Positions 1-64,000 of a stretch of DNA of 64,000 bases are shown here, in pieces (within the stretch, counting starts at the first letter, position 1; every line of letters begins with the position of its first letter). Source of the DNA: Sipunculus nudus (Eukaryota > Annelida > Sipuncula > Golfingiida > Sipunculidae); assembly GCA_026874595.1 (NCBI GenBank), contig CM049307.1, forward strand, positions 32,718,862 to 32,782,861, in the 5' to 3' direction. The notes below the pieces were generated by a model. The model saw nothing but the letters and a program-made list of their open reading frames with translations. It had not been told where the DNA came from and did no database searches. Position numbers and translations under genes: made by a program.

Positions 1-151
1 TACAGCAATAGATTTTGAGCTTCAGCCTTTATTTATCTAGTGGATAGAGGGCAAGAAACTTCTACATACCTGTACCACGCTGGCTGTGCCTCCTGACACA
101 AAAGTGTTGCACAGCAATTTCAAGAGTTTCATCCATTAGACTAACAAACTT

Positions 152-189
152 CCAGTTCTGTGGCTCTGTGCCCACAGAGCCAAAACTGG
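152..189. repeat. Imperfect inverted repeat (hairpin)
   Basis: Arms reading CCAGTTcTGTGGCTCTGT and ACAGAGCCAaAACTGG face each other with a few bases between them. The arm resembles the terminal repeat of the 49431-51500 element (AGTTGTGGCTCTGTT), and upstream at 33-48 a TTTATCTAG(C/T)GGAT motif of the same terminus is also present. This is probably a collapsed or solo end of that family. Confidence 0.5.
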
Positions 190-2971
190 TCTATCAAAGA
201 GCCCTTCGCTTTTCATCAAGTTAATTGATTTGTCAATCCCTTGACTGAAGATGTATTAAGCCCTCCAAGAGCTCCAGCTAGAAGGATCTTTGACCGGTTT
301 CAGGGCCCTAACTCCCTAGGCATAAAATTTTGATTGGAGTCAAAGCCATCAAGCCAAGCAGATATTCATTTCAGCTACAAGTGTGTCTCGGAGGCCTAGC
401 AAGAAGAAAAAAAGAGGTCTACTACAGGACAGCAGCAGCATCCACAGGTACATCATGATCACAGAAGCCTGTACATTTGTTAGGCCATTATTTTATTATT
501 TGTCGTTTCTTGAACCTGCCAACCCTAAAACCAGGAAAAATGAAATAAAAATAAAAATTAATTTTCAACTTTATTTTATTTCCGCTGGTCATGCCAATGC
601 AGCAGTCTTCCAAATATTATTGATATCAATATTATCCCACGTGTTTCTGCCAAATTTTTGGCTTAACCTTTATGTGAAATGTACCATTAATTGTTTAATT
701 TGACTTCTGCCCTTATCCCTAATTTTGGTAACAAAATACCTGACTTGGTAACCATGACAATGCGGCATGTCTTGGCTGGACAGACGAGATTTAGTATAGT
801 CTCCAAGACGGACACACAGTGGCACTCTGTTTCCTCCCCAGGGTTCATGTCAACTTTTTTGCATAACCTAAGACATTGAACGGCACTCCCTATGGATATT
901 GCTGACTTCTGTGCATACATGTTTGTAGATAATGAGCCCTGAGGGGAAATTCAAACTGTCCGGGTGATTTTGAACGATCTCAACTCAGTACTTTTGATAC
1001 TGTATTTCAGGCTACAGTCATCAGACACGGACTCTGGGAATTATATCCTCATTTAGAGAGGAAGGAACCATTAATTGCTCCAGGGGAACATTTTTTGTAT
1101 TGCTTTAACTCTTTTCTCACTGAGCACGTGGTTTTGTGGGTATATTGGAACCAGTTTTTGAGATCATTGCCATTTGAAATAACATATGATCTCATACGAT
1201 TTGTGTATCCTTATAGAAAAATATATAATGTCCAGAGTCATGGATCAATGTTCATTTTTTATTTCAAATTCAGGTTCCAGTTAAATCCACACCCACAGGT
1301 CATTTTTTTGGTTGATACAACAGGCTTCACTCCTATTCTTATCAAGTTGAGGTTGTTGTTTTATTATTAGTCCTTAAAGATGAACATAACAATGCTGAGA
1401 AATAACAAACAGAAAGGAATTTATATAATTTATTGAGTGAAACATCAGCAAAAGTACCTAAATGCCTAAGCTTGCACGACATAGCGGTAGTGGTGGGTCT
1501 ATCCAACCACCATATTGACAAAATACGTATTCTTTTTTTTAATATTTTTAAAGAGAATATATAGATGATAAGAAATAAGCAAAAACCAAGTGAATATATT
1601 ACTAACGAGTGATACATCCACATACTTATCTAAATGCCACAAGGACAGAGGTCGTCAGGTAACAGACCTTGCATGGCATTGTGGTAGCGGGCAGTCGGTC
1701 AAACCAGCATATTGATGAAGTCCAGTCAAGAATTTGGCTCTCACTGAGTCTCAGACTTTATCATCCAAGTTTATCAATTATGATTATAAAGTTATACACA
1801 CGACAGAATTCATCTGTTCCTTTTATACAGCAGATGAAGAATATAGTTCACTCGAATCGGCCTTTCCGTCTGTTTCCTCTCGAGAATGACCTTCAGCTTC
1901 CCATAAACGCCTAGATACATCCTTACCATGATGATAACATCAATAGATTCATCTATCTAAATCCGCAAAGTGAGTTCAACGTGGATATAAAGGTTTTAGA
2001 GCAGTAGTTTTCCAAGTCTGCGCATTAAGCTAGGGAATATACAGTTGTTGGCATTTCATCAAACGTGCAGTTTTTTTGTTTTTCATATTCCAATGAAGGG
2101 TGAAAGTCTTATTGTCGAAATATATAATTAATCTTACATTGAACAGACAGTTTACTCTTTGATTTCAATACAATTTTGGTTCAAAATTATGTAACAAATG
2201 GAGAAGTCCTATATCAAGCATCTTTCAACAGAGTACTTGTCAAGAAACATAATGATTTTTCTTTTTTATTAAGTAATTTAATTGGGGAAATCATGGCTGT
2301 GGGTTTATCCTTATGAAAGCAAAACATAGGTTGCACATTAAAATTTTACTTTCATGGTTCTTATTATTTACTCTTAAGGTATTCAGACTCTAAATAATGT
2401 TGATTTAGTATTTTCATTTTAAATGTGGCTGTCGGTATTTTACCAATTAAAAATATTAACAAAGACAGCTTTATTGTGAAATTATTTTATTTATTTTACT
2501 TTAGAATGATCAGTAGCATATTAATGACGTAACTTGGTAATACAATTATACGTTTTTTTTTTCAATTTTAATTTTTATTTTTTTTCCCTCCACCTGCCCT
2601 AAAGTTTTTTCAGCTCCATTTGAGAAAAATTAATTAAAAAATAATGGCTTTAGCAAGACCAGCGCAGACCATGCCCATCAAAATCATGACCTGCAGTATT
2701 TCAGCAGTGATGTTTGTTTAATTAATGCGTGTACTCGAGGTCCAATATATTAAGTACTCGCATTGTACATGTACGTGTCACACATGTACTGCAAAAGTAA
2801 GCAAATACTTTTCAAACAAAAGTCAAGCATGTTATTGGGGAAGCATACCTGATGTGTATCCCATTACACAGGTTGGCTTTAGGCCCAAAGGTTTTGTATT
2901 ATTTTCAGATAAATCATGTCAAGTAAACAAACAGTGGTTTAATAGTTTTGCATTTTCCTCTATATAAGTCC

Positions 2972-3369
2972 TCTGAGCTTCAGTAATGGTCCTTTGTCAG
3001 TCGTCTGGCTGTCTGTCTGTTAACAGGGCAAATTTTGTACCGTTGGACCTACAAATCCAAAATTTTGCATACAGTTGGATGTCTCCAAAATCTCCTACCA
3101 TACCGAAAATAGGGCCACTAGGACTTTGTTCCATTGAGATATTAAGGAAAAAACTCCCTTTAAAAAAAATTAATAATATAAATGACATCAGCCCTCTTTC
3201 CCTCTCTGAGGATTTTATCAAAATCTTTACATAACTTGAGTTAAACAGCATCATCCTCTTAAATAAGGTTATATTACTACACAAAACCAACATTTGTCTA
3301 CCCTTCTTCCAAATCATATTTTATGATCATAAATAACAGCTGAGCACCTTGACTGATGGGTCCCTTGTT
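2972..3369 (+). repeat. Family A dispersed repeat, internally deleted copy
   Basis: The left end has a diverged TGAGCTTCAG...GTCAGTCGTCTGGCTGTCTG start. The body has the 'GATGTCTCCAAAATCTCCTACC' type core shared with 6220-6500. The right end has CAGCTGAGC at 3337 and GGGTCCCTTGTT at 3358-3369, the same 3' end as at 9691-9722, 30148-30179 and 45394-45425. Confidence 0.55.
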
Positions 3370-3631
3370 GATATGAAGAAATGTCAGGGCAAAACATTGG
3401 CTTGTGCTTCTGTGAAAAACAGCTGGGCTAGGCAAATGAAAGATGCCCTTTGTTAGACGGGTTGGGAAATTGCCATGGCAAAGTAACCAGTAGTTGTTTG
3501 TCCCTGGCCCCCAGGGTTGGTTTTCATGTGAAATAAACATGTCTGATTGAGTTTATGTGTTTGTTGACAGCCCTTACCCCCGCTGTGATCATGGACTGTT
3601 CCAAGTCGATCAGGTAGCAGGGGGAGCAGCC

Positions 3632-3741
3632 ATGAGCCAGACGATCTCATTAACCATTCAGAGGGATGTACAGCTGCGGTTCTTGTGCCCAGATGACCTC
3701 CCTGAGATTAAGAAGCTCTGCGCAGAATGGTTTCCCATCGA
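3632..3741 (+). CDS. NAA60: NAA60 coding exon 1
   Basis: Acceptor TTGTTGACAG ends at 3570. The ATG lies in the context cagccATGag. The exon encodes residues 1-36 ending CAEWFPIE and is followed by the donor GTAAGT at 3742; phase 2. Confidence 0.9.
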
Positions 3742-6700
3742 GTAAGTAAATCTCTTTTGAACACAGACCCACTGAGTGGATTGGTGAGAAATCACACACA
3801 CACACACACATATATGTATATAAGCAAGAGTGTGTTGATGACAACGCTTACTCATTACAAAGTAAATTGATAGATCTTTTAAAGTACTTCATATTTTCTC
3901 TTGAAGATTAATTTCTGTGTGCAAATAATAAACATTAAAAGAATATATATATTATGAACAGTCCTATACAGCTTGATAAAATATATGGAAAGCTTATGTG
4001 CACTTTATGAATTATTTGTTCCACCAACCATACATTCAATATAACCACTGTTCCAGTATGTGTTCAGTATCTGATATATGATCATAATCTGAGATTGTTT
4101 TACATATGTTCAGCATCTGAGATTATTTTATACTGTCAAGCACAGAACTTTTGTAACTTATATGTAGAGTGGACATTTTTAAGAAATAATTTGTAAGTGT
4201 AGAGTTCTTTTCTGTCATAAATCTGTTATAATTTATTATTATATTTAACTATTGAGATACAGTAGAACCTGTATAGTAAGACCATACATGTAGGACTGGC
4301 CAAAATTGGTCTTATTTCACACATGGTCTTATTAGACAGGTTAGTTATTACCAATGTGAATGCCTTCATTTCACTCAGATTTGATCCTAATAGTCAGGTG
4401 GTCTATTAGACAGGTTTAGTTTTAGATTTTGTCCATTCACACAGTTTAAATGTCTCCTTTCATGTTAAAATAACAAAATTCGAATACGATCTTTACTTAG
4501 ATTGACATTTGACTACAAGGTTAGTCTAGAATTGCACTTGTAATGTTACCAGGATATATATTGTGATATGGTGAATCCCATACGGAGTATTGTGGTATCC
4601 TTTTCATATATCAATATTTTTCAATATTATGTCAAACATTACAGAAACTGATTTATTTTCCCCCACTTCCACGGAACAGGGGACATTGATTTGAGTCTGT
4701 CTGTCTGTCTGTCCCAACTGTCTGTCCGTCCATCAGGTTTTTGTTTCCATGCGATAATTTTCCTAAATATGGTCTGATTTAAGCCAAATTTGAGTCAGTA
4801 ATTAATCTAATGCATATGGGTGGGATTGGTTTTGAAGTGTCTGTTCAAAAATTTTTTATCACCAGCTCCTAAACAAACAAAAATTTTCCCTTTTGTTCTA
4901 AATTCACAACAAAAATTATGAAGTGGAGACATCTTCTGGGAACAATGAAAACTAAAATACAGGCACTTTGACATGTAGAGACATCTTTAGGGGAAAATAA
5001 AAGCAGAAATATATTGAAAAGGCAAGCATGAAGATCACAGGAAGCTAAAATAACAAGAGGTGGAAGAGGAGGACACAAATTACATGAATTTTCTTGTTGT
5101 AATAAAAATAAGGTTTTTAGCTGAGCTGACTTTAAGTCAACTTGGATATACTGAAGGCACTTGGTCCGTCAGCCATCCAGTTGTCTGTTAGCAGGGCACA
5201 AACAATAAATGCAATGGCTAAGGTCATGACCCTGTGCATTCGAGGGTTAGGTAGAGGTACTTGTGAGATGGTCAGGTACAGGTACAGGTACAGGTCCAGG
5301 TACAGATGCTTTTGAGAGTACCTTGGTAAAGGTACACAAAATGTTGTTAAGCTATTCAATGACATTTGAATTTATAATAATTGCATACATCTAAATATGC
5401 AATAATAAAAAGCTAAATTAGAATTGCAGAATATGTTGATAAAGAATTAAGTATTCACTCCATATAATGTCTTCAAGAAAATATATAGGACATGCCTTTC
5501 AACTATTGCTAACCAGTATGCCTCAAGCCCAGCCAGTCCATTCAACATCAAAGGCTGCAAAAATGCAAGTAGTTACCCCTGCCTTGATGAGGTAGCTGCC
5601 CTCACAGGGGCAAAACCTTTATTTGTGTTGTTTATGTTGAGCAGCTACAGGTTGCTGAGTTCAAGACCTTAGCCCTGTGCACTCCTTAAGCATAATTCTG
5701 AGAGCCAATAGATGTGATGTCACCAAGCCAAGCAGAAACCTGCCAGACACCGCCACCGTTTTTCCCCACACCGGTGACTTTACAGAAAAGCCACAGCACC
5801 CACATCCACAAAGGCAAAAGCAGCATACATTACTTTCACTGATCCCAACAGCGAAGACCCAGCTATGCCAATCGAGAGCCGAACATGATCTGTGAAACAA
5901 CAGAGCTTTGGCGAGAGCCATTTTATACTTGCAGTTTCGACCAATTAGACAGTATTAGCAAGTTTTTTCGTCATAAGCCAGCCTGCCTGCACCCTATGTG
6001 CTGTTGTGTTTTGCCTTTTAATATTACTTGTTTTACTTAAATAAGATGTAAAGGTGTATTCTTAATCTTAGTGTAATGAGGCTTTTAAATAACATTTTTA
6101 GCTCAGCTGACTATAAGTCATCTGAGCTATAGTTGTGGTCCATTGTCCGTCGTCCGTCTGTCCGTCCGTCCGTAGATGTAGCATGTTTTGAAACCTTAAG
6201 ACCTAGGAATCCAAAATTCGGCATAATGTTAGATGTCCCCAAGATCTCCTACCAAGCCGAAAACTGGGTCTTTGCGACTTTGTTCCTTTGAGAAATTAAG
6301 GAAAATCTTCAATTTTTTATTAAAAACCTATTTTCACACTTCAGGACTGCCTAATTTCAAAACTACTCATCTGTTTTTCCTCATATTTACCATAAATATT
6401 CCCCTATATAGTTCCTAAAAATTGGCATTCAATTAGATGTCTCCAAAATCCCCTACCATGCCAAGAATTTGGTCACTAGGACTTAATACCTTCGAGATAT
6501 TAATGAAAAACTTCATGTTTCCATTAAAATCCCATTGTTACACTTCAAGACTGCCTAATATCCAAACCACTTATCTGACTTTAATCATATATAATATACA
6601 TATTTTTCTATACATTCTCTATGCACATGCCAGAAATGATGTCAGTATTTCGTAATTGTATCCGCCAAAACGAAGTTTTGCGGATACTATGTTTTTGACC

Positions 6701-9700
6701 GGGTTCCGCCGCCGCCGCCGCCGCCACCGCGTTCGTTTCCGGAGAACTCCTCTGAGACTACTGGACAGATTTTTCCGAAACTTACACAAATTATCGGGTC
6801 ACATGTGAACTGGTGCCTAACCAAGTGACCTTGACCTCTGACCTTTCGTCTTTGCCCAGCGTCCGTTTGTGCGTCTGTTTCCACACATAAACCCATATAT
6901 CTTGGGAACCGTTTGACCGATCCGGAAAATTTTTTTACACAAATGTAGCCCTGGGATAGCTTTATAAAATACACAACAAAAGGTGGCGCCACCTGCAACC
7001 ATGTTTGCACAGTGTCCATCTGTTCATCTGCCTGGGGTTAAAATCACTCATATCTCTGCAGTGGTTTGACTAATTCACCTAAAATTAGGCATGCGTATAC
7101 ATCCTAGATAGCTTTCTCGATTTTATGACAGGTGGCGCCACCTACATTCACGTTAACGCTCCACACATAAACCCATATATCTCGGGAACCGTTTGAACGA
7201 TCCGGAAATTTTTTTTACACAAATGTAGCCCTGGGATAGCTTTATAACATACATAATAAAAGGTGGCGCCACCTGCAACCATGTTTGCACAGTGTCCATC
7301 TGTTCATCTGCCTTGGGTTAAAATCACTCATATCTCTGCAGTGGTTTGACTAATTCACCTAAAATTCGGCATGCGTATACATCCTAGATAGCTTTCTCGA
7401 TTTTATGACAGGTGGCGCCACCTACATTCACGTTAACGCTCCACACATAAACCCATATATCTCGGGAACCGTTTGACCGATCCAGAAAAAAAAAAATTTA
7501 ACACAAATGTAGCCCTTGGAATGCTTTATAACATACACAACAAAAGGTGGCGCCACCTGCAACCATGTTTGCACAGTGTCCATTTGTTCATCTGCCTGGG
7601 GTTAAAATCACTCATATCTCTGCAGTGGTTTGACTAATTCACCTAAAAATTGGCATGCATATACATCCTAGATAGCTTTCTTGATTTCATGACAGGTGAC
7701 GCCACCTACATTCACGTTAACCCTCCACACATAAACCCATATATCTCGGGAACCTTTTAACCGATCCGGAAAAAAATTGTACACAAATGTAGCCCTGGGA
7801 TAGCTTTATAACATACACAACAAAAGGTGGCGCCACCTGCAACCATGTTTGCACAGTGTCCATTTTTTTCATCTGCCTGGGGTTAAAATCACTCATATCT
7901 CTGCAGTGGTTTGACTTTTCCACATGAAATTTTGCTTGTGTACATATCTTGGATAGTTTCAAATAACAGGTGGCGCCACCTACAATCATGTTTATGTGGC
8001 AGAGATCCATTCTAATATTTAACACATGTAACTCTTTATCCCCTTGCCACTCAATCCATGCCTTACTTCACCCTTCCTTCTCTGATTTTGGCGGATACAC
8101 GTAGTCGCTTGTCGACTACCTGTATTCTAGTTGTTTTAAGTTATGGGCCTAAACATAATGCACTTTGTAAAAAATCAAGAAATATATTTACTCCCTTAAC
8201 AAGAGGATTGCTGAAGCTAGAAATTTTTTGTCAGGGATGTAACATTATTTTATCAAGATTCAATTGAATACCCAAAATTAGTTCTGAATTTTTCAAATTT
8301 TACAAGTTATTAGTATAAATATAAAATTAGTACCTTAAATTTTGCCAAAATTTGACCATGGCACGTTTGTTTCCTGTGAGCACTGTTGATATAATTTTCA
8401 TATCATGCACACATAAGGATTTCGGCTTTTTAATTTAGAAAGCTGAAAGAAATTGGCCAAAAATTGTAGCTTTTATTAATGTTTTTATGAGACCATGTCA
8501 GACCTTAGCTCTCCCCAGCCCCTCTTGAGTCACCTGTATGTTGACCTTGTTGACCTTTCATCAAATTATGCACGCTTGATGCGAGGCATACACTGAGGCA
8601 GCCAGGCAGCTTATGGCCAGCCACAGTTGATCCAGGTGTCCAACCCAACTCATCTAGTAGTTTTAACTAATAACATAACAATAAACAATAAATTAATAAA
8701 TTTTTATTGGTTTTTAATAACAAATTAAAGAAAAATAGAAAAGGAATTTGTTAGTTGATAATAACAGGAAATTGACTTGCAGTTACTGATGATATAAGAA
8801 TCTTGTATGGATTGATAGAATGTCACGTATTCCAAATAACGACATGCAGTCACCTATGGTATTTTTCAGTTCAATTTATATGATAAAAAAATAAATCATA
8901 TTATTCATTACTAATCATTAGGGATCATATGAAAGAAATTAATGATAGACAAAGATGCAGGTGATAATATTAATCTAGATTTCTACTGTGTCTAGCATGT
9001 ACATTGATGTGAAATTAGTCCAAAATGAATATATTACATTGATTTTTTTAATATGAATAAAAGCCATAAAACCAGGTACTTATGATCATTATTTAAATGT
9101 GTGAATTTTGTATATTCTAGATTCTCAACATCATTGTTTGGTGAAAACTGAATAAATACCAGACATGGTGCGAATACTTTGCAAATGTATTTGAATATGA
9201 ATATGAATATGAATATGTACTCCATTATAAAATTTCTTGCATAAGAATGGGAATTCAGGTAAAAATGAAAGTATATGAATACCAGTGCAAATACTTTCAA
9301 AATGTATACATGAATGCATTCATGAATATTTTTTTTGATATTATTTTAATAATCATTTCAGTTGTATTTTATTTTAAAAAATCATACGATTCTCTTATTA
9401 TTTTTAATAACAATTATATTTTGGACAATTTGTAATTATTTTTAATAAATAGTTAAACTCTTATATTATATGTTCTGCTTATAAATTATATGGCCAAGTC
9501 AAAATCTGTATGACAATAGCACTCCATTTGTTAATAAAATAAATGAAATCAATCCTCTTCCCTGTCTCCAAAGATACTATCAAAATCATACATAAGCTAA
9601 ACACCCACAACTCATAATACAGCTTATATTTATTTCCACACATAACAAGCATGTGCCTCATTTCTAAATCATATTTTTTATCATATATAACAGCTGGGCG

Positions 9701-12700
9701 CCGTGACCCATGGGTCCCTTGTTTACATAAGAGATAGTCAGACTGGTTGTGTAGCTTGTGCCCCGTGCGTGTAAGCATAATTTGGTTGCATTGTGTTATG
9801 TATCGTGAGCAGTGTTGAGATTAAACTTTGTGCTGGTAAGGGGGTGACAGCTCTGTACATGTACTTGACTGAAGCCTGATTTCCATATAAAGTATCACAC
9901 GTACCTGCTGTACACTTACCAGGTACAGGTTTGCTAGTTACAGGTACAGATACCAGGTACTTCCTGCTCATGACAGCCAGGTAAAGTACAGGTTCACTGA
10001 AATGTGTACCTAGGTACAGGTATAGGTACAGTTACAAGTACCAAGCCCCAATCCTAGTGCATTCTAAGAGGAACAAAAATGATCGTTTGGCCAGAAACTT
10101 GGAAAGAGGTCACCATGACTTAAATATTCTGCGAGTTATGGGGAATTTTGACCACCCCAGAAATGAAGTCAAATACATTAAACTTATCAGAGATACGAAG
10201 TAAGTCTGGTTGGATTGTTCTAAAAACAGGTTTATCAGAAGATCTTGGTGAGCTTTTAACAGAGGACTGGTGGTGCCAAATTTGGGTCATGACTTTCAAT
10301 TTTAGAGTGGCTTGACCATGAATAATACTAAATTTGGTGAAAATCTGATGAAATATTACATTTCTAAAAAAAGGTGGATGTATTGTTACAAAAATGTAAA
10401 AGGTGAAAGTTCATGCATACTTCCATAGTAAGTTCTCATAGTCAAAAACTGGTGAACTTGACCTTGATTATCAATGAGAAACTGGCCATAATTAAGTACT
10501 TTTGCGAACCCTTTGATTTTCAGATTACTACATACAAATTTGGTATGCCCACTATTTCAACCAAGACTTCAGGGAAGTCCCAGAAAGTAAATTTGACTGT
10601 GGCCTATTATGTCCCATCTGTGGAAATATGTGTAGGAACTCCATATCTGTTATATAAGTACTGCCCAAATGTTTTATGCCACACCTGCTATCTTTCACAT
10701 ACTGCTCACCCTATAAGAGGTCGAGAACCCTATTTATATGGAGTTCACAAGGTACAGATCAAGCTCATAGGGCTCCAACATCTTAAGAAAGTGTGTTTAT
10801 GCATTTAAAGCCAAACTGTTCATTCCAAACTTTCCATCTTTCCTGTATAGTTTACTTTCCAAGAAGAGGAAAAAATCTTATTAATTTTAAGGTCAAAGGT
10901 CAAGGTCACAGGACCCTGATTTTTAAAAAGTGGATGCATTTTAAACCAAACTTTTAACCCAGAACCTTCCATCTTTCACATGTGGCTAATCTACCAATGG
11001 GAGAAGAATCCCATCACCTGTGCATTACATAAAAGATGTAAAGATAGTTCTGTAATTATTTTGTCTACAGTTCCAGATAAAACAATGAAAAATCTACAAA
11101 TTTAAATCTGTATGAAATGAAGCCTGGAGCAAAAAATGTCAGGTAAATGCAGGATTCCACATGGGAATAAGTAAGATTGGTCTGAAATTTATTAGTCATT
11201 TTACATAGATCTGTCAGAAGCACTTTTGTGTGATCTTAGTTGAATATTGTGGTGTTTGATGATTTAGTACTGATGACCTAGTGACCTCATTTTGCCAGAT
11301 ACCCTGACAGCTGGTTTGAGGACATCACCAGTAATCCCAAATTCTACTCACTGGCAGCTACCTACAATGCTCGCATCATCGGGATGATCGTATCAGAGGT
11401 CAAACCCAGGATCAGATGTAACAGGGAGGTAGGCAATACTTCATTATAAGAAAAGTATATAGTTATAGGTAATTTTAATTATTCTGCACATTCAGTATTT
11501 TATCATTATATTCACATCTTTTCCATGACCACTCTTCTGATGGTCACTATGTATATTCTAATTTGACGAAGAATCTCTTTTTATAGGAATTTTATTGAAT
11601 TTGGCTACTTGACACAAGTGGCTGTTGTATGGAGTTCAGCACTGGTTGTTATAATTAACAATGTAGCTATTGATTAAATGTATTAAATTTTGATTAATTT
11701 ATAAGCTGAGCATACTTGAATACAAAGAGTTATTCTGCTTTGTCTTTTGTGGATTTATGGACTTAATGTAGTTTGACTGTTATTTTGATCATGAGTGACT
11801 TTTGTTAATTGTAGCCATGAAGTTCTATATGTCAGTTACTCCTTGCTCAATGCAGTTCAATCACCTGTCTATGGATGTTATTGTTAATTCAGGACCAGGA
11901 TATTTTGGCAAAGTCCTACCAGGCTGGTACCCAGGTTGCGTACATCTTGTCCCTTGGCGTTATCACAGACTTTCGTAGGCATGGCATCGGTGAGTTAGAG
12001 GGTTCAATATATTGTGTGGCTGGGATTGGCGAGTCAGAGAGTGTGATATATTGTGTTGCTGTATTTAATAATAAAGTATATTGTCTGCCTTCTCAGTGCT
12101 ATATGTATATGCTATATACTTCTTGATTATATGGATAACATACAAAAATAAAAATGGCAAAACTTAATATAAAGCTACATTGAAAATAAAATAGGTTGGG
12201 TTGTAAATTTCAGATTCTGCCATGCTTTTTAGCAAACCTCTGAGATTATGTGATGGTGTGGCGGCGTTCGGCGTCCGTACGTTAACCAATACTATCTTGA
12301 AACCAGCAAGAATAAGCATCACAAAATTTTATGCAAAAAATAAGTCATCTAAAAAACTCTATCGGATTTTGCTTATTTTTTGGCTGACTACATTTTTCGT
12401 AGATTTTATAGGGAAAAAGCTAAAAAAGCTTTAAAAATCTTCTTCTCCGAAACTGTTCAGATAAATTGTCCAATATTTCAGAGAAGTGATTCCTGGAACA
12501 ATCTCTCTCAAGTTTGTTCAAATGGTTCCAGTTCGGAGATTTTTGGCGGAGTTACAGGAAGTTGAACTTCTGAGGGCAAAAACCTCATAATTTCAGCCTC
12601 TTTCAGCTTAAAATGTTTATGATGAAACTGTCAAGTTGAATCGTTCAATTTTTCAAAAGAATTATCCTAGGAGGTCGTTTTTTCAATCATATCAGAATAG

Positions 12701-15700
12701 ATTGAGTGTGATGATTTTTGGGTGGGCTGTGAAAAGCTTAAGTTGGTCTAATGGCCATTATTATGTCTATTTCAAATTGAGGACTGCAATAAAATGATGT
12801 TCTTCAACAAAATTATTGTTTCAATTATAACTTCTGTAACATTGCACAAAAATTATTCTTAAGTGGCCTTTGTTCAAGTTTACTTGAATGATTTTTGGCA
12901 GAATTATTGGACCTTTAACAATGAAAGGACTGCATCTTTTATTATTCTAGATATTTTGATAAAAAGTTTATGAATACGTCAGCTTGAAAAAAAGCATTTT
13001 AGCCAAAGTCTTTCAGTATGTGTAAACAGATTTACCAACAGGCCAAGATTGTGTCTGTATCTTTAAATAGGTTGAGAAATTGTCAACTGTTTCAGATTTG
13101 GCAACAGATCAAGAGTTCATTCAGTGCAGCCAGATATAGGTCAAGAGTTCAATCAGTGCAGCAAAGCACAAGGCATGTGGTCACCTCATGGGTGACATGT
13201 GAACACCTCATTGGTGATATGCCCCTCAGGGCAGCATGTGGATCCAATCTGTGAGCTAATGCAATGGTGTGGCTACTTTTTCAGATTTGGCAACAGGCCA
13301 AAGGTCAGTCTGGATCTATTTATAGCTGTGGCAGACTGCCAACTGTATCAGATTAGGCAACAGGTCACGAGTTCACTCAGTGCAGCCAGGTATAGGTCAG
13401 GAGTTTAGTCAGTGCAGTAGCTGCATTATATTTATAGCAATGGCAGACTGCCCACTGCATCAGATTTGGCACCAAAGTTCAGCCTGGATCTATATATAGC
13501 TTTCGCAAACCTCAACTGTGTCAGATTATGCAACAGGTCAAGAGTTCACTCATTGCAGCCAGGTGCAGGTCATGAGTTGAGTCAGTGCAGTAGCCTGAGC
13601 CAGCAATTTGTCACAGTTTCCTCGGGGCAACTACCTTTCTCACCTAAGCCTGGTCAGCCCCATGCATCAGACTTGAGGTAAGTTCGATGTATTGGCCTGA
13701 TATTTTGACCTGTCTATGTGTCTTTGATGGCTTTCTCATTCAAAAGACAGGTATCGCCACCTACAATGACTTTTGCACAGTGTATGTGCCTGCTTATTTC
13801 TACAGAGGAATTTAATATATCAGCCTGAAATTGGGCATATTTATACATATGGAATAGCTTTGTTGTATACAAGACTGGGGGTGCCACCTACAATAATTTT
13901 TGCACAGTGTGTGTCCCTGCTTATTTCTCAGGAGGGGTTTGATATAGCAGTCTGAAATTGGTCATATGTATATATCTCTAATAGCTTTGTTGTATACAAG
14001 ACTGGTGGTGCCAGCTACAATCATTTTTGTGTTGTGTGCATCCATGCCAGAATTTCAGCAGTGATGTTTTTGTAATTGTTACTTTTTCAAAATGTTTGAA
14101 TTGTTTTAATATTCATAAAAAGTAATGGTCCAGCGATGAAGCATTATACCTGGTGTATTTCCCAATGCACAGGTTCGCATTAAGCCTGTAGACCTTGTTT
14201 AAGTAATTTACCCATGCAGATTATCTAGATATCTAGACAGCTTGATATCTAGACCATTAACTGAATAGCTCCTCCCATAGGTTTGGTTAAAAATTTTATG
14301 ATGTTATATTTTAAAATGAATATATTTGGTTTATACCATTAGTCAGATAGAAAAGGTAACATGATGCCATACTTATCAGAATCTTCGTTCTGTGGTTTTT
14401 GTTCTTTTACCTTGGCTTGTGTTTTATTAGCGAACCTGTGAGCTTATGCGATGGTGTGGCATCGTACATCATGTGTTGTGCGTCGTCTGTATGTTTACCA
14501 TAGCTATCTCAAAAACGGCAGGAGCTAGTGTCACCAAAGTTTTTGCAAATAATCAGTCATCCGAAAAACTATATCAGATTTTGTTTATTTTTTTAGCTCA
14601 GCTGACTGTAAGTCATCTGAGCTATAGCGATCACTCTTTGTCAGTCATCCGTCCGGCCATCAAGCCGTCCAGCCGTCTGTCCGTTAACAAGGCACAAATC
14701 GTAACCGCTGGATCTGGAATCTTCTTATTTTACATCCAGAGAGGTCCATGAAAAATCTCCATGGAAATAAGGTCTCTGTTACCCATATCCTTCGAGCTAT
14801 GGGGCCCAATTAGTAAAAAATTTCATACCAAAACTTCAATATCTCATTAACTACATCACTTATGGTCATGATTTTTGGCATACATATTGATCATGACATG
14901 TTCCATCAGTTCCTGCGATTTTTTACAAATTTTTGAGACCTTTAAAAATGTGGACATCTGTTAACAGGGCACAAATCATAAAGACTGGACCAAAAATCTC
15001 ATTCTTTAGATTCTGAGAGACCTATGAAAAGTCTCTATGGAAACCAGAAATTAGGTCTCTTTTACCCATATCCTTAGAGCTATGGGGCCCCAAAGTCCCC
15101 CCAGAATAGTCAAAAATTTCATCCAAAAACTTCAATATCTCATTAACTACATCACTGATAGTCATGATTTTTGGCATACATAAAGCATACATCAGAATAA
15201 TGGAAAATTTGGTACAAAAGCTGAAGTATCAGAACAACTAATCCAGAGAACATAATGCTTCTTTGCATGCATATTGACCATTAAGTGTTTTTATTAGTTT
15301 GTGCAGACTGGTGGAGCCACCTGTATGTTTTTAGCTCAGCTGACTATAAGTCATCTGAGCTATAGTCGTGGTTCATTGTCCGTCGTCCATTCGTCCGTCT
15401 GTCCGTCCGTAAGACTGGCACGTTTCGACACCTTGTGACCTACGAATCTGAAATTCGGCATACAGTTAGATGTCCCCAAAATCGAGATATTAAGGAAAAA
15501 CATCAATTTTTTATTAGAAATCTATTTTCACACTATTTGTCCGAAAATGTCCAGCCAGATTGTCCTATATTTCACAGAAATGATCCCTGGAACAATCTCT
15601 CTCAAGTTTGTTCGAATGGTTCCAGTTCGGAGATTTTTGGCGGAGTTACAGGAGGTTGAATTTTGTCATCTGTCCAAAAAAGCATATTAAAATTTAAATC

Positions 15701-17460
15701 TCAGAAACAGCTGGAGCTATCATCACCAAATTTTATGCCAATGTTGGTCACATAGGTCATATCTGAAATTGAGTTATTGGTGGCACCACCTGCATCAGCT
15801 TTTTTGGTTCAGGGTCATCAGTGCCTATATCACACTGAGGGCTACAAAAAACTTTTTCTCTGAAACCATATGGCCAAAATGTTAAATATAGCACAGAAAT
15901 GATCCTAGGGTTGTGCTTTCTGAAGTTTGTTCAAATGGTCTCTGTTCAGTGACTTGGGAAGCTAAATTTAGTCATAGTTACAAATACATGTTTGTGATCA
16001 TGAGAGGCTCCTACATGTTTCATGAGTCCATAAATGTGCACAGTCAACCCAACCACTCTGTTTATATACAGATATTCTCAGAATCAATTTCAGCAGAGCG
16101 CCATGACCGACAGGTCCCTTGTTTCAGAGTAAGATTACTCTTCAGTACTACAATGAAAACATGAAGCAAACTCGAGCATTTATCTGAATATATATATGTA
16201 TTTTTCTTAAATATGAAATTTATGAGAGTGAATGTGATTTACATGTTCTTTTAGCATCTTTACTTTTGGACAACTTGCTTGGCTACTTGACAAATGGTGA
16301 ACATCACCTGTGTAAGGCGGTGTATCTGCATGTGCTGACAACCAACGTGGCGGCCATTAGGTTTTACGAACGTCGCAGCTTTCATCTCCACCACTTTCTG
16401 CCGTACTACTACTGTATCCAGGGGGCGCCTCGAGATGGGTTCTCCTATGTTCTCTATATAAATGGGGGACAGCCACCTTGGACTTTCATATATCCTTTTA
16501 GAATGTTATCTGTTTCATTGATTCTCTTGATTCTTTTGTAATTTTCATCAAATGTGTAAGGATTCTTTTGGTACTCTGGATAAAGCCCAGCAGCTGATTT
16601 GATTGATTTAAAAGTAGAAGGCCCAACTTGGTTCCTGCCAGAGCCTTTGAGGTAATGTGGTGAAATATGATGAGAGATATATGGTAATGCCTTGGCTACA
16701 GATTATGATTTTTGGTTACTCTTTAGTTTTTTGCATGGATAGCAGTCAAGAAAGTTTAAAAGTCATGTAATGCTGAAAATATGATTCCCCTCCTCTTGCA
16801 TTTTAATTGGCAAAAATATTCAGGAAATTGTTACTGCTCAATTATGACAGTATCTCTGTAAATTGCAAAAGATTTAAAAAAATATAGAATGATAGTAGAG
16901 TTATATGCTGAGGATATATATTTTGCATTTTTATGCATTGTTTTTCATTTTTTAGCAAGAATAATAGGATGAAAATCTGTACTAAAGCTTCTACTGTTTC
17001 CATAAAAAAGGAACATTTCCACAGTTATTTTCATTTATGCTATTGAATGTCACATGAAATGGGAATTGTAAACACATTTTCTTGACACAGCATTAACATT
17101 AGCAGAATTAAGATGTAGCTTTAAACATTTTAAAATCTTATACCATTAATTCAAGGTGAACAGTACATACACTGTCTTTTAGCTGTTGCATTTACCACTC
17201 CATGAAGGTTTTATATGACTTTTTTTTTACTGAATATACACTATCCAGTTTAAAGGTCAGTTAAGTTTAAATATTTCTTTTCCAGATATATGTTGTTGTG
17301 CTCCTTAACTGTTTGTACTGACTATGTGAAGCACTTTGGAGAAGCCATTTCCAGACTACAGCCATGTGCTCTCCCACATCTGATCATACGGACATTTCGT
17401 AACATCTGGAATCGTCTCCATCTTGGCAAAGCAGCTACGCACCAGATTCACTTGAGCTAA
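3632..17460 (+). CDS. NAA60: N-alpha-acetyltransferase 60 (NatF), five coding exons
   Basis: GNAT-fold acetyltransferase that in other animals acetylates N-termini (mainly starting Met) of transmembrane proteins at the cytosolic face of the Golgi. Model: join of 3632-3741, 11299-11428, 11893-11989, 16255-16489 and 17319-17460; 714 bp, 237 aa, against 242 aa recalled for human. All splice phases agree (2, 0, 1, 2). The acetyl-CoA loop reads RRHGIA (residues 108-113). Y97 in TQVAYILSLGV and H138 in YLHVLTTN fall at the same numbers as the catalytic Tyr and His I recall for human NAA60. Motif B follows as AAIRFYERR. The C-terminal part DYVKHFGEAISRL plus a basic tail corresponds to the membrane-associating end. 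The start at 3632 is chosen by family length; the exon is open upstream to its acceptor, so an earlier start in an upstream exon cannot be excluded. The last intron is U12-type AT-AC. Confidence 0.95.
3793..3812. repeat. (CA)n microsatellite
   Basis: About nine CA units followed by TATATGTATATA, just inside NAA60 intron 1. Confidence 0.85.
4688..4735. repeat. GTCT-rich tract of a dispersed repeat
   Basis: TCTGTCTGTCTGTCTGTCC followed by TCTGTCCGTCCATC. This is the tetranucleotide-rich segment found near the 5' end of family A-like repeats; no flanking end motifs are recognisable here. Confidence 0.5.
5270..5305. repeat. CAGGTA hexamer tandem repeat
   Basis: Roughly five CAGGTA units with a CAGGTC variant. 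A looser version of the same hexamer array lies at 9905-10045. Probably simple-sequence expansion. Confidence 0.8.
6655..8130 (+). mobile_element. Family B Helitron-like element with 280-bp tandem core
   Basis: The 5' end is a stem TATCCGCCAAAAC-GAA-GTTTTGCGGATA. Near the 3' end, TTTTGGCGGATA at about 8086 repeats the 5' end inverted. It is followed by a stem-loop GTAGTCG-CTTGT-CGACTAC and the terminus TATTCTAG, then host TT. The core holds tandem units whose landmark CCACACATAAACCC recurs at 6881, 7161, 7441 and 7725 (280-284 bp period). Each unit has two copies of the palindrome AGGTGGCGCCACCT. Comparison with family A copies shows the empty site, with no target duplication and insertion between A and T. 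This architecture (subterminal inverted repeats, tandem core, 3' hairpin, CTAG|T) is that of Helitron/Helentron non-autonomous elements such as DINE-1 or bivalve pearl elements. No transposase ORF is present. Confidence 0.75.
6881..7990 (+). repeat. Tandem array, about 280-bp unit, with GGTGGCGCCACC palindromes
   Basis: About four units. Palindromes AGGTGGCGCCACCT occur at 6981, 7130, 7261, 7410, 7545, 7825 and 7968, with a one-base variant near 7695 (GGTGACGCCACC). Spacing alternates near 149 and 131-135 bp, so each unit looks like an older dimer. Confidence 0.9.
9905..10045. repeat. Degenerate CAGGTAC array
   Basis: Recurrent CAGGTACAGGT, CCAGGTAC and TAGGTACAGGTATAGG units. Related to the hexamer array at 5270. 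Confidence 0.6.
10046..10930. other. Intron 1 repeat-like DNA, no gene
   Basis: Contains GAAAGTT/TGACCTTGA/AAGGTCAAAGGTCAAGG motifs typical of an old dispersed repeat. The one open frame here (10413-10808) has no recognisable domain and is probably chance. Confidence 0.4.
11299..11428 (+). CDS. NAA60: NAA60 coding exon 2
   Basis: Acceptor TTTTGCCAG, donor GTAGGC. Encodes YPDSWFEDITSNPKFYSLAA and onward to CNRE; phase 2 in, 0 out. Confidence 0.95.
11893..11989 (+). CDS. NAA60: NAA60 coding exon 3
   Basis: Acceptor GTTAATTCAG, donor GTGAGT. Encodes the GNAT core strand AYILSLGVITDF and the start of the acetyl-CoA loop RRHGI; ends in phase 1. Confidence 0.95.
12229..13690 (+). repeat. Family C dispersed repeat
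   Basis: The 5' end is TTTTAGCAAACCTCTGAG, also seen at 14428 and inverted near 33700. The body at 12960-13580 matches 29430-29770 inverted (for example TTTACCAACAGGCCAAGA). The 3' part has imperfect tandem units of about 120 bp built on CAACAGGTCAAGAGTTCAC / CAGTGCAGCCAGG. No coding potential. Confidence 0.65.
13745..14060 (+). repeat. Diverged 130-bp units related to the family B core
   Basis: Three imperfect units with (G)GTGCCACCTACAAT...TTTTGCACAGTGT and ...TTGTATACAAGACTGG. They share the GCCACCTACA / TTTGCACAGTG landmarks of the 280-bp core but lack the intact palindrome. Confidence 0.55.
14428..16123 (+). repeat. Mosaic of family C with nested family A ends
   Basis: A family C 5' end (14428-14590) is cut by a family A 5' end (GCTCAGCTG at 14596). 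A second family A 5' end starts at 15334. Family C sequence then resumes (about 15540-15660 matches 12450-12570 closely, including TCGGAGATTTTTGGCGGAG). The block ends with a family A-type terminus near 16091-16123 (CAGCAGAGCGCC...GGTCCCTTGTT). Lies in NAA60 intron 3. Confidence 0.6.
16255..16489 (+). CDS. NAA60: NAA60 coding exon 4
   Basis: Acceptor GTTCTTTTAG. Encodes SLLLDNLLGY through YLHVLTTN, FLPYYY and INGGQPPWTF; phase 1 in, 2 out. The 3' end is set at 16489 because ATATCCTTTT follows directly and the join to 17319 restores PPWTFIDYVKHFG, the family sequence. Confidence 0.92.
16490..17318 (+). other. NAA60: U12-type AT-AC intron of NAA60
   Basis: The intron begins ATATCCTTTT, the consensus 5' splice site of U12-dependent AT-AC introns. 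It ends ...TCCTTAAC (17302-17309, perfect branch-site motif) TGTTTGTAC, with AC 10 nt after the branch adenosine. The phase (2+1) and the resulting protein match NAA60. Length 829 bp; contents otherwise unremarkable AT-rich DNA. Confidence 0.9.
17319..17460 (+). CDS. NAA60: NAA60 coding exon 5 (terminal)
   Basis: Begins after the U12 acceptor AC. Encodes DYVKHFGEAISRLQPCALPH, then the basic amphipathic tail, and ends at TAA 17458-17460. Confidence 0.92.
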
Positions 17461-20362
17461 GGAGAACAAGCTACCAAGTCTCATCGGAATAGAACAAACC
17501 AATGCACTCATGTCAGAAGCACCTCAGTAGAGAAGGGATGAATCATTACTTTTTCAGGTTAAAGGTATTAAACACAGCTGTCATTACAGTTGAGTAGGGC
17601 TACAGAAATCTCTGGACAAGTTTCATGGGCAGAGAGAAGTTTCCCCATTGCTTAGTTTGAATAAGTAATGTGCAAAAATTTTACATATATGCTGCAAATC
17701 TTTGGTATATGCTTTGTCCCATATGTTCATACATATATTAAAAAAAATTACCAAAATCTTGTATTTTGCTTGAGTTCAAACCAGTGTAGCTCTGCTGCAA
17801 TTGGAAAATTTCCTTATTGCTTTTTGAATCACATAATTTATTCTGCTTCATGCTACATTTGTATTACTCTTAGTTTTCATATATGTATATTACCATGCAA
17901 GTAATATAAACATAATTATGTTTGCAGTTTCATTGAACAAGTGATAATAAGTCAGGCAATGTAGACAAATTTGTAAGTAATATAAACATAAATACTTTTG
18001 CAGTGTCACTGAACAAGTCAGGCAGTGTAGAAAAATGTGATTTTGTATGACCCTGCAATGTTTGTCCTGTGTATAAATACATGTAATATTAAATAATTCC
18101 ATATGTGATATAGACAGTAGTAGTAAAAATGTGATGTAGTTATTTGGTAAGTTTATAGTTTCATAAGTTAAGTAAAAACAGTCAAGGCAGGGTGTGTAAT
18201 TAACACTGTCTGATGTATAAACAGTGGCTTCAGGGAATTACATGTTGCCCTGAAATACTTTTCATTAGTTTCATTGAACACAGTCCTTATTTTGTTTATA
18301 ATGATAACATTTATTTTTATTAAATTAAAACATTACCATTGTTATACCTTAGTTTGCAGATTATGCTGGTATCCTTAATTGTTTATTTATGTTATTTGTG
18401 AGTAATTGAATGCCATAGTATAAAATGCCTATACAGCAGTGGTAACTTGGATTTACTCTAGTCAACCTTTGTTGGTATTTTTATTGCACACGTTTTCATG
18501 ATTTGCACTGATATAATTGGAAACACAAGTGACAGGTTTGTTGTGATTCAACTCTTGTTTCCTGTAAGTTATTTCATATTGAGAAGAGAATTGAATTTCA
18601 TTTTATACATTACCAGTAAACAATATAACCCAAGTGATAACAGAACATGTAAACTTTATAGAAATAGTAGAGAAAAACTCATTATTATTACACTTGGGTA
18701 CATGATTACCATCAATGTTTAAAGCAAGAAATATTACTGTATGCTTTGTTAACATTTTTTCCATCACACAACAAGGGGATTGTATAACTCACTACTCACG
18801 GCAGGGCAGAATATTTCAGGAGCTATCCTGACAATATATTATCTTGATAGAGATGTCCAAACAATGTGTTAAGAGTAGTTTCAGTATCATTTTAACTCAG
18901 GGTGAGCAAACTATGGCCCACAGGTTACACAAGGCCTGCAAATTTTCTTTTCAATTTTACTGTCATAGATATTCTTGTGCGATCCTACTTTAATATGCAG
19001 ATTTTGGCATATTCGCAAAATAGGTTCTGCTCTGAAGTCAGCCGATACATGTCCCATTGCCACCAAACTCTATCCACAGATATTCCCACCTGCACAATGT
19101 CCTTGGAGAAATATTGTGTCACATCCCCATGGCATTATTAAACCCTTAGTGGTTAATCCTCCAAATTATTTCACATAGCCGCTATCTTGGGTGCCATTTT
19201 CCATACAGACTAAACCCAGTTGTCACAAGTCGGCTGACAGAGGTCAAAGTTAAGAGACTAAAGATGCACAGGTAAGGTGAAACTTATGTAAGATCTTGCA
19301 GTCATGTTACACAGAAATAGGCGATAGCAGGAGCATCATGTTATCATATATATAATATCTATAGATTTCAGATTGTGTAATCCTGTAGCTAGTGCTATGA
19401 ATCATAAATATATATATATATATGTATATATATAATCGTTTTCTGAGAGAAAGGGGGTGGGGAGGGGGGAAGTTTGTCCACCCCTGTTTTAACTGAAATT
19501 GATGACAGAGAATCTTACATTTCATATGCTCCACTAGAATTCCATGAGGTTCCATGAAAGGTTGTTGGTATAAACACCAATGCAAGAATGCAAGCAGTGA
19601 GTGTCCGTGTGCCAATACCTGTATTGATGGGCAGATATGGTCCTTGGATTATTTCCAACCAGATAATCAAGACTACCATTGTAGTGACCCTTGGTAAACT
19701 TTGTAATAATACAAGATGCATTTTACTTTTTAGCTCCCAGCCATTTTGTATGAGGTTAACAATTATTTCAAATCCAAGACACCCTTTCAAAACAATGGGC
19801 ATTATATTTATTCACTTTTTATAAAGCTTATGACTATTTTAGCCCAATGACATTCTTTTATGATACACCAATGATATTTCTGTTGGTCCTTTTAAACCTG
19901 GGACCTGTTGCAATAACATTATACTAAAGCCCAGTGGCAGGCCTAATTTCCATTGTAACAGTTGTTACGTCATAATGATTACCATAGTCACACACAAGTC
20001 TCTTGGCATAAGTCACCTGCAGAACACGCCCCTGGTCTATTCAGAACTAAGAATGTGATGCATTACAGTTTAAAATGATTTTTTTTCCATCAGGGCTGTT
20101 GTTTGTTCTTTGATTTAAAAACTGTTGAAAACTAGCAAAAATATGGAATATGGTGATGCTAAATGTTTTAAAATGGTATTGCTTATGTAACCACTTTTTA
20201 AAATGTTTACTGGTACAAGAAATTTTGTATTGTTGTCTCAGATTCTGTTTCTGGTGTGACATCAACTGATGGATAATGATTTTGGAATCTTTGATGCTAT
20301 TTTGGTCTTAGCATTTGTAAAATCATTTACCCAGTAATATTAGACAATGAGAGCAAATAAAA
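17461..20362 (+). other. NAA60 3' UTR and downstream DNA
   Basis: No coding region. AT-rich throughout. Candidate polyadenylation signals include AATAAA at about 20356 (AGCAAATAAAATAG). A TATA-rich simple repeat lies near 19406-19434. The true 3' end cannot be placed without transcripts. Confidence 0.4.
19406..19434. repeat. (TA)n simple repeat
   Basis: TATATATATATATATGTATATATATA tract in non-coding DNA. Confidence 0.8.
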
Positions 20363-20672
20363 TAGCAGTCAATCCTTTGGGTGTATTTTATCGCTTTATA
20401 TCCAGTTGTTTATATATATACAGTTATGTAAATGTCTAAATTTGCTTTGATGCAAAGGTCTTATTTTATGGCATTGGTCATGGTCTCAAATACTTCCAAG
20501 AACAGACATAATGTAGAGGTGGGTTTAGCACTGGGAAAAATATACTTGGTGTTATATTTGTAACATTCAGGCTGTTGTGGTATTAAAGGTAGCATCCCTG
20601 GCAAAATCCACTTTAATAAAAATCAGCCAAAGTCATTCAGAATTAATATTAGAGCCATGAAGTATATGATCA
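20363..20672 (+). repeat. Segmental duplication copy 1 (about 310 bp)
   Basis: Starts TAGCAGTCAATCCTTTG and runs to AGAGCCATGAAGTATAT. It is collinear with 22083-22398, with scattered substitutions and small indels. Located downstream of NAA60. Confidence 0.8.
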
Positions 20673-22082
20673 TATATGATTATGGTTATGTAATTTTGAA
20701 ATTCAAATTCATATGAAATTTACTTTTTTGAAAATTTTTAATGCTACAAATATTCAAGCAACCAGTAGTGCTTTTTAATGGGCTAATGTTAAACTACATG
20801 TCAATATCTCAAAACTTTTTTTTTTGTTTTCCTCCAACATGTTTCTTTTATGTGTAAAAATGAAAGTTTATTTTTTTATTTAACCACAATTAGATTTTAA
20901 ATAAGAAAGAAACATTATACAGGGAAAAATACAAGTTGAGATAGTTTCATGTAGTTTGATATTTGCCCATTTAAAAGTAGGTTGTTAATTACTGGTTGAT
21001 TAAAATTGTGTACCATTTAAAAATTAAAATTTTCTAAAATGTTAACATTTCATATGAAAATCAATTTCATTAATATGTATAACATTTGAAATAGGTCTGT
21101 ACAAGGTTTCAACTGATATCATATATACTGTGTTGGGTCTAATAATCATTTGAAACAGCTCTTGGACTTGTTTTAAATTTAGGAGGGTTTGTCATGGATG
21201 CTATCTTGATATTTAAAACATGCTTGGAATGCTAGTTTAATCCTATCGATTCATGCACTGATGGTCAGTCTTATTAATGTAATCTTGTAGTATTATACTC
21301 TTATTGCTAGGGAATAGCCATTCTGGCTGTACATGCTTCAAATAAATTTGCATTTCCACAGATGTATAAACACCTGTGATATTTTATTGTTGTGTATATT
21401 ATAAATGTTTAAATATGAATGTTACTAAACAAGTTTATTCTAGTTCTTGCATAGAACTTGAAGATGTATACCTCATATATTATAGGTTGTCTTTCTGGAT
21501 TCTTTGAATGATACAGATTGATAATTCTATTGTTGTGATTAATCATGGAGACAATATTTAAATGATATTCAAAATCACATTGATAGTAACTGAAAAACAG
21601 AAACTCCATGATTGTAAATATATGACATGAAATAGTTTTTATGATCTGATAGATCTTATGATTGAAAATCTGTTCAGCTCATGACAAAAAAGTCACAAAT
21701 TAATTTTTTTAAAGCAAAATGTCTAAAACAAATTAAGCCTTTCAGGAAGAGTTTGAAGTTGAGACAATATGTTCTTTGATATAGTATAGAGGATAAGCTG
21801 TAATAATGTTTTAACAAGTGAAACCACATTGGTTTCTTAGGTAATATATTTATGTCCTTGTGTTGTATTTTATGTTCTAGTAAAGCATACTGATAAATTA
21901 GGTAAATCTTAAGTTAACAGTCTACAGGTCTTAATGTAACCATACCTGGGCTGAGCTTACATAATATATGAAACAAGACCCTGTTAAGTACTCTTGCTGT
22001 GCAAGTGCATGATAATATGATATTTGTATAAAGATCATTTGTATTTTTGTTTCTTTGCAGCTAATGTTATTAACAGACACAG

Positions 22083-22398
22083 TAGCAGTCAATCCTTTGT
22101 GTGGATCTGATTGCTTTATTTCCAGTTGTTTATATTTATACAGTTATGTAAATGTCCAGATTTGCTTTATTGCATATGTTTTATTTAATGGCATTGGCCA
22201 TTGCCTCAAATACTTCCAAGAACAGACATGATTTAGAGGTGGGTACAGCACTGGCAAGAATATACCTCAGAGGATATATGGTGTTATATTAGTATCATTC
22301 AGGTCTTCATGGTCTTTTAATGGTAGCATCCCTGTCAAAAAAATAAAAATCAGCCCAAGTCATTTAATATTAATACTAGAGCCATGTAGTATATATCA
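22083..22398 (+). repeat. Segmental duplication copy 2 (about 315 bp)
   Basis: Starts TAGCAGTCAATCCTTTG and ends AGAGCCATGTAGTATAT. Shares ACTTCCAAGAACAGACAT and GGTAGCATCCCTG with copy 1, in the same orientation, offset about 1.72 kb. Confidence 0.8.
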
Positions 22399-25129
22399 TT
22401 TTAAACTGATCATACAAGTTATATGTTTTTCTATTTTTATTTCTTTACAGTAAATTTTATTAACATTTTACAGATGGCACCAAGAACATGTTATGTCTAG
22501 TTTATCCTACAAAAATTAAAATTCCTGTGGTTCATCTTTTAAAGAGAAATTTTGCCCATTTTGAGTTCATTTGGGCGCTACAAATAGAATTTGTTCAGGT
22601 GTGCTGATATCTGCTCAATTGAAGCATATTAGTTATAGGTGAAATGATTATAAGTAAATGATTTTTTGGTACAGCCATCCTTAAAGTTGTAACTTGAGGT
22701 GTTATTCATCATTTATGAAATATTCCACTGTGTACACTTCAAAGTAAGATGTAAATGATCATTTGAAGATGCCATGAGTACAAAGTTCATGGTGCATATT
22801 GTGAAGACACCTGAAGGCCTCTTTAGTTAGTCATCTAATTAAGGTTGTGAAATTCCTGTCATATTTTAGGCTTTCAACATCACAATAGGGGTCATTGTTA
22901 TAGTATAATAATAGTGATTATGATATTTAACCAACTCTAGGTGTTAAGGTTTCAATAATATTATTGAGGCACTCAGGTGACTGCATGTTCACAATATTAA
23001 CACCTTTCTTGTTTTCATTAATTAACAAGAACTCCTTTTGAAAAATGCAATTGAAATGGGACATCAAATTACAGTTCTGGTATCTTCTTTTTAAGTGCTG
23101 ACAGTATTAGCAAATTTGTTTGATTGAAAATTTCACCAAGCAAGCAGTCTGAAAAGTTTGCATATATAGTGATGGACACTCAGAGCTATATATATTAAAT
23201 TTTTGTTATACCATATAATAAGGTGAATTTATAATGCATTGCACATAATATTACATGCAGTTGTGAGCACAGTACAACTAGCGTTTGAGATGCACAGTGT
23301 CCATCACAGTGTTATGCTATCATGTGACGGTATGTATCCTGCGACTGAACCTCTCTGATTGGTTTCTGAGACTGATTAGTTTTGGGCATTGTGTTTGCCC
23401 AGTGTGTATGTGGACCTGTACATAACTTGCTCCTCTTGGTTATTTATTAATAGTGCTTGTTTTAATGAGTGTGTGGATAAATAAAAAAGTTCAACAACTC
23501 TGGGGCTTTAACTTTTCATGAAAGGGACTGTATAACAAGATAATGTCAAGGTGTCCAGGCAGAAGGTAAAGGAGACACAAATTGTTGCCCCTGCCTATAT
23601 TTCATTAAGCAGAAGTGAACTGATTTTGTGTAGCTCAGTTTGGCTTGAGAAAAATCAAATACATAAAGATAAATATTTTTAATTAAAAATGCCCGAAACA
23701 TGTACAGACTGATACAAAGTCAGTTTTGTTGATTTTAATGCTGACTGACAAAGTTGAAGGTCATGGTTAAAATACATGGTTAAACCTGACACCCCTAAAA
23801 ATATAGGGATCAAGCGTAATATAAATAACTTGTTAAAATAAACCAATACTTTGTAACATATTATAAATAGGCTTACAGGTCAGTTTAAGCCAGCTGACAT
23901 TTTGCAAGCCGAGTCAAGCCACAAACTCAACTTGCTACTAAATTCAGCTGTCATTTTCCAAGCTAGCCGCATTTGTGTGGCTAACTTAGCTCTAGGCTCA
24001 AGGTGTGCATTCATCACTATTCGCCAATGTACAGTCACTTATGCATGAATGAGCCTGGATTATGGGCTGAATAAGTGAATGCAAACACGGATGTGGGAGC
24101 ATAAAAAAATAGGGACCCCTGCATGGCAGAGGCTTGGATTCCTTGGAATGCTAATTTTAAGTTTCAAATAAAAGGTAATTTTTCCTCTTTAAATATATAA
24201 AAAGAGCTAACTGAAAAGATATAGTGCTCATTCATTTACCAGGAAATTTAACTAATACAATCATAGGGTTTAACTGGTTTTTGTTGAATTTCACAGAAAT
24301 GAGAACATAACAGCATATATGGCTACCTGTAATTATGAAACACTGACTTATGATCTGTTACTGTCACCCAGTAATAAACTAGATTCTGAGAGCCAGTCTG
24401 AAGGTTGTTCTACATCTGTCAGATAAAAACCTGAATGAGTTTAATCTTCCTTTATCACAATGCTTTTGATTCTACATTCATAATTGTTTTGAATTTATTT
24501 TTATTACTTTTAATTAATATTATTATTACTATTAATTAATGGACATTAAATACAGCAGATCCAGATGATTCACATGGAAATGGAACAAGAATTGCTTTGC
24601 ATATATCTTGCCCCCCCCCCCCCCATATTGGGCCCCAGATCACCAAATGTTAGGAAAATATATGCAGTAAAAGTTATAGGGGTCACAAAAATCCTAGAGT
24701 TACACAGATTTTACCCTGCCGGTCACCAGTACTTGAACTCTTCAAAGAACTTGGTGGAAACAATGTTTGCATCAAATTTGAGGAAAAAGAACAAAAGTTC
24801 TAAAGCTATGGGGTTCACAAATCTTTTATATTTTGGAGGATCTGACCTTGAAGACAGTTGAAAGTAAAAGAGACATAAAGTCTGGACATCATGATAAGAA
24901 ATGACAGCTTTAATAAATATAGCTTTGTGTCAGTAAAATACTGAGAGATATTGGTTCTGTACCAAAGGTACATACAAACAAAAGATGAATTCAATTTTAA
25001 TAGTATTGCTCAGTAAAAATCATATTTAAAAATAAAATTTCTATCCCAGGTATTTTGGTATAAATTTAAGACATAAAAAATAGTCTTTACTAAAATAATG
25101 TCTTCATTTAGATAAGTTCACTGAATGTG
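22399..25129. other. Intergenic DNA between convergent NAA60 and REXO5
   Basis: No supported gene. A C homopolymer lies at 24610-24624. The open frame at 24565-24861 crosses this tract and shows no domain. For REXO5 on the - strand, ATTAAA (complement of 24909-24914) is a candidate poly(A) signal about 216 bp past the stop. Confidence 0.4.
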
Positions 25130-25270
25130 TCATGTAATTGCTAAACAGCACAAAGCGTTGTCCACATGTTGACTGCAAACTTTTCCTGTGAACAATACAG
25201 CTACTAAAGCATTGTCTTTCACATGCTTCAATATCTTCTTTATCCTTTTATCCATCTTCAACATTTCATC
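25130..25270 (-). CDS. REXO5: REXO5 exon 14 (terminal)
   Basis: Acceptor CTTTTCTTCAG, phase 0. Encodes 46 residues beginning DEMLKMDKRIKKIL and ending CCLAIT, then TGA. Matches the REXO5 C-terminal tail in position and character. Confidence 0.75.
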   Translation of the reverse strand, partial: DEMLKMDKRIKKILKHVKDNALVAVLFTGKVCSQHVDNALCCLAIT

Positions 25271-28200
25271 CTGAAGAAAAGCAATGAACTGGATTTATTC
25301 TGTCTTTAAAAGTGAGAAAAAGTGTATAGATCATAAAAAAATGTACAACACTTTTGAGAACAATTGTAAACCCCCCTCCCTCCCCAAGAATGGTGGTTTT
25401 GTCAGTAAACTTATGTGAGAATTTTCTCTGTCAGGAGTTTACACCATAGCATACCAATAAAAATTTTTTTTCTTAGTGGACCTATGATGGTCCACTTCGG
25501 CCTCAATCTGGTGTTATCTTGATCACACTTCCAGTCCAGTTAAGCATATTTTTCATCGTAGACCAGGAAAAGGACTGGGTGGGATTTGAAGGCTGTGTGA
25601 AGGTTAGGACCTCACCAGCGGCAATCACTGGACCCATTGATAAGAGGTCGGAATCTTGAAAGCGGATATCATAGAGGTAAAAGGTCGTAAAGGTGGAAGG
25701 ATTTTTCCAGAAACCTTTCTTGATGAGCTGGGACGTAGGAATTCCAGACATATGGGCAAAGGAAGTATCGATTGCCTGGACTTTGCATGCCGTTACATAA
25801 GGGGAGATAAATCAGCCTGGGATAGGTTCTCATATGCAGAAATGATGGATATTTTAGCCAAGCACTTACAGTAATGGAACTTATTGCTTTAGTTGAGGAA
25901 GTCAATTTGGTGGAAATAAATAACTTCTTCCCCCCCCCCCCCCTGATAAATTGAGTAGCCTTAAGGTAATACCTTAAGGCCTGGATGGGGCAATTAGCAA
26001 TTAGTTTCCAGAACAGACAAATTGAAGGGAGAGACCTGGTGATCTCAGGCCCAGCGGGAGAAGATGAGCCACTGGGAGTCATAGATCCAGTCTGAAAAAC
26101 ATCAACAGGAAGCCAATGCAAGCTCAGCAGCCTGGCTTGAAAGGCCCTGGTCTTTTGGGGCGTCGGATAATAGTAAGCATGCGCAGAGAAGGCACGATCG
26201 AGATGGATGACAGAAGGGAAGTGTTGGGGAAAATGATTGTGAGCTTGAGAAGAACTGGCAGACCTGACAAAAACCTGTGGCACCTGGGAAACCAGGAAGC
26301 TGCTGTATGAAACGGAAGAAAGATGAGGAGATTGGTCTGAACCGACCAGGAGAGACGCAGGAGGACCTGCTGAATCAGACTGGGGGCCAGAAACACAGAG
26401 AAATGGGTGACACCAGACGGTCACAGGAGTGTTGAGGGTGATGTAGCCGCTTCATGGACAGATCGAGGGGCCCCCAGGGACGGGAAATAGAAAAGATTGC
26501 TCTTTGGCATCCCTAGGTGATTGAAAATCGCCCAAAGGATGGCAAGGGGGAGGATGACTGGTGGAGAAACCGAAAAGCTGTTCAAAACGCTGGGAATGGA
26601 TATGATGGTCAATTAAGTGAGCAGGCCTGTGTGCAATCACCTGACAGACCTCCCAGAGTTCCAGCATATTGATGAGAAGGAGACACTTGGTGAGGACCAG
26701 AGGCTGGAGATCGGCCAGATGAGCCCCTACCTGAGGAGAGAGGCTTCCATGTAGATGGTGCAATCCACTTAGTGCGAGAAGGGGACCCCCCAAGAAGGAA
26801 TGTAAGGTCCATCCAGGGGCGGAGCACGTGCTAGGCAAGATGAAACAGAAGCACGGTTGGATTTGGTTTAGGACCACGCCCAGAAATTGAACGGACTTGG
26901 TGGGCGTAAGCTGAGACTTTGTAATATTAATGAGAAACTCAGAAAGCCAAGGTCCTATAGTAAAGAAAGAATCCAGGAACTGTGTAGGAGTAGCTGGAAT
27001 CGATCAGCGGCATGAACAAGCCAATCATCCAGATACTGAAGGGCCAATATGCCCGTGGATTGGGTATTAGAAGTGACGTATGGACAATCATTGTAAATAT
27101 CCACGGGGCAACATTGACCCGGAACAGTAGAGCGCTGAACTGATAGACATGGGATCTGTAAGCAAACCGAAGATACGGTTGTGACAACAGATGGATTGGA
27201 ATATGAAAATACACATTGGTGAGATCTATTTTGAATGCCCAATCCATCCATGGACAGTACTTAGCAGCACATGAATATCGTACATGCGGAATGGAGGTGG
27301 CCGAACGTATGAATTTAGTGTTTTCAGGTCTATTATGGGTAAAAACCTGTAATGGTAAGTGAAACTATTGCATGTTTGATTAGCAAAGCCTGAATGGCCT
27401 CCTCGAGAGCCAATTGTTTGATGGGGTCTGTAGGAGGCGGTGTGATAAAAGGGTGCAGAGTGCTAGGTGGAACTTGCAAAAATGAAATTTGGAACCTGAA
27501 TTTGATTGTGCTCAAAATAAAATGGTGAAAGGTGATATGCCACCACACGGGAAAATGAGTCTGTAGGCAGGCGCCAACCGGAATGACAAGAGTTATTTCC
27601 GCGATTGACCCCTTTTTGAGGATTTCCCTCAAAAGGACACAGCCAGGGGCAGAGTGGTTGCCTAGCGAGGGAGCAACTGTCTGGATGGGACAGAGGGAGC
27701 CTTGGAAGTGTGCCTAGGCTGAGATCGAACAGTTAACCCCCAAAAAGCAAAACACAGTTCTCAACTATACACCAGAAAATGTGTTGAAGCTCGGCACAGT
27801 TATGTAGCTGCCAAATAGCTTTGAGTGTGGCAGGATCCGGAGAGACCGACAGGAGGCTGGTAACCCCCATTGGTCGTTAAGTATACCAGAAGCCTGACGG
27901 CTGAGACCCTCAATGTCAGCCAGCTGAGTGTCAGAGACATGAGCCGAGGCCGAATAAAGGGATTTACCATCAGCACCAGTGGAAGGAGAAACAGCCCTGG
28001 TGATGGTGGTGTGATGCTCCCACAATAGACAGACGGTTTGGTCAGTGAACTCCTTACAAACTGGCGGAATGAAAGCTGGAGTTTGTAGGAGGTAGGATGG
28101 GGCCAGAGCTGTGAAATGAAGGCCTGTCCGGAAGGGACTCCTGGATCGTGTGAGCCCCCTGGACAAGAAGAGAAGACTTCATAGAATGCCAAGCCTGATG

Positions 28201-31200
28201 CTGATGGGAGACCTCCGACTACTGGAACCAGGGCTGGGTCAGCATCTGGAAAAGAAACGAGAGAGCCAGGGGCCCCCCGGGAAACAGAAACAGGTGCAGA
28301 ACCTGGAAGCCTCAGACCAGCAGGGGACTGTTGTGAAGGAGAAGCAGACGGCTGGCTGGACCGGAAACAGGGACGGCCAGAAACAGGGTCTGGAGCAGCA
28401 GACGGGGTAGCAGCTGAAAAGGAAGTGGGACATGTCCCGGAAGTGGAAGCAACGGGAACATCCTGCAAAGAAAACCAGTGAGGAGCCAGAGGAGAGGAGA
28501 GCTGCTGCAGATGCTGTGGAGAAAGTACCAGCGGTGCCAGAGATCCAGCTGGAGGAGAATCAGGAACGGACAAGACAAATCAACGAGTAATGAACAAAAA
28601 TTGGAAAATTTCATGAGTAATGAGTAAGCCTGAGATATGCTCTGGTGACCAACATCACCTGAAGCCTTCTGCTTACAGGACAAGGTTAACAAGGATTTTG
28701 TTGTTGAAACAACTGAAGGGCCAGAAGGCAATGGACTGGTACTAAACATCAGAACAATAGGTGACTGCAAGCAAGAAAGGTCGTGATGACCGGAGGAAGG
28801 TCCCCCCCCCCCCCCAACATTATTTTATTTTATCTTTTATTCAATCACAATACTGAATATGAATATATGGTAAATAAATATGTAACATAATTCATTATCT
28901 TCAATACATTTAAAGCAGTAATATGTAAGAAAAATAATAATTTCTTCATCCTCTATACTTTAAAAGCAGTATGCAAATAATAATTTAAATATTTTTTATA
29001 TTATTTATTTATATTTTAGGAAACCTACTACATAATAAAGCATTATTAAACTGAAGGCCTCAAACCTTTTTCGACTTTTTATCCTCCTCTTTGGAGTCAT
29101 AAGTGACAGGCAGTCTGGTGTAGATGAAGTATTTATCAGTGCTGGCCTTAATCTTTTTCCTGACATCTTTGTCACTGTGACATTCACATCTTTCCATATC
29201 TGTTCTTTGCATGTTGTCCCACACTAAAGCTGTGGGTAGGTGTATAACCACAGCTGGAAATAGAAACAAAATTAAAGGATATGTATCAGATCATAAGGGT
29301 AACAAAGAAAACAAGGCTGACAGGCCTAATGCTAACCTAATCAATGTGATATACACCAGGTATAATGCTTCAGTGCTGGACCATTACTTTTCAGTGAACT
29401 CTTGGCCTGCACCTGGCTGCACTGAGTGAATTCTTGACCTGTTGCATAATCTGACAGTTGGAAGTCTGCCAAAGCTATAAGTAGACTGGGCTTTGGCACC
29501 AAATCTGATGCAGTGGAAAGTCTGCCAAAGCTATTAATAGAATGTAGCTACTGCACTAAGTGAACTCTTGACCTATACCTGGCTTCACTGAGTGAACTCT
29601 TGACCTGTTGCCTAATCTAAAACAGTTGGCAGTCTGCCAAAGAAATAAATAGATCCAAGCTGACCTTTGACCTGTTGCCATATCTGAAATAGATGGCAGT
29701 CTTGGCATGTTGGTAAATCTGTTTACACATCCTGAAGGACTTTGGCTAAAATGCTTTTTTTCAAGCTGATGTATTCATAATTTTTTTTTATAAAATGTTT
29801 AGAATAATAAAAGATGCAGTCCCTTCATTTTTAAAGGTCTTATAATTGTGCCAAAAATCATTAAAGTAAACTTGAACGAAGGCCACCTAAGAATCATTTT
29901 TGTGCAATGTTACATATTGAAACAACAGATTGGCAGAAGGAGAATACTGCAGCCCTCTATTTGAAATAGGCTTACTATTGGCCTCAAGACCAACTTAAGC
30001 TTTCTATGACTCTACCAAAATTCAATGAACCTAATCTGTTTTAATACATTAAAAAAGAACCCTATCCTGGAATATTCTTGTAAAAAATTAAACCATTAAA
30101 ATATTTTTAAGCTGAAAGTGGCTAAAATTACAAGGTTTCTGACTGTAACAAGGGACCCATTGGTCACGGCGCTCAGCTGTTATATATGATAAAAAAATAT
30201 GATTTAGAAATGAGGCACATGCTTGTTTTGTGTGGAAATAAATATAAACTGTATTATGAGTTGTGGGTGTTTAGCTTATGTATGATTTTGATGGTATCTT
30301 TGGAGACAGGGAAGAGGATTGATTTCATTTATTTTATTAACAAATGGAGTGCTATTGTCAAACAGATTTTGACTTGGCCATATAACTTATAAGCAGAACA
30401 TATAATATAAGAGTTTAACTATTTATCAAAAATAATTACAAATTGTCCCAAATACAATTATTATTAAAAATAATAAGAGAATTGTATGATTTTTTAAAAT
30501 AAAATACAACTGAAATGATTATTAAAATAAAATCAAAGAATATATATTTATGAATGCATTCATGAATACATTTTGAAAGTATTTGCACTGATATTCATAT
30601 ACTTTCATTTTTACCTAAATTCCCATTCTTATGCAAAGAAATTTTATAATGGAGTACATATTCATATTCGTATTCAAATACATTTGCAAAGTATTCGCAC
30701 CATTTCTGGTATTTATTCAGTTTTCACCAAACAATGATGTTGAGAATCCAGAATATACAAAATTCACACATTTAAATAATGATCATAAGTACCTGGTTTT
30801 ATGGCTTTTATTCATATTAAAAAAATAAATGTAATATATTCATTTTGGACTAATTTCACATCAGTGTACACACTAGAATCTAGATTAATATTATCAACTG
30901 CATCTTTGTCTATCATTAATTTCCTTCATAAGATCCCTAATGATTAGTAATGAATAATATCATTATCATTATAATTGAACTGAAAAATACCATAGGTGAC
31001 TGCATGGTGTTATTTGGAATATGTGACATTCTATCAATCAATACAAGATTCTTATATCATCAGTAACTGCAAGTTAATTATCTTTTATTATCAACTAACA
31101 AATTCCTTTTCAATTTTCTTTAATTTGTTATTAAAAACCAATAAAAATTTATTAATTTATTGTTTATTGTTATGTTATTAGTTAAAACTGGGTTGGACAC

Positions 31201-34200
31201 CTGGATCAACTGTGGCTGGCCATAAGCTGCCTGGCTGCCTCAGTGTATGCCTCGCGTCAAGCGTGCATAATTTGATCAAAGGTCAACAAGGTCAACATAC
31301 AGGTGACTCAAAAGGGGCTGGAGAGAGCTATGGTCTGACATGGTCTCATAAAAACATTAATAAAAGCTACAATTTTTGGCCAAATTCTTTCAGCTTTCTA
31401 AAATAAAAAACTGAAATCCTTATGTGTGCATGATATGAAAATTATATCAATAGTGCTCACAGGAAACAAATGTGCCATGGTCAAAGTTTGGCAAAATTTA
31501 AGGTACTAATTTTATATTTATACTAATAATTTATAAAATTTGAAAAATTCAGAACTAATTTTGAGTATTCAATTGAATCTTGATAAAATAATGTTACATC
31601 CATGACAAAAAATCTCTAGCTTCAGCAATCCTCTTGTTAAGGGAGTAAATATATTTCTTGATTTTTTACAAAGTGCATTTAGTTAGGGCCCATAACTTAA
31701 AACAACAACGCAATACTGACATCATTTCGGGCATGTGCATAGAGAATGTATAGAAAAATATGTATATTATATTATTAAAGTCAGATCAGTGGTTTTGATA
31801 TTAGGCAGTCTTGAAGTGTAACAATAGGTTTTTAATGGAAAAATGAAGTTTTTCATTAATATCTCGAAGGAATTAAGTCCTAGTGACCAAATTCTTGGCA
31901 TGGCAGGGGATTTTGGAGACATCTAATTGTATGCCAAATTTAAGGAACTGAGAGCTGAAGCTGGGGAGCTGAGCTCTTGCAAACTGCATAACACTAGCTT
32001 GATGTAAACATGTTACATGGTGCTTGAAAACTTGAATAAAATCGACAGTTTTTGATCAACTGGTTTCAAATTTTTGGTGTTAATAGACAAAATGCTAACA
32101 AAAACATGCTGTGAAAATTAAATCCACAGTACTTACAGGAAAAAACGTGCCATGGTCAAAGTTTGGCAAATTTAAGGTACCGGTTTTTTTATTTTTGTTA
32201 ATATTTAAAAAACTTTAAAAGATTTTGATCTAATTATGGGTATACAATTTAATTTTAATAAATTAAAGTTATATTACTGGAAAGAAAAAAGTCCTTAGCT
32301 TTAACATGTTTTGTGTTAAGTGATCAAATATCTTTCCTGATTTATTACAAAATGCATTATGTTTTGGCCCATGACTTTTTTAAATTATATAATACAGACA
32401 TAATTTCTGGCATGTACATAGGAACTATATAGGGGAATATTTATGGTAAATATGAGGAAAAACGGATGAGTAGTTTAGATATAAGGCAGTCCTGAAGTGT
32501 GAAAATAGGTTTTTAATAAAAAATTGAGGTTTTTCCTTAATTTCTCAAAGGAATGAAGTCGCAAAGACCCAGTTTTTGGCTTGGTAGGAGACATCTAACA
32601 TTATGCCCAATTTTGGATTCCTAGGTCTTACAGTTTCAAAACGTGCCACATCTACAGACAGACGGACGGACGGACGACGGACAATGGACCACGACTATAG
32701 CTCAGATGACTTATAGTCAGCTGAGCTAAAAAACAGGTCAATGTAGGTGGCGCAACAAAACTGCGATTTCAAACACGAGTCTTGTGACCAACATTTGGAA
32801 AAAATTTAGTGATCCTAGCTCCTATTGTTTCTGAGATTGTTATGTTAGTATGCTTACTTGCCAAATGACTAATTTCATATTCCTGTACCTGGGCCAAAAT
32901 TCTTTAAACCAAAACTGTTTGAACAAATTTGAGAGAGCTGGTCTCTGGATCATTACTATTAAATATTGAACCATATGGCTGCATGATTTCAGAGAAGAAG
33001 TTTCTCATAGTTTTTTTTTGCTTTTACCCCATAAAATGTAAGTTAAAGCAGTTGGCGTCACTAATCCCTCGGTCCCACAATATTTGATATGTGACAAATT
33101 TTTGCCCAAAAGTTGGGGATGCTAGCTATTGCTATTCCCGGATAGTATTGTATCCGCCAAAAGTTTTGCGGATCCTATGTTTTTGACCAGGTTCAGCCGC
33201 CCCGGTTAATGTACTTATGACCAATGACCCCTGCCGTACAGAAAAGGTTGACGCAGGTGGTGCCACCAATACCTTAACTTCAAATATGACTCATGTGACC
33301 AACATTTGCATAAAACATGGTGATGATAGCTCCAGCCGTTTTTCATATTTAAATTTAAGTAGCCTAAATTTAGTCATTCTGGCAAAACGACTAAGTTTAG
33401 CTTCCTGTAACTCGGCCAAAAATCAGTGAACTAGGACCATTTGAAAAAACCTGAGGGAGATTATTTCAGGGATTATTTCTGTGAAATATTGAATGATTGG
33501 GCTTGAAATTTTCAGAGAAGAAGATTTTAAATGCTTTCCCTATAAAATCTAAGTAAATGCAGATAGCCAAAAAATGAACAAAATCGGACAGAGTTTTTAA
33601 ATGAATGATTTTTTGCATTAAGTTTAGTGATGCTAGCTCCTGCTGTTTTCAAGATAGTATGGGTTACTGTACAGACGGCAGATGACACTTGATGGATGAC
33701 GCAGCATCATCATATAAGCTCACAGATTCTCTGAAACAAGGGATGGTTCTAAGCCACTTGTTTTTCAGAAATCAGTGCAGGCGGGCAATATTCTTTTTAC
33801 CTTTTTTTTTGTATATTTCGATTAAAACGTCATATGATGAGGGAAAAGCATGAAAATAACAGAATTTTTTTCCTAAACAAGTAAAAGCACTAAATGACAA
33901 AGGAAATCTGATCAAAATTGTATTATTTTACCTTCTTGAAAGATGAAAATCAAAATTTTTTATGCAAGTGTGTAAATTTGATGCAAGTGGTGCCTGAGAA
34001 CCATACCTTTTATTTTTTGGCTTTATAGTATAGCTGCTTATTAAGATTAGAATGTTGGAAACAAATAAATGCATATATCTACACATATCTACACCTGCAA
34101 CTTCTGTAAATAAAAATTTAGTAGCATGAATTATATCTGGTCATTTAAGGTCTCAGGAATATGTCTTATGTGCCTGTGAAAGCACTGTTTCAGTTACTCT

Positions 34201-37200
34201 TTTACAAATAACTTGTCTGCCACACTTGAAATATTCATATTCTAACAGCTGAGAAAATGCTCTAAATTTTAGAACATAGAAGGTTTGACTTTTCTGATAA
34301 TGGTTTATATTATCTTGATTTAAAAATTTTCAATTAATTTCAGACAACCTAAATATTATTTATTAAAGCATACATGTGACAACAGAGCATCATGTTAAAT
34401 CATAGGTAAAAACACCATGATTTTTTTATTTAGAGTGTTAACTCGCAATATAATTTAAAGGGTATTTAAATTAGAAAATACACATATTTTCTATTAAATT
34501 TTCACCTATAAAACACTCTAAATATCAGAGGAGGCAAAAATTAAAATTTGATTTATGAACATATGTTTAAAACTCCATATAAAGAAAATGGAATGTTTTG
34601 AACCATAAATGGCTGAGAAATATCTACTTATATCAAACTAGTAAAAAATCTTTAAAAGTACAACCAGTTTTAGGAAATCTCAAAGTAGTTGTATACCAAA
34701 TTGTAGAGAATATTCTATGGTTTCTTAATATATACATGTCTCTGTAATTTTGTGTGGCCTTCTTTGCAATTATTTCTTTGTCAAATATTAGTTTCATGAT
34801 TTTTTTTTCTAAACCTGGGATGACAAGGGGCTGTCATGTCTTTGTTTACTCAAAACCCATTCAGTCTGTTAAAGAGAGTAAAATAAAATAGTCATATACG
34901 AAATGGGATACTACAAGTTTTATTTGAATGTAGAGGTGCAAGTTTTGTCCATTTCTGTAAACAACTGCATTTGCCAATATATGGATATATAGAAATACAG
35001 CTAACAAATGTGAAAACTATCAACTCTTACCTTCTGATTCATAAAATTACGTCACATACACTAAACCAAACCCCTGTGCAAGCAAATAGTTTTGCTGGGG
35101 TGAGGCCAGATGTTGTCCTTGTGACTGAATATAAATGACTGGTTCATACCTGATTTTCTGAAATCTTGTAAAACTGTGAAAAAGGTATTTTGAGGTTTGG
35201 CTGCCACTGGACATTCACATGAGTTTGTATGGTTTGTCTTTACGCTGGAAATATTAGCTGCTGAACATTCAGTGCCTATCTGATCACTCGGCTGGTTTTT
35301 TGGCAGGTCACATGACTCAGAGGTCAAAGTTGAGGTCATTTGATAATCTGATGATATCTGTGATGGTCCACACTTATTACACATCTGAGAACATTCTCCT
35401 GAGCCTGTTGTTTGAGTTTTCCTTTTTTCCTCAATCATGGTAAAATAGGTGGATAGAGGATTGTCTCCAAATTCAAGACCTACAATAAAAAGAAATTCAT
35501 CTAATACATTCTATCTTTGAGAAAAAATTAATTTGTAGATAATGAAATAAAGTTTGGGAAAGGCATAATGTCACAAATTAATGAGTTTGGTACGTTATTT
35601 TTACCGAGTGCTTTGTGGGACGAGGATATGACTTCCAGTGTAGCATATCTAATCTCCTTCATACAACTAGGTCTGACCTCCAGGGTTGCGATTTTAATAT
35701 GCATGATGTTTTGCTAACAAAAACACTGAGGAAGTCATAGTCGCAATGCTTTAGGCAGCCTAAGACCTACATCACAACAGTTGCAAATATTCTTTCGAGT
35801 GACTGGGGGTGCTGATATGTACAAGTTATGTGCACATAAATTTGACAGAAAGAAGACCATTGCTTAGCATCTACATTCACAAACTTTCATTGGGGGGGGG
35901 GGGTGGCAGTTGCAGGAAGGAGGCTTCTTCCAGTGCCCCCCTGTCGTAGAAAAGACAGCCTTATTATTAAGTTGTCTGATTCCAGCTTTATCACATCTAT
36001 AATTGAAACTAACACATCTGTTATACTGGATAACACATCTGTAATATTTGAAACTAGCACATCTGTAATACTGGAAACTAACACAGAAGTAACATTACTG
36101 ATCAATATTCAACATGTTATCAACTTATTGAGCAATTTCAAAGAGAGGATGATGTGACTATCTTTTATATCTAATACATTTTGCATTTAGGAAGGTAATG
36201 TTCATGCAGCCACATCAACACATTGCAGACAAGCTAGGCAACAATCTGTTGATTTCTTTACTCTTTTTCAAACTTCCAATTCTCTATTATGTGTGGGTTT
36301 ACCTGTAAGTTTTTCCCATATTTAACCTATCTACTGGGTGATGGAATACAGTATGTATGTTCATGTAAGCCTTTAACAGTGTCATGTGCACATACCTTGT
36401 TTCAGCTTAAGCTTGACAAGTTTCATGGCAGCTCGTGCATCCTCCGTGGGGTCATGACCTCCAGCATCACCCTGTATGGTCTTGCTGAAATACAGTGTAT
36501 ATGTGGTAAAACAGACCTCCTGGTTGAGCAAAAGTGTTACATCCATGTAATTATACTGATCATATTGAATCAAAAATGTATAGAAGTTATGATGTGAGAT
36601 TAAGGGTGCTTTTCCATGTACGCGTTTTGCAAGCGTTTGCCGCGCGGCTGCCGCGTGGCGAAAATCCAACCAGTTAAAAAGTCGTGCTATTTCCATGTAT
36701 GCGGTTGCCGCGCGGTAAACGCACGCGTCAGTTTTGGAATCCAGCAGTGCTGGATGGGAATTCTGCCTTAATGACGTCACATTTGGGGGTTTCCCGTACT
36801 CGTGTCTTTAAGTCCGTTCAGTTGTGTCAGGAAGGCATGCGATTGCCGCGCGGCAAATGCATACAAAATGCTCACATGGAAAAGGACTGGCCGCGCGGCA
36901 AACGCACGGGTGGAAAAGCACCCTCATAAGTAATACTAGGTCCACGTAGATAAAATCTAAGAATATTTGATGAATGACTGAATACAAAATATATAGATTA
37001 CATCATGATATGTAAAGACTTATGGTTTATTACTTTCATGTGTTGATCCCGAACCACCATCAAGACCACATGTGATTGACAAATTGACATTTGTTGTTGA
37101 TGTGACAGTGGCAGGTAGCACTAATATGACAGACTGCATGTGATTGACAGATAGACAGTTGTTGTTGACGTGACAGTGGCAGGTAGTGCTGATATGACAG

Positions 37201-40200
37201 ACTGCATGTGATTGACAGATAGACAGTTGTTGTTGACGTGACAGTGGCAGGTAGTGCTGATATGACAGACTGCTGGTGAATGACAGATTGACAGTTGTTG
37301 TTGACATGACAGTGGGAGGTAGTGCTGATATGACAGACTACATGAGATTGACAGATGACAGTTGTTGTTGACATGACAGTGGCAGGTAGTGCTGATATGA
37401 CAGACTACATGTGATTGACAGATAGACAGTTGTTGTTCACGTGACAGTGGCAGGTAGTGCTGATATGACAGACTACATGTGAATGACAGATTGACAGTTG
37501 TTGTTGACATGACAGTGGCAAGTAGTGCTGATATGACAGACTTAATTTGATTGACAGACAGACAGTTATTGTTGACATGACAGTGGCAAGTAGTGCTGAT
37601 ATGACAGACTGCATGTGACTGACAGATAGACAGTAGTTGTTGACGTGACAGTGGCAAGTAGTGCTGATATGACAGACTGCATGTGACTGACAGTCAGACA
37701 GTTGTTGTTGACATGACAGTGGCAGGTAGTGCTGATATGACAGACTGCATGTGACTGACAGACAGACAGTTGTTGTTGACATGAAAGTGGCAGCTAGTGC
37801 TGATAAGGCAGACTGCATGTGATTAACAGATTGACAGTTGATGTTGATGTGACAGTAGCAAGTAGTGCTGATATGACAGACTACATGTGACTGACAGATA
37901 GACAGTTGTTGTTGACGTGACAGTGGCAGGTAGTGCTGATATGACAGACTGCGTGTGACCGACAGATAGACAGTTGTTGTTGACGTGACAGTGGCAGGTA
38001 GTGTTGATATGACAGACTGCATTTGATTGACAGATAGACAGTTGTTGTTGACGTGACAGTGGCAGGTAGTACTGATATGGCAGACTGCATGTAATTAACA
38101 GACTGACAGTTGTTGTTGACATGACAGTGGCAGGAAGTGCTGATATGACAGACTGCATGTGATTGACAGATTGACAGTTGTTATTGACATGACAGATAGT
38201 GCTAATATGACAGATGTGGAAATAATGAGGTCCTGGTTTTCCCAAAATGTAAGTATATCACATGAACTACTGCAGTCATTTAAATAAAGTTAACAAAACA
38301 TTCACTAACATAACATTACTAAGCAGGTGTATTAAAATAATAATTATAGAATATACTAGTTTGGTATATTAAGGGAACTTACCCAAAGAAGAAAGAGATG
38401 AGCTTCTTCAGCCCTGTTTTAGAAGATCTGGACCAGGAAAGGTTGTATATAACACTGGTATCAATTACATATGGATGAAAGAGCTACAAAATAAAGAAAA
38501 TATATAATATTATTCTCAGAGTTGTAAATGTGCAGGGACATGTGCAAGATAAAGTTAAAAAGGTACACAGTACCGAAATAATCTTTTAACAGTCATAACA
38601 AAAGATGATAAATATATAACAGATTTGTATGACAAAAAGAGCTTGAATATACCAATATAATCATTTCATAATCCCATGACAAGTGTTTACAAAATGAAAA
38701 GGGAATATCACAGCTGAAGAGCTAAAGTTAAATTGGAAAATATTCAGTGCCATCAAGACCAGAGTGAAGCACTTTGTATAAAAAGCAGAACATTTTATAA
38801 ATAATTGGAAAATACCTGCAAATTACAAAGATGTTTATTTAAACAGTGACTGAACAGCTTATATTCTTTTATTTTCAAAGACATCATCACAGGGTTGCAG
38901 TAAGAATACGGTATGTATTGCACCACTTTCTTGGATTCTGAGTTAGGTTCACCAAGTTACTGTCTGGTTTTCCCAGTAACCACCTTTCATTAGAAACTGA
39001 TGTGGCAAATTAAAACATATCTTCAAAATTTAAAAGTCCATGCTTAACCCTGTTGTTTCATAGTGTAGTATGAATCACATTTTATTTTAGTTTAGTTAAA
39101 TATCAAGTATAATTAGAAATCAAATTTATGACTAAGTCAATTGATTTTACAGTATTTAGTTTTCTCTCACATGTTACTGTGTCAATATTTGACTAGTCCT
39201 AACTTTGCTTTATTTTTAAAATGATTTTACCTTTAAAGCCAAGAGATCATTGTTTAATGACTGTCCACACCAGATGGCGTCACTAGGCAGCAGCTTTCTG
39301 AGTGCCTGCTGAACATCTTCTAAACGTGTGGTTACATCCTTCAGCTTTTCTTCCGTAATTCCACTATATCTGTAAATCAATGCAGTACTGAGGAAAAAGT
39401 CTATTTCTTGGATTAAAAAAAAGGTATTGAAACCCTACAACATAGCTATGCAGCTATGCTGTAAGTTCATGTATCATTTAAACTCATGCTATTCTTATGG
39501 GTTATAAATGATCTCAAGGCAAATAATGTAATACTGAATGCCTTAAAAAAATACAAAGCAGAATAAGGGCCACATACTATCATTTTAAATCATCTACCAT
39601 TACCCTCTCCTAAAAAGACATTCAATGCTGAATTAATCAGTGAACAAAGAAAACAACATGGAAAATGTGAAGTAATTATTGCATATATTTTTTAAAATTT
39701 ATTAAGAGGTGTTTCAGCTAATGGATAATTAGAACACTAACCTTGTTCAGAAAATAGTATTTTATTATGGCATCAAGATATTGTGGATTGTGATAAAGAT
39801 AGAGTACTGGAGGCTTTTAAAAACATATATTCAATAACAATATCAACAAAACTTCAATACTTTCAGTTTAAGATATTACACAGAATTCTTGCATTAAATC
39901 TATTTCTGGTAAAAGCTGGTATTAAAGAGCACGAGTACTGTTCCTTTTGTAAAAAAGAAAAGGAGACACTGTTACACATTTTTCATGACTGTAGTTCTGT
40001 GAATCAGTTATGGCATGATGTATGTAAGTGGTTAAAGAATTTGGATCTTCCAAACACCCTTTCACATATAGTGATACTTCTTAATGTAAGTACAGATCAG
40101 TTGCTGGATAAAGTTATATTGCTTGTAAAGTATTATATATATATATTACAAAATGCAAAGAACAATCATTGTCAATTAACAGTGCAGTTAAACTGTTTAA

Positions 40201-43200
40201 GAATTATTACTCTGTCGAAAAACAGGTGGCAATATCTAAAGGAAAACTTTTAAAACATGAAACCATCTGGACCAGACTAAAAATGATTGTGGGTTCCGAA
40301 AATTAAATTAAAAATTAATAATACTTTGAATTTTCCATGTGAACTGACCATTGTGGTCAGATTTAGTTTATTTTATTGATGTCTGTCATATGCTACTGAC
40401 ACATTCTTTATGCAATATACTTAATATCATGCATTTTTCATTATATTATAAGTATGTTAAAAATTATTTGCATGGTGATGAAAGATTTTCTTCATGTGTG
40501 TTAATATTCATGTCACCTTGTTATATATTGTCTGTTATTATATGTTATTGTGTATATATGTATGTATGTTTTTGTTGTAATAAAAAAAAAACACTAACCT
40601 TGTTAAATAGTCTGTGATCATATTGTAAGGTTTTACCAAGCTCTCATATATCACATCTAGCTGCTCATCCACCACTGATATCCTGGTCAATTCATACTTC
40701 CTGGTACTTGTTAAACACTGGAAATAATAAGAGACTTCTTTAAACATTCAACCATTTTTTATAATTTATCATTATATGTAACTATATAGGTGCTAGTGTA
40801 TATGTGATATGAAAGTGACATGTTCCTCATGTGCTTTAAGATGGGATGGTCAAATGATATGTGAACTCTCTCAACAAAGAGTTTCCAAATAGTAGACTCA
40901 TGATTTGGACAATAAAGTATTATTCTATTCTTTTCTTACACTGACAGGCATAGTTCTACAAAAAAGCTGAATCTTTTCAATAATAACAGGTCTATATATC
41001 GATTATCATTTGATTCTAACAGTAATATCAGAAACACAGTTTTACAGTGAAAATTACAGGAAAATATTGAGGATTATAGCCTAAATGCAAGATAACACAG
41101 GAAATTATAGGAGACAATTTTTAATAGTAAAAATAATGTAAAATATAGGAGTCAATGTTAGCCATGACATACTCATATATTAGACTTACCATTTCACAGT
41201 CAATGGAATACACAGGACTAGAAGCACTCACTGGACGGTATTCCTCTTGGCTGAACTGAAAATCTCTGTACAAGTCTGTAAGTACAGATTTTATCAAATT
41301 TAAAGGATTTATATTAGTTTAACACAATACATAACCACAAGTTTGGTCAAACTGAATATCCATGTGGTCCCTTTAATTTTAAAGAATTTTTGAAGATTTT
41401 ACCAATAGGTAAACTATTCTTTCACTCTGCATACATGTCCCCTTTACAGAAATAGCTATACCATATTAAGTTTCTATAAAGAATATCAATAATAATTCTT
41501 TATTCTTATATATGCTGCACTGGGGCTAGACCAGCACTACAGTCGAGCCCACTTTGTGTCATATCGTTTAATAAAAAATCCTGTTTATTGTCACACAAAT
41601 CTGAAATCCCAAACCATTTCCTATATAAACAATCTGGCCGTTTAATATCATGGTTTATTGTCATAATCCTGTTTATTGTCATGCTTGGAACCCTTGGCAG
41701 TGATACCAGTTTGCAGTTAATATCACATCAAACGCTAACACGGCAATCAACGAGGCCAAGAGCCTGTAACCGGTCAGGTGTATCAAACGATCACATCTCC
41801 CACCTATTTGCGGCAGGCAAGCTTAGTGATGCATGTGGGTCACTTTCTGTTACTGAGCTAATTAACGTCTTAAGACACCACGGTAATCCAGATCATTGCA
41901 TTAACAAGGGCGATGTTTGCGATCACATGTCATACATAATGAACTCCTGGCCTTTGCAAGGCCGCGGTTTACACCTCGGTGACATTTCATCGAGATGATA
42001 TGAAGCACCAGCTGTTAATGTTGCTTACGACTGGAAATTCTCTTTAAGGGTCCACGAAAAGCTGGAGGTTTTGTGAGCACTGGAGGAGATACACGGTCCA
42101 AAACCTATATCACCACGAAACTTTAGAATGTTGACAATGGCATGACAATGCCCATTCCCCGAACAGTCCTATCATAAAGATGATCATGGAAGTTTGAGTC
42201 AATAATAAAACATCTGGAAAATAAGGCGCTATTGTCGGAAAAGAATTATCAAGTGAAATAGTTTTCCATCGCATAACATTATAACTGTGCCACATATTTC
42301 CAGACATTTATCCTCATGACCCAGATGATAAGTCTTTTTCTGTTGGAAAGTCGGATTTTGGTCAGTTATTGCGGCATGCAGCACAAAACTTACAGGACAT
42401 AAGGTGCGCATAAACGTAATTTGATATGCCGTTGTGCAATAAAAATATTCATAAACGTTTCTGGTTCCTTTTTATTGAAGATTTATTTAATATCATTTCA
42501 GACATAACGCTTCTTCTATGACTCAAAAGAACGTCGATGTTGAAGCCTGCATAATATCATATCCTGGTTATTATCATAAGTTAAGTATGCACCACCAACA
42601 TGACAATAAGCGGGCTTGACTGTATTTCACAGCCAGTCCATTAATTTGGTTACTTCATTACTGTCATCAAAAGTCAGTTGATTCTTTTTTTCGTATACGT
42701 ATGATAAAGGTTATGTAATTATATATGCAATGAAAGTTACCCTGTGTTAATTTTTTTTGTTTTGCTTTAGCTGTATAATCATTTATTTAATGACAGAAGT
42801 CAGAATTAATCTCAGGTGTGGTTCTGCACGTGTGAAGTACCATCTTCATTATTCAAGGCAGATCGTGCTCATGAGGCATTAGAATTTGACCCCAACACAG
42901 AACTGGTATTGTTGTAAGACAAGTCATTACAGTATGCTCTACATCTGTTCACAAAGACAACAACTGAAGAGTGGTCATCTAATCCGGATCCTGTGTGTTT
43001 ATAACAGTGCAATGTTTTGATGAATAAAAAAAGAAATGTGAAAGGCCAGTGGTTATTATGTCTGTGGCAGTTGGGAGGCTGCTATGTGCCTTAGTGAAAA
43101 TAAGTGTCAAAGTGCAAATTCATAAACTCCCTAGTAAACAGGGGAGCACAGAATAGCAGATTGCTGCGTCAGAGACTCTAAGATTTCTTATAGACTAAGT

Positions 43201-46200
43201 GCTTTTGACTGTGATACCTAGCCATATAATAGTTGAGATTATTGTATGTATGTTACCTAGCCATATAATAGTTGAGATTATTGTATGTATGTCCTGCTTG
43301 AGTTATCTGTATTTGCATTTGATACATTTTTCTCTGCTTACCAAAATCTACAGTTGTCATTACCCTGCATGTTTTGGTCACTGAATACATGTGTTGATGC
43401 AAGGCTGAATTCTGTTCTTTCAGTTAATTGTAACAACTGTACTTGAACCTGGTTGTCACTGGTCAAGAGACCTTTCTCAAGTGACAAATACAAGAGTGGT
43501 AGATAATGTTTTTTTAAGTTTACTTACCTGTGTTAATGGGCAGTGGATATTCTTCCTGTATCATCTGTCTGTGACTCAGCAGCAAATCTCTTACATTTAT
43601 ACTCCTAGCAGCATCTGTTATTAAATAATAAATAAGAAACAAAAGCATATAATATTTATCCTATCAGAGATAGAGCCATAAAAATTATGGCTTTGTGAAT
43701 GATTTGTGGAAGACTGTAATAAGAGTACCGTAAGTATTATTTAAGACAACAGGAAGCAACATGTACAAAAGGAATAAGATCTTCACCATATGGAATGTTA
43801 CACTCATTTCAAAATTTAGAAAATGTCTTCAGTTTTCCACATAATGAGCAGCTCTCCTTTGTTATTATAAATTAGTAAGGCAACATTATAATGACTGAAA
43901 AAATGATGTGACAAAAAGGTGTTATCATCAAATAGTAATCAACAGCACAATAAACCCTTGGTCACACTTTCAAAGGCCTGTCCAATTCCAATGTTTCTAA
44001 TAAATCTGACATTTATAATAGGATTGCCAGTTTTCTTATTTCAAAGGAAGGCTAGGTCTTGCATACAAGAGATAATGTATCACTCTTTTTCAAGTAAACT
44101 ATGCTTGACCTACAGCTGAGGTAATATCTGAGCAGAACACATGACTCTGACTTACTGCTGACCACCTCAGGGTTGTCTTTTTGCATACAAAACAGTTCTT
44201 CTTCCACAGATGAGCCGTATTCTGCAGGAGTTATCATCTGTGCTACCTACAACATATTAATTTATATAGAGGTAATATCATGATTTATGGAAGCATTACG
44301 CATTCTTTCATCATGATCAGGTATTTTCACAACATTACTTAACAAGTTAGCTAGCTCTACCGAGTGCAACCCCCCACCGTGCCAAGACCCTTAGGCAAGG
44401 TCCCAACCGCAAGTGTGCCTCTGTCCACCCAGCAGTAGAAATGGGTACCAGTAGATTCTGGGAAGGTAACCTGCGATGGACTAGCGTCCCATCCAAGAGG
44501 AGTCTAACTCCTAAGTCGCTTCACGCTACAGAAACCGGGATAAGCTCCTGCCTGATGAGCTATTAGGCTTGGGTGTAAAAACCCAGCAGACTTTTTACCT
44601 TACCTTTTTACAGAGTGCAACAGATTAACTTTCCTTCCTGCTCCTTTCAATATGAAAGCTGCAATGAACACAGCTATCCTCTGGCTTTCCATCTCATCTG
44701 TCTACTTGTACTAAATACCCTAGTTAAATCATCTGGTTACCATTCTTTTAATGCAGTCTGCTTAAAGCAGAACATCTGAAATTGCAAGCCCTTAAACAAA
44801 ATTTTTCTAACATTAAGTCAATTTCTGTAAAGTCAAAACCCCCCTTGTATGTCTTATTTTATTAATCTTAACTGTCATATAATTCTTTCAACAAATTTGG
44901 AAAAGTTATTTTTTTAATATCAAAACATCAAAAAAGATTTCAACTTTTCAGAAATATTATCCACCATTGTTTCATTTCAATAACGTTAACAAAATGTACT
45001 CTTCAAAAACTTGACAAAAAGGAATTAAAAGTTTATTTTAATCGTACCAATTTTGAAAAGGATGCAAGGAATGGAAAACTGTCTTTGTTTTCAAGGAAAT
45101 CTGTTGCTCCAGCATCTTCAGCAACTATCACCATGATCTGACTGACATTGATGTGATTGGACAGCTCACACCACCTGAAGGAACATTATGTTAGACATTT
45201 ATAAGTCAGCAAAACGTTAAATATATATTTAAAAGTATGGTTGAATGTGCATACTGAAGAACCTGAATATTCAAGCGCATATAAAGGATACAAAATATTC
45301 ATGCTAAATAGGCTGAGGAAGCAGGTCATGAGATTTCAGCTGACACCAAGGTTGAGGGACTGACTGAGTAATTAATTTAATGTGAATAAATTAAACAAGG
45401 GACCCATGGGTCACGGCACTCAGCTTAAGCTTGAAATTTTTGTAAATGCAATATATTCTATTTTAATGTTTTTTATATTTTTTATGAGCATATGAGAAGC
45501 TAAGAGGAAAGAGACCCTCCTACTTGGTTATAGTAAAGTTCTAAATATATGATTGCAAACTAATACTCTGACAAGACTGTCATTAAGAAAAACAGTAAAA
45601 GTTTTGAGATACTGTGATGTAATGAAAAATTTACAGATGGACAGGCCAGTGGACAGAATGGGCTAATACCTTTATTTCACTTTCAAGGGAATAATGCATT
45701 TAAGTTTATATATAAGCCTATTATTTAAGCATATCCACTTTTTCCATTAAAATAGTTTTTATCTGATTAATTTTTTTTACAAGTTTTATAAATTTGTATT
45801 GAAAACACTGAAAATATGTTAAAATATTAGAATTCTAAGTTGCAATCATTATATATCCAGAGTGTAGCTGTTATTGGACATATTATGCATACACATATAT
45901 TTTTATTATTTTTAAATCACAAATGTTTAAACTGAATTTAAACGAAAATAATTCCACAACATGGCATCTACAAGATTATTCCTTGAATCACTATTAAAAA
46001 AGTTTTGCACATTGGAGTTTTCAGTACATGCTTAATCTTATTCACCGAAATAAAATAAAAGATTCAGTACATTTGGTAAAATAAAAACATCTTTTCAAAT
46101 AAAGTATACACACTGTTGGTTGAATGAGGGACAAACAATATCATTATGCTAATTACAAAATCTAAGCTATAATTTATTACTGGAATTAAGAGTCAATTTC

Positions 46201-49200
46201 ACACCTGGTGAAGTTTTTACTCTTCTCAGGTAAGGAATTACTTATCTGATGAACATCCACACTTTCATAGCAATACACCACTTTGTAGACACAATTAAAT
46301 GTGCACTTTAATCATTGTAACCCTGGTGGTAAATACAAAATCTAAAATGTAGCATTGCATAGCCAAGAATAAAATGAAATACAGAAAATTATAACATTCA
46401 TCTAGTTAATGCACCATCTAGGGGGGGGGGTGTGCAGGGCAGAGGGGAAGCCTGCTAGTAGTGGCCAAGCTGAGCCAAGGCAAGCTGCCTGGGGTGGGTT
46501 ACATAATGCAAGTGAAGGCTGTACTACTAGGTGGGCTAGATGTAAACAACACTTGACATGGTGTATGAAAACTTGAATAAAAGCTACTCTTTTCAATCAA
46601 TTCCATTGAAATTTCACATTTTAAAAGATTAAATCCTTATGTATATATGCTGTGAAAATTAAATCAACAGTGCTTACAGGGAAAAAACGTGCCATTGCCA
46701 AAGCTGGACAAAATTTAAGGTATTGATATTTTATTGATGCTAATAATTTGAAAAATTTGTAAAATTCAGATCTAATTTTGGGTAAACAATTGAATTTTGA
46801 TTAAATAAAGTTATATTCCTGAAAAAAAGTGTCCAGCTTCAGCAATTCTCATCTTAGGTGAGTAAATATATTTCTTGAATTTTTAAAAAGTGCATTATGT
46901 TTTTGCCCATAACTTAAAAAAAATACGCAATACTGACATCATTTCTGGCATGTGCAAAGCGAATGTGTAGAAAAATATGTATATTATATATTATCAAAGT
47001 CAGATCAGTGGTTTTGATATTAGGCAGTCTTAAAGTGTAACAATGGGTTTTTAATGGAAAAATGAAGTTTTTCATTAATATCTAAAAGGAATTGAGTCCT
47101 AGTGACCAAATTCTTGGCATGATAGGGGATTTTGGAGACATCTAACTGTATGCCAAATTTAAGGAACTTAGAGCTGAAGCTAAGGAGCTGAGCTCTAGCA
47201 AACTGCATAACACTAGCTTGATGTAAACAATATGTGACATGGTGCTTGAAAACTTGAACAAAATGTACAGTTTTTGATCAACTGGTTTCAAATTTTTGGT
47301 GTTTACATTTGAAATGCTGACAAAAACATGCTTTGAAAATTAAATCCACAGCAGATACAGGAAAAAACGTGCCATGATCAAAAATGGGCAAAATTTAAGG
47401 TACCAATTTTTTATTTTTGCTAATATTTTTAAAAATTTAAAAGATTTTGATCTAAATTTGGGTATACAATTTAAATTTGATTAATAAAAGTAATATTACT
47501 GGAAAAAAAGTGCTTAGCCCTAACAAGTTTTGAGTTAAGTGATCAAATTTCTTTCCTGATTATTTACAAAATGCATCATGTTTGGGCCCATAACTTTTTT
47601 AAATTATATAATACAGACCTAATTTCTGGCATGTACATAGGAAATATATAGAGGATTATTTATGGTAAATATGAGGAAAAACAGATGGGTGGTTTTGATA
47701 TTAGGCAGTCCTGAAGTTTGAAAATAGGTCCTTAATAAAAAATTGAGGTTTTTCCTGAATTTCTCAAAGGAACGAAGTCACAAAGACCCAGTTTTCGGCT
47801 TGGTAGGAGATCTTGGGGACATCTAACAATATGCCGAATTTTGGATTCCTAGGTCTTATGGTTTCAAAACGTGCCATCTCTACAGACGATGGACAATGGA
47901 CCACGACTATAGCTCAGATGACTTATAGTCAGCTGAGCTAAAAAGGCCAGAGATGGCTCTAGATCCACATAAGTATCTCCAGTCTAAGTGTTCTTCTTAA
48001 TGTATGGGGAATCTCAGCAGCTAACAAACCCCTGCACATGATCGATGGCTTTGGGACAAACCCCAGATGGCATCCAATGAAAGCTCCCATGCGGGATTTA
48101 AATTTTTTTTTGTATTCTGCAGATCAAGAATTTCAATCTTGTGGTCATTTAAAGACTTCATGTGCAACTGGTGTAATGTATGTTTGCAGACAGTCAAGCC
48201 ATAAATATGTATAAAAATTTTAATTAATTCCTTGTCATATGTGCATTTTATAATTGGTATACAGGACATATATTGGTGTAAAGGACAAATTTCAACTTTA
48301 TCTGTTCACCTGTCCCAGTTACCTCTCACCTTGGTCTGTGTTGATTTAATGGTCCCTGTACTGCTGAGAGAAACAAATGCTGCAGGTCATGAACAAACAA
48401 TGGTTTTGGGTTTGAAGTTCCAAGCAGTCCATCTCCAGGATCATAACCAAAACTCCACGCCAAAGTTGGCTTCTTCTTCCACTGTTAATACATAAAATAG
48501 CACTGAGTAATGATTGGTTAAACCTGAATGTGTTTTATTCATATGAATGTGAATGCTTATCCTTTTTCCATCCTGATCATCCTGCACATGACTCAAGTAC
48601 AATTTTATTCATTTTAATTATGTTATTTGTATTATATTATAACTAAATACATATGTGTGTTTCATGCAAATATGCTGCTTCCTGTACAAAAAGGACTACG
48701 CAATTTATACCCGATATCATCATACAAAATCAGTGATAAAAGATATGCCTGGCCACATGAGGTAAATTCCAATAGGAACTTCCTTATAGAAGACATACAA
48801 CTGTAAATCAATTAATTATACTTTGTCATTGTTCCCAGACAAACCTGCTTCTTTTTATTTTTCTCTCTCAACTTTAACCTTAGTACATCAAGTTCAGCAT
48901 CAGTGACCACATGAGACATCTGTGGAAGGCCATTTCTGGTTTCTTTCTTTTCACTTGTTATATCTGAGTCAATGACTTTTGACTGATTGGCTGTACTGCT
49001 TTCTGTTGATACCACTATATCAGAGTTACCAATTTTTGCCTGAAAAACATAAAAGGCAAAAACGTTTGTAACGGCCAACCATGCTGATATAAAAAAAATT
49101 ATCTATATTTAAAAATACAGTCATATAAAAATGTGAGAATAATAGTAAGACATATTTAAATAATACATTGGACATTACATATAATTCATTATTTAAAGTC

Positions 49201-51814
49201 TATTTTAGTATTTAAACTTTGAAGTATTCTCCTTGTCAGTTATATCAATTCTTATTAAAATTCCAAGTCATATGTAAACATCCAACAGGTCAGATTACTG
49301 CATCTGAAGGAGGAATATCAACCTGATAAATAAAGATATTGTGATATGATGGTCTGTGAGACTGTGGTAGATGGAGAGGGTGTGAGGATCAGAAAAACAT
49401 TATGTTACTGAAATATGCATATCAAAGTCCTAGACCCAGTTGTGGCTCTGTTGTAAACACAAGAGCCACAGGCCCCTGCCTTCATTTATCTAGCGGATGG
49501 GAACACATGCAGTTTCTGACGATGCACCCAGTTTAAGTACATGTATCTTATCTTGAGTGTGGTGAACAGGGGCAATTGTTTCAGTGAGCTGTCCCAGTGC
49601 ATGTGTTACATCATCTCTGCTGTGAGTGTCCTTGTAACTGGACCACTGGCTACACAAGACCAATGGCTACACGGGTTGTTACCAGGGTTACACACTGGAT
49701 TGTTTCAGCCAGCCAGGTGCATGGGTCATATTTCAGCTGGGTGGGTCAGGAAGTTAGCAGCATGATGTAACACGTGCACTGCTCACCGCTCGTTGAAACA
49801 ATCACCCAGCCCGCTCACCATCGTTTAACACTTTCTTGAGATCTCGGACCTTTTACATCTCGGCCCGCATATAGTTGGACCACTTAGTACGATCTCAGAC
49901 CACTTTATCAGACCCGTTCAGACCTCGATCTGCATCATGATGTCGTTGTCAAATGTAAATGTTCTGTCTTCAAACCATGTTAAAGCTAATTGTTTAAACA
50001 AGAAAAAGCCTTGCTTACTCACACATGAAAGAAAGACTGAATGAAAGAAAGATCTAATGATAGACAGATAGAAGAAATAAAAAAGAATTAATGAAAGACA
50101 GAATGAATGAAATATTGAATGAAAGAAAGATTGAATGAAGGAAAGTTTGAATGAGAGAAAGACTAAATGAATGAAAGAATGAATGAAAGAAACATTTGAT
50201 AATAATCAGATTGAATGAAAGAAAGACCAGATTAAAAGAGTCTCAGCTCACCTCAGCTAATTAACTGAATGAGTCCAGATTGAATAGCATGGCTTCTTCG
50301 CACTTCAGTACAGCCAAGAATAACTCAAGTCTTGATTATGTAAGTATGCTTCAATTGTTTTTTTCAGTCCAGCTGCTTGGTTAATATAAAATCTTGTATT
50401 AAAGAGAGCTTTTCTTGATTAAATAAAAAATCATATTCAAAGCCTGTTCGGCTTGATTTGGGGAATAAAAAATTAAAAATTAATGCCCACAAGCTTATTT
50501 ATTAAATGGAAAATTGATTTTCATAGGTATATCTCAATATTTACGCTCTTTACACAGCGCTTTACCTATAGGGCTACTTCCTATAACGTAAGGCGCTGTT
50601 TGTTATGACCTCGTATCCTGCTTTGCAACACCAGAGGGGAGCACTGTATTTTTGTCCAATCAGATTAAACTTTGTGCTGGAAGACAAAGCCAAGCGAGGA
50701 ATACACGGAGCCAATCATATTCATTTCTTTTTGAGTGACAGCTCCTCCCCCAGCGTAACCGTCTAAACAGGCCACAATCGCAGAGAGAATTGCCCCTGAC
50801 GTGGTTTGCTTAGGGCCTTGGCACATAGGATGCTCGGCCGGTGAGCTGTAATTCAAACGAAACGTAACAACAAAGGCTGAGTGCACACCTCGCTGGCTGG
50901 TTTCAGTTCTGCAGACAACAGATACATGGCTACGCTAACACAGTCATAATGTCATAATCGAATCGGTCGATGATGCGAGAATGCAGAGGGAGCAATTTAA
51001 ATTCGACCGGAAACTCATCAAACGGCGCTTGAAGCGCGGCAATGGGCGGAACCAGGATGCCTGTTGAGTGTTTGTTTTTTGGCATCTGATTGGCTGCTTG
51101 TCACATCGTACGCACGTTTATTTCAGTGGACAACAAACCGCCACCTGGTGTCTAAATATATCATAAACGGTCACAGCTGGCAGCGTGAAAATCAGATGCT
51201 TCTTTAGAAGCGCAAGATTTCCGCTGCCTCGGGAGCGTACTCAATATTCTGAGGTCCAATTGGGTCTGATGGGGTCCGATGGGGTGTTTACAGTGGTTTA
51301 GTCTGACCCACCCCCTTGTGGTTCGAGATCGTAGTGGCCAAATACAGAGTGGGCTGAGATTGTCGGCCCAGCAGTCCAAGATCGTAATGGTCCGAGATTT
51401 CCAGGTTCCTCATCTAACAGTGCATGCATTCCCATCCGCTAGATAAATGAAGGCATAGACTCATGACTCTGTGTTTACAACAGAGCCACAACTGGGTCTA
51501 ATCAAAGTCAAAAACTGCATAAGCCGCAAGAAATGTTTTCATACCAGTTTCTCAGCGGTTTTCCTCCTTTTCTGCCCCTTGATGTGTTCATTGTCACTGG
51601 AATCACTACTGCTGCTAGTACTAGTACTGTTGTCAGCGACTGGTGTGGTCTTTCTATTTCTCTTCAAATTCCCACTCTCAGACTCAGTGGTATCACTGTC
51701 ACTGTCAGCCTGAGTGGTGAGCGTCAAAAAAGCTTTAATTTTACGTTTCTTAGCCTCAATACGGTGCTGCTTTTTCGACATGACAAGGCTGTATTTCTCT
51801 TCCATGACAGTCAT
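25130..51814 (-). CDS. REXO5: RNA exonuclease 5 / NEF-sp-like DEDDh exonuclease, 14 exons
   Basis: 3'-5' RNA exonuclease of the REXO family, nucleolar/nuclear snoRNA and rRNA trimming in flies and mammals. Exons on the - strand: 51545-51814, 48845-49039, 48330-48481, 45048-45174, 44156-44246, 43528-43614, 41190-41275, 40599-40717, 39231-39369, 38383-38483, 36396-36484, 35150-35479, 29066-29253, 25130-25270. They sum to 2115 bp (704 aa) with every phase matching. The N-terminus is basic (KKQHRIEAKKRKIK, GQKRRK) and Ser/Asp-rich. The exonuclease domain covers about residues 330-490: D333/E335 in SIDCEM, D417 in SLNNDLLALK, H466 and D471 in GHDPTEDA. The C-terminal tail (DKRIKKILKHV...VAVLFTGK) resembles the extreme C-terminus I recall for vertebrate REXO5. 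No RRM RNP motifs appear between them. Start could be M12 (51781). Divergent from ERI2. Confidence 0.92.
25503..25800 (-). pseudogene. DIRS-type tyrosine recombinase C-terminal remnant
   Basis: Reads VTACKVQAIDTSFAHMSGIP, then TSQLIKKGFWKNPSTFTTFY and LYDIRF. The spacing between the CKVQ segment and the FY tyrosine fits the HxxR...Y arrangement of DIRS recombinases, but the His and Arg are replaced, so activity is unlikely. Confidence 0.7.
26955..27632 (-). pseudogene. DIRS-type reverse transcriptase remnant
   Basis: Two to three overlapping frames together cover the RT domain: N-terminal part 27333-27632, palm motif A DLTNVYFHIPI near 27205, motif C YLDDWL at 27019-27036. Motif A and C are out of frame with each other, so the gene is broken. 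Confidence 0.8.
29066..29253 (-). CDS. REXO5: REXO5 exon 13
   Basis: Acceptor TTTCTATTTCCAG, donor AAG|GTTTGA. Phase 1 in (fits exon 12), 0 out (fits exon 14). Encodes VVIHLPTALVWDNMQRTDME and onward to SKK. Not an RRM; charged and Lys-rich at its end. Confidence 0.75.
29390..30140 (-). repeat. Family C repeat, inverted partial copy
   Basis: Reverse complement matches 12560-13580, including the CAACAGGTCAAGAGTTCAC tandem units and AGCATTTTAGCCAAAGTC. It abuts the 3' end of the family A copy at 30148. REXO5 intron 12. Confidence 0.7.
30146..32732 (-). mobile_element. Family A repeat, full-length copy
   Basis: On the - strand the 5' end is at 32732 (TTTTTTAGCTCAGCTGACTA, palindrome, GTCCGTCCGTCC) and the 3' end is at 30146-30179 (CAGCTGAGC, GTGACCAATGGGTCCCTTGTT). 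Part 30150-31700 is nearly identical to 8131-9722 inverted. An internal direct duplication of about 690 bp is visible (CATGGTCAAAGTTTGGCAAA at about 31477 and 32152). No transposase ORF. REXO5 intron 12. Confidence 0.7.
33147..33745. repeat. Chimera of family B 5' end and family C 5' end
   Basis: Left boundary ATTGTATCCGCCAAAA with GTTTTGCGGAT (family B 5' hairpin, + orientation). Right boundary is ATATAAGCTCACAGATTCTCTGAAACAAGGG, split here as ATATAAGCTCACAGAT and TCTCTGAAACAAGGG, the family C 5' end in - orientation. No 280-bp core. Confidence 0.6.
33746..35149. other. REXO5 intron 12 unique AT-rich DNA
   Basis: No ORF, end motif or structured repeat recognised. I looked here for RRM-coding exons of REXO5 and saw none. 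Confidence 0.4.
35150..35479 (-). CDS. REXO5: REXO5 exon 12
   Basis: Acceptor TTTTATTGTAG, donor GTATGA; phase 1 in and out. Starts LEFGDNPLSTYFTMIEEKRK, the conserved post-exonuclease segment, followed by a Ser/Thr/Cys-rich low-complexity linker. Confidence 0.9.
35890..35903. repeat. G homopolymer
   Basis: Run of about 11 G with one T, in REXO5 intron 11. Confidence 0.7.
36396..36484 (-). CDS. REXO5: REXO5 exon 11
   Basis: Encodes KTIQGDAGGHDPTEDARAAM plus KLVKLKLKQ: the C-terminal DEDDh motif with catalytic H466 and D471. Acceptor TTTCAG, donor GTATGT. Confidence 0.95.
36603..36924. mobile_element. GC-rich MITE with terminal inverted repeats
   Basis: Left end AGGGTGCTTTTCCA, right end TGGAAAAGCACCCT: a perfect 14-bp TIR. 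Internal subterminal GTTTGCCGCGCGG / CCGCGCGGCAAAC repeats extend the symmetry, and further CCGCGCGG copies lie inside. About 320 bp, no ORF. Far more GC/CpG-rich than its surroundings. No clear TSD. REXO5 intron 10. Confidence 0.8.
37066..38213. repeat. 68-bp minisatellite, about 17 units
   Basis: Unit landmark GTTGTTGTTGACGTGACAGT recurs every 68 bp (for example 37158 and 37226). Each unit also has GTGCTGATATGACAGACTGC and a diverged GATTGACAGATAGACAG. Because 68 is not a multiple of three, the array is open in rotating frames on the - strand (Cys/His/Thr/Asn-rich ORFs), which is an artefact. REXO5 intron 10. Confidence 0.95.
38383..38483 (-). CDS. REXO5: REXO5 exon 10
   Basis: Acceptor CTTTATTTTGTAG, donor GTAAGT; phase 0 in, 2 out. 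Encodes LFHPYVIDTSVIYNLSWSRS then SKTGLKKLISFFFG, the exonuclease helix region. Confidence 0.95.
39231..39369 (-). CDS. REXO5: REXO5 exon 9
   Basis: Encodes YSGITEEKL ... WCGQSLNNDLLALK with the second catalytic Asp (D417). Acceptor TTGATTTACAG, donor GTAAAA. Confidence 0.95.
39733..40604 (+). mobile_element. 5'-truncated LINE insertion with 15-bp TSD
   Basis: Insertion body 39748-40589, ending in AATAAAAAAAAA, flanked by direct repeats AACACTAACCTTGTT at 39733-39747 and 40590-40604. It carries the C-terminal part of a LINE ORF2 (zf-RVT domain). Inserted antisense to REXO5 in intron 8; the right TSD is exactly the exon 8 splice-donor region, so the left TSD is a second copy of that donor. 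Confidence 0.9.
39783..40253 (+). pseudogene. LINE ORF2 C-terminus with zf-RVT domain
   Basis: 156-residue open frame. Residues 22-75 form a reverse-transcriptase zinc-binding domain: LQYFQFKILHRILALN, then YCSFCKKEKETLLHIFHDC (CxxC...HxxxxC), then NQLWHDVCKWL. This domain sits after RT in several non-LTR retrotransposon clades. The RT and endonuclease are missing through 5' truncation, so this is a dead fragment although the remaining frame is intact. Confidence 0.85.
40599..40717 (-). CDS. REXO5: REXO5 exon 8
   Basis: Follows DCEM directly with CLTSTRKYELTRISVVDEQL and ends NMITDYLTR. Acceptor TTATTTCCAG, donor AG|GTTAGTG; phase 0 in, 2 out. Only eight intronic bases separate the donor from LINE poly(T) on this strand. 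Confidence 0.95.
41190..41275 (-). CDS. REXO5: REXO5 exon 7
   Basis: Encodes YRDFQFSQEEYRPVSASSPV and YSIDCEM, the first DEDDh motif (D333, E335). Acceptor CTTACAG, donor GTAAGT. Confidence 0.95.
41540..42622. mobile_element. pogo/Tigger-like TIR element
   Basis: Starts TA|CAGTCGAGCCCACTT and ends CGGGCTTGACTG|TA: inverted termini (CAGTCaAGCCCgCTT...TGTCAT) flanked by TA, the target duplication of Tc1/mariner/pogo elements. Further inward it keeps TTTATTGTCA-type repeats near both ends. 1083 bp. Contains a 136-codon open frame (41588-41998) but no DDE catalytic motif that I can see. REXO5 intron 6. Confidence 0.75.
41588..41998 (+). other. Unassigned ORF inside the pogo-like element
   Basis: 136 codons. 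A hydrophobic segment (LISWFIVIILFIVMLGTL) overlaps terminal-repeat sequence and may be chance. The second half (SHLFAAGKLSDACGSLSVTE then LINVLRHHGNPDHCINKGDV) looks coding-like and has a faint likeness to a SAP-type helix-extended-loop-helix, which I cannot confirm. It may be a captured or internal fragment of an autonomous relative. Confidence 0.3.
43216..43292. repeat. 39-bp tandem duplication
   Basis: ACCTAGCCATATAATAGTTG plus AGATTATTGTATGTATGTT occurs twice back to back, almost identical. REXO5 intron 6. Confidence 0.9.
43528..43614 (-). CDS. REXO5: REXO5 exon 6
   Basis: Encodes AARSINVRDLLLSHRQMIQE and EYPLPINT; acceptor TTTAATAACAG, donor GTAAGT, phase 1 in and out. Confidence 0.9.
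44156..44246 (-). CDS. REXO5: REXO5 exon 5
   Basis: Encodes VAQMITPAEYGSSVEEELFC then MQKDNPEVVSS; acceptor TATGTTGTAG, donor GTAAGT, phase 0 in, 1 out. Confidence 0.85.
44362..44621 (+). mobile_element. SINE-like element with 9-bp TSD
   Basis: Body 44371-44612 is flanked by GAGTGCAAC at 44362-44370 and 44613-44621. It contains CCTGCGATGGACTAGCGTCC / CATCCAAGAGGAGTC / AAACCGGGATAAGCTCC, a conserved block I recall from broadly distributed metazoan SINEs (family name uncertain). It ends in a T-rich tail. No obvious tRNA head. REXO5 intron 4. Confidence 0.65.
45048..45174 (-). CDS. REXO5: REXO5 exon 4
   Basis: Encodes WCELSNHINVSQIMVIVAED and AGATDFLENKDSFPFLASFS, the region before the exonuclease that is conserved in REXO5. 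Phase 2 in, 0 out. Confidence 0.9.
45394..47944 (-). mobile_element. Family A repeat copy with divergent 3' half
   Basis: The 5' end is at 47944 (TTTTTAGCTCAGCTGACT and palindrome); 46540-47944 matches 31440-32732. The 3' terminus at 45394-45425 carries GACCCATGGGTC and AAGCTGAGTGCC. The middle (about 45450-46500) does not match the other copies and includes a G run at 46421-46430. Same ends with variable interior is typical of Helitron-derived families. REXO5 intron 3. Confidence 0.6.
48330..48481 (-). CDS. REXO5: REXO5 exon 3
   Basis: Encodes WKKKPTLAWSFGYDPGDGLL through FVHDLQHLFLSAVQGPLNQ; acceptor TATTAACAG, donor GTGAGA; phase 0 in, 2 out. Confidence 0.9.
48845..49039 (-). CDS. REXO5: REXO5 exon 2
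   Basis: Encodes 65 residues from AKIGNSDIVVSTESSTANQS to LREKNKKKQ; acceptor ATGTTTTTCAG, donor GTTTGT; phase 0 both sides. Contains a short charged helix LDVLRLKLREKNKKK. Confidence 0.85.
49421..51509. mobile_element. Long-TIR DNA transposon, MULE-like, non-autonomous
   Basis: Element 49431-51500 (2070 bp). The left end TAGACCCAGTTGTGGCTCTG (continuing TTGTAAACAC) is matched inverted at the right end. A second inverted block, CCTTCATTTATCTAGCGGAT, lies inside both ends, so the TIRs are about 85 bp. Flanked by the direct repeat ATCAAAGTC at 49421-49429 and 51501-51509. Long TIRs with a 9-bp TSD fit Mutator-like elements best. The interior has a GAATGAAAGAAAGATT-type repeat tract (about 50020-50230) and no transposase. 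REXO5 intron 1. Confidence 0.8.
50020..50235. repeat. GAATGAAAGAAA-type simple repeat tract
   Basis: Imperfect repeats of AATGAAAGAAAGA(C/T)TG over about 210 bp, inside the long-TIR element. Confidence 0.8.
51545..51814 (-). CDS. REXO5: REXO5 exon 1 with start
   Basis: Start at 51814, or M12 at 51781 (MSKKQHRIEAKKRKIKAF). Ser/Asp-rich stretch and basic cluster GQKRRKTAEKL suggest nuclear targeting. Donor GTATGA, phase 0. Confidence 0.85.
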
Positions 51815-52559
51815 ACAATAAATCAGTTCGAGTTAGGCGTACCAAAACTTACACAGATGGTTTTTTACACTCAAACAGTTTGTCTAATGACAGCCTGACC
51901 ATGTTTGGTTACTTCATTCGCATGGGCGCTGCCATATTTAAGGGGACCCGTCATTTGATTATTAATCAATAGCTTAATGCTTGAATTTAATAAATCATAT
52001 TATTGGAATAAGTATCAACATTTACGTGAAAACTTTGCCTGTGAGTACAATGTTATTCTAATTTTAACAATTATCTTTACATTTGGTGTCGCTGAACCAT
52101 GAGAATAAAAAACAATAATTGATCCCCAAAGGTCAAGGTATTTTCTAAAGCGGCAGGTTTAAATGACCTGTTGTGGTGACAGGATAGCATTTGGTGCATT
52201 TGGTGAAGGGGGCAGAAGGGTATAGACCGACTGGGCTTGAGCGAAGGCCGGGGAGGAAATGGGGATCAGGAATGGCTGTGCTTTTAAGTATTCATAAAAC
52301 CGAAAATTCTTTTAATTATACTGATGGTGTTGAATAGTCCGTACACCAGCTTTTTCATCAAGTATTTTGGCCACCCACTGGCATGACAAAATGTGTTCCA
52401 ATGACACAAGTCATCAGTAATTCATTGAAATATCATTTACTGTAACAATACTCAATGCATCAATAAGTCCTTTGAACTCATACTGTACAAGAGAAATACT
52501 TCTAATTAGGAATTCTCAAGGTACCATCAAAAATGCTAAAATTCCGGAAAACCAAGGAA
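51815..52559. promoter_or_regulatory. Shared intergenic region between REXO5 and ERI2 starts
   Basis: The two genes are divergent and this is the only interval between their coding starts, so it should hold both promoters, possibly one bidirectional promoter. A GCGCTGCCATATTTAAGG stretch at about 51927 is the only mildly GC-rich spot. No TATA box or other element can be assigned with confidence. Confidence 0.4.
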
Positions 52560-52567
52560 ATGGCTAA
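52560..52567 (+). CDS. ERI2: ERI2 tentative first coding exon
   Basis: ATG GCT AA followed by GTATGG donor, phase 2, joining to exon 2 as MAKELGFIRKR. Fits the short N-terminus of the family but is not proven; another upstream exon could serve. Confidence 0.3.
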
Positions 52568-55500
52568 GTATGGGATGTTTTAACCAATTATATTATCACT
52601 TAACTATACAGTTTAAATTTATATCACCAAACTAATTGCTATCATTACTATTAAAATAGATGAACATTTTAACTACATGATTACCAATGCTACCACTGTT
52701 TTATTGAATGAGTGTCTGCAATGACCTCCACCCCCCCCCCCCCCCCCCCATTTTATCAACCATATTCCTAAATCATGAATTATGCTGATATTGCAGGAGT
52801 TGCTATAAAATCCAGACTAGTGTTCTAGTCTTTTAACATAGTATTTCTTTTTTTTATCCCAAGATACTTAATTCTGATTCACTCTTAATTCTGCTTTACC
52901 AAACAGTAACAGAGTGCCCTATATATATGGTTTTTAGGTATAAAATATATCTTACAATTTTGACAAATCTATTGTGACTGTCATATACAGTGAAAATACA
53001 AGCTGTGGTTTAAAAAAATGCAATATAAATTTAAAGGTTTTGAACTATGGGATTAAAATGTATGTATCTAATATATTCCAACTATTTTCACTGTATATAT
53101 TTCTTTCAATGACTTGTACTGTCTATTTTGATTCTCTTCTGTTGTGACAAAGAAGAACTTTTTAGGAATCTATATATTGCCTTTGACATTTGAACAGGGA
53201 ACTGGGATTCATAAGGAAAAGGTCTTCCAAAGGTTCATCTGATTCTCTGGCCAAAAGACTGAAGAGAACTGGTATGTATTTAATAAGTGTAATGATAACT
53301 TTGATAATGACTTTGGTTATTCTGAACTAATTATTGCGGAAAATTGGCTCAATATGCTTGAAGATTTTGCAGAGTGTTTTTATATAACATGTTTGTAGCT
53401 TTTTTTTATCAGTGACAACATTCTGGTACTCTTATTACTCATCGGGGAGTTTATTTTTAAAAGCCTTGGAAGCATCTCACAAATTTTTGAATATTTGGTG
53501 TCTTTAAAAGCTTACATTTCGCTATTCTGTACATGCTCAATTATGCAATATAAATGTGTCCATCATTATCTGCAAAGCATTACATACAAATTTCATTTTC
53601 TTTTAAGTGAATCATAAGGAACAGTAGGCCACATGTTAATTAACCTATTATCATCATTCTCTGGCACTTTATAAGCTAGGAAGCTTCCCTCATTTGTATT
53701 TTTTAAACATTTACTTTATTTCTTATGTTTCATGATATTATGTTGAGCATACTTTCTGTTTCAGAGCAGATATTCTCTTACTTGATCATCATTGATTTTG
53801 AATCAACATGTTGGCAAGATACAAAACATCGAGGCCAGGAGATCAGTAAGTGCACAGATGAGGAACAATTACTTGCCATTTCTATTAACAGTTATAATGT
53901 ATGGTGATTATTAATATGTTGAAAGTACAAAAAATAAATAACTTAGAAATCAGAGCACAACACATTTTTTTTTACTATTGATAAATTTCATCACCAACTC
54001 AGTGCCAGTTTTTGGGCGTATAAAATCAGATGCATACTTCAAATTAATTTCATACTAAACATAACTAGTCTTAGATAATTGGAGCAAATGATCATCAGGA
54101 TTATGCAAAATCTAGGTAATTTGTTTAGACCTGTATAATCTAATCTTTTTATTATTTCCAGTTGAATTTCCAGCTGTGCTGCTCAACACAATGACAGGAG
54201 AGATAGAGAGTGAGTTTCATCATTATGTACTTCCACAAGAGTACCCAGTACTCAGCAGTTTCTGCAAACAGCTGACAGGTATTTCTCAGGTGGGTGCCGC
54301 CAGATGTATAGGTATTTCTGGGTGAGTGTTACCAGATGTACATGTGTTTCTTGGGTGGGTGTTTCAAGATGTCCAGTTATTTCTCAGATAAGTGTTACCA
54401 GATGTAAAAATATTTCTCAGGTTAGTGTTACCAGATGCACAGGTATTTCTCAGGTGGTTGCTGACAGATGTACAGTTATTTCTCAGGTGAGTGTTAGCAG
54501 ATGCCGTGCATGATGTTAACCTTTGGACTAATTTACCTTGGGTGGTCAAGGAGCAGAGTGTCCATGACTGACAGGTCTCAGTCAACAGACACCCTGAACA
54601 AATAAGCCCATCACAAGGCAGTGTGTTTTCAACTGACCACTGGCTATCAGCCAATCACAGGCAGCTATTTATAGTGACTCCGCATCAAAGCTGGTGACAT
54701 TGAGGGTTGGAGTTCTCTTGGATTAGAGCTCTTCAAGCTGGAGGTCAGCCCAAGCCCTGACCCCAGCTCCTGGTGACCATTTTACCAGGGTTGGTTCAGA
54801 CTGTGTCTGCTACCTGGTGTTGCCACCCACTTTATACAGCAGTAATTTTTTACAGCTAGGTATGAATATTTTAATTTAATGTTAAACTTTTAAATTATAT
54901 TTCAGTTAAATTGTTGTTTTATTTCTTTGAATTATGCAATTAAGTACACATTGTCTGGCCCCAGTTTCCCCCCAGAACTAAAAAGCAAACTACAATTGGC
55001 AAGCTTGTGCCTTAGGCTTAGGAGATTAGCACTACAAGAAAAACCCTGTTTTATAAATTGCTTATTTTAGCTAATTCTGGGTCCTCAGCATCAGTATACA
55101 ACCTTTGGGGCTTCTATGTTGTAAAGTTCTGCTATTTAAGTGATCTGCTTAAAAATAAAGTTAGCAAATGCTTAACTAATCAGGCAATGCATGGGTTGCA
55201 TTAATTGTATCCGCCAAAACAGAGTTTTGCGGATACTATGTTTTCAGCTGGTCGCCGCCGCGGCCGCGTAGGTGTCCGGAGAACTCCTCCGTAACCGCTG
55301 GGCGGAATTTTCCGAAACCCGGGATTATGTTCGGGTCACATGTGAACTGCTGCGCCCCGATTTTGTTTTGACCTCTGACCTTTCCTCTGCGCTCTGCGTC
55401 CGTTTGTGCGTCTGTTTCCACACATAAACCCACATATCTCGGGAACCGTTTGACCGATCAGGAAAATTTTTTTGCACAAATGTAGCCCTCGGAGAGCTTT

Positions 55501-58500
55501 ATAACATACACCAAAAATGGTGGCGCCACCTGCAACCATGTTTGCACAGTGTCCATCTGTTCGTCTGCCTTGGGTTAAAATCACTCATATCTCTGCAGTG
55601 ACTTGACTAATTCACCTGAAATTCGGCATGCGCAAACATCCTGGATAGCTTTTCTGATTTTATGACAGGTGGCGCCACCTACATTCACGTTGATGCTGCA
55701 GACATCCAAGCTCATATCTCGGGAACCGTTTGACCGATCAGGAAAATTCTTTTGCACAAATGTAGCCCTTGGAGAGCTTTATAACATACACCAAAAATGG
55801 TGGCGCCACCTGCAACCATGTTTGCACAGTGTCCATCTGTTCGTCTGCCTTGGGTTAAAATCACTCATATCTCTGCAGTGACTTGACTAATTCACCTGAA
55901 ATTTGGCATGCGTATACATCCTGGATAGCTTATCTGATTTTATGACAGGTGGCGCCACCTACATTCACTTTACGCTGCAGACATCCAAGCTCATATCTCG
56001 GGAACCGTTTGACCGATCAGGAAAATTCTTTTGCACAAATGTAGCCCTTGGAGAGCTTTATAACATACACCAAAAATGGTGCCGCTACCTGCAACCATGT
56101 TTGTACAGTGTCCATCTGTTTGTCTGCCTTGGGTTAAAATCACTCATATCTCTGCAGTGACTTGACTAATTCACCTGAAATTTGGCATGCGTATACATCA
56201 TGGATAGCTTTTCTGATTTTATGACAGGTGGCGCCACCTACATTCATGTTTACGCTGCAGACATCCAAGCTCATATCTCAGGAACCGTTTGATTGATCAG
56301 GAAAATTTTTTTGCACAAATGTAGCCCTTGGAGAGCTTTATAACATACACAAAAAATGGTGGCGCCACCTGCAACCATGTTTGCACAGTGTCCAGCTGTT
56401 CGTCTGCCTTGGGTTAAAATCACTCATATCTCTGCAGTGGTTTGACTAATTCACCTGAAATTCTGCATGCTTATACATCCTGGATAGCTTTTCTGATTTT
56501 GTGACAGGTGGCGCCACCTTCAATCAAGTTTACGCTGCAGACATCCAAGCTCATATCTAGGGAACTGTTTGACCAATTGGGCCAAAATGTTGCATGTGTA
56601 TAGTTCTCACAAAGCTCTTTATCATACGCTTAACTGGTGGCGCCACCTGCAACCCTTTTTTGCACAGCGTCCATCTGTTTGTCTGCCAAGGGCAAAAATC
56701 ACTCATATACAATATAGTGGTTTGACTTATCTGCCTTAAATTTTGCATATGTATACAACTTGGACGGCTTTCTGGATTTTTTGGTAGGTAGCGCAAGCTA
56801 CATACACAATTTGGCTGCAGACATCCATGCTGATATGCAACACTTCACCCGTTCCACTCTGATTTAGGCGGATACAAGTAGTCGCTTGTCGACTACCCGT
56901 ATTCTAGTTTTTGAAAGTTTTTCATCTTAAGGCATTTCTTTTGTGCACTAGAATAGGGGCTTTATATAAATTTAGGCCCCTCTTTATTTAAGAGAACAAT
57001 GCATTACTTGCTATAGCTTGTACTGGTTGTATATATAAGTTCTATTCTTCAGGCATGATATCACAGGAAAGTGTCACATATAACATAAGTATAAATTCAT
57101 TTAAACAAGCTATATCAGTAAGTTTCTTTTCTTTAGCTATGAAGTGTATTATACATTATACAACAGTGAATGCTTGAATGATCTTCTTCTATATTTAGAA
57201 TCACTGTATAGTTATCTCACTGTATACATTTTACAGGAAATCCTACTGTATTTAGGGAATATTCATTGTGGATAAACCAGTATACATGTATTTCTTAGAC
57301 GATGTTACCAGATCTGCAATTTATCCTCTGATGTGTGTCACCAGATGTACAAGCATGTGGTCATGTGCCAAGTCCAATATTAGCAAGGATGGGTAATTGA
57401 AAGATGGTGAAAATACATATTTTTCTGTTTTAAATCTAAAAGATTGTAGGGTGCAATGGTGAATGTTTAAAATATGTAAATTAAAACAACCACCTCTCCT
57501 TTTGAAAGGTATTTTGAGAATGAAGCAACATTTGTATTTAAATACATTTTACACTATGGATATACTTTCATACAGGAAATGGTGGAACAAGGAATCCCAC
57601 TGTCCACATGTCTAGTACAGTTTACAGGCTGGCTAAGAAAACTAAATGAAGATAAGGGCATTCAATTCACCCAGGACAGTCCAAAGAGGTGTACCTTTGT
57701 TACCTGGTCCGGTGAGTTGACCATCTTGGTATGCCTGGTATACCATAAATAACACTAATTTATCTTTACTGAAATATAATCCAAGGCAATGGAACAAATA
57801 TGTTATAAATTGATTAATCTAGCATATATTATATATTAAGGAACTGTTGATATATTCTGGAACTGCAGTTTATACAAGTTATCCGTTTCCTTTTTGATAT
57901 ATTAGACACCTTTTAGTTGTTTTGTGCTATAGAAATATTAAAAGTAAACAATAGCTCGGCCATCTTGGGTTTTGTATTATAAAGTGGGCAAACTCTTGGG
58001 TAAAATGCAGATATTTCTATAATATATATTGCTAGCTTTATACTGCTGTTGAAGGTTTGTTAACCAAATATCCTTCATTGTAACTATATTTAATTTGTCA
58101 TTGGTCAGAGACATGCAGAATTTCAATCCACATAATGATTTTACTGTAAATAGTGATTTTTGCTTCTCCCTCAACCTTACAGATTGGGATCTGGGTGTGT
58201 GCCTTGAATATGAAACCAGGAGGAAACAGATCAGAAAACCAGCAGCACTCAACAGTTGGGTAGACCTGAGAGCTACATACAGGGTACAAAAAAAATAAGT
58301 AAATCAACTTTTAAAGGGACCTAGATTCACATACCAGTCATGTTTAATGTACATGAAGTATAGAATTTTATTTTTAAAATATTATGGTATATCTGTCAAT
58401 ATTTTATTCAAAACTGTTTGCATACTCTTCTACACAAGTTAAAAATAGCTTGCACCAGGTGTGAGCATGCAGAGGGCAAATCAGGCATGCCACCTGGCAG

Positions 58501-61277
58501 CTGTACAGCACAACAAATGAGGCTTGCTTTTTCAAGTTTCCAACCAGTGTATGCATGAGCAACACCCAACCTCTGGTCACAGTCATGTCATAGTAAATAG
58601 ACTCGGACACATGTCCTATAGACATGAAACTAAGGCCTATATATTCATCCAAAATAACAGACTAGCATTAGATATTACACATTTTATTGTACCTTTTAAT
58701 CTGGTGCTTTGTACAGGTAATTGTTAAATGTCTAACATAATCTGGGTAAACATTGGCACTGCACTAATTTATATACCATCAGTTACACTAGCAATAAAAT
58801 ATTCCAGTCTTTTTCACTCAAACACTTATCACACTGGTGTTAGTTTTACCATTTCTGTATTAGTTGGATGTTATATTTAACACACATATCTACACTGTCA
58901 TGCTTGATAAGAATTTTTATTTTTTTCCTATGTTACCAGAAATTTTATGCCAGAAAGCCAGATGGGCTAAATGGAGCTCTGCAGGCAGTTGGTATAAAAT
59001 TTGAAGGAAGAGAACATTCAGGTAGATATAAACGTTGTCACAATCACAAAAAATAAACAGTCAAGAATATAAAATAGCATACAAAAAGGATAATTCCATC
59101 TGCAAAAAAAAAGTTTTATGGACCTTTATCAGTATAATGATAAAAATTTTAATGCATGTGAAGTGCATTTTATATGGTATGCATATTAGCTATTTCAATG
59201 AATTATTAGGATAGACTGTAATGTCTATGCATTATTAATTCTCAAACTGTGTTAGTACTTGGTTTAATAATTCAGTGGACTCTGATTAAAATGCTGCTTC
59301 AGGTCTTGGTGCTAATATGTATGAATACATTCAGTTGATTAATATTTAATTTTGTTCTTCTTGTTCATATAACCTTGGCTCTACTTCAGGTCTTGATGAT
59401 GCACGTAACACAGCAAAATTGGCTTGGAAGATGATGTGTGATGGCTGTGTAATGCAGATAACAAAATGCCTTTCAGGGGTAAGTAAAAAGAATCATTATA
59501 TAACTAAAAAGAAAACTAAATTTTTTTAGCTTCCTTTTCATTATCATTAAAAAGTATGAGCAGCACTATGACCTTTACACCTTACTTAAATTTTTATCAT
59601 TGATTCTTGTTTTTGTTTGTCAGCATGTCCATGGTTTTAAGTGTTATGTACCTAAATCAGCAACTTTAGCAGCAGACTTTGGAGAACCTTATTGGTATTT
59701 CTCATGATTTCACAAAAGCAATATATCCATCACACTGGCAGTTCATATACTTTAATCTGATTATACATGGTGACTGATATAAGAAAATGTTTCTCATCTT
59801 GGTCCAATATTGTATTTATATTTTGTGCTACACTTTTAACATTATTATGTTGCTATTTTAGGCCACACAAGGTCATATACCATCATGTCCATACAGACTT
59901 GGTAAAGACCAGTCCACATTGCCTGGCTGTATCATAGGCCCTCAGGTCAAAGCTGCTGGTACGTTGATCAATAAACCAGCATCAAACCAATTGACCACTC
60001 AAGTGTCAGTCTCAACTGTGAAGAGTAGGCATGTTAGCAATCAACCTGCTGGAGCAAAAGTTAGTAATCAAACAAAAGCTGACACATGCTATAGCAAAGG
60101 TTTCTCCATGAAGCAGGGGCACAAAGATCTAGGGAGCATATGTGAAAGTGACAAAAGATCAAGAGACAGTAGTAGCACCAAACTGATTCCCCAGGCATCA
60201 ATGAAACAAGGATATTGTATGGGAAAACTCCAAACAAGATCACACAGTGATGAGCAACCAAGAGTTGAAAGACAATTCAAAGTGGTAGAGACAGCTACAA
60301 TTCATGGCAGTTTCAACAAGAAAAATACCTTATTGGTGGCAACAGAAACCAGCGGTGCCCCAAGATGTGATTCTAAAACAAAACAGCGTCAGACAAAAGC
60401 AGCAGGTCAGATCATCCCACATAAGCTGGTCTCCTCAACTGTGACAGTAGCTGCAGAATGTTTAAGTAAAAATCAACCCAGACCTGCTCGGTCTTACCAG
60501 ACCACATTGAATAATCCAAATAGGACTACACAAAACCAGAAACAAAATGTTCAGACTGGTCAGTGTGCAAACCAAATAATTCCATACAAATTAGCTTCCT
60601 CAAAAATGCCTGCTTCTAAATCTTGCAAATCGATGTCAGGTGCAGCAAAACAGGACTTGAAAAATGTGGGATCTGATTTGGGAACAGCATTTAAAAGTCC
60701 AGTGGGTTTAAATATACAAAAACAACGTTATACGCCAGTAATATCTGTGTCTGATTCACATTATGTAAACCAGAAAGAAAATGCCCTTGGAAATGGGGAA
60801 ACGGGACAGAGTGGACCTGTCAAGACTATCAAAGGAAACCAGAAGAAGGTAGCATCCATACCAAAGGCATCATCTCCTTTACAGACTATCAGTAATACTT
60901 TTAAAACCCCAGCTAATGGACCTAACCCACAGACCATTGACTGGACGCATAGGAAAACTCCTCCTATGTGTAAATGTGGAAGACGAGCCAAGAGGCGGCT
61001 TGTCCAGTCTCCTGGACCAAATGTAGGCAGGCTGTTCTTCTCCTGTCCTTTAGGACGTGCTGGCAGTAACAAAGGCTGCGGATTCTTCCAGTGGGACAAT
61101 CCTTCCCCACCCTCTATCACAGCTGACGGCTGCTTCGGCAGAACTAAGAGCTTGATTTACCCTAAACCTGTACCACAGCCAGATTTCAATTCACCTGCAA
61201 CAGATACACCCGGAGGTGCTGAAAAAAGATCCAGAAAGCCCTCTTTTATTGCCCCCTGCATACAGAAAATGAGATAA
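52560..61277 (+). CDS. ERI2: ERI1 exoribonuclease family member 2, with GRF zinc finger
   Basis: DEDDh 3'-5' exoribonuclease of the ERI family. Exons: 52560-52567 (tentative start), 53198-53271, 53765-53845, 54162-54289, 57576-57711, 58183-58283, 58940-59021, 59390-59478, 59862-61277; 2115 bp, 704 aa, phases consistent. Catalytic residues: D38 and E40 in IIIDFEST, D143 in TWSDWDLG, H202 and D207 in GREHSGLDDARN. Exonuclease about 30-230, then a long Lys/Ser/Gln-rich, probably disordered tail. A GRF zinc finger follows at about 600-642 (MCKCGRRAKRR ... GRLFFSCPLG ... KGCGFFQW), a nucleic-acid-binding module known in vertebrate ERI2. The first 8-bp exon ATGGCTAA|GTATGG is inferred only from phase and position; all other exons are well supported. 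Head to head with REXO5. Confidence 0.93.
52730..52749. repeat. C homopolymer
   Basis: About 20 consecutive C in ERI2 intron 1. Confidence 0.8.
53198..53271 (+). CDS. ERI2: ERI2 exon 2
   Basis: Acceptor TTTGAACAG, donor GTATGT. Encodes ELGFIRKRSSKGSSDSLAKR then LKRT, the basic N-terminus of ERI2. Confidence 0.85.
53765..53845 (+). CDS. ERI2: ERI2 exon 3
   Basis: Encodes QIFSYLIIIDFESTCWQDTK and HRGQEI with catalytic D38 and E40. Acceptor TTTCTGTTTCAG, donor GTAAGT. Confidence 0.95.
54162..54289 (+). CDS. ERI2: ERI2 exon 4
   Basis: Encodes EFPAVLLNTMTGEIESEFHH through QLTGISQ. The normal donor is CAG|GTGGGT at 54290. The last bases (ACAGGTATTTCTCAG) are the first unit of the tandem repeat that follows. 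Confidence 0.95.
54275..54503 (+). repeat. 33-bp tandem repeat spanning the ERI2 exon 4 splice donor
   Basis: Unit (C)AGATGTACAGGTATTTCTCAGG split as AGATGTACAGGTATTTC / TCAGGTGAGTGTTACC, about seven copies; the CAGATG landmark is at 54301, 54333, 54365 (CAAGATG), 54399, 54432, 54465 and 54498. Each unit reproduces the TTTCTCAG|GTRRGTG donor context, with some mutated. Array begins inside the coding exon end. Confidence 0.9.
55204..56907 (+). mobile_element. Family B Helitron-like element, second copy
   Basis: Same ends as 6655-8130: ATTGTATCCGCCAAAAC with GTTTTGCGGATA at the 5' end, then (T)TTAGGCGGATAC, stem-loop GTAGTCG-CTTGT-CGACTAC, and TATTCTAG|TT at the 3' end. The core has about 4.5 units with GGGAACCGTTTG at 55441, 55721, 56000, 56280 and (GGGAACTGTTTG) 56561, period 279-280 bp. 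GGTGGCGCCACC palindromes sit in nearly every half-unit. Lies in the ERI2 intron 54290-57575. ORFs crossing the core have no domain. Confidence 0.75.
57576..57711 (+). CDS. ERI2: ERI2 exon 5
   Basis: Encodes EMVEQGIPLSTCLVQFTGWL through CTFVTWS. Acceptor CTTTCATACAG, donor GTGAGT; phase 0 in, 1 out. Confidence 0.95.
58183..58283 (+). CDS. ERI2: ERI2 exon 6
   Basis: Encodes DWDLGVCLEYETRRKQIRKP and onward to DLRATYR, with catalytic D143. Acceptor AACCTTACAG, donor GTACAA. Confidence 0.95.
58940..59021 (+). CDS. ERI2: ERI2 exon 7
   Basis: Encodes KFYARKPDGLNGALQAVGIK then FEGREHS with catalytic H202. Acceptor ATGTTACCAG, donor GTAGAT. Confidence 0.95.
59390..59478 (+). CDS. ERI2: ERI2 exon 8
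   Basis: Encodes LDDARNTAKLAWKMMCDGCV then MQITKCLSG with catalytic D207. Acceptor CTACTTCAG, donor GTAAGT. Confidence 0.95.
59862..61277 (+). CDS. ERI2: ERI2 exon 9 (terminal, 472 codons)
   Basis: Acceptor TGCTATTTTAG, phase 0. Begins ATQGHIPSCPYRLGKDQSTL, carries the low-complexity tail, then the GRF zinc finger (codons from about 60960 to 61100) and ends TAA at 61275-61277. Candidate poly(A) signal ATTAAA at 61777-61782. Confidence 0.95.
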   Translation, partial: ATQGHIPSCPYRLGKDQSTLPGCIIGPQVKAAGTLINKPASNQLTTQVSVSTVKSRHVSNQPAGAKVSNQTKADTCYSKGFSMKQGHKDLGSICESDKRSRDSSSTKLIPQASMKQGYCMGKLQTRSHSDEQPRVERQFKVVETATIHGSFNKKNTLLVATETSGAPRCDSKTKQRQTKAAGQIIPHKLVSSTVTVAAECLSKNQPRPARSYQTTLNNPNRTTQNQKQNVQTGQCANQIIPYKLASSKMPASKSCKSMSGAAKQDLKNVGSDLGTAFKSPVGLNIQKQRYTPVISVSDSHYVNQKENALGNGETGQSGPVKTIKGNQKKVASIPKASSPLQTISNTFKTPANGPNPQTIDWTHRKTPPMCKCGRRAKRRLVQSPGPNVGRLFFSCPLGRAGSNKGCGFFQWDNPSPPSITADGCFGRTKSLIYPKPVPQPDFNSPATDTPGGAEKRSRKPSFIAPCIQKMR

Positions 61278-62090
61278 TAATATGTCAGTTGTGCCGTTTG
61301 TAAAAATTCAGTGTAATTGTGATCATTTTAAGCAGTTTCTTCACTTTAGTAGGAATAGATCATTGTCTTGGACGAGAGTGATGACACTTGTACCTTTGTA
61401 CACAAACAAATTAAATTTGCAGTTTTTTCATCATTCAAAGTACACCTGTGCAGGAACATGTTTGTAGAGGGTTTGCCTTGTATTGTTCTCTTATCATCAT
61501 GATATAGTCCAAAAGAAGCGTTTTTGGTCATTGTGATTATAAGAATACATTGCTAAGGAGACAGAGAAAAATGTGTTTTCTTATTTTCTTGCTAGATGTG
61601 TTAGACAGTGATACAATGACTGCTTTTGCAAATTATGTATACAGTTCTTCATTTCAATGATTCATTTTATTTTATTTTGCAAGATCAGTAAACATAAAGT
61701 CACGGGACAGACAAATGCACGTGTAATTGTAGGCATTATTGTTTGTAAATGTAACTCTTTTGACTGTACTTTGAACATTAAACTTAATTTATTGATGGAA
61801 ATTTCATATGTCTAATAACACCGAGTACCTGAACATATTTCAGTGTAATATCAGTGATGCAAAAATGCTGGCAAAAGTACCTGCCGTCATTCGAATTGGA
61901 TAATATTTAACTTTAAGGTTTAGGGTCCATTTCCTTAACCTAAACCAGAATATGTGCTGTCGACAAGCACCAACAGGTATCCAACAAATCGCATTGGCTT
62001 GGATAAACATAAAGTGAAATACAAAATCTCTCCTGCTTTGACAGCCCTCTAAATTTGTCGCATTAGAGATCAAATTATCACTAGACGCAC
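61278..62090 (+). other. ERI2 3' UTR and downstream DNA
   Basis: No further coding region seen. ATTAAA at 61777 is a plausible polyadenylation hexamer. Confidence 0.4.
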
Positions 62091-62945
62091 GGATGAACGA
62101 AACTAAAATATTATCGTTGGTGGCACCAAGTCACCTGAACAAGATATTCCATCCTAGATCTATTGGCATGCATAATGTCTGGCTGAAACATCAAACAACT
62201 CTGAGATAAATGCCTTAAGGTAATCTACAAATACGTGATTTTAGGTGGCGCCACCAGTCTTTTGTATGAGGAATCTACCCAAGATGAATCTACCTGCACA
62301 ATTTCAGGCTGATACCCCAAACCACCTCAGAGATGTGTGTAATTTTCACCCAAAGCATATGCACAGGACATCACGCAAGAACTTTTGTAGATGGCATAAC
62401 CAGGCTTGTGTACGAGATTAAGGTATCAAAGATCTATTGATATGCAAAATTTCAGGCAAATACGTCAAAACAGGTGATTATAGGTGGTGTCACCTGTCAC
62501 GTATATACAGGAAAGTTATCAAAGATGGATGGTGATCCAAATTTCAGACCGATCCATTGAACCACTCCAGAGATGAGTGATTTTCACTTAAAGTAAATGC
62601 ACGGATGGACTCCACGCAAAAACGTTTGTAGATGGCACCACAAGTCTTGAGTACGAGATGGAAGCATCCAAGATCTATGGACTTGCACAATTTCAGCTCA
62701 ATACATTGAACCGCACCTGAGATATGAGCTATTATCTCTAAAAAAAAGGTGCATAAATGGACACTTCCCATGAAGGATTGCATATGACACCATGAAGCTT
62801 ATGAGGCAACATTTCACGTGACCCGATAAGTATGCCAGGTTTCAGAAAGATTGGCCCAGGAGTCTCACAGAAGTATTCCATAAACAGATGAAACAGCAGC
62901 GCGTAAGTAAGTATCCGCAAAGCTTTTTGTTTTGGAGGATTCAAT
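62091..62945 (-). repeat. Diverged family B copy, inverted
   Basis: The right end (- strand 5' end) reads, in reverse, ATTGAATCCTCCAAAAC with AAAGCTTTGCGGATAC, a mutated family B 5' hairpin. The interior has AGGTGGCGCCACC at about 62245 and degenerate (T)GGTGGCACCA or GATGGCACCA units spaced about 130-150 bp. No 3' stem-loop found. Confidence 0.65.
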
Positions 62946-63241
62946 TATTTCACCATACAATGTATATGCACTCTGAACATATTTAATGGCTTGAAATGCA
63001 ATCTTGTTTTTAAACCAGAATAAAAAGATGGATTCAATGACGAATTCGAAAATTTTCTAATAATTGCTTTTTGATCCCAAAGTGCGTCTTTGTTTCTGTA
63101 CTGATTATTCATGGCTTTATCAGGGTAAATTGTTTATTCAAGGTCAGTGATAAGTCAGGAATTTTATAAAAAGGTAATGAATTTATGTGATTCACAAGGG
63201 AGGTCATGGAAAAGGGTATTTTGGGATAGGTAAATAAATAA

Positions 63242-63300
<59 letters not shown>

Positions 63301-64000
63301 TATCATAGTTAATTATCATCCTGTTAAGGTTTTCATGATAAATATGTAATATCCAGGAACCATAAGTATTTCACTTCGGTGGAGCACTCGGTGCATATTC
63401 CGCACCGGTATATAGGCCCCCACTGTTATGAAACTATAATAGATAATCTTAACCGAGAGATCTAGATAAATACATTTGCTTGTCCTGCTAAGTTAGTAAT
63501 GTTGTTTATCATTAATAATTCAGGTTAATTTATTCAATACACTTACTCGCATATATGAAACCTGCAAATGCAAATTAACTGAAACCTATAGTGCCAGCTC
63601 ATTTTCGTGAGAATATGACCTTGGATATCAAATTCTTAAAATAAACGATTTATATAAATACATATTGATAAATGGTACATCAAAGTTCTCTTTAACATTA
63701 TATTACATTTTGTACAAGAAAATACATCACAGTTGACTTCACGATGAGCTTAATATATTATTAACCACATATTCGTTTGGACGGTGGAACCTGATGTTGT
63801 GCGGAATATTTGTTTGTTATCACACACAATACAGACAAGGCAACCAATATAATATTGAATATGTGACAATTCATATGTAACGACTGGACTCCTGCAACCA
63901 AGCAGCCTCTTGCCCGGCGGTTTAACATTAATCTGCGACAGACGCTATCGGAGAGGCGATGCGTGACTCTCGCGTGAATTGAATACTGCGTGACATTTCC
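62946..64000. other. 3' flank, no gene seen
   Basis: AT-rich non-coding DNA with one microsatellite (63229-63298). The last 150 bases are more GC-rich (GCAGCCTCTTGCCCGGCGG), possibly the edge of another gene or repeat beyond the window. Confidence 0.4.
63229..63298. repeat. (AAAT)n(TA)n microsatellite
   Basis: Three to four AAAT units lead into about 25 TA units. Confidence 0.95.

Follow-up and report, generated by a model that had tools for sequence, protein, structure and literature searches.

One of the AT-AC minor introns already catalogued in animals lies in a gene listed as FLJ14154, which we take to be NAA60 (also NAT15). Table 2 of Lin et al. 2010 enters it in row 13 as fly CG18177, 'FLJ14154 hypothetical protein', with an AT-AC intron that is the fourth of four, and scores that intron as U12 in both fruit fly and human (PMC2831892). 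Intron positions are described there as having been compared via protein alignment, with the 16 human orthologues sharing the subtype of the corresponding fly introns (PMC2831892), and a separate source gives NAT15 as the human orthologue assigned to CG18177 (PMC2952598). Naa60 protein is reported to be reduced in the fly miso mutant (PMC12084885), and knockdown of RNPC3, a minor-spliceosome protein, is reported to alter NAA60 splicing in human A549 cells (PMC12332006). The Lin et al. table also lists two introns of other genes that bear on the present case: that of prospero/PROX1 (row 15), an AT-AC U12 intron with U2-like sites nearby that is recorded in the fly as a twintron, and the U12-type AT-AC intron of PHB2 (row 16; PMC2831892).

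The DNA analyzed here, referred to as the window, is a stretch of 64,000 nt from the genome of Sipunculus nudus. A complete NAA60 gene occupies positions 3632-17460 of its + strand, where five coding exons (Table 1) combine into a frame of 237 aa plus a stop. The first three coding introns have GT-AG ends. The fourth and last is, with a probability that we put at about 97%, a conserved U12-type AT-AC intron, a reading drawn from the DNA sequence. By homology the gene is NAA60 (NatF), a Golgi-bound N-terminal acetyltransferase. The protein includes a GNAT domain (PF00583, 57.4 bits, Pfam), and its best PDB match is human NAA60 (5hgz, E 3.8e-89), which aligns without gaps to query residues 11-218, a span that takes in the NAA60-type C-terminal extension. 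Exon 1 itself probably starts near 3571, behind a CAG. A retrocopy was also sought, as one could reveal a spliced NAA60 junction without RNA; in a protein search of the genome no second copy or retrocopy was found, all 5 matches belonging to the gene in the window.

Table 1. Coding exons of NAA60 and signals of its last coding intron (window coordinates)
Feature	Position	Strand	Remarks
NAA60 coding exon 1	3632..3741	+	starts at ATG; genome match 93% over residues 1-40
NAA60 coding exon 2	11299..11428	+	joined frame; genome match
NAA60 coding exon 3	11893..11989	+	joined frame; genome match
NAA60 coding exon 4	16255..16489	+	ends ...PPWTF + AT, phase 2
NAA60 coding intron 4 of 4, AT-AC, U12-type	16490..17318	+	829 nt, phase 2
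U12-type 5' splice site ATATCCTTTT	16490..16499	+	exact consensus over 16490-16498; U11/U6atac pairing possible
AG preceded by a run rich in pyrimidines; U2-like decoy acceptor ahead of the branch site	17284..17285	+	
U12-type branch site TCCTTAAC	17302..17309	+	likely branch A 17307 or 17308; U12 pairing possible
AC 3' splice site	17317..17318	+	sequence, join enumeration
NAA60 last coding exon	17319..17460	+	IDYVKHFG to stop TAA

The window also contains repeats and isolated open frames. Arrays of a 280-bp tandem unit with GGTGGCGCCACC lie at 6880-7916, inside NAA60 intron 1, and at 55433-56836, about 47 kb apart and comprising 3.7 and 5.0 copies, respectively; because units taken one from each array align at 91% mean column identity, the two arrays are assigned to one repeat family. 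A 68-bp tandem repeat (16.6 copies, 90% matches) fills positions 37069-38195, and the long - strand open frames that overlap it are likely not genes. Two + strand frames encode recognizable domains. That at 39783-40253 matches PF13966, a zinc-binding domain found in reverse transcriptases (41.4 bits), and probably represents the remains of a retroelement. The other, 452 codons at 59919-61277, matches PF06839 (57.1 bits), a zinc finger of the GRF type, and may be one exon of a gene of the DNA-repair type.

The 5' splice sites of U12-type AT-AC introns follow the consensus ATATCCTTT, and the branch site TCCTTAAC sits roughly 8-15 nt from the 3' end of the intron. NAA60 intron 4 opens with ATATCCTTTT and finishes with TCCTTAACTGTTTGTAC, set between exon sequences ...TGGACTTTCAT and TGACTATGTG..., just as the initial annotation had described when it proposed an AT-AC intron with minor-spliceosome 5' and branch sites at this place. 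The donor consensus is matched exactly at 16490-16498, the branch site is likewise an exact match, and the distance of 10 nt claimed between the branch adenosine and the terminal AC is what one counts between A17308 and 17318, where the intron ends. U12-type introns are described as tending to avoid phase 0 (PMC10639083), a bias that the phase 2 of intron 4 fits.

Taken by itself, each of these motifs occurs at chance frequency across the window. The word RTATCCTTT is present 4 times against 1.73 expected, a count reached in 8 of 100 shuffles, and TCCTTAAC N6-14 AC is present once against 1.05 expected, with at least one occurrence in 60 of 100 shuffles. The other RTATCCTTT words begin at 4595, 29274, and 45283, the first of them within NAA60 intron 1, whose own donor is GTAAGT. 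What is not chance is the positioning of both motifs at the two bases demanded by the protein reading; for a donor and a branch site to fall together at these two fixed, protein-required places, an estimate from mononucleotide composition gives a chance of about 5e-11.

The demand made by the protein is a precise one. Joining 16489 to 17319 restores PPWTFIDYVKHFG within the complete 237-aa frame, where human NAA60 reads PPWTILDYIQHLG. To see how many other joins could serve, all GT-AG, GC-AG, and AT-AC pairs were enumerated with 5' sites from 16440 to 17199, 3' sites from 17000 to 17344, an intron length of at least 60 nt, and the C-terminal end kept. This produced 28 open in-frame joins (8 GT-AG, 2 GC-AG, and 18 AT-AC), and within the enumerated range only one of them, 16490/17318, gives exactly 237 aa, which bears out the earlier claim that this AT-AC pair is the unique fit. 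Two other joins both keep DYVKHFG and differ from this length by no more than four residues. The AT-AC join 16490/17309 yields 240 residues, but its AC sits within the branch-site motif; the GT-AG join 16449/17265 yields 241 residues at the cost of VLYINGGQPPWT, and its donor scores -6.1 bits. The join 16505/17285, the GT-AG pair named in the initial annotation, gives 253 aa from a donor of -2.0 bits, its insert of 16 residues being close to the 15 or so that had been predicted for a GT-AG alternative. All GT-AG and GC-AG joins were rejected on protein length, and the GT donors on strength as well: on a scoring matrix that is not fitted to the host species, the best GT donor among the enumerated joins reaches 0.0 bits (at 16538), compared with 7.3, 9.0, and 9.2 bits for the donors of NAA60 introns 1-3.

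There is one feature that could favor a U2-type event, and only one, the pyrimidine tract before the AG that ends at 17285. Its pyrimidine fraction is 0.75, as against 0.50-0.69 at the 3' sites of introns 1-3. The tract may enter into the story in two ways. In the first, the U12 splice would be the main one, and the 17285 AG with a weak inner donor would act as a fallback or regulated alternative, an arrangement reminiscent of a twintron. Open in-frame alternatives do exist for such use, the fly prospero intron furnishes a recorded precedent, and the altered splicing of human NAA60 on RNPC3 knockdown may point the same way; set against these are inner donors so weak that we regard the arrangement as rather unlikely. 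In the second, the major spliceosome would remove the whole intron through a nested GT-AG pair, 16505/17285 or 16538/17285, and NAA60 would gain 16 or 27 residues. Either join keeps an open reading frame and would profit from the same tract, yet the two donors stand at -2.0 and 0.0 bits on that matrix beside the three strong ones of introns 1-3, the inserted residues have no counterpart in human NAA60, and the matching U12 donor and branch site would be left unexplained, which together make this alternative highly improbable. That the locus is a pseudogene, its boundary immaterial, is scarcely credible given a 237-codon frame open over five exons, consensus-like sites at introns 1-3, and its standing as the only copy found in the genome.

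Excision of intron 4 as a U12-type intron would call on the minor-spliceosome RNAs, and the check for these that accompanied the initial annotation came out in its favor. Matches above the Rfam cut-offs are present in the genome for U11 (108.7 bits), U12 (two sites, 118.6 and 117.2 bits), U4atac (88.4 bits), and U6atac (two sites, 100.5 and 97.8 bits). On the protein side, PDCD7 matches are present, along with a single match to zf-U11-48K, which is weak evidence because the model also fired in 1 of 14 control genomes. The predicted pairings were computed with a single copy each of U12 and U6atac, out of two apiece. U11, through its 5' end TAAAAGGG, is predicted to pair with the NAA60 donor at -8.5 kcal/mol, a value equaled or bettered by 26 of 2000 random words from the window. 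For U6atac at the same donor the prediction is -7.6 kcal/mol (100 of 2000 words pair as well), and for U12 at the branch site, with one bulged A, it is also -7.6 kcal/mol (85 of 2000). Energies of this order are mildly unusual for the window and lend the U12 reading weak support.

In the established pathway, recognition by U11 and U12 is followed by the replacement of U11 by U6atac and then by joining of the exons. Applied to NAA60, U11 would recognize the donor ATATCCTTTT by base pairing, and U12 would do likewise at TCCTTAAC, leaving the branch adenosine bulged; U6atac would then take the place of U11 at the donor, and the minor spliceosome would ligate 16489 to 17319. We infer the use of that junction in RNA from the NAA60 gene and its splice signals, the single join that gives the family-length protein, the snRNA genes, and the PHB2 intron of the same genome (see below).

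The position of the intron within the protein deserves comment. Intron 4 splits codon 191, and in human NAA60 the GNAT domain is placed at residues 13-182 and the Golgi-binding helices at 190-224 (PMC10937998), so that, by this alignment, the intron separates the catalytic domain from the C-terminal membrane-binding helices. Reading through from exon 4 (window 16470-16541) yields IYPFRMLSVSLILLILL and then a stop, a strongly hydrophobic tail. Given that no coding intron follows this one and that it falls at the boundary between catalytic domain and membrane helices, it is conceivable that slow minor splicing serves as a switch, with a retained intron swapping the Golgi-binding helices for the short hydrophobic tail, and intron retention would then shift the location of the enzyme. 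We consider this very unlikely. T-rich introns often read as hydrophobic, and since intron 4 is itself T-rich (38.5% T), the tail may well be due to chance. A more practical consequence concerns annotation: a gene model restricted to GT-AG boundaries would miss the 16489/17319 junction and harm the C-terminal membrane anchor of NAA60.

How, then, does the locus compare with the described systems? PHB2, likewise on record as carrying an AT-AC minor intron, served as the positive control and was the sole control gene tried. In the same genome it contains an AT-AC U12-type intron of 980 nt (G000:C15, L012 4207-5186) that begins with ATATCCTTGT and finishes with TCCTTAACTTGTTTAC. The two introns are alike in their ATATCCTT donor, TCCTTAAC branch site, and AC end, and differ in the gene that they interrupt and in length (980 nt versus 829). 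With the prospero/PROX1 twintron, NAA60 shares an AT-AC U12 intron that has U2-like sites nearby; the nested U2-like pair in NAA60 differs in that its donors are very weak and nothing suggests that it is used.

The closest likeness is to the fly and human orthologues, and on the initial annotation's question of whether the orthologous NAA60 intron is U12-type in other animals, the literature offers an answer for these two. According to the Lin et al. table, the intron of fly CG18177 (Naa60) is of the U12 type with AT-AC ends, as here, and the human orthologue is given the same U12 subtype (PMC2831892); it is listed as intron 4 of 4 in the fly, and the Sipunculus nudus intron is coding intron 4 of 4. 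Moreover, human NAA60 intron 5 precedes c.338 (c.338-1; PMC10937998), and the site of coding intron 3 in the window, after CDS nt 337 and before nt 338, is equivalent provided that the two proteins are numbered alike, as their alignment suggests if the single additional residue of the PDB chain (243 versus 242) is taken into account. The species are different ones, and the comparison is made through intron count and the neighboring intron 3 rather than through the codon at the U12 site. Because the intron count agrees and the preceding intron occupies the place of the human one at c.337/338, we infer that intron 4 very probably shares a common ancestor with the intron of fly and human. Among other animals, molluscs are described as having comparatively many minor introns (PMC10639083). 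With an intron of this kind on record for NAA60 in fly and human, the present one is an ordinary case of conservation and adds no new mechanism; what the window offers is a clean example, in one more animal genome, of a deeply conserved AT-AC minor intron.
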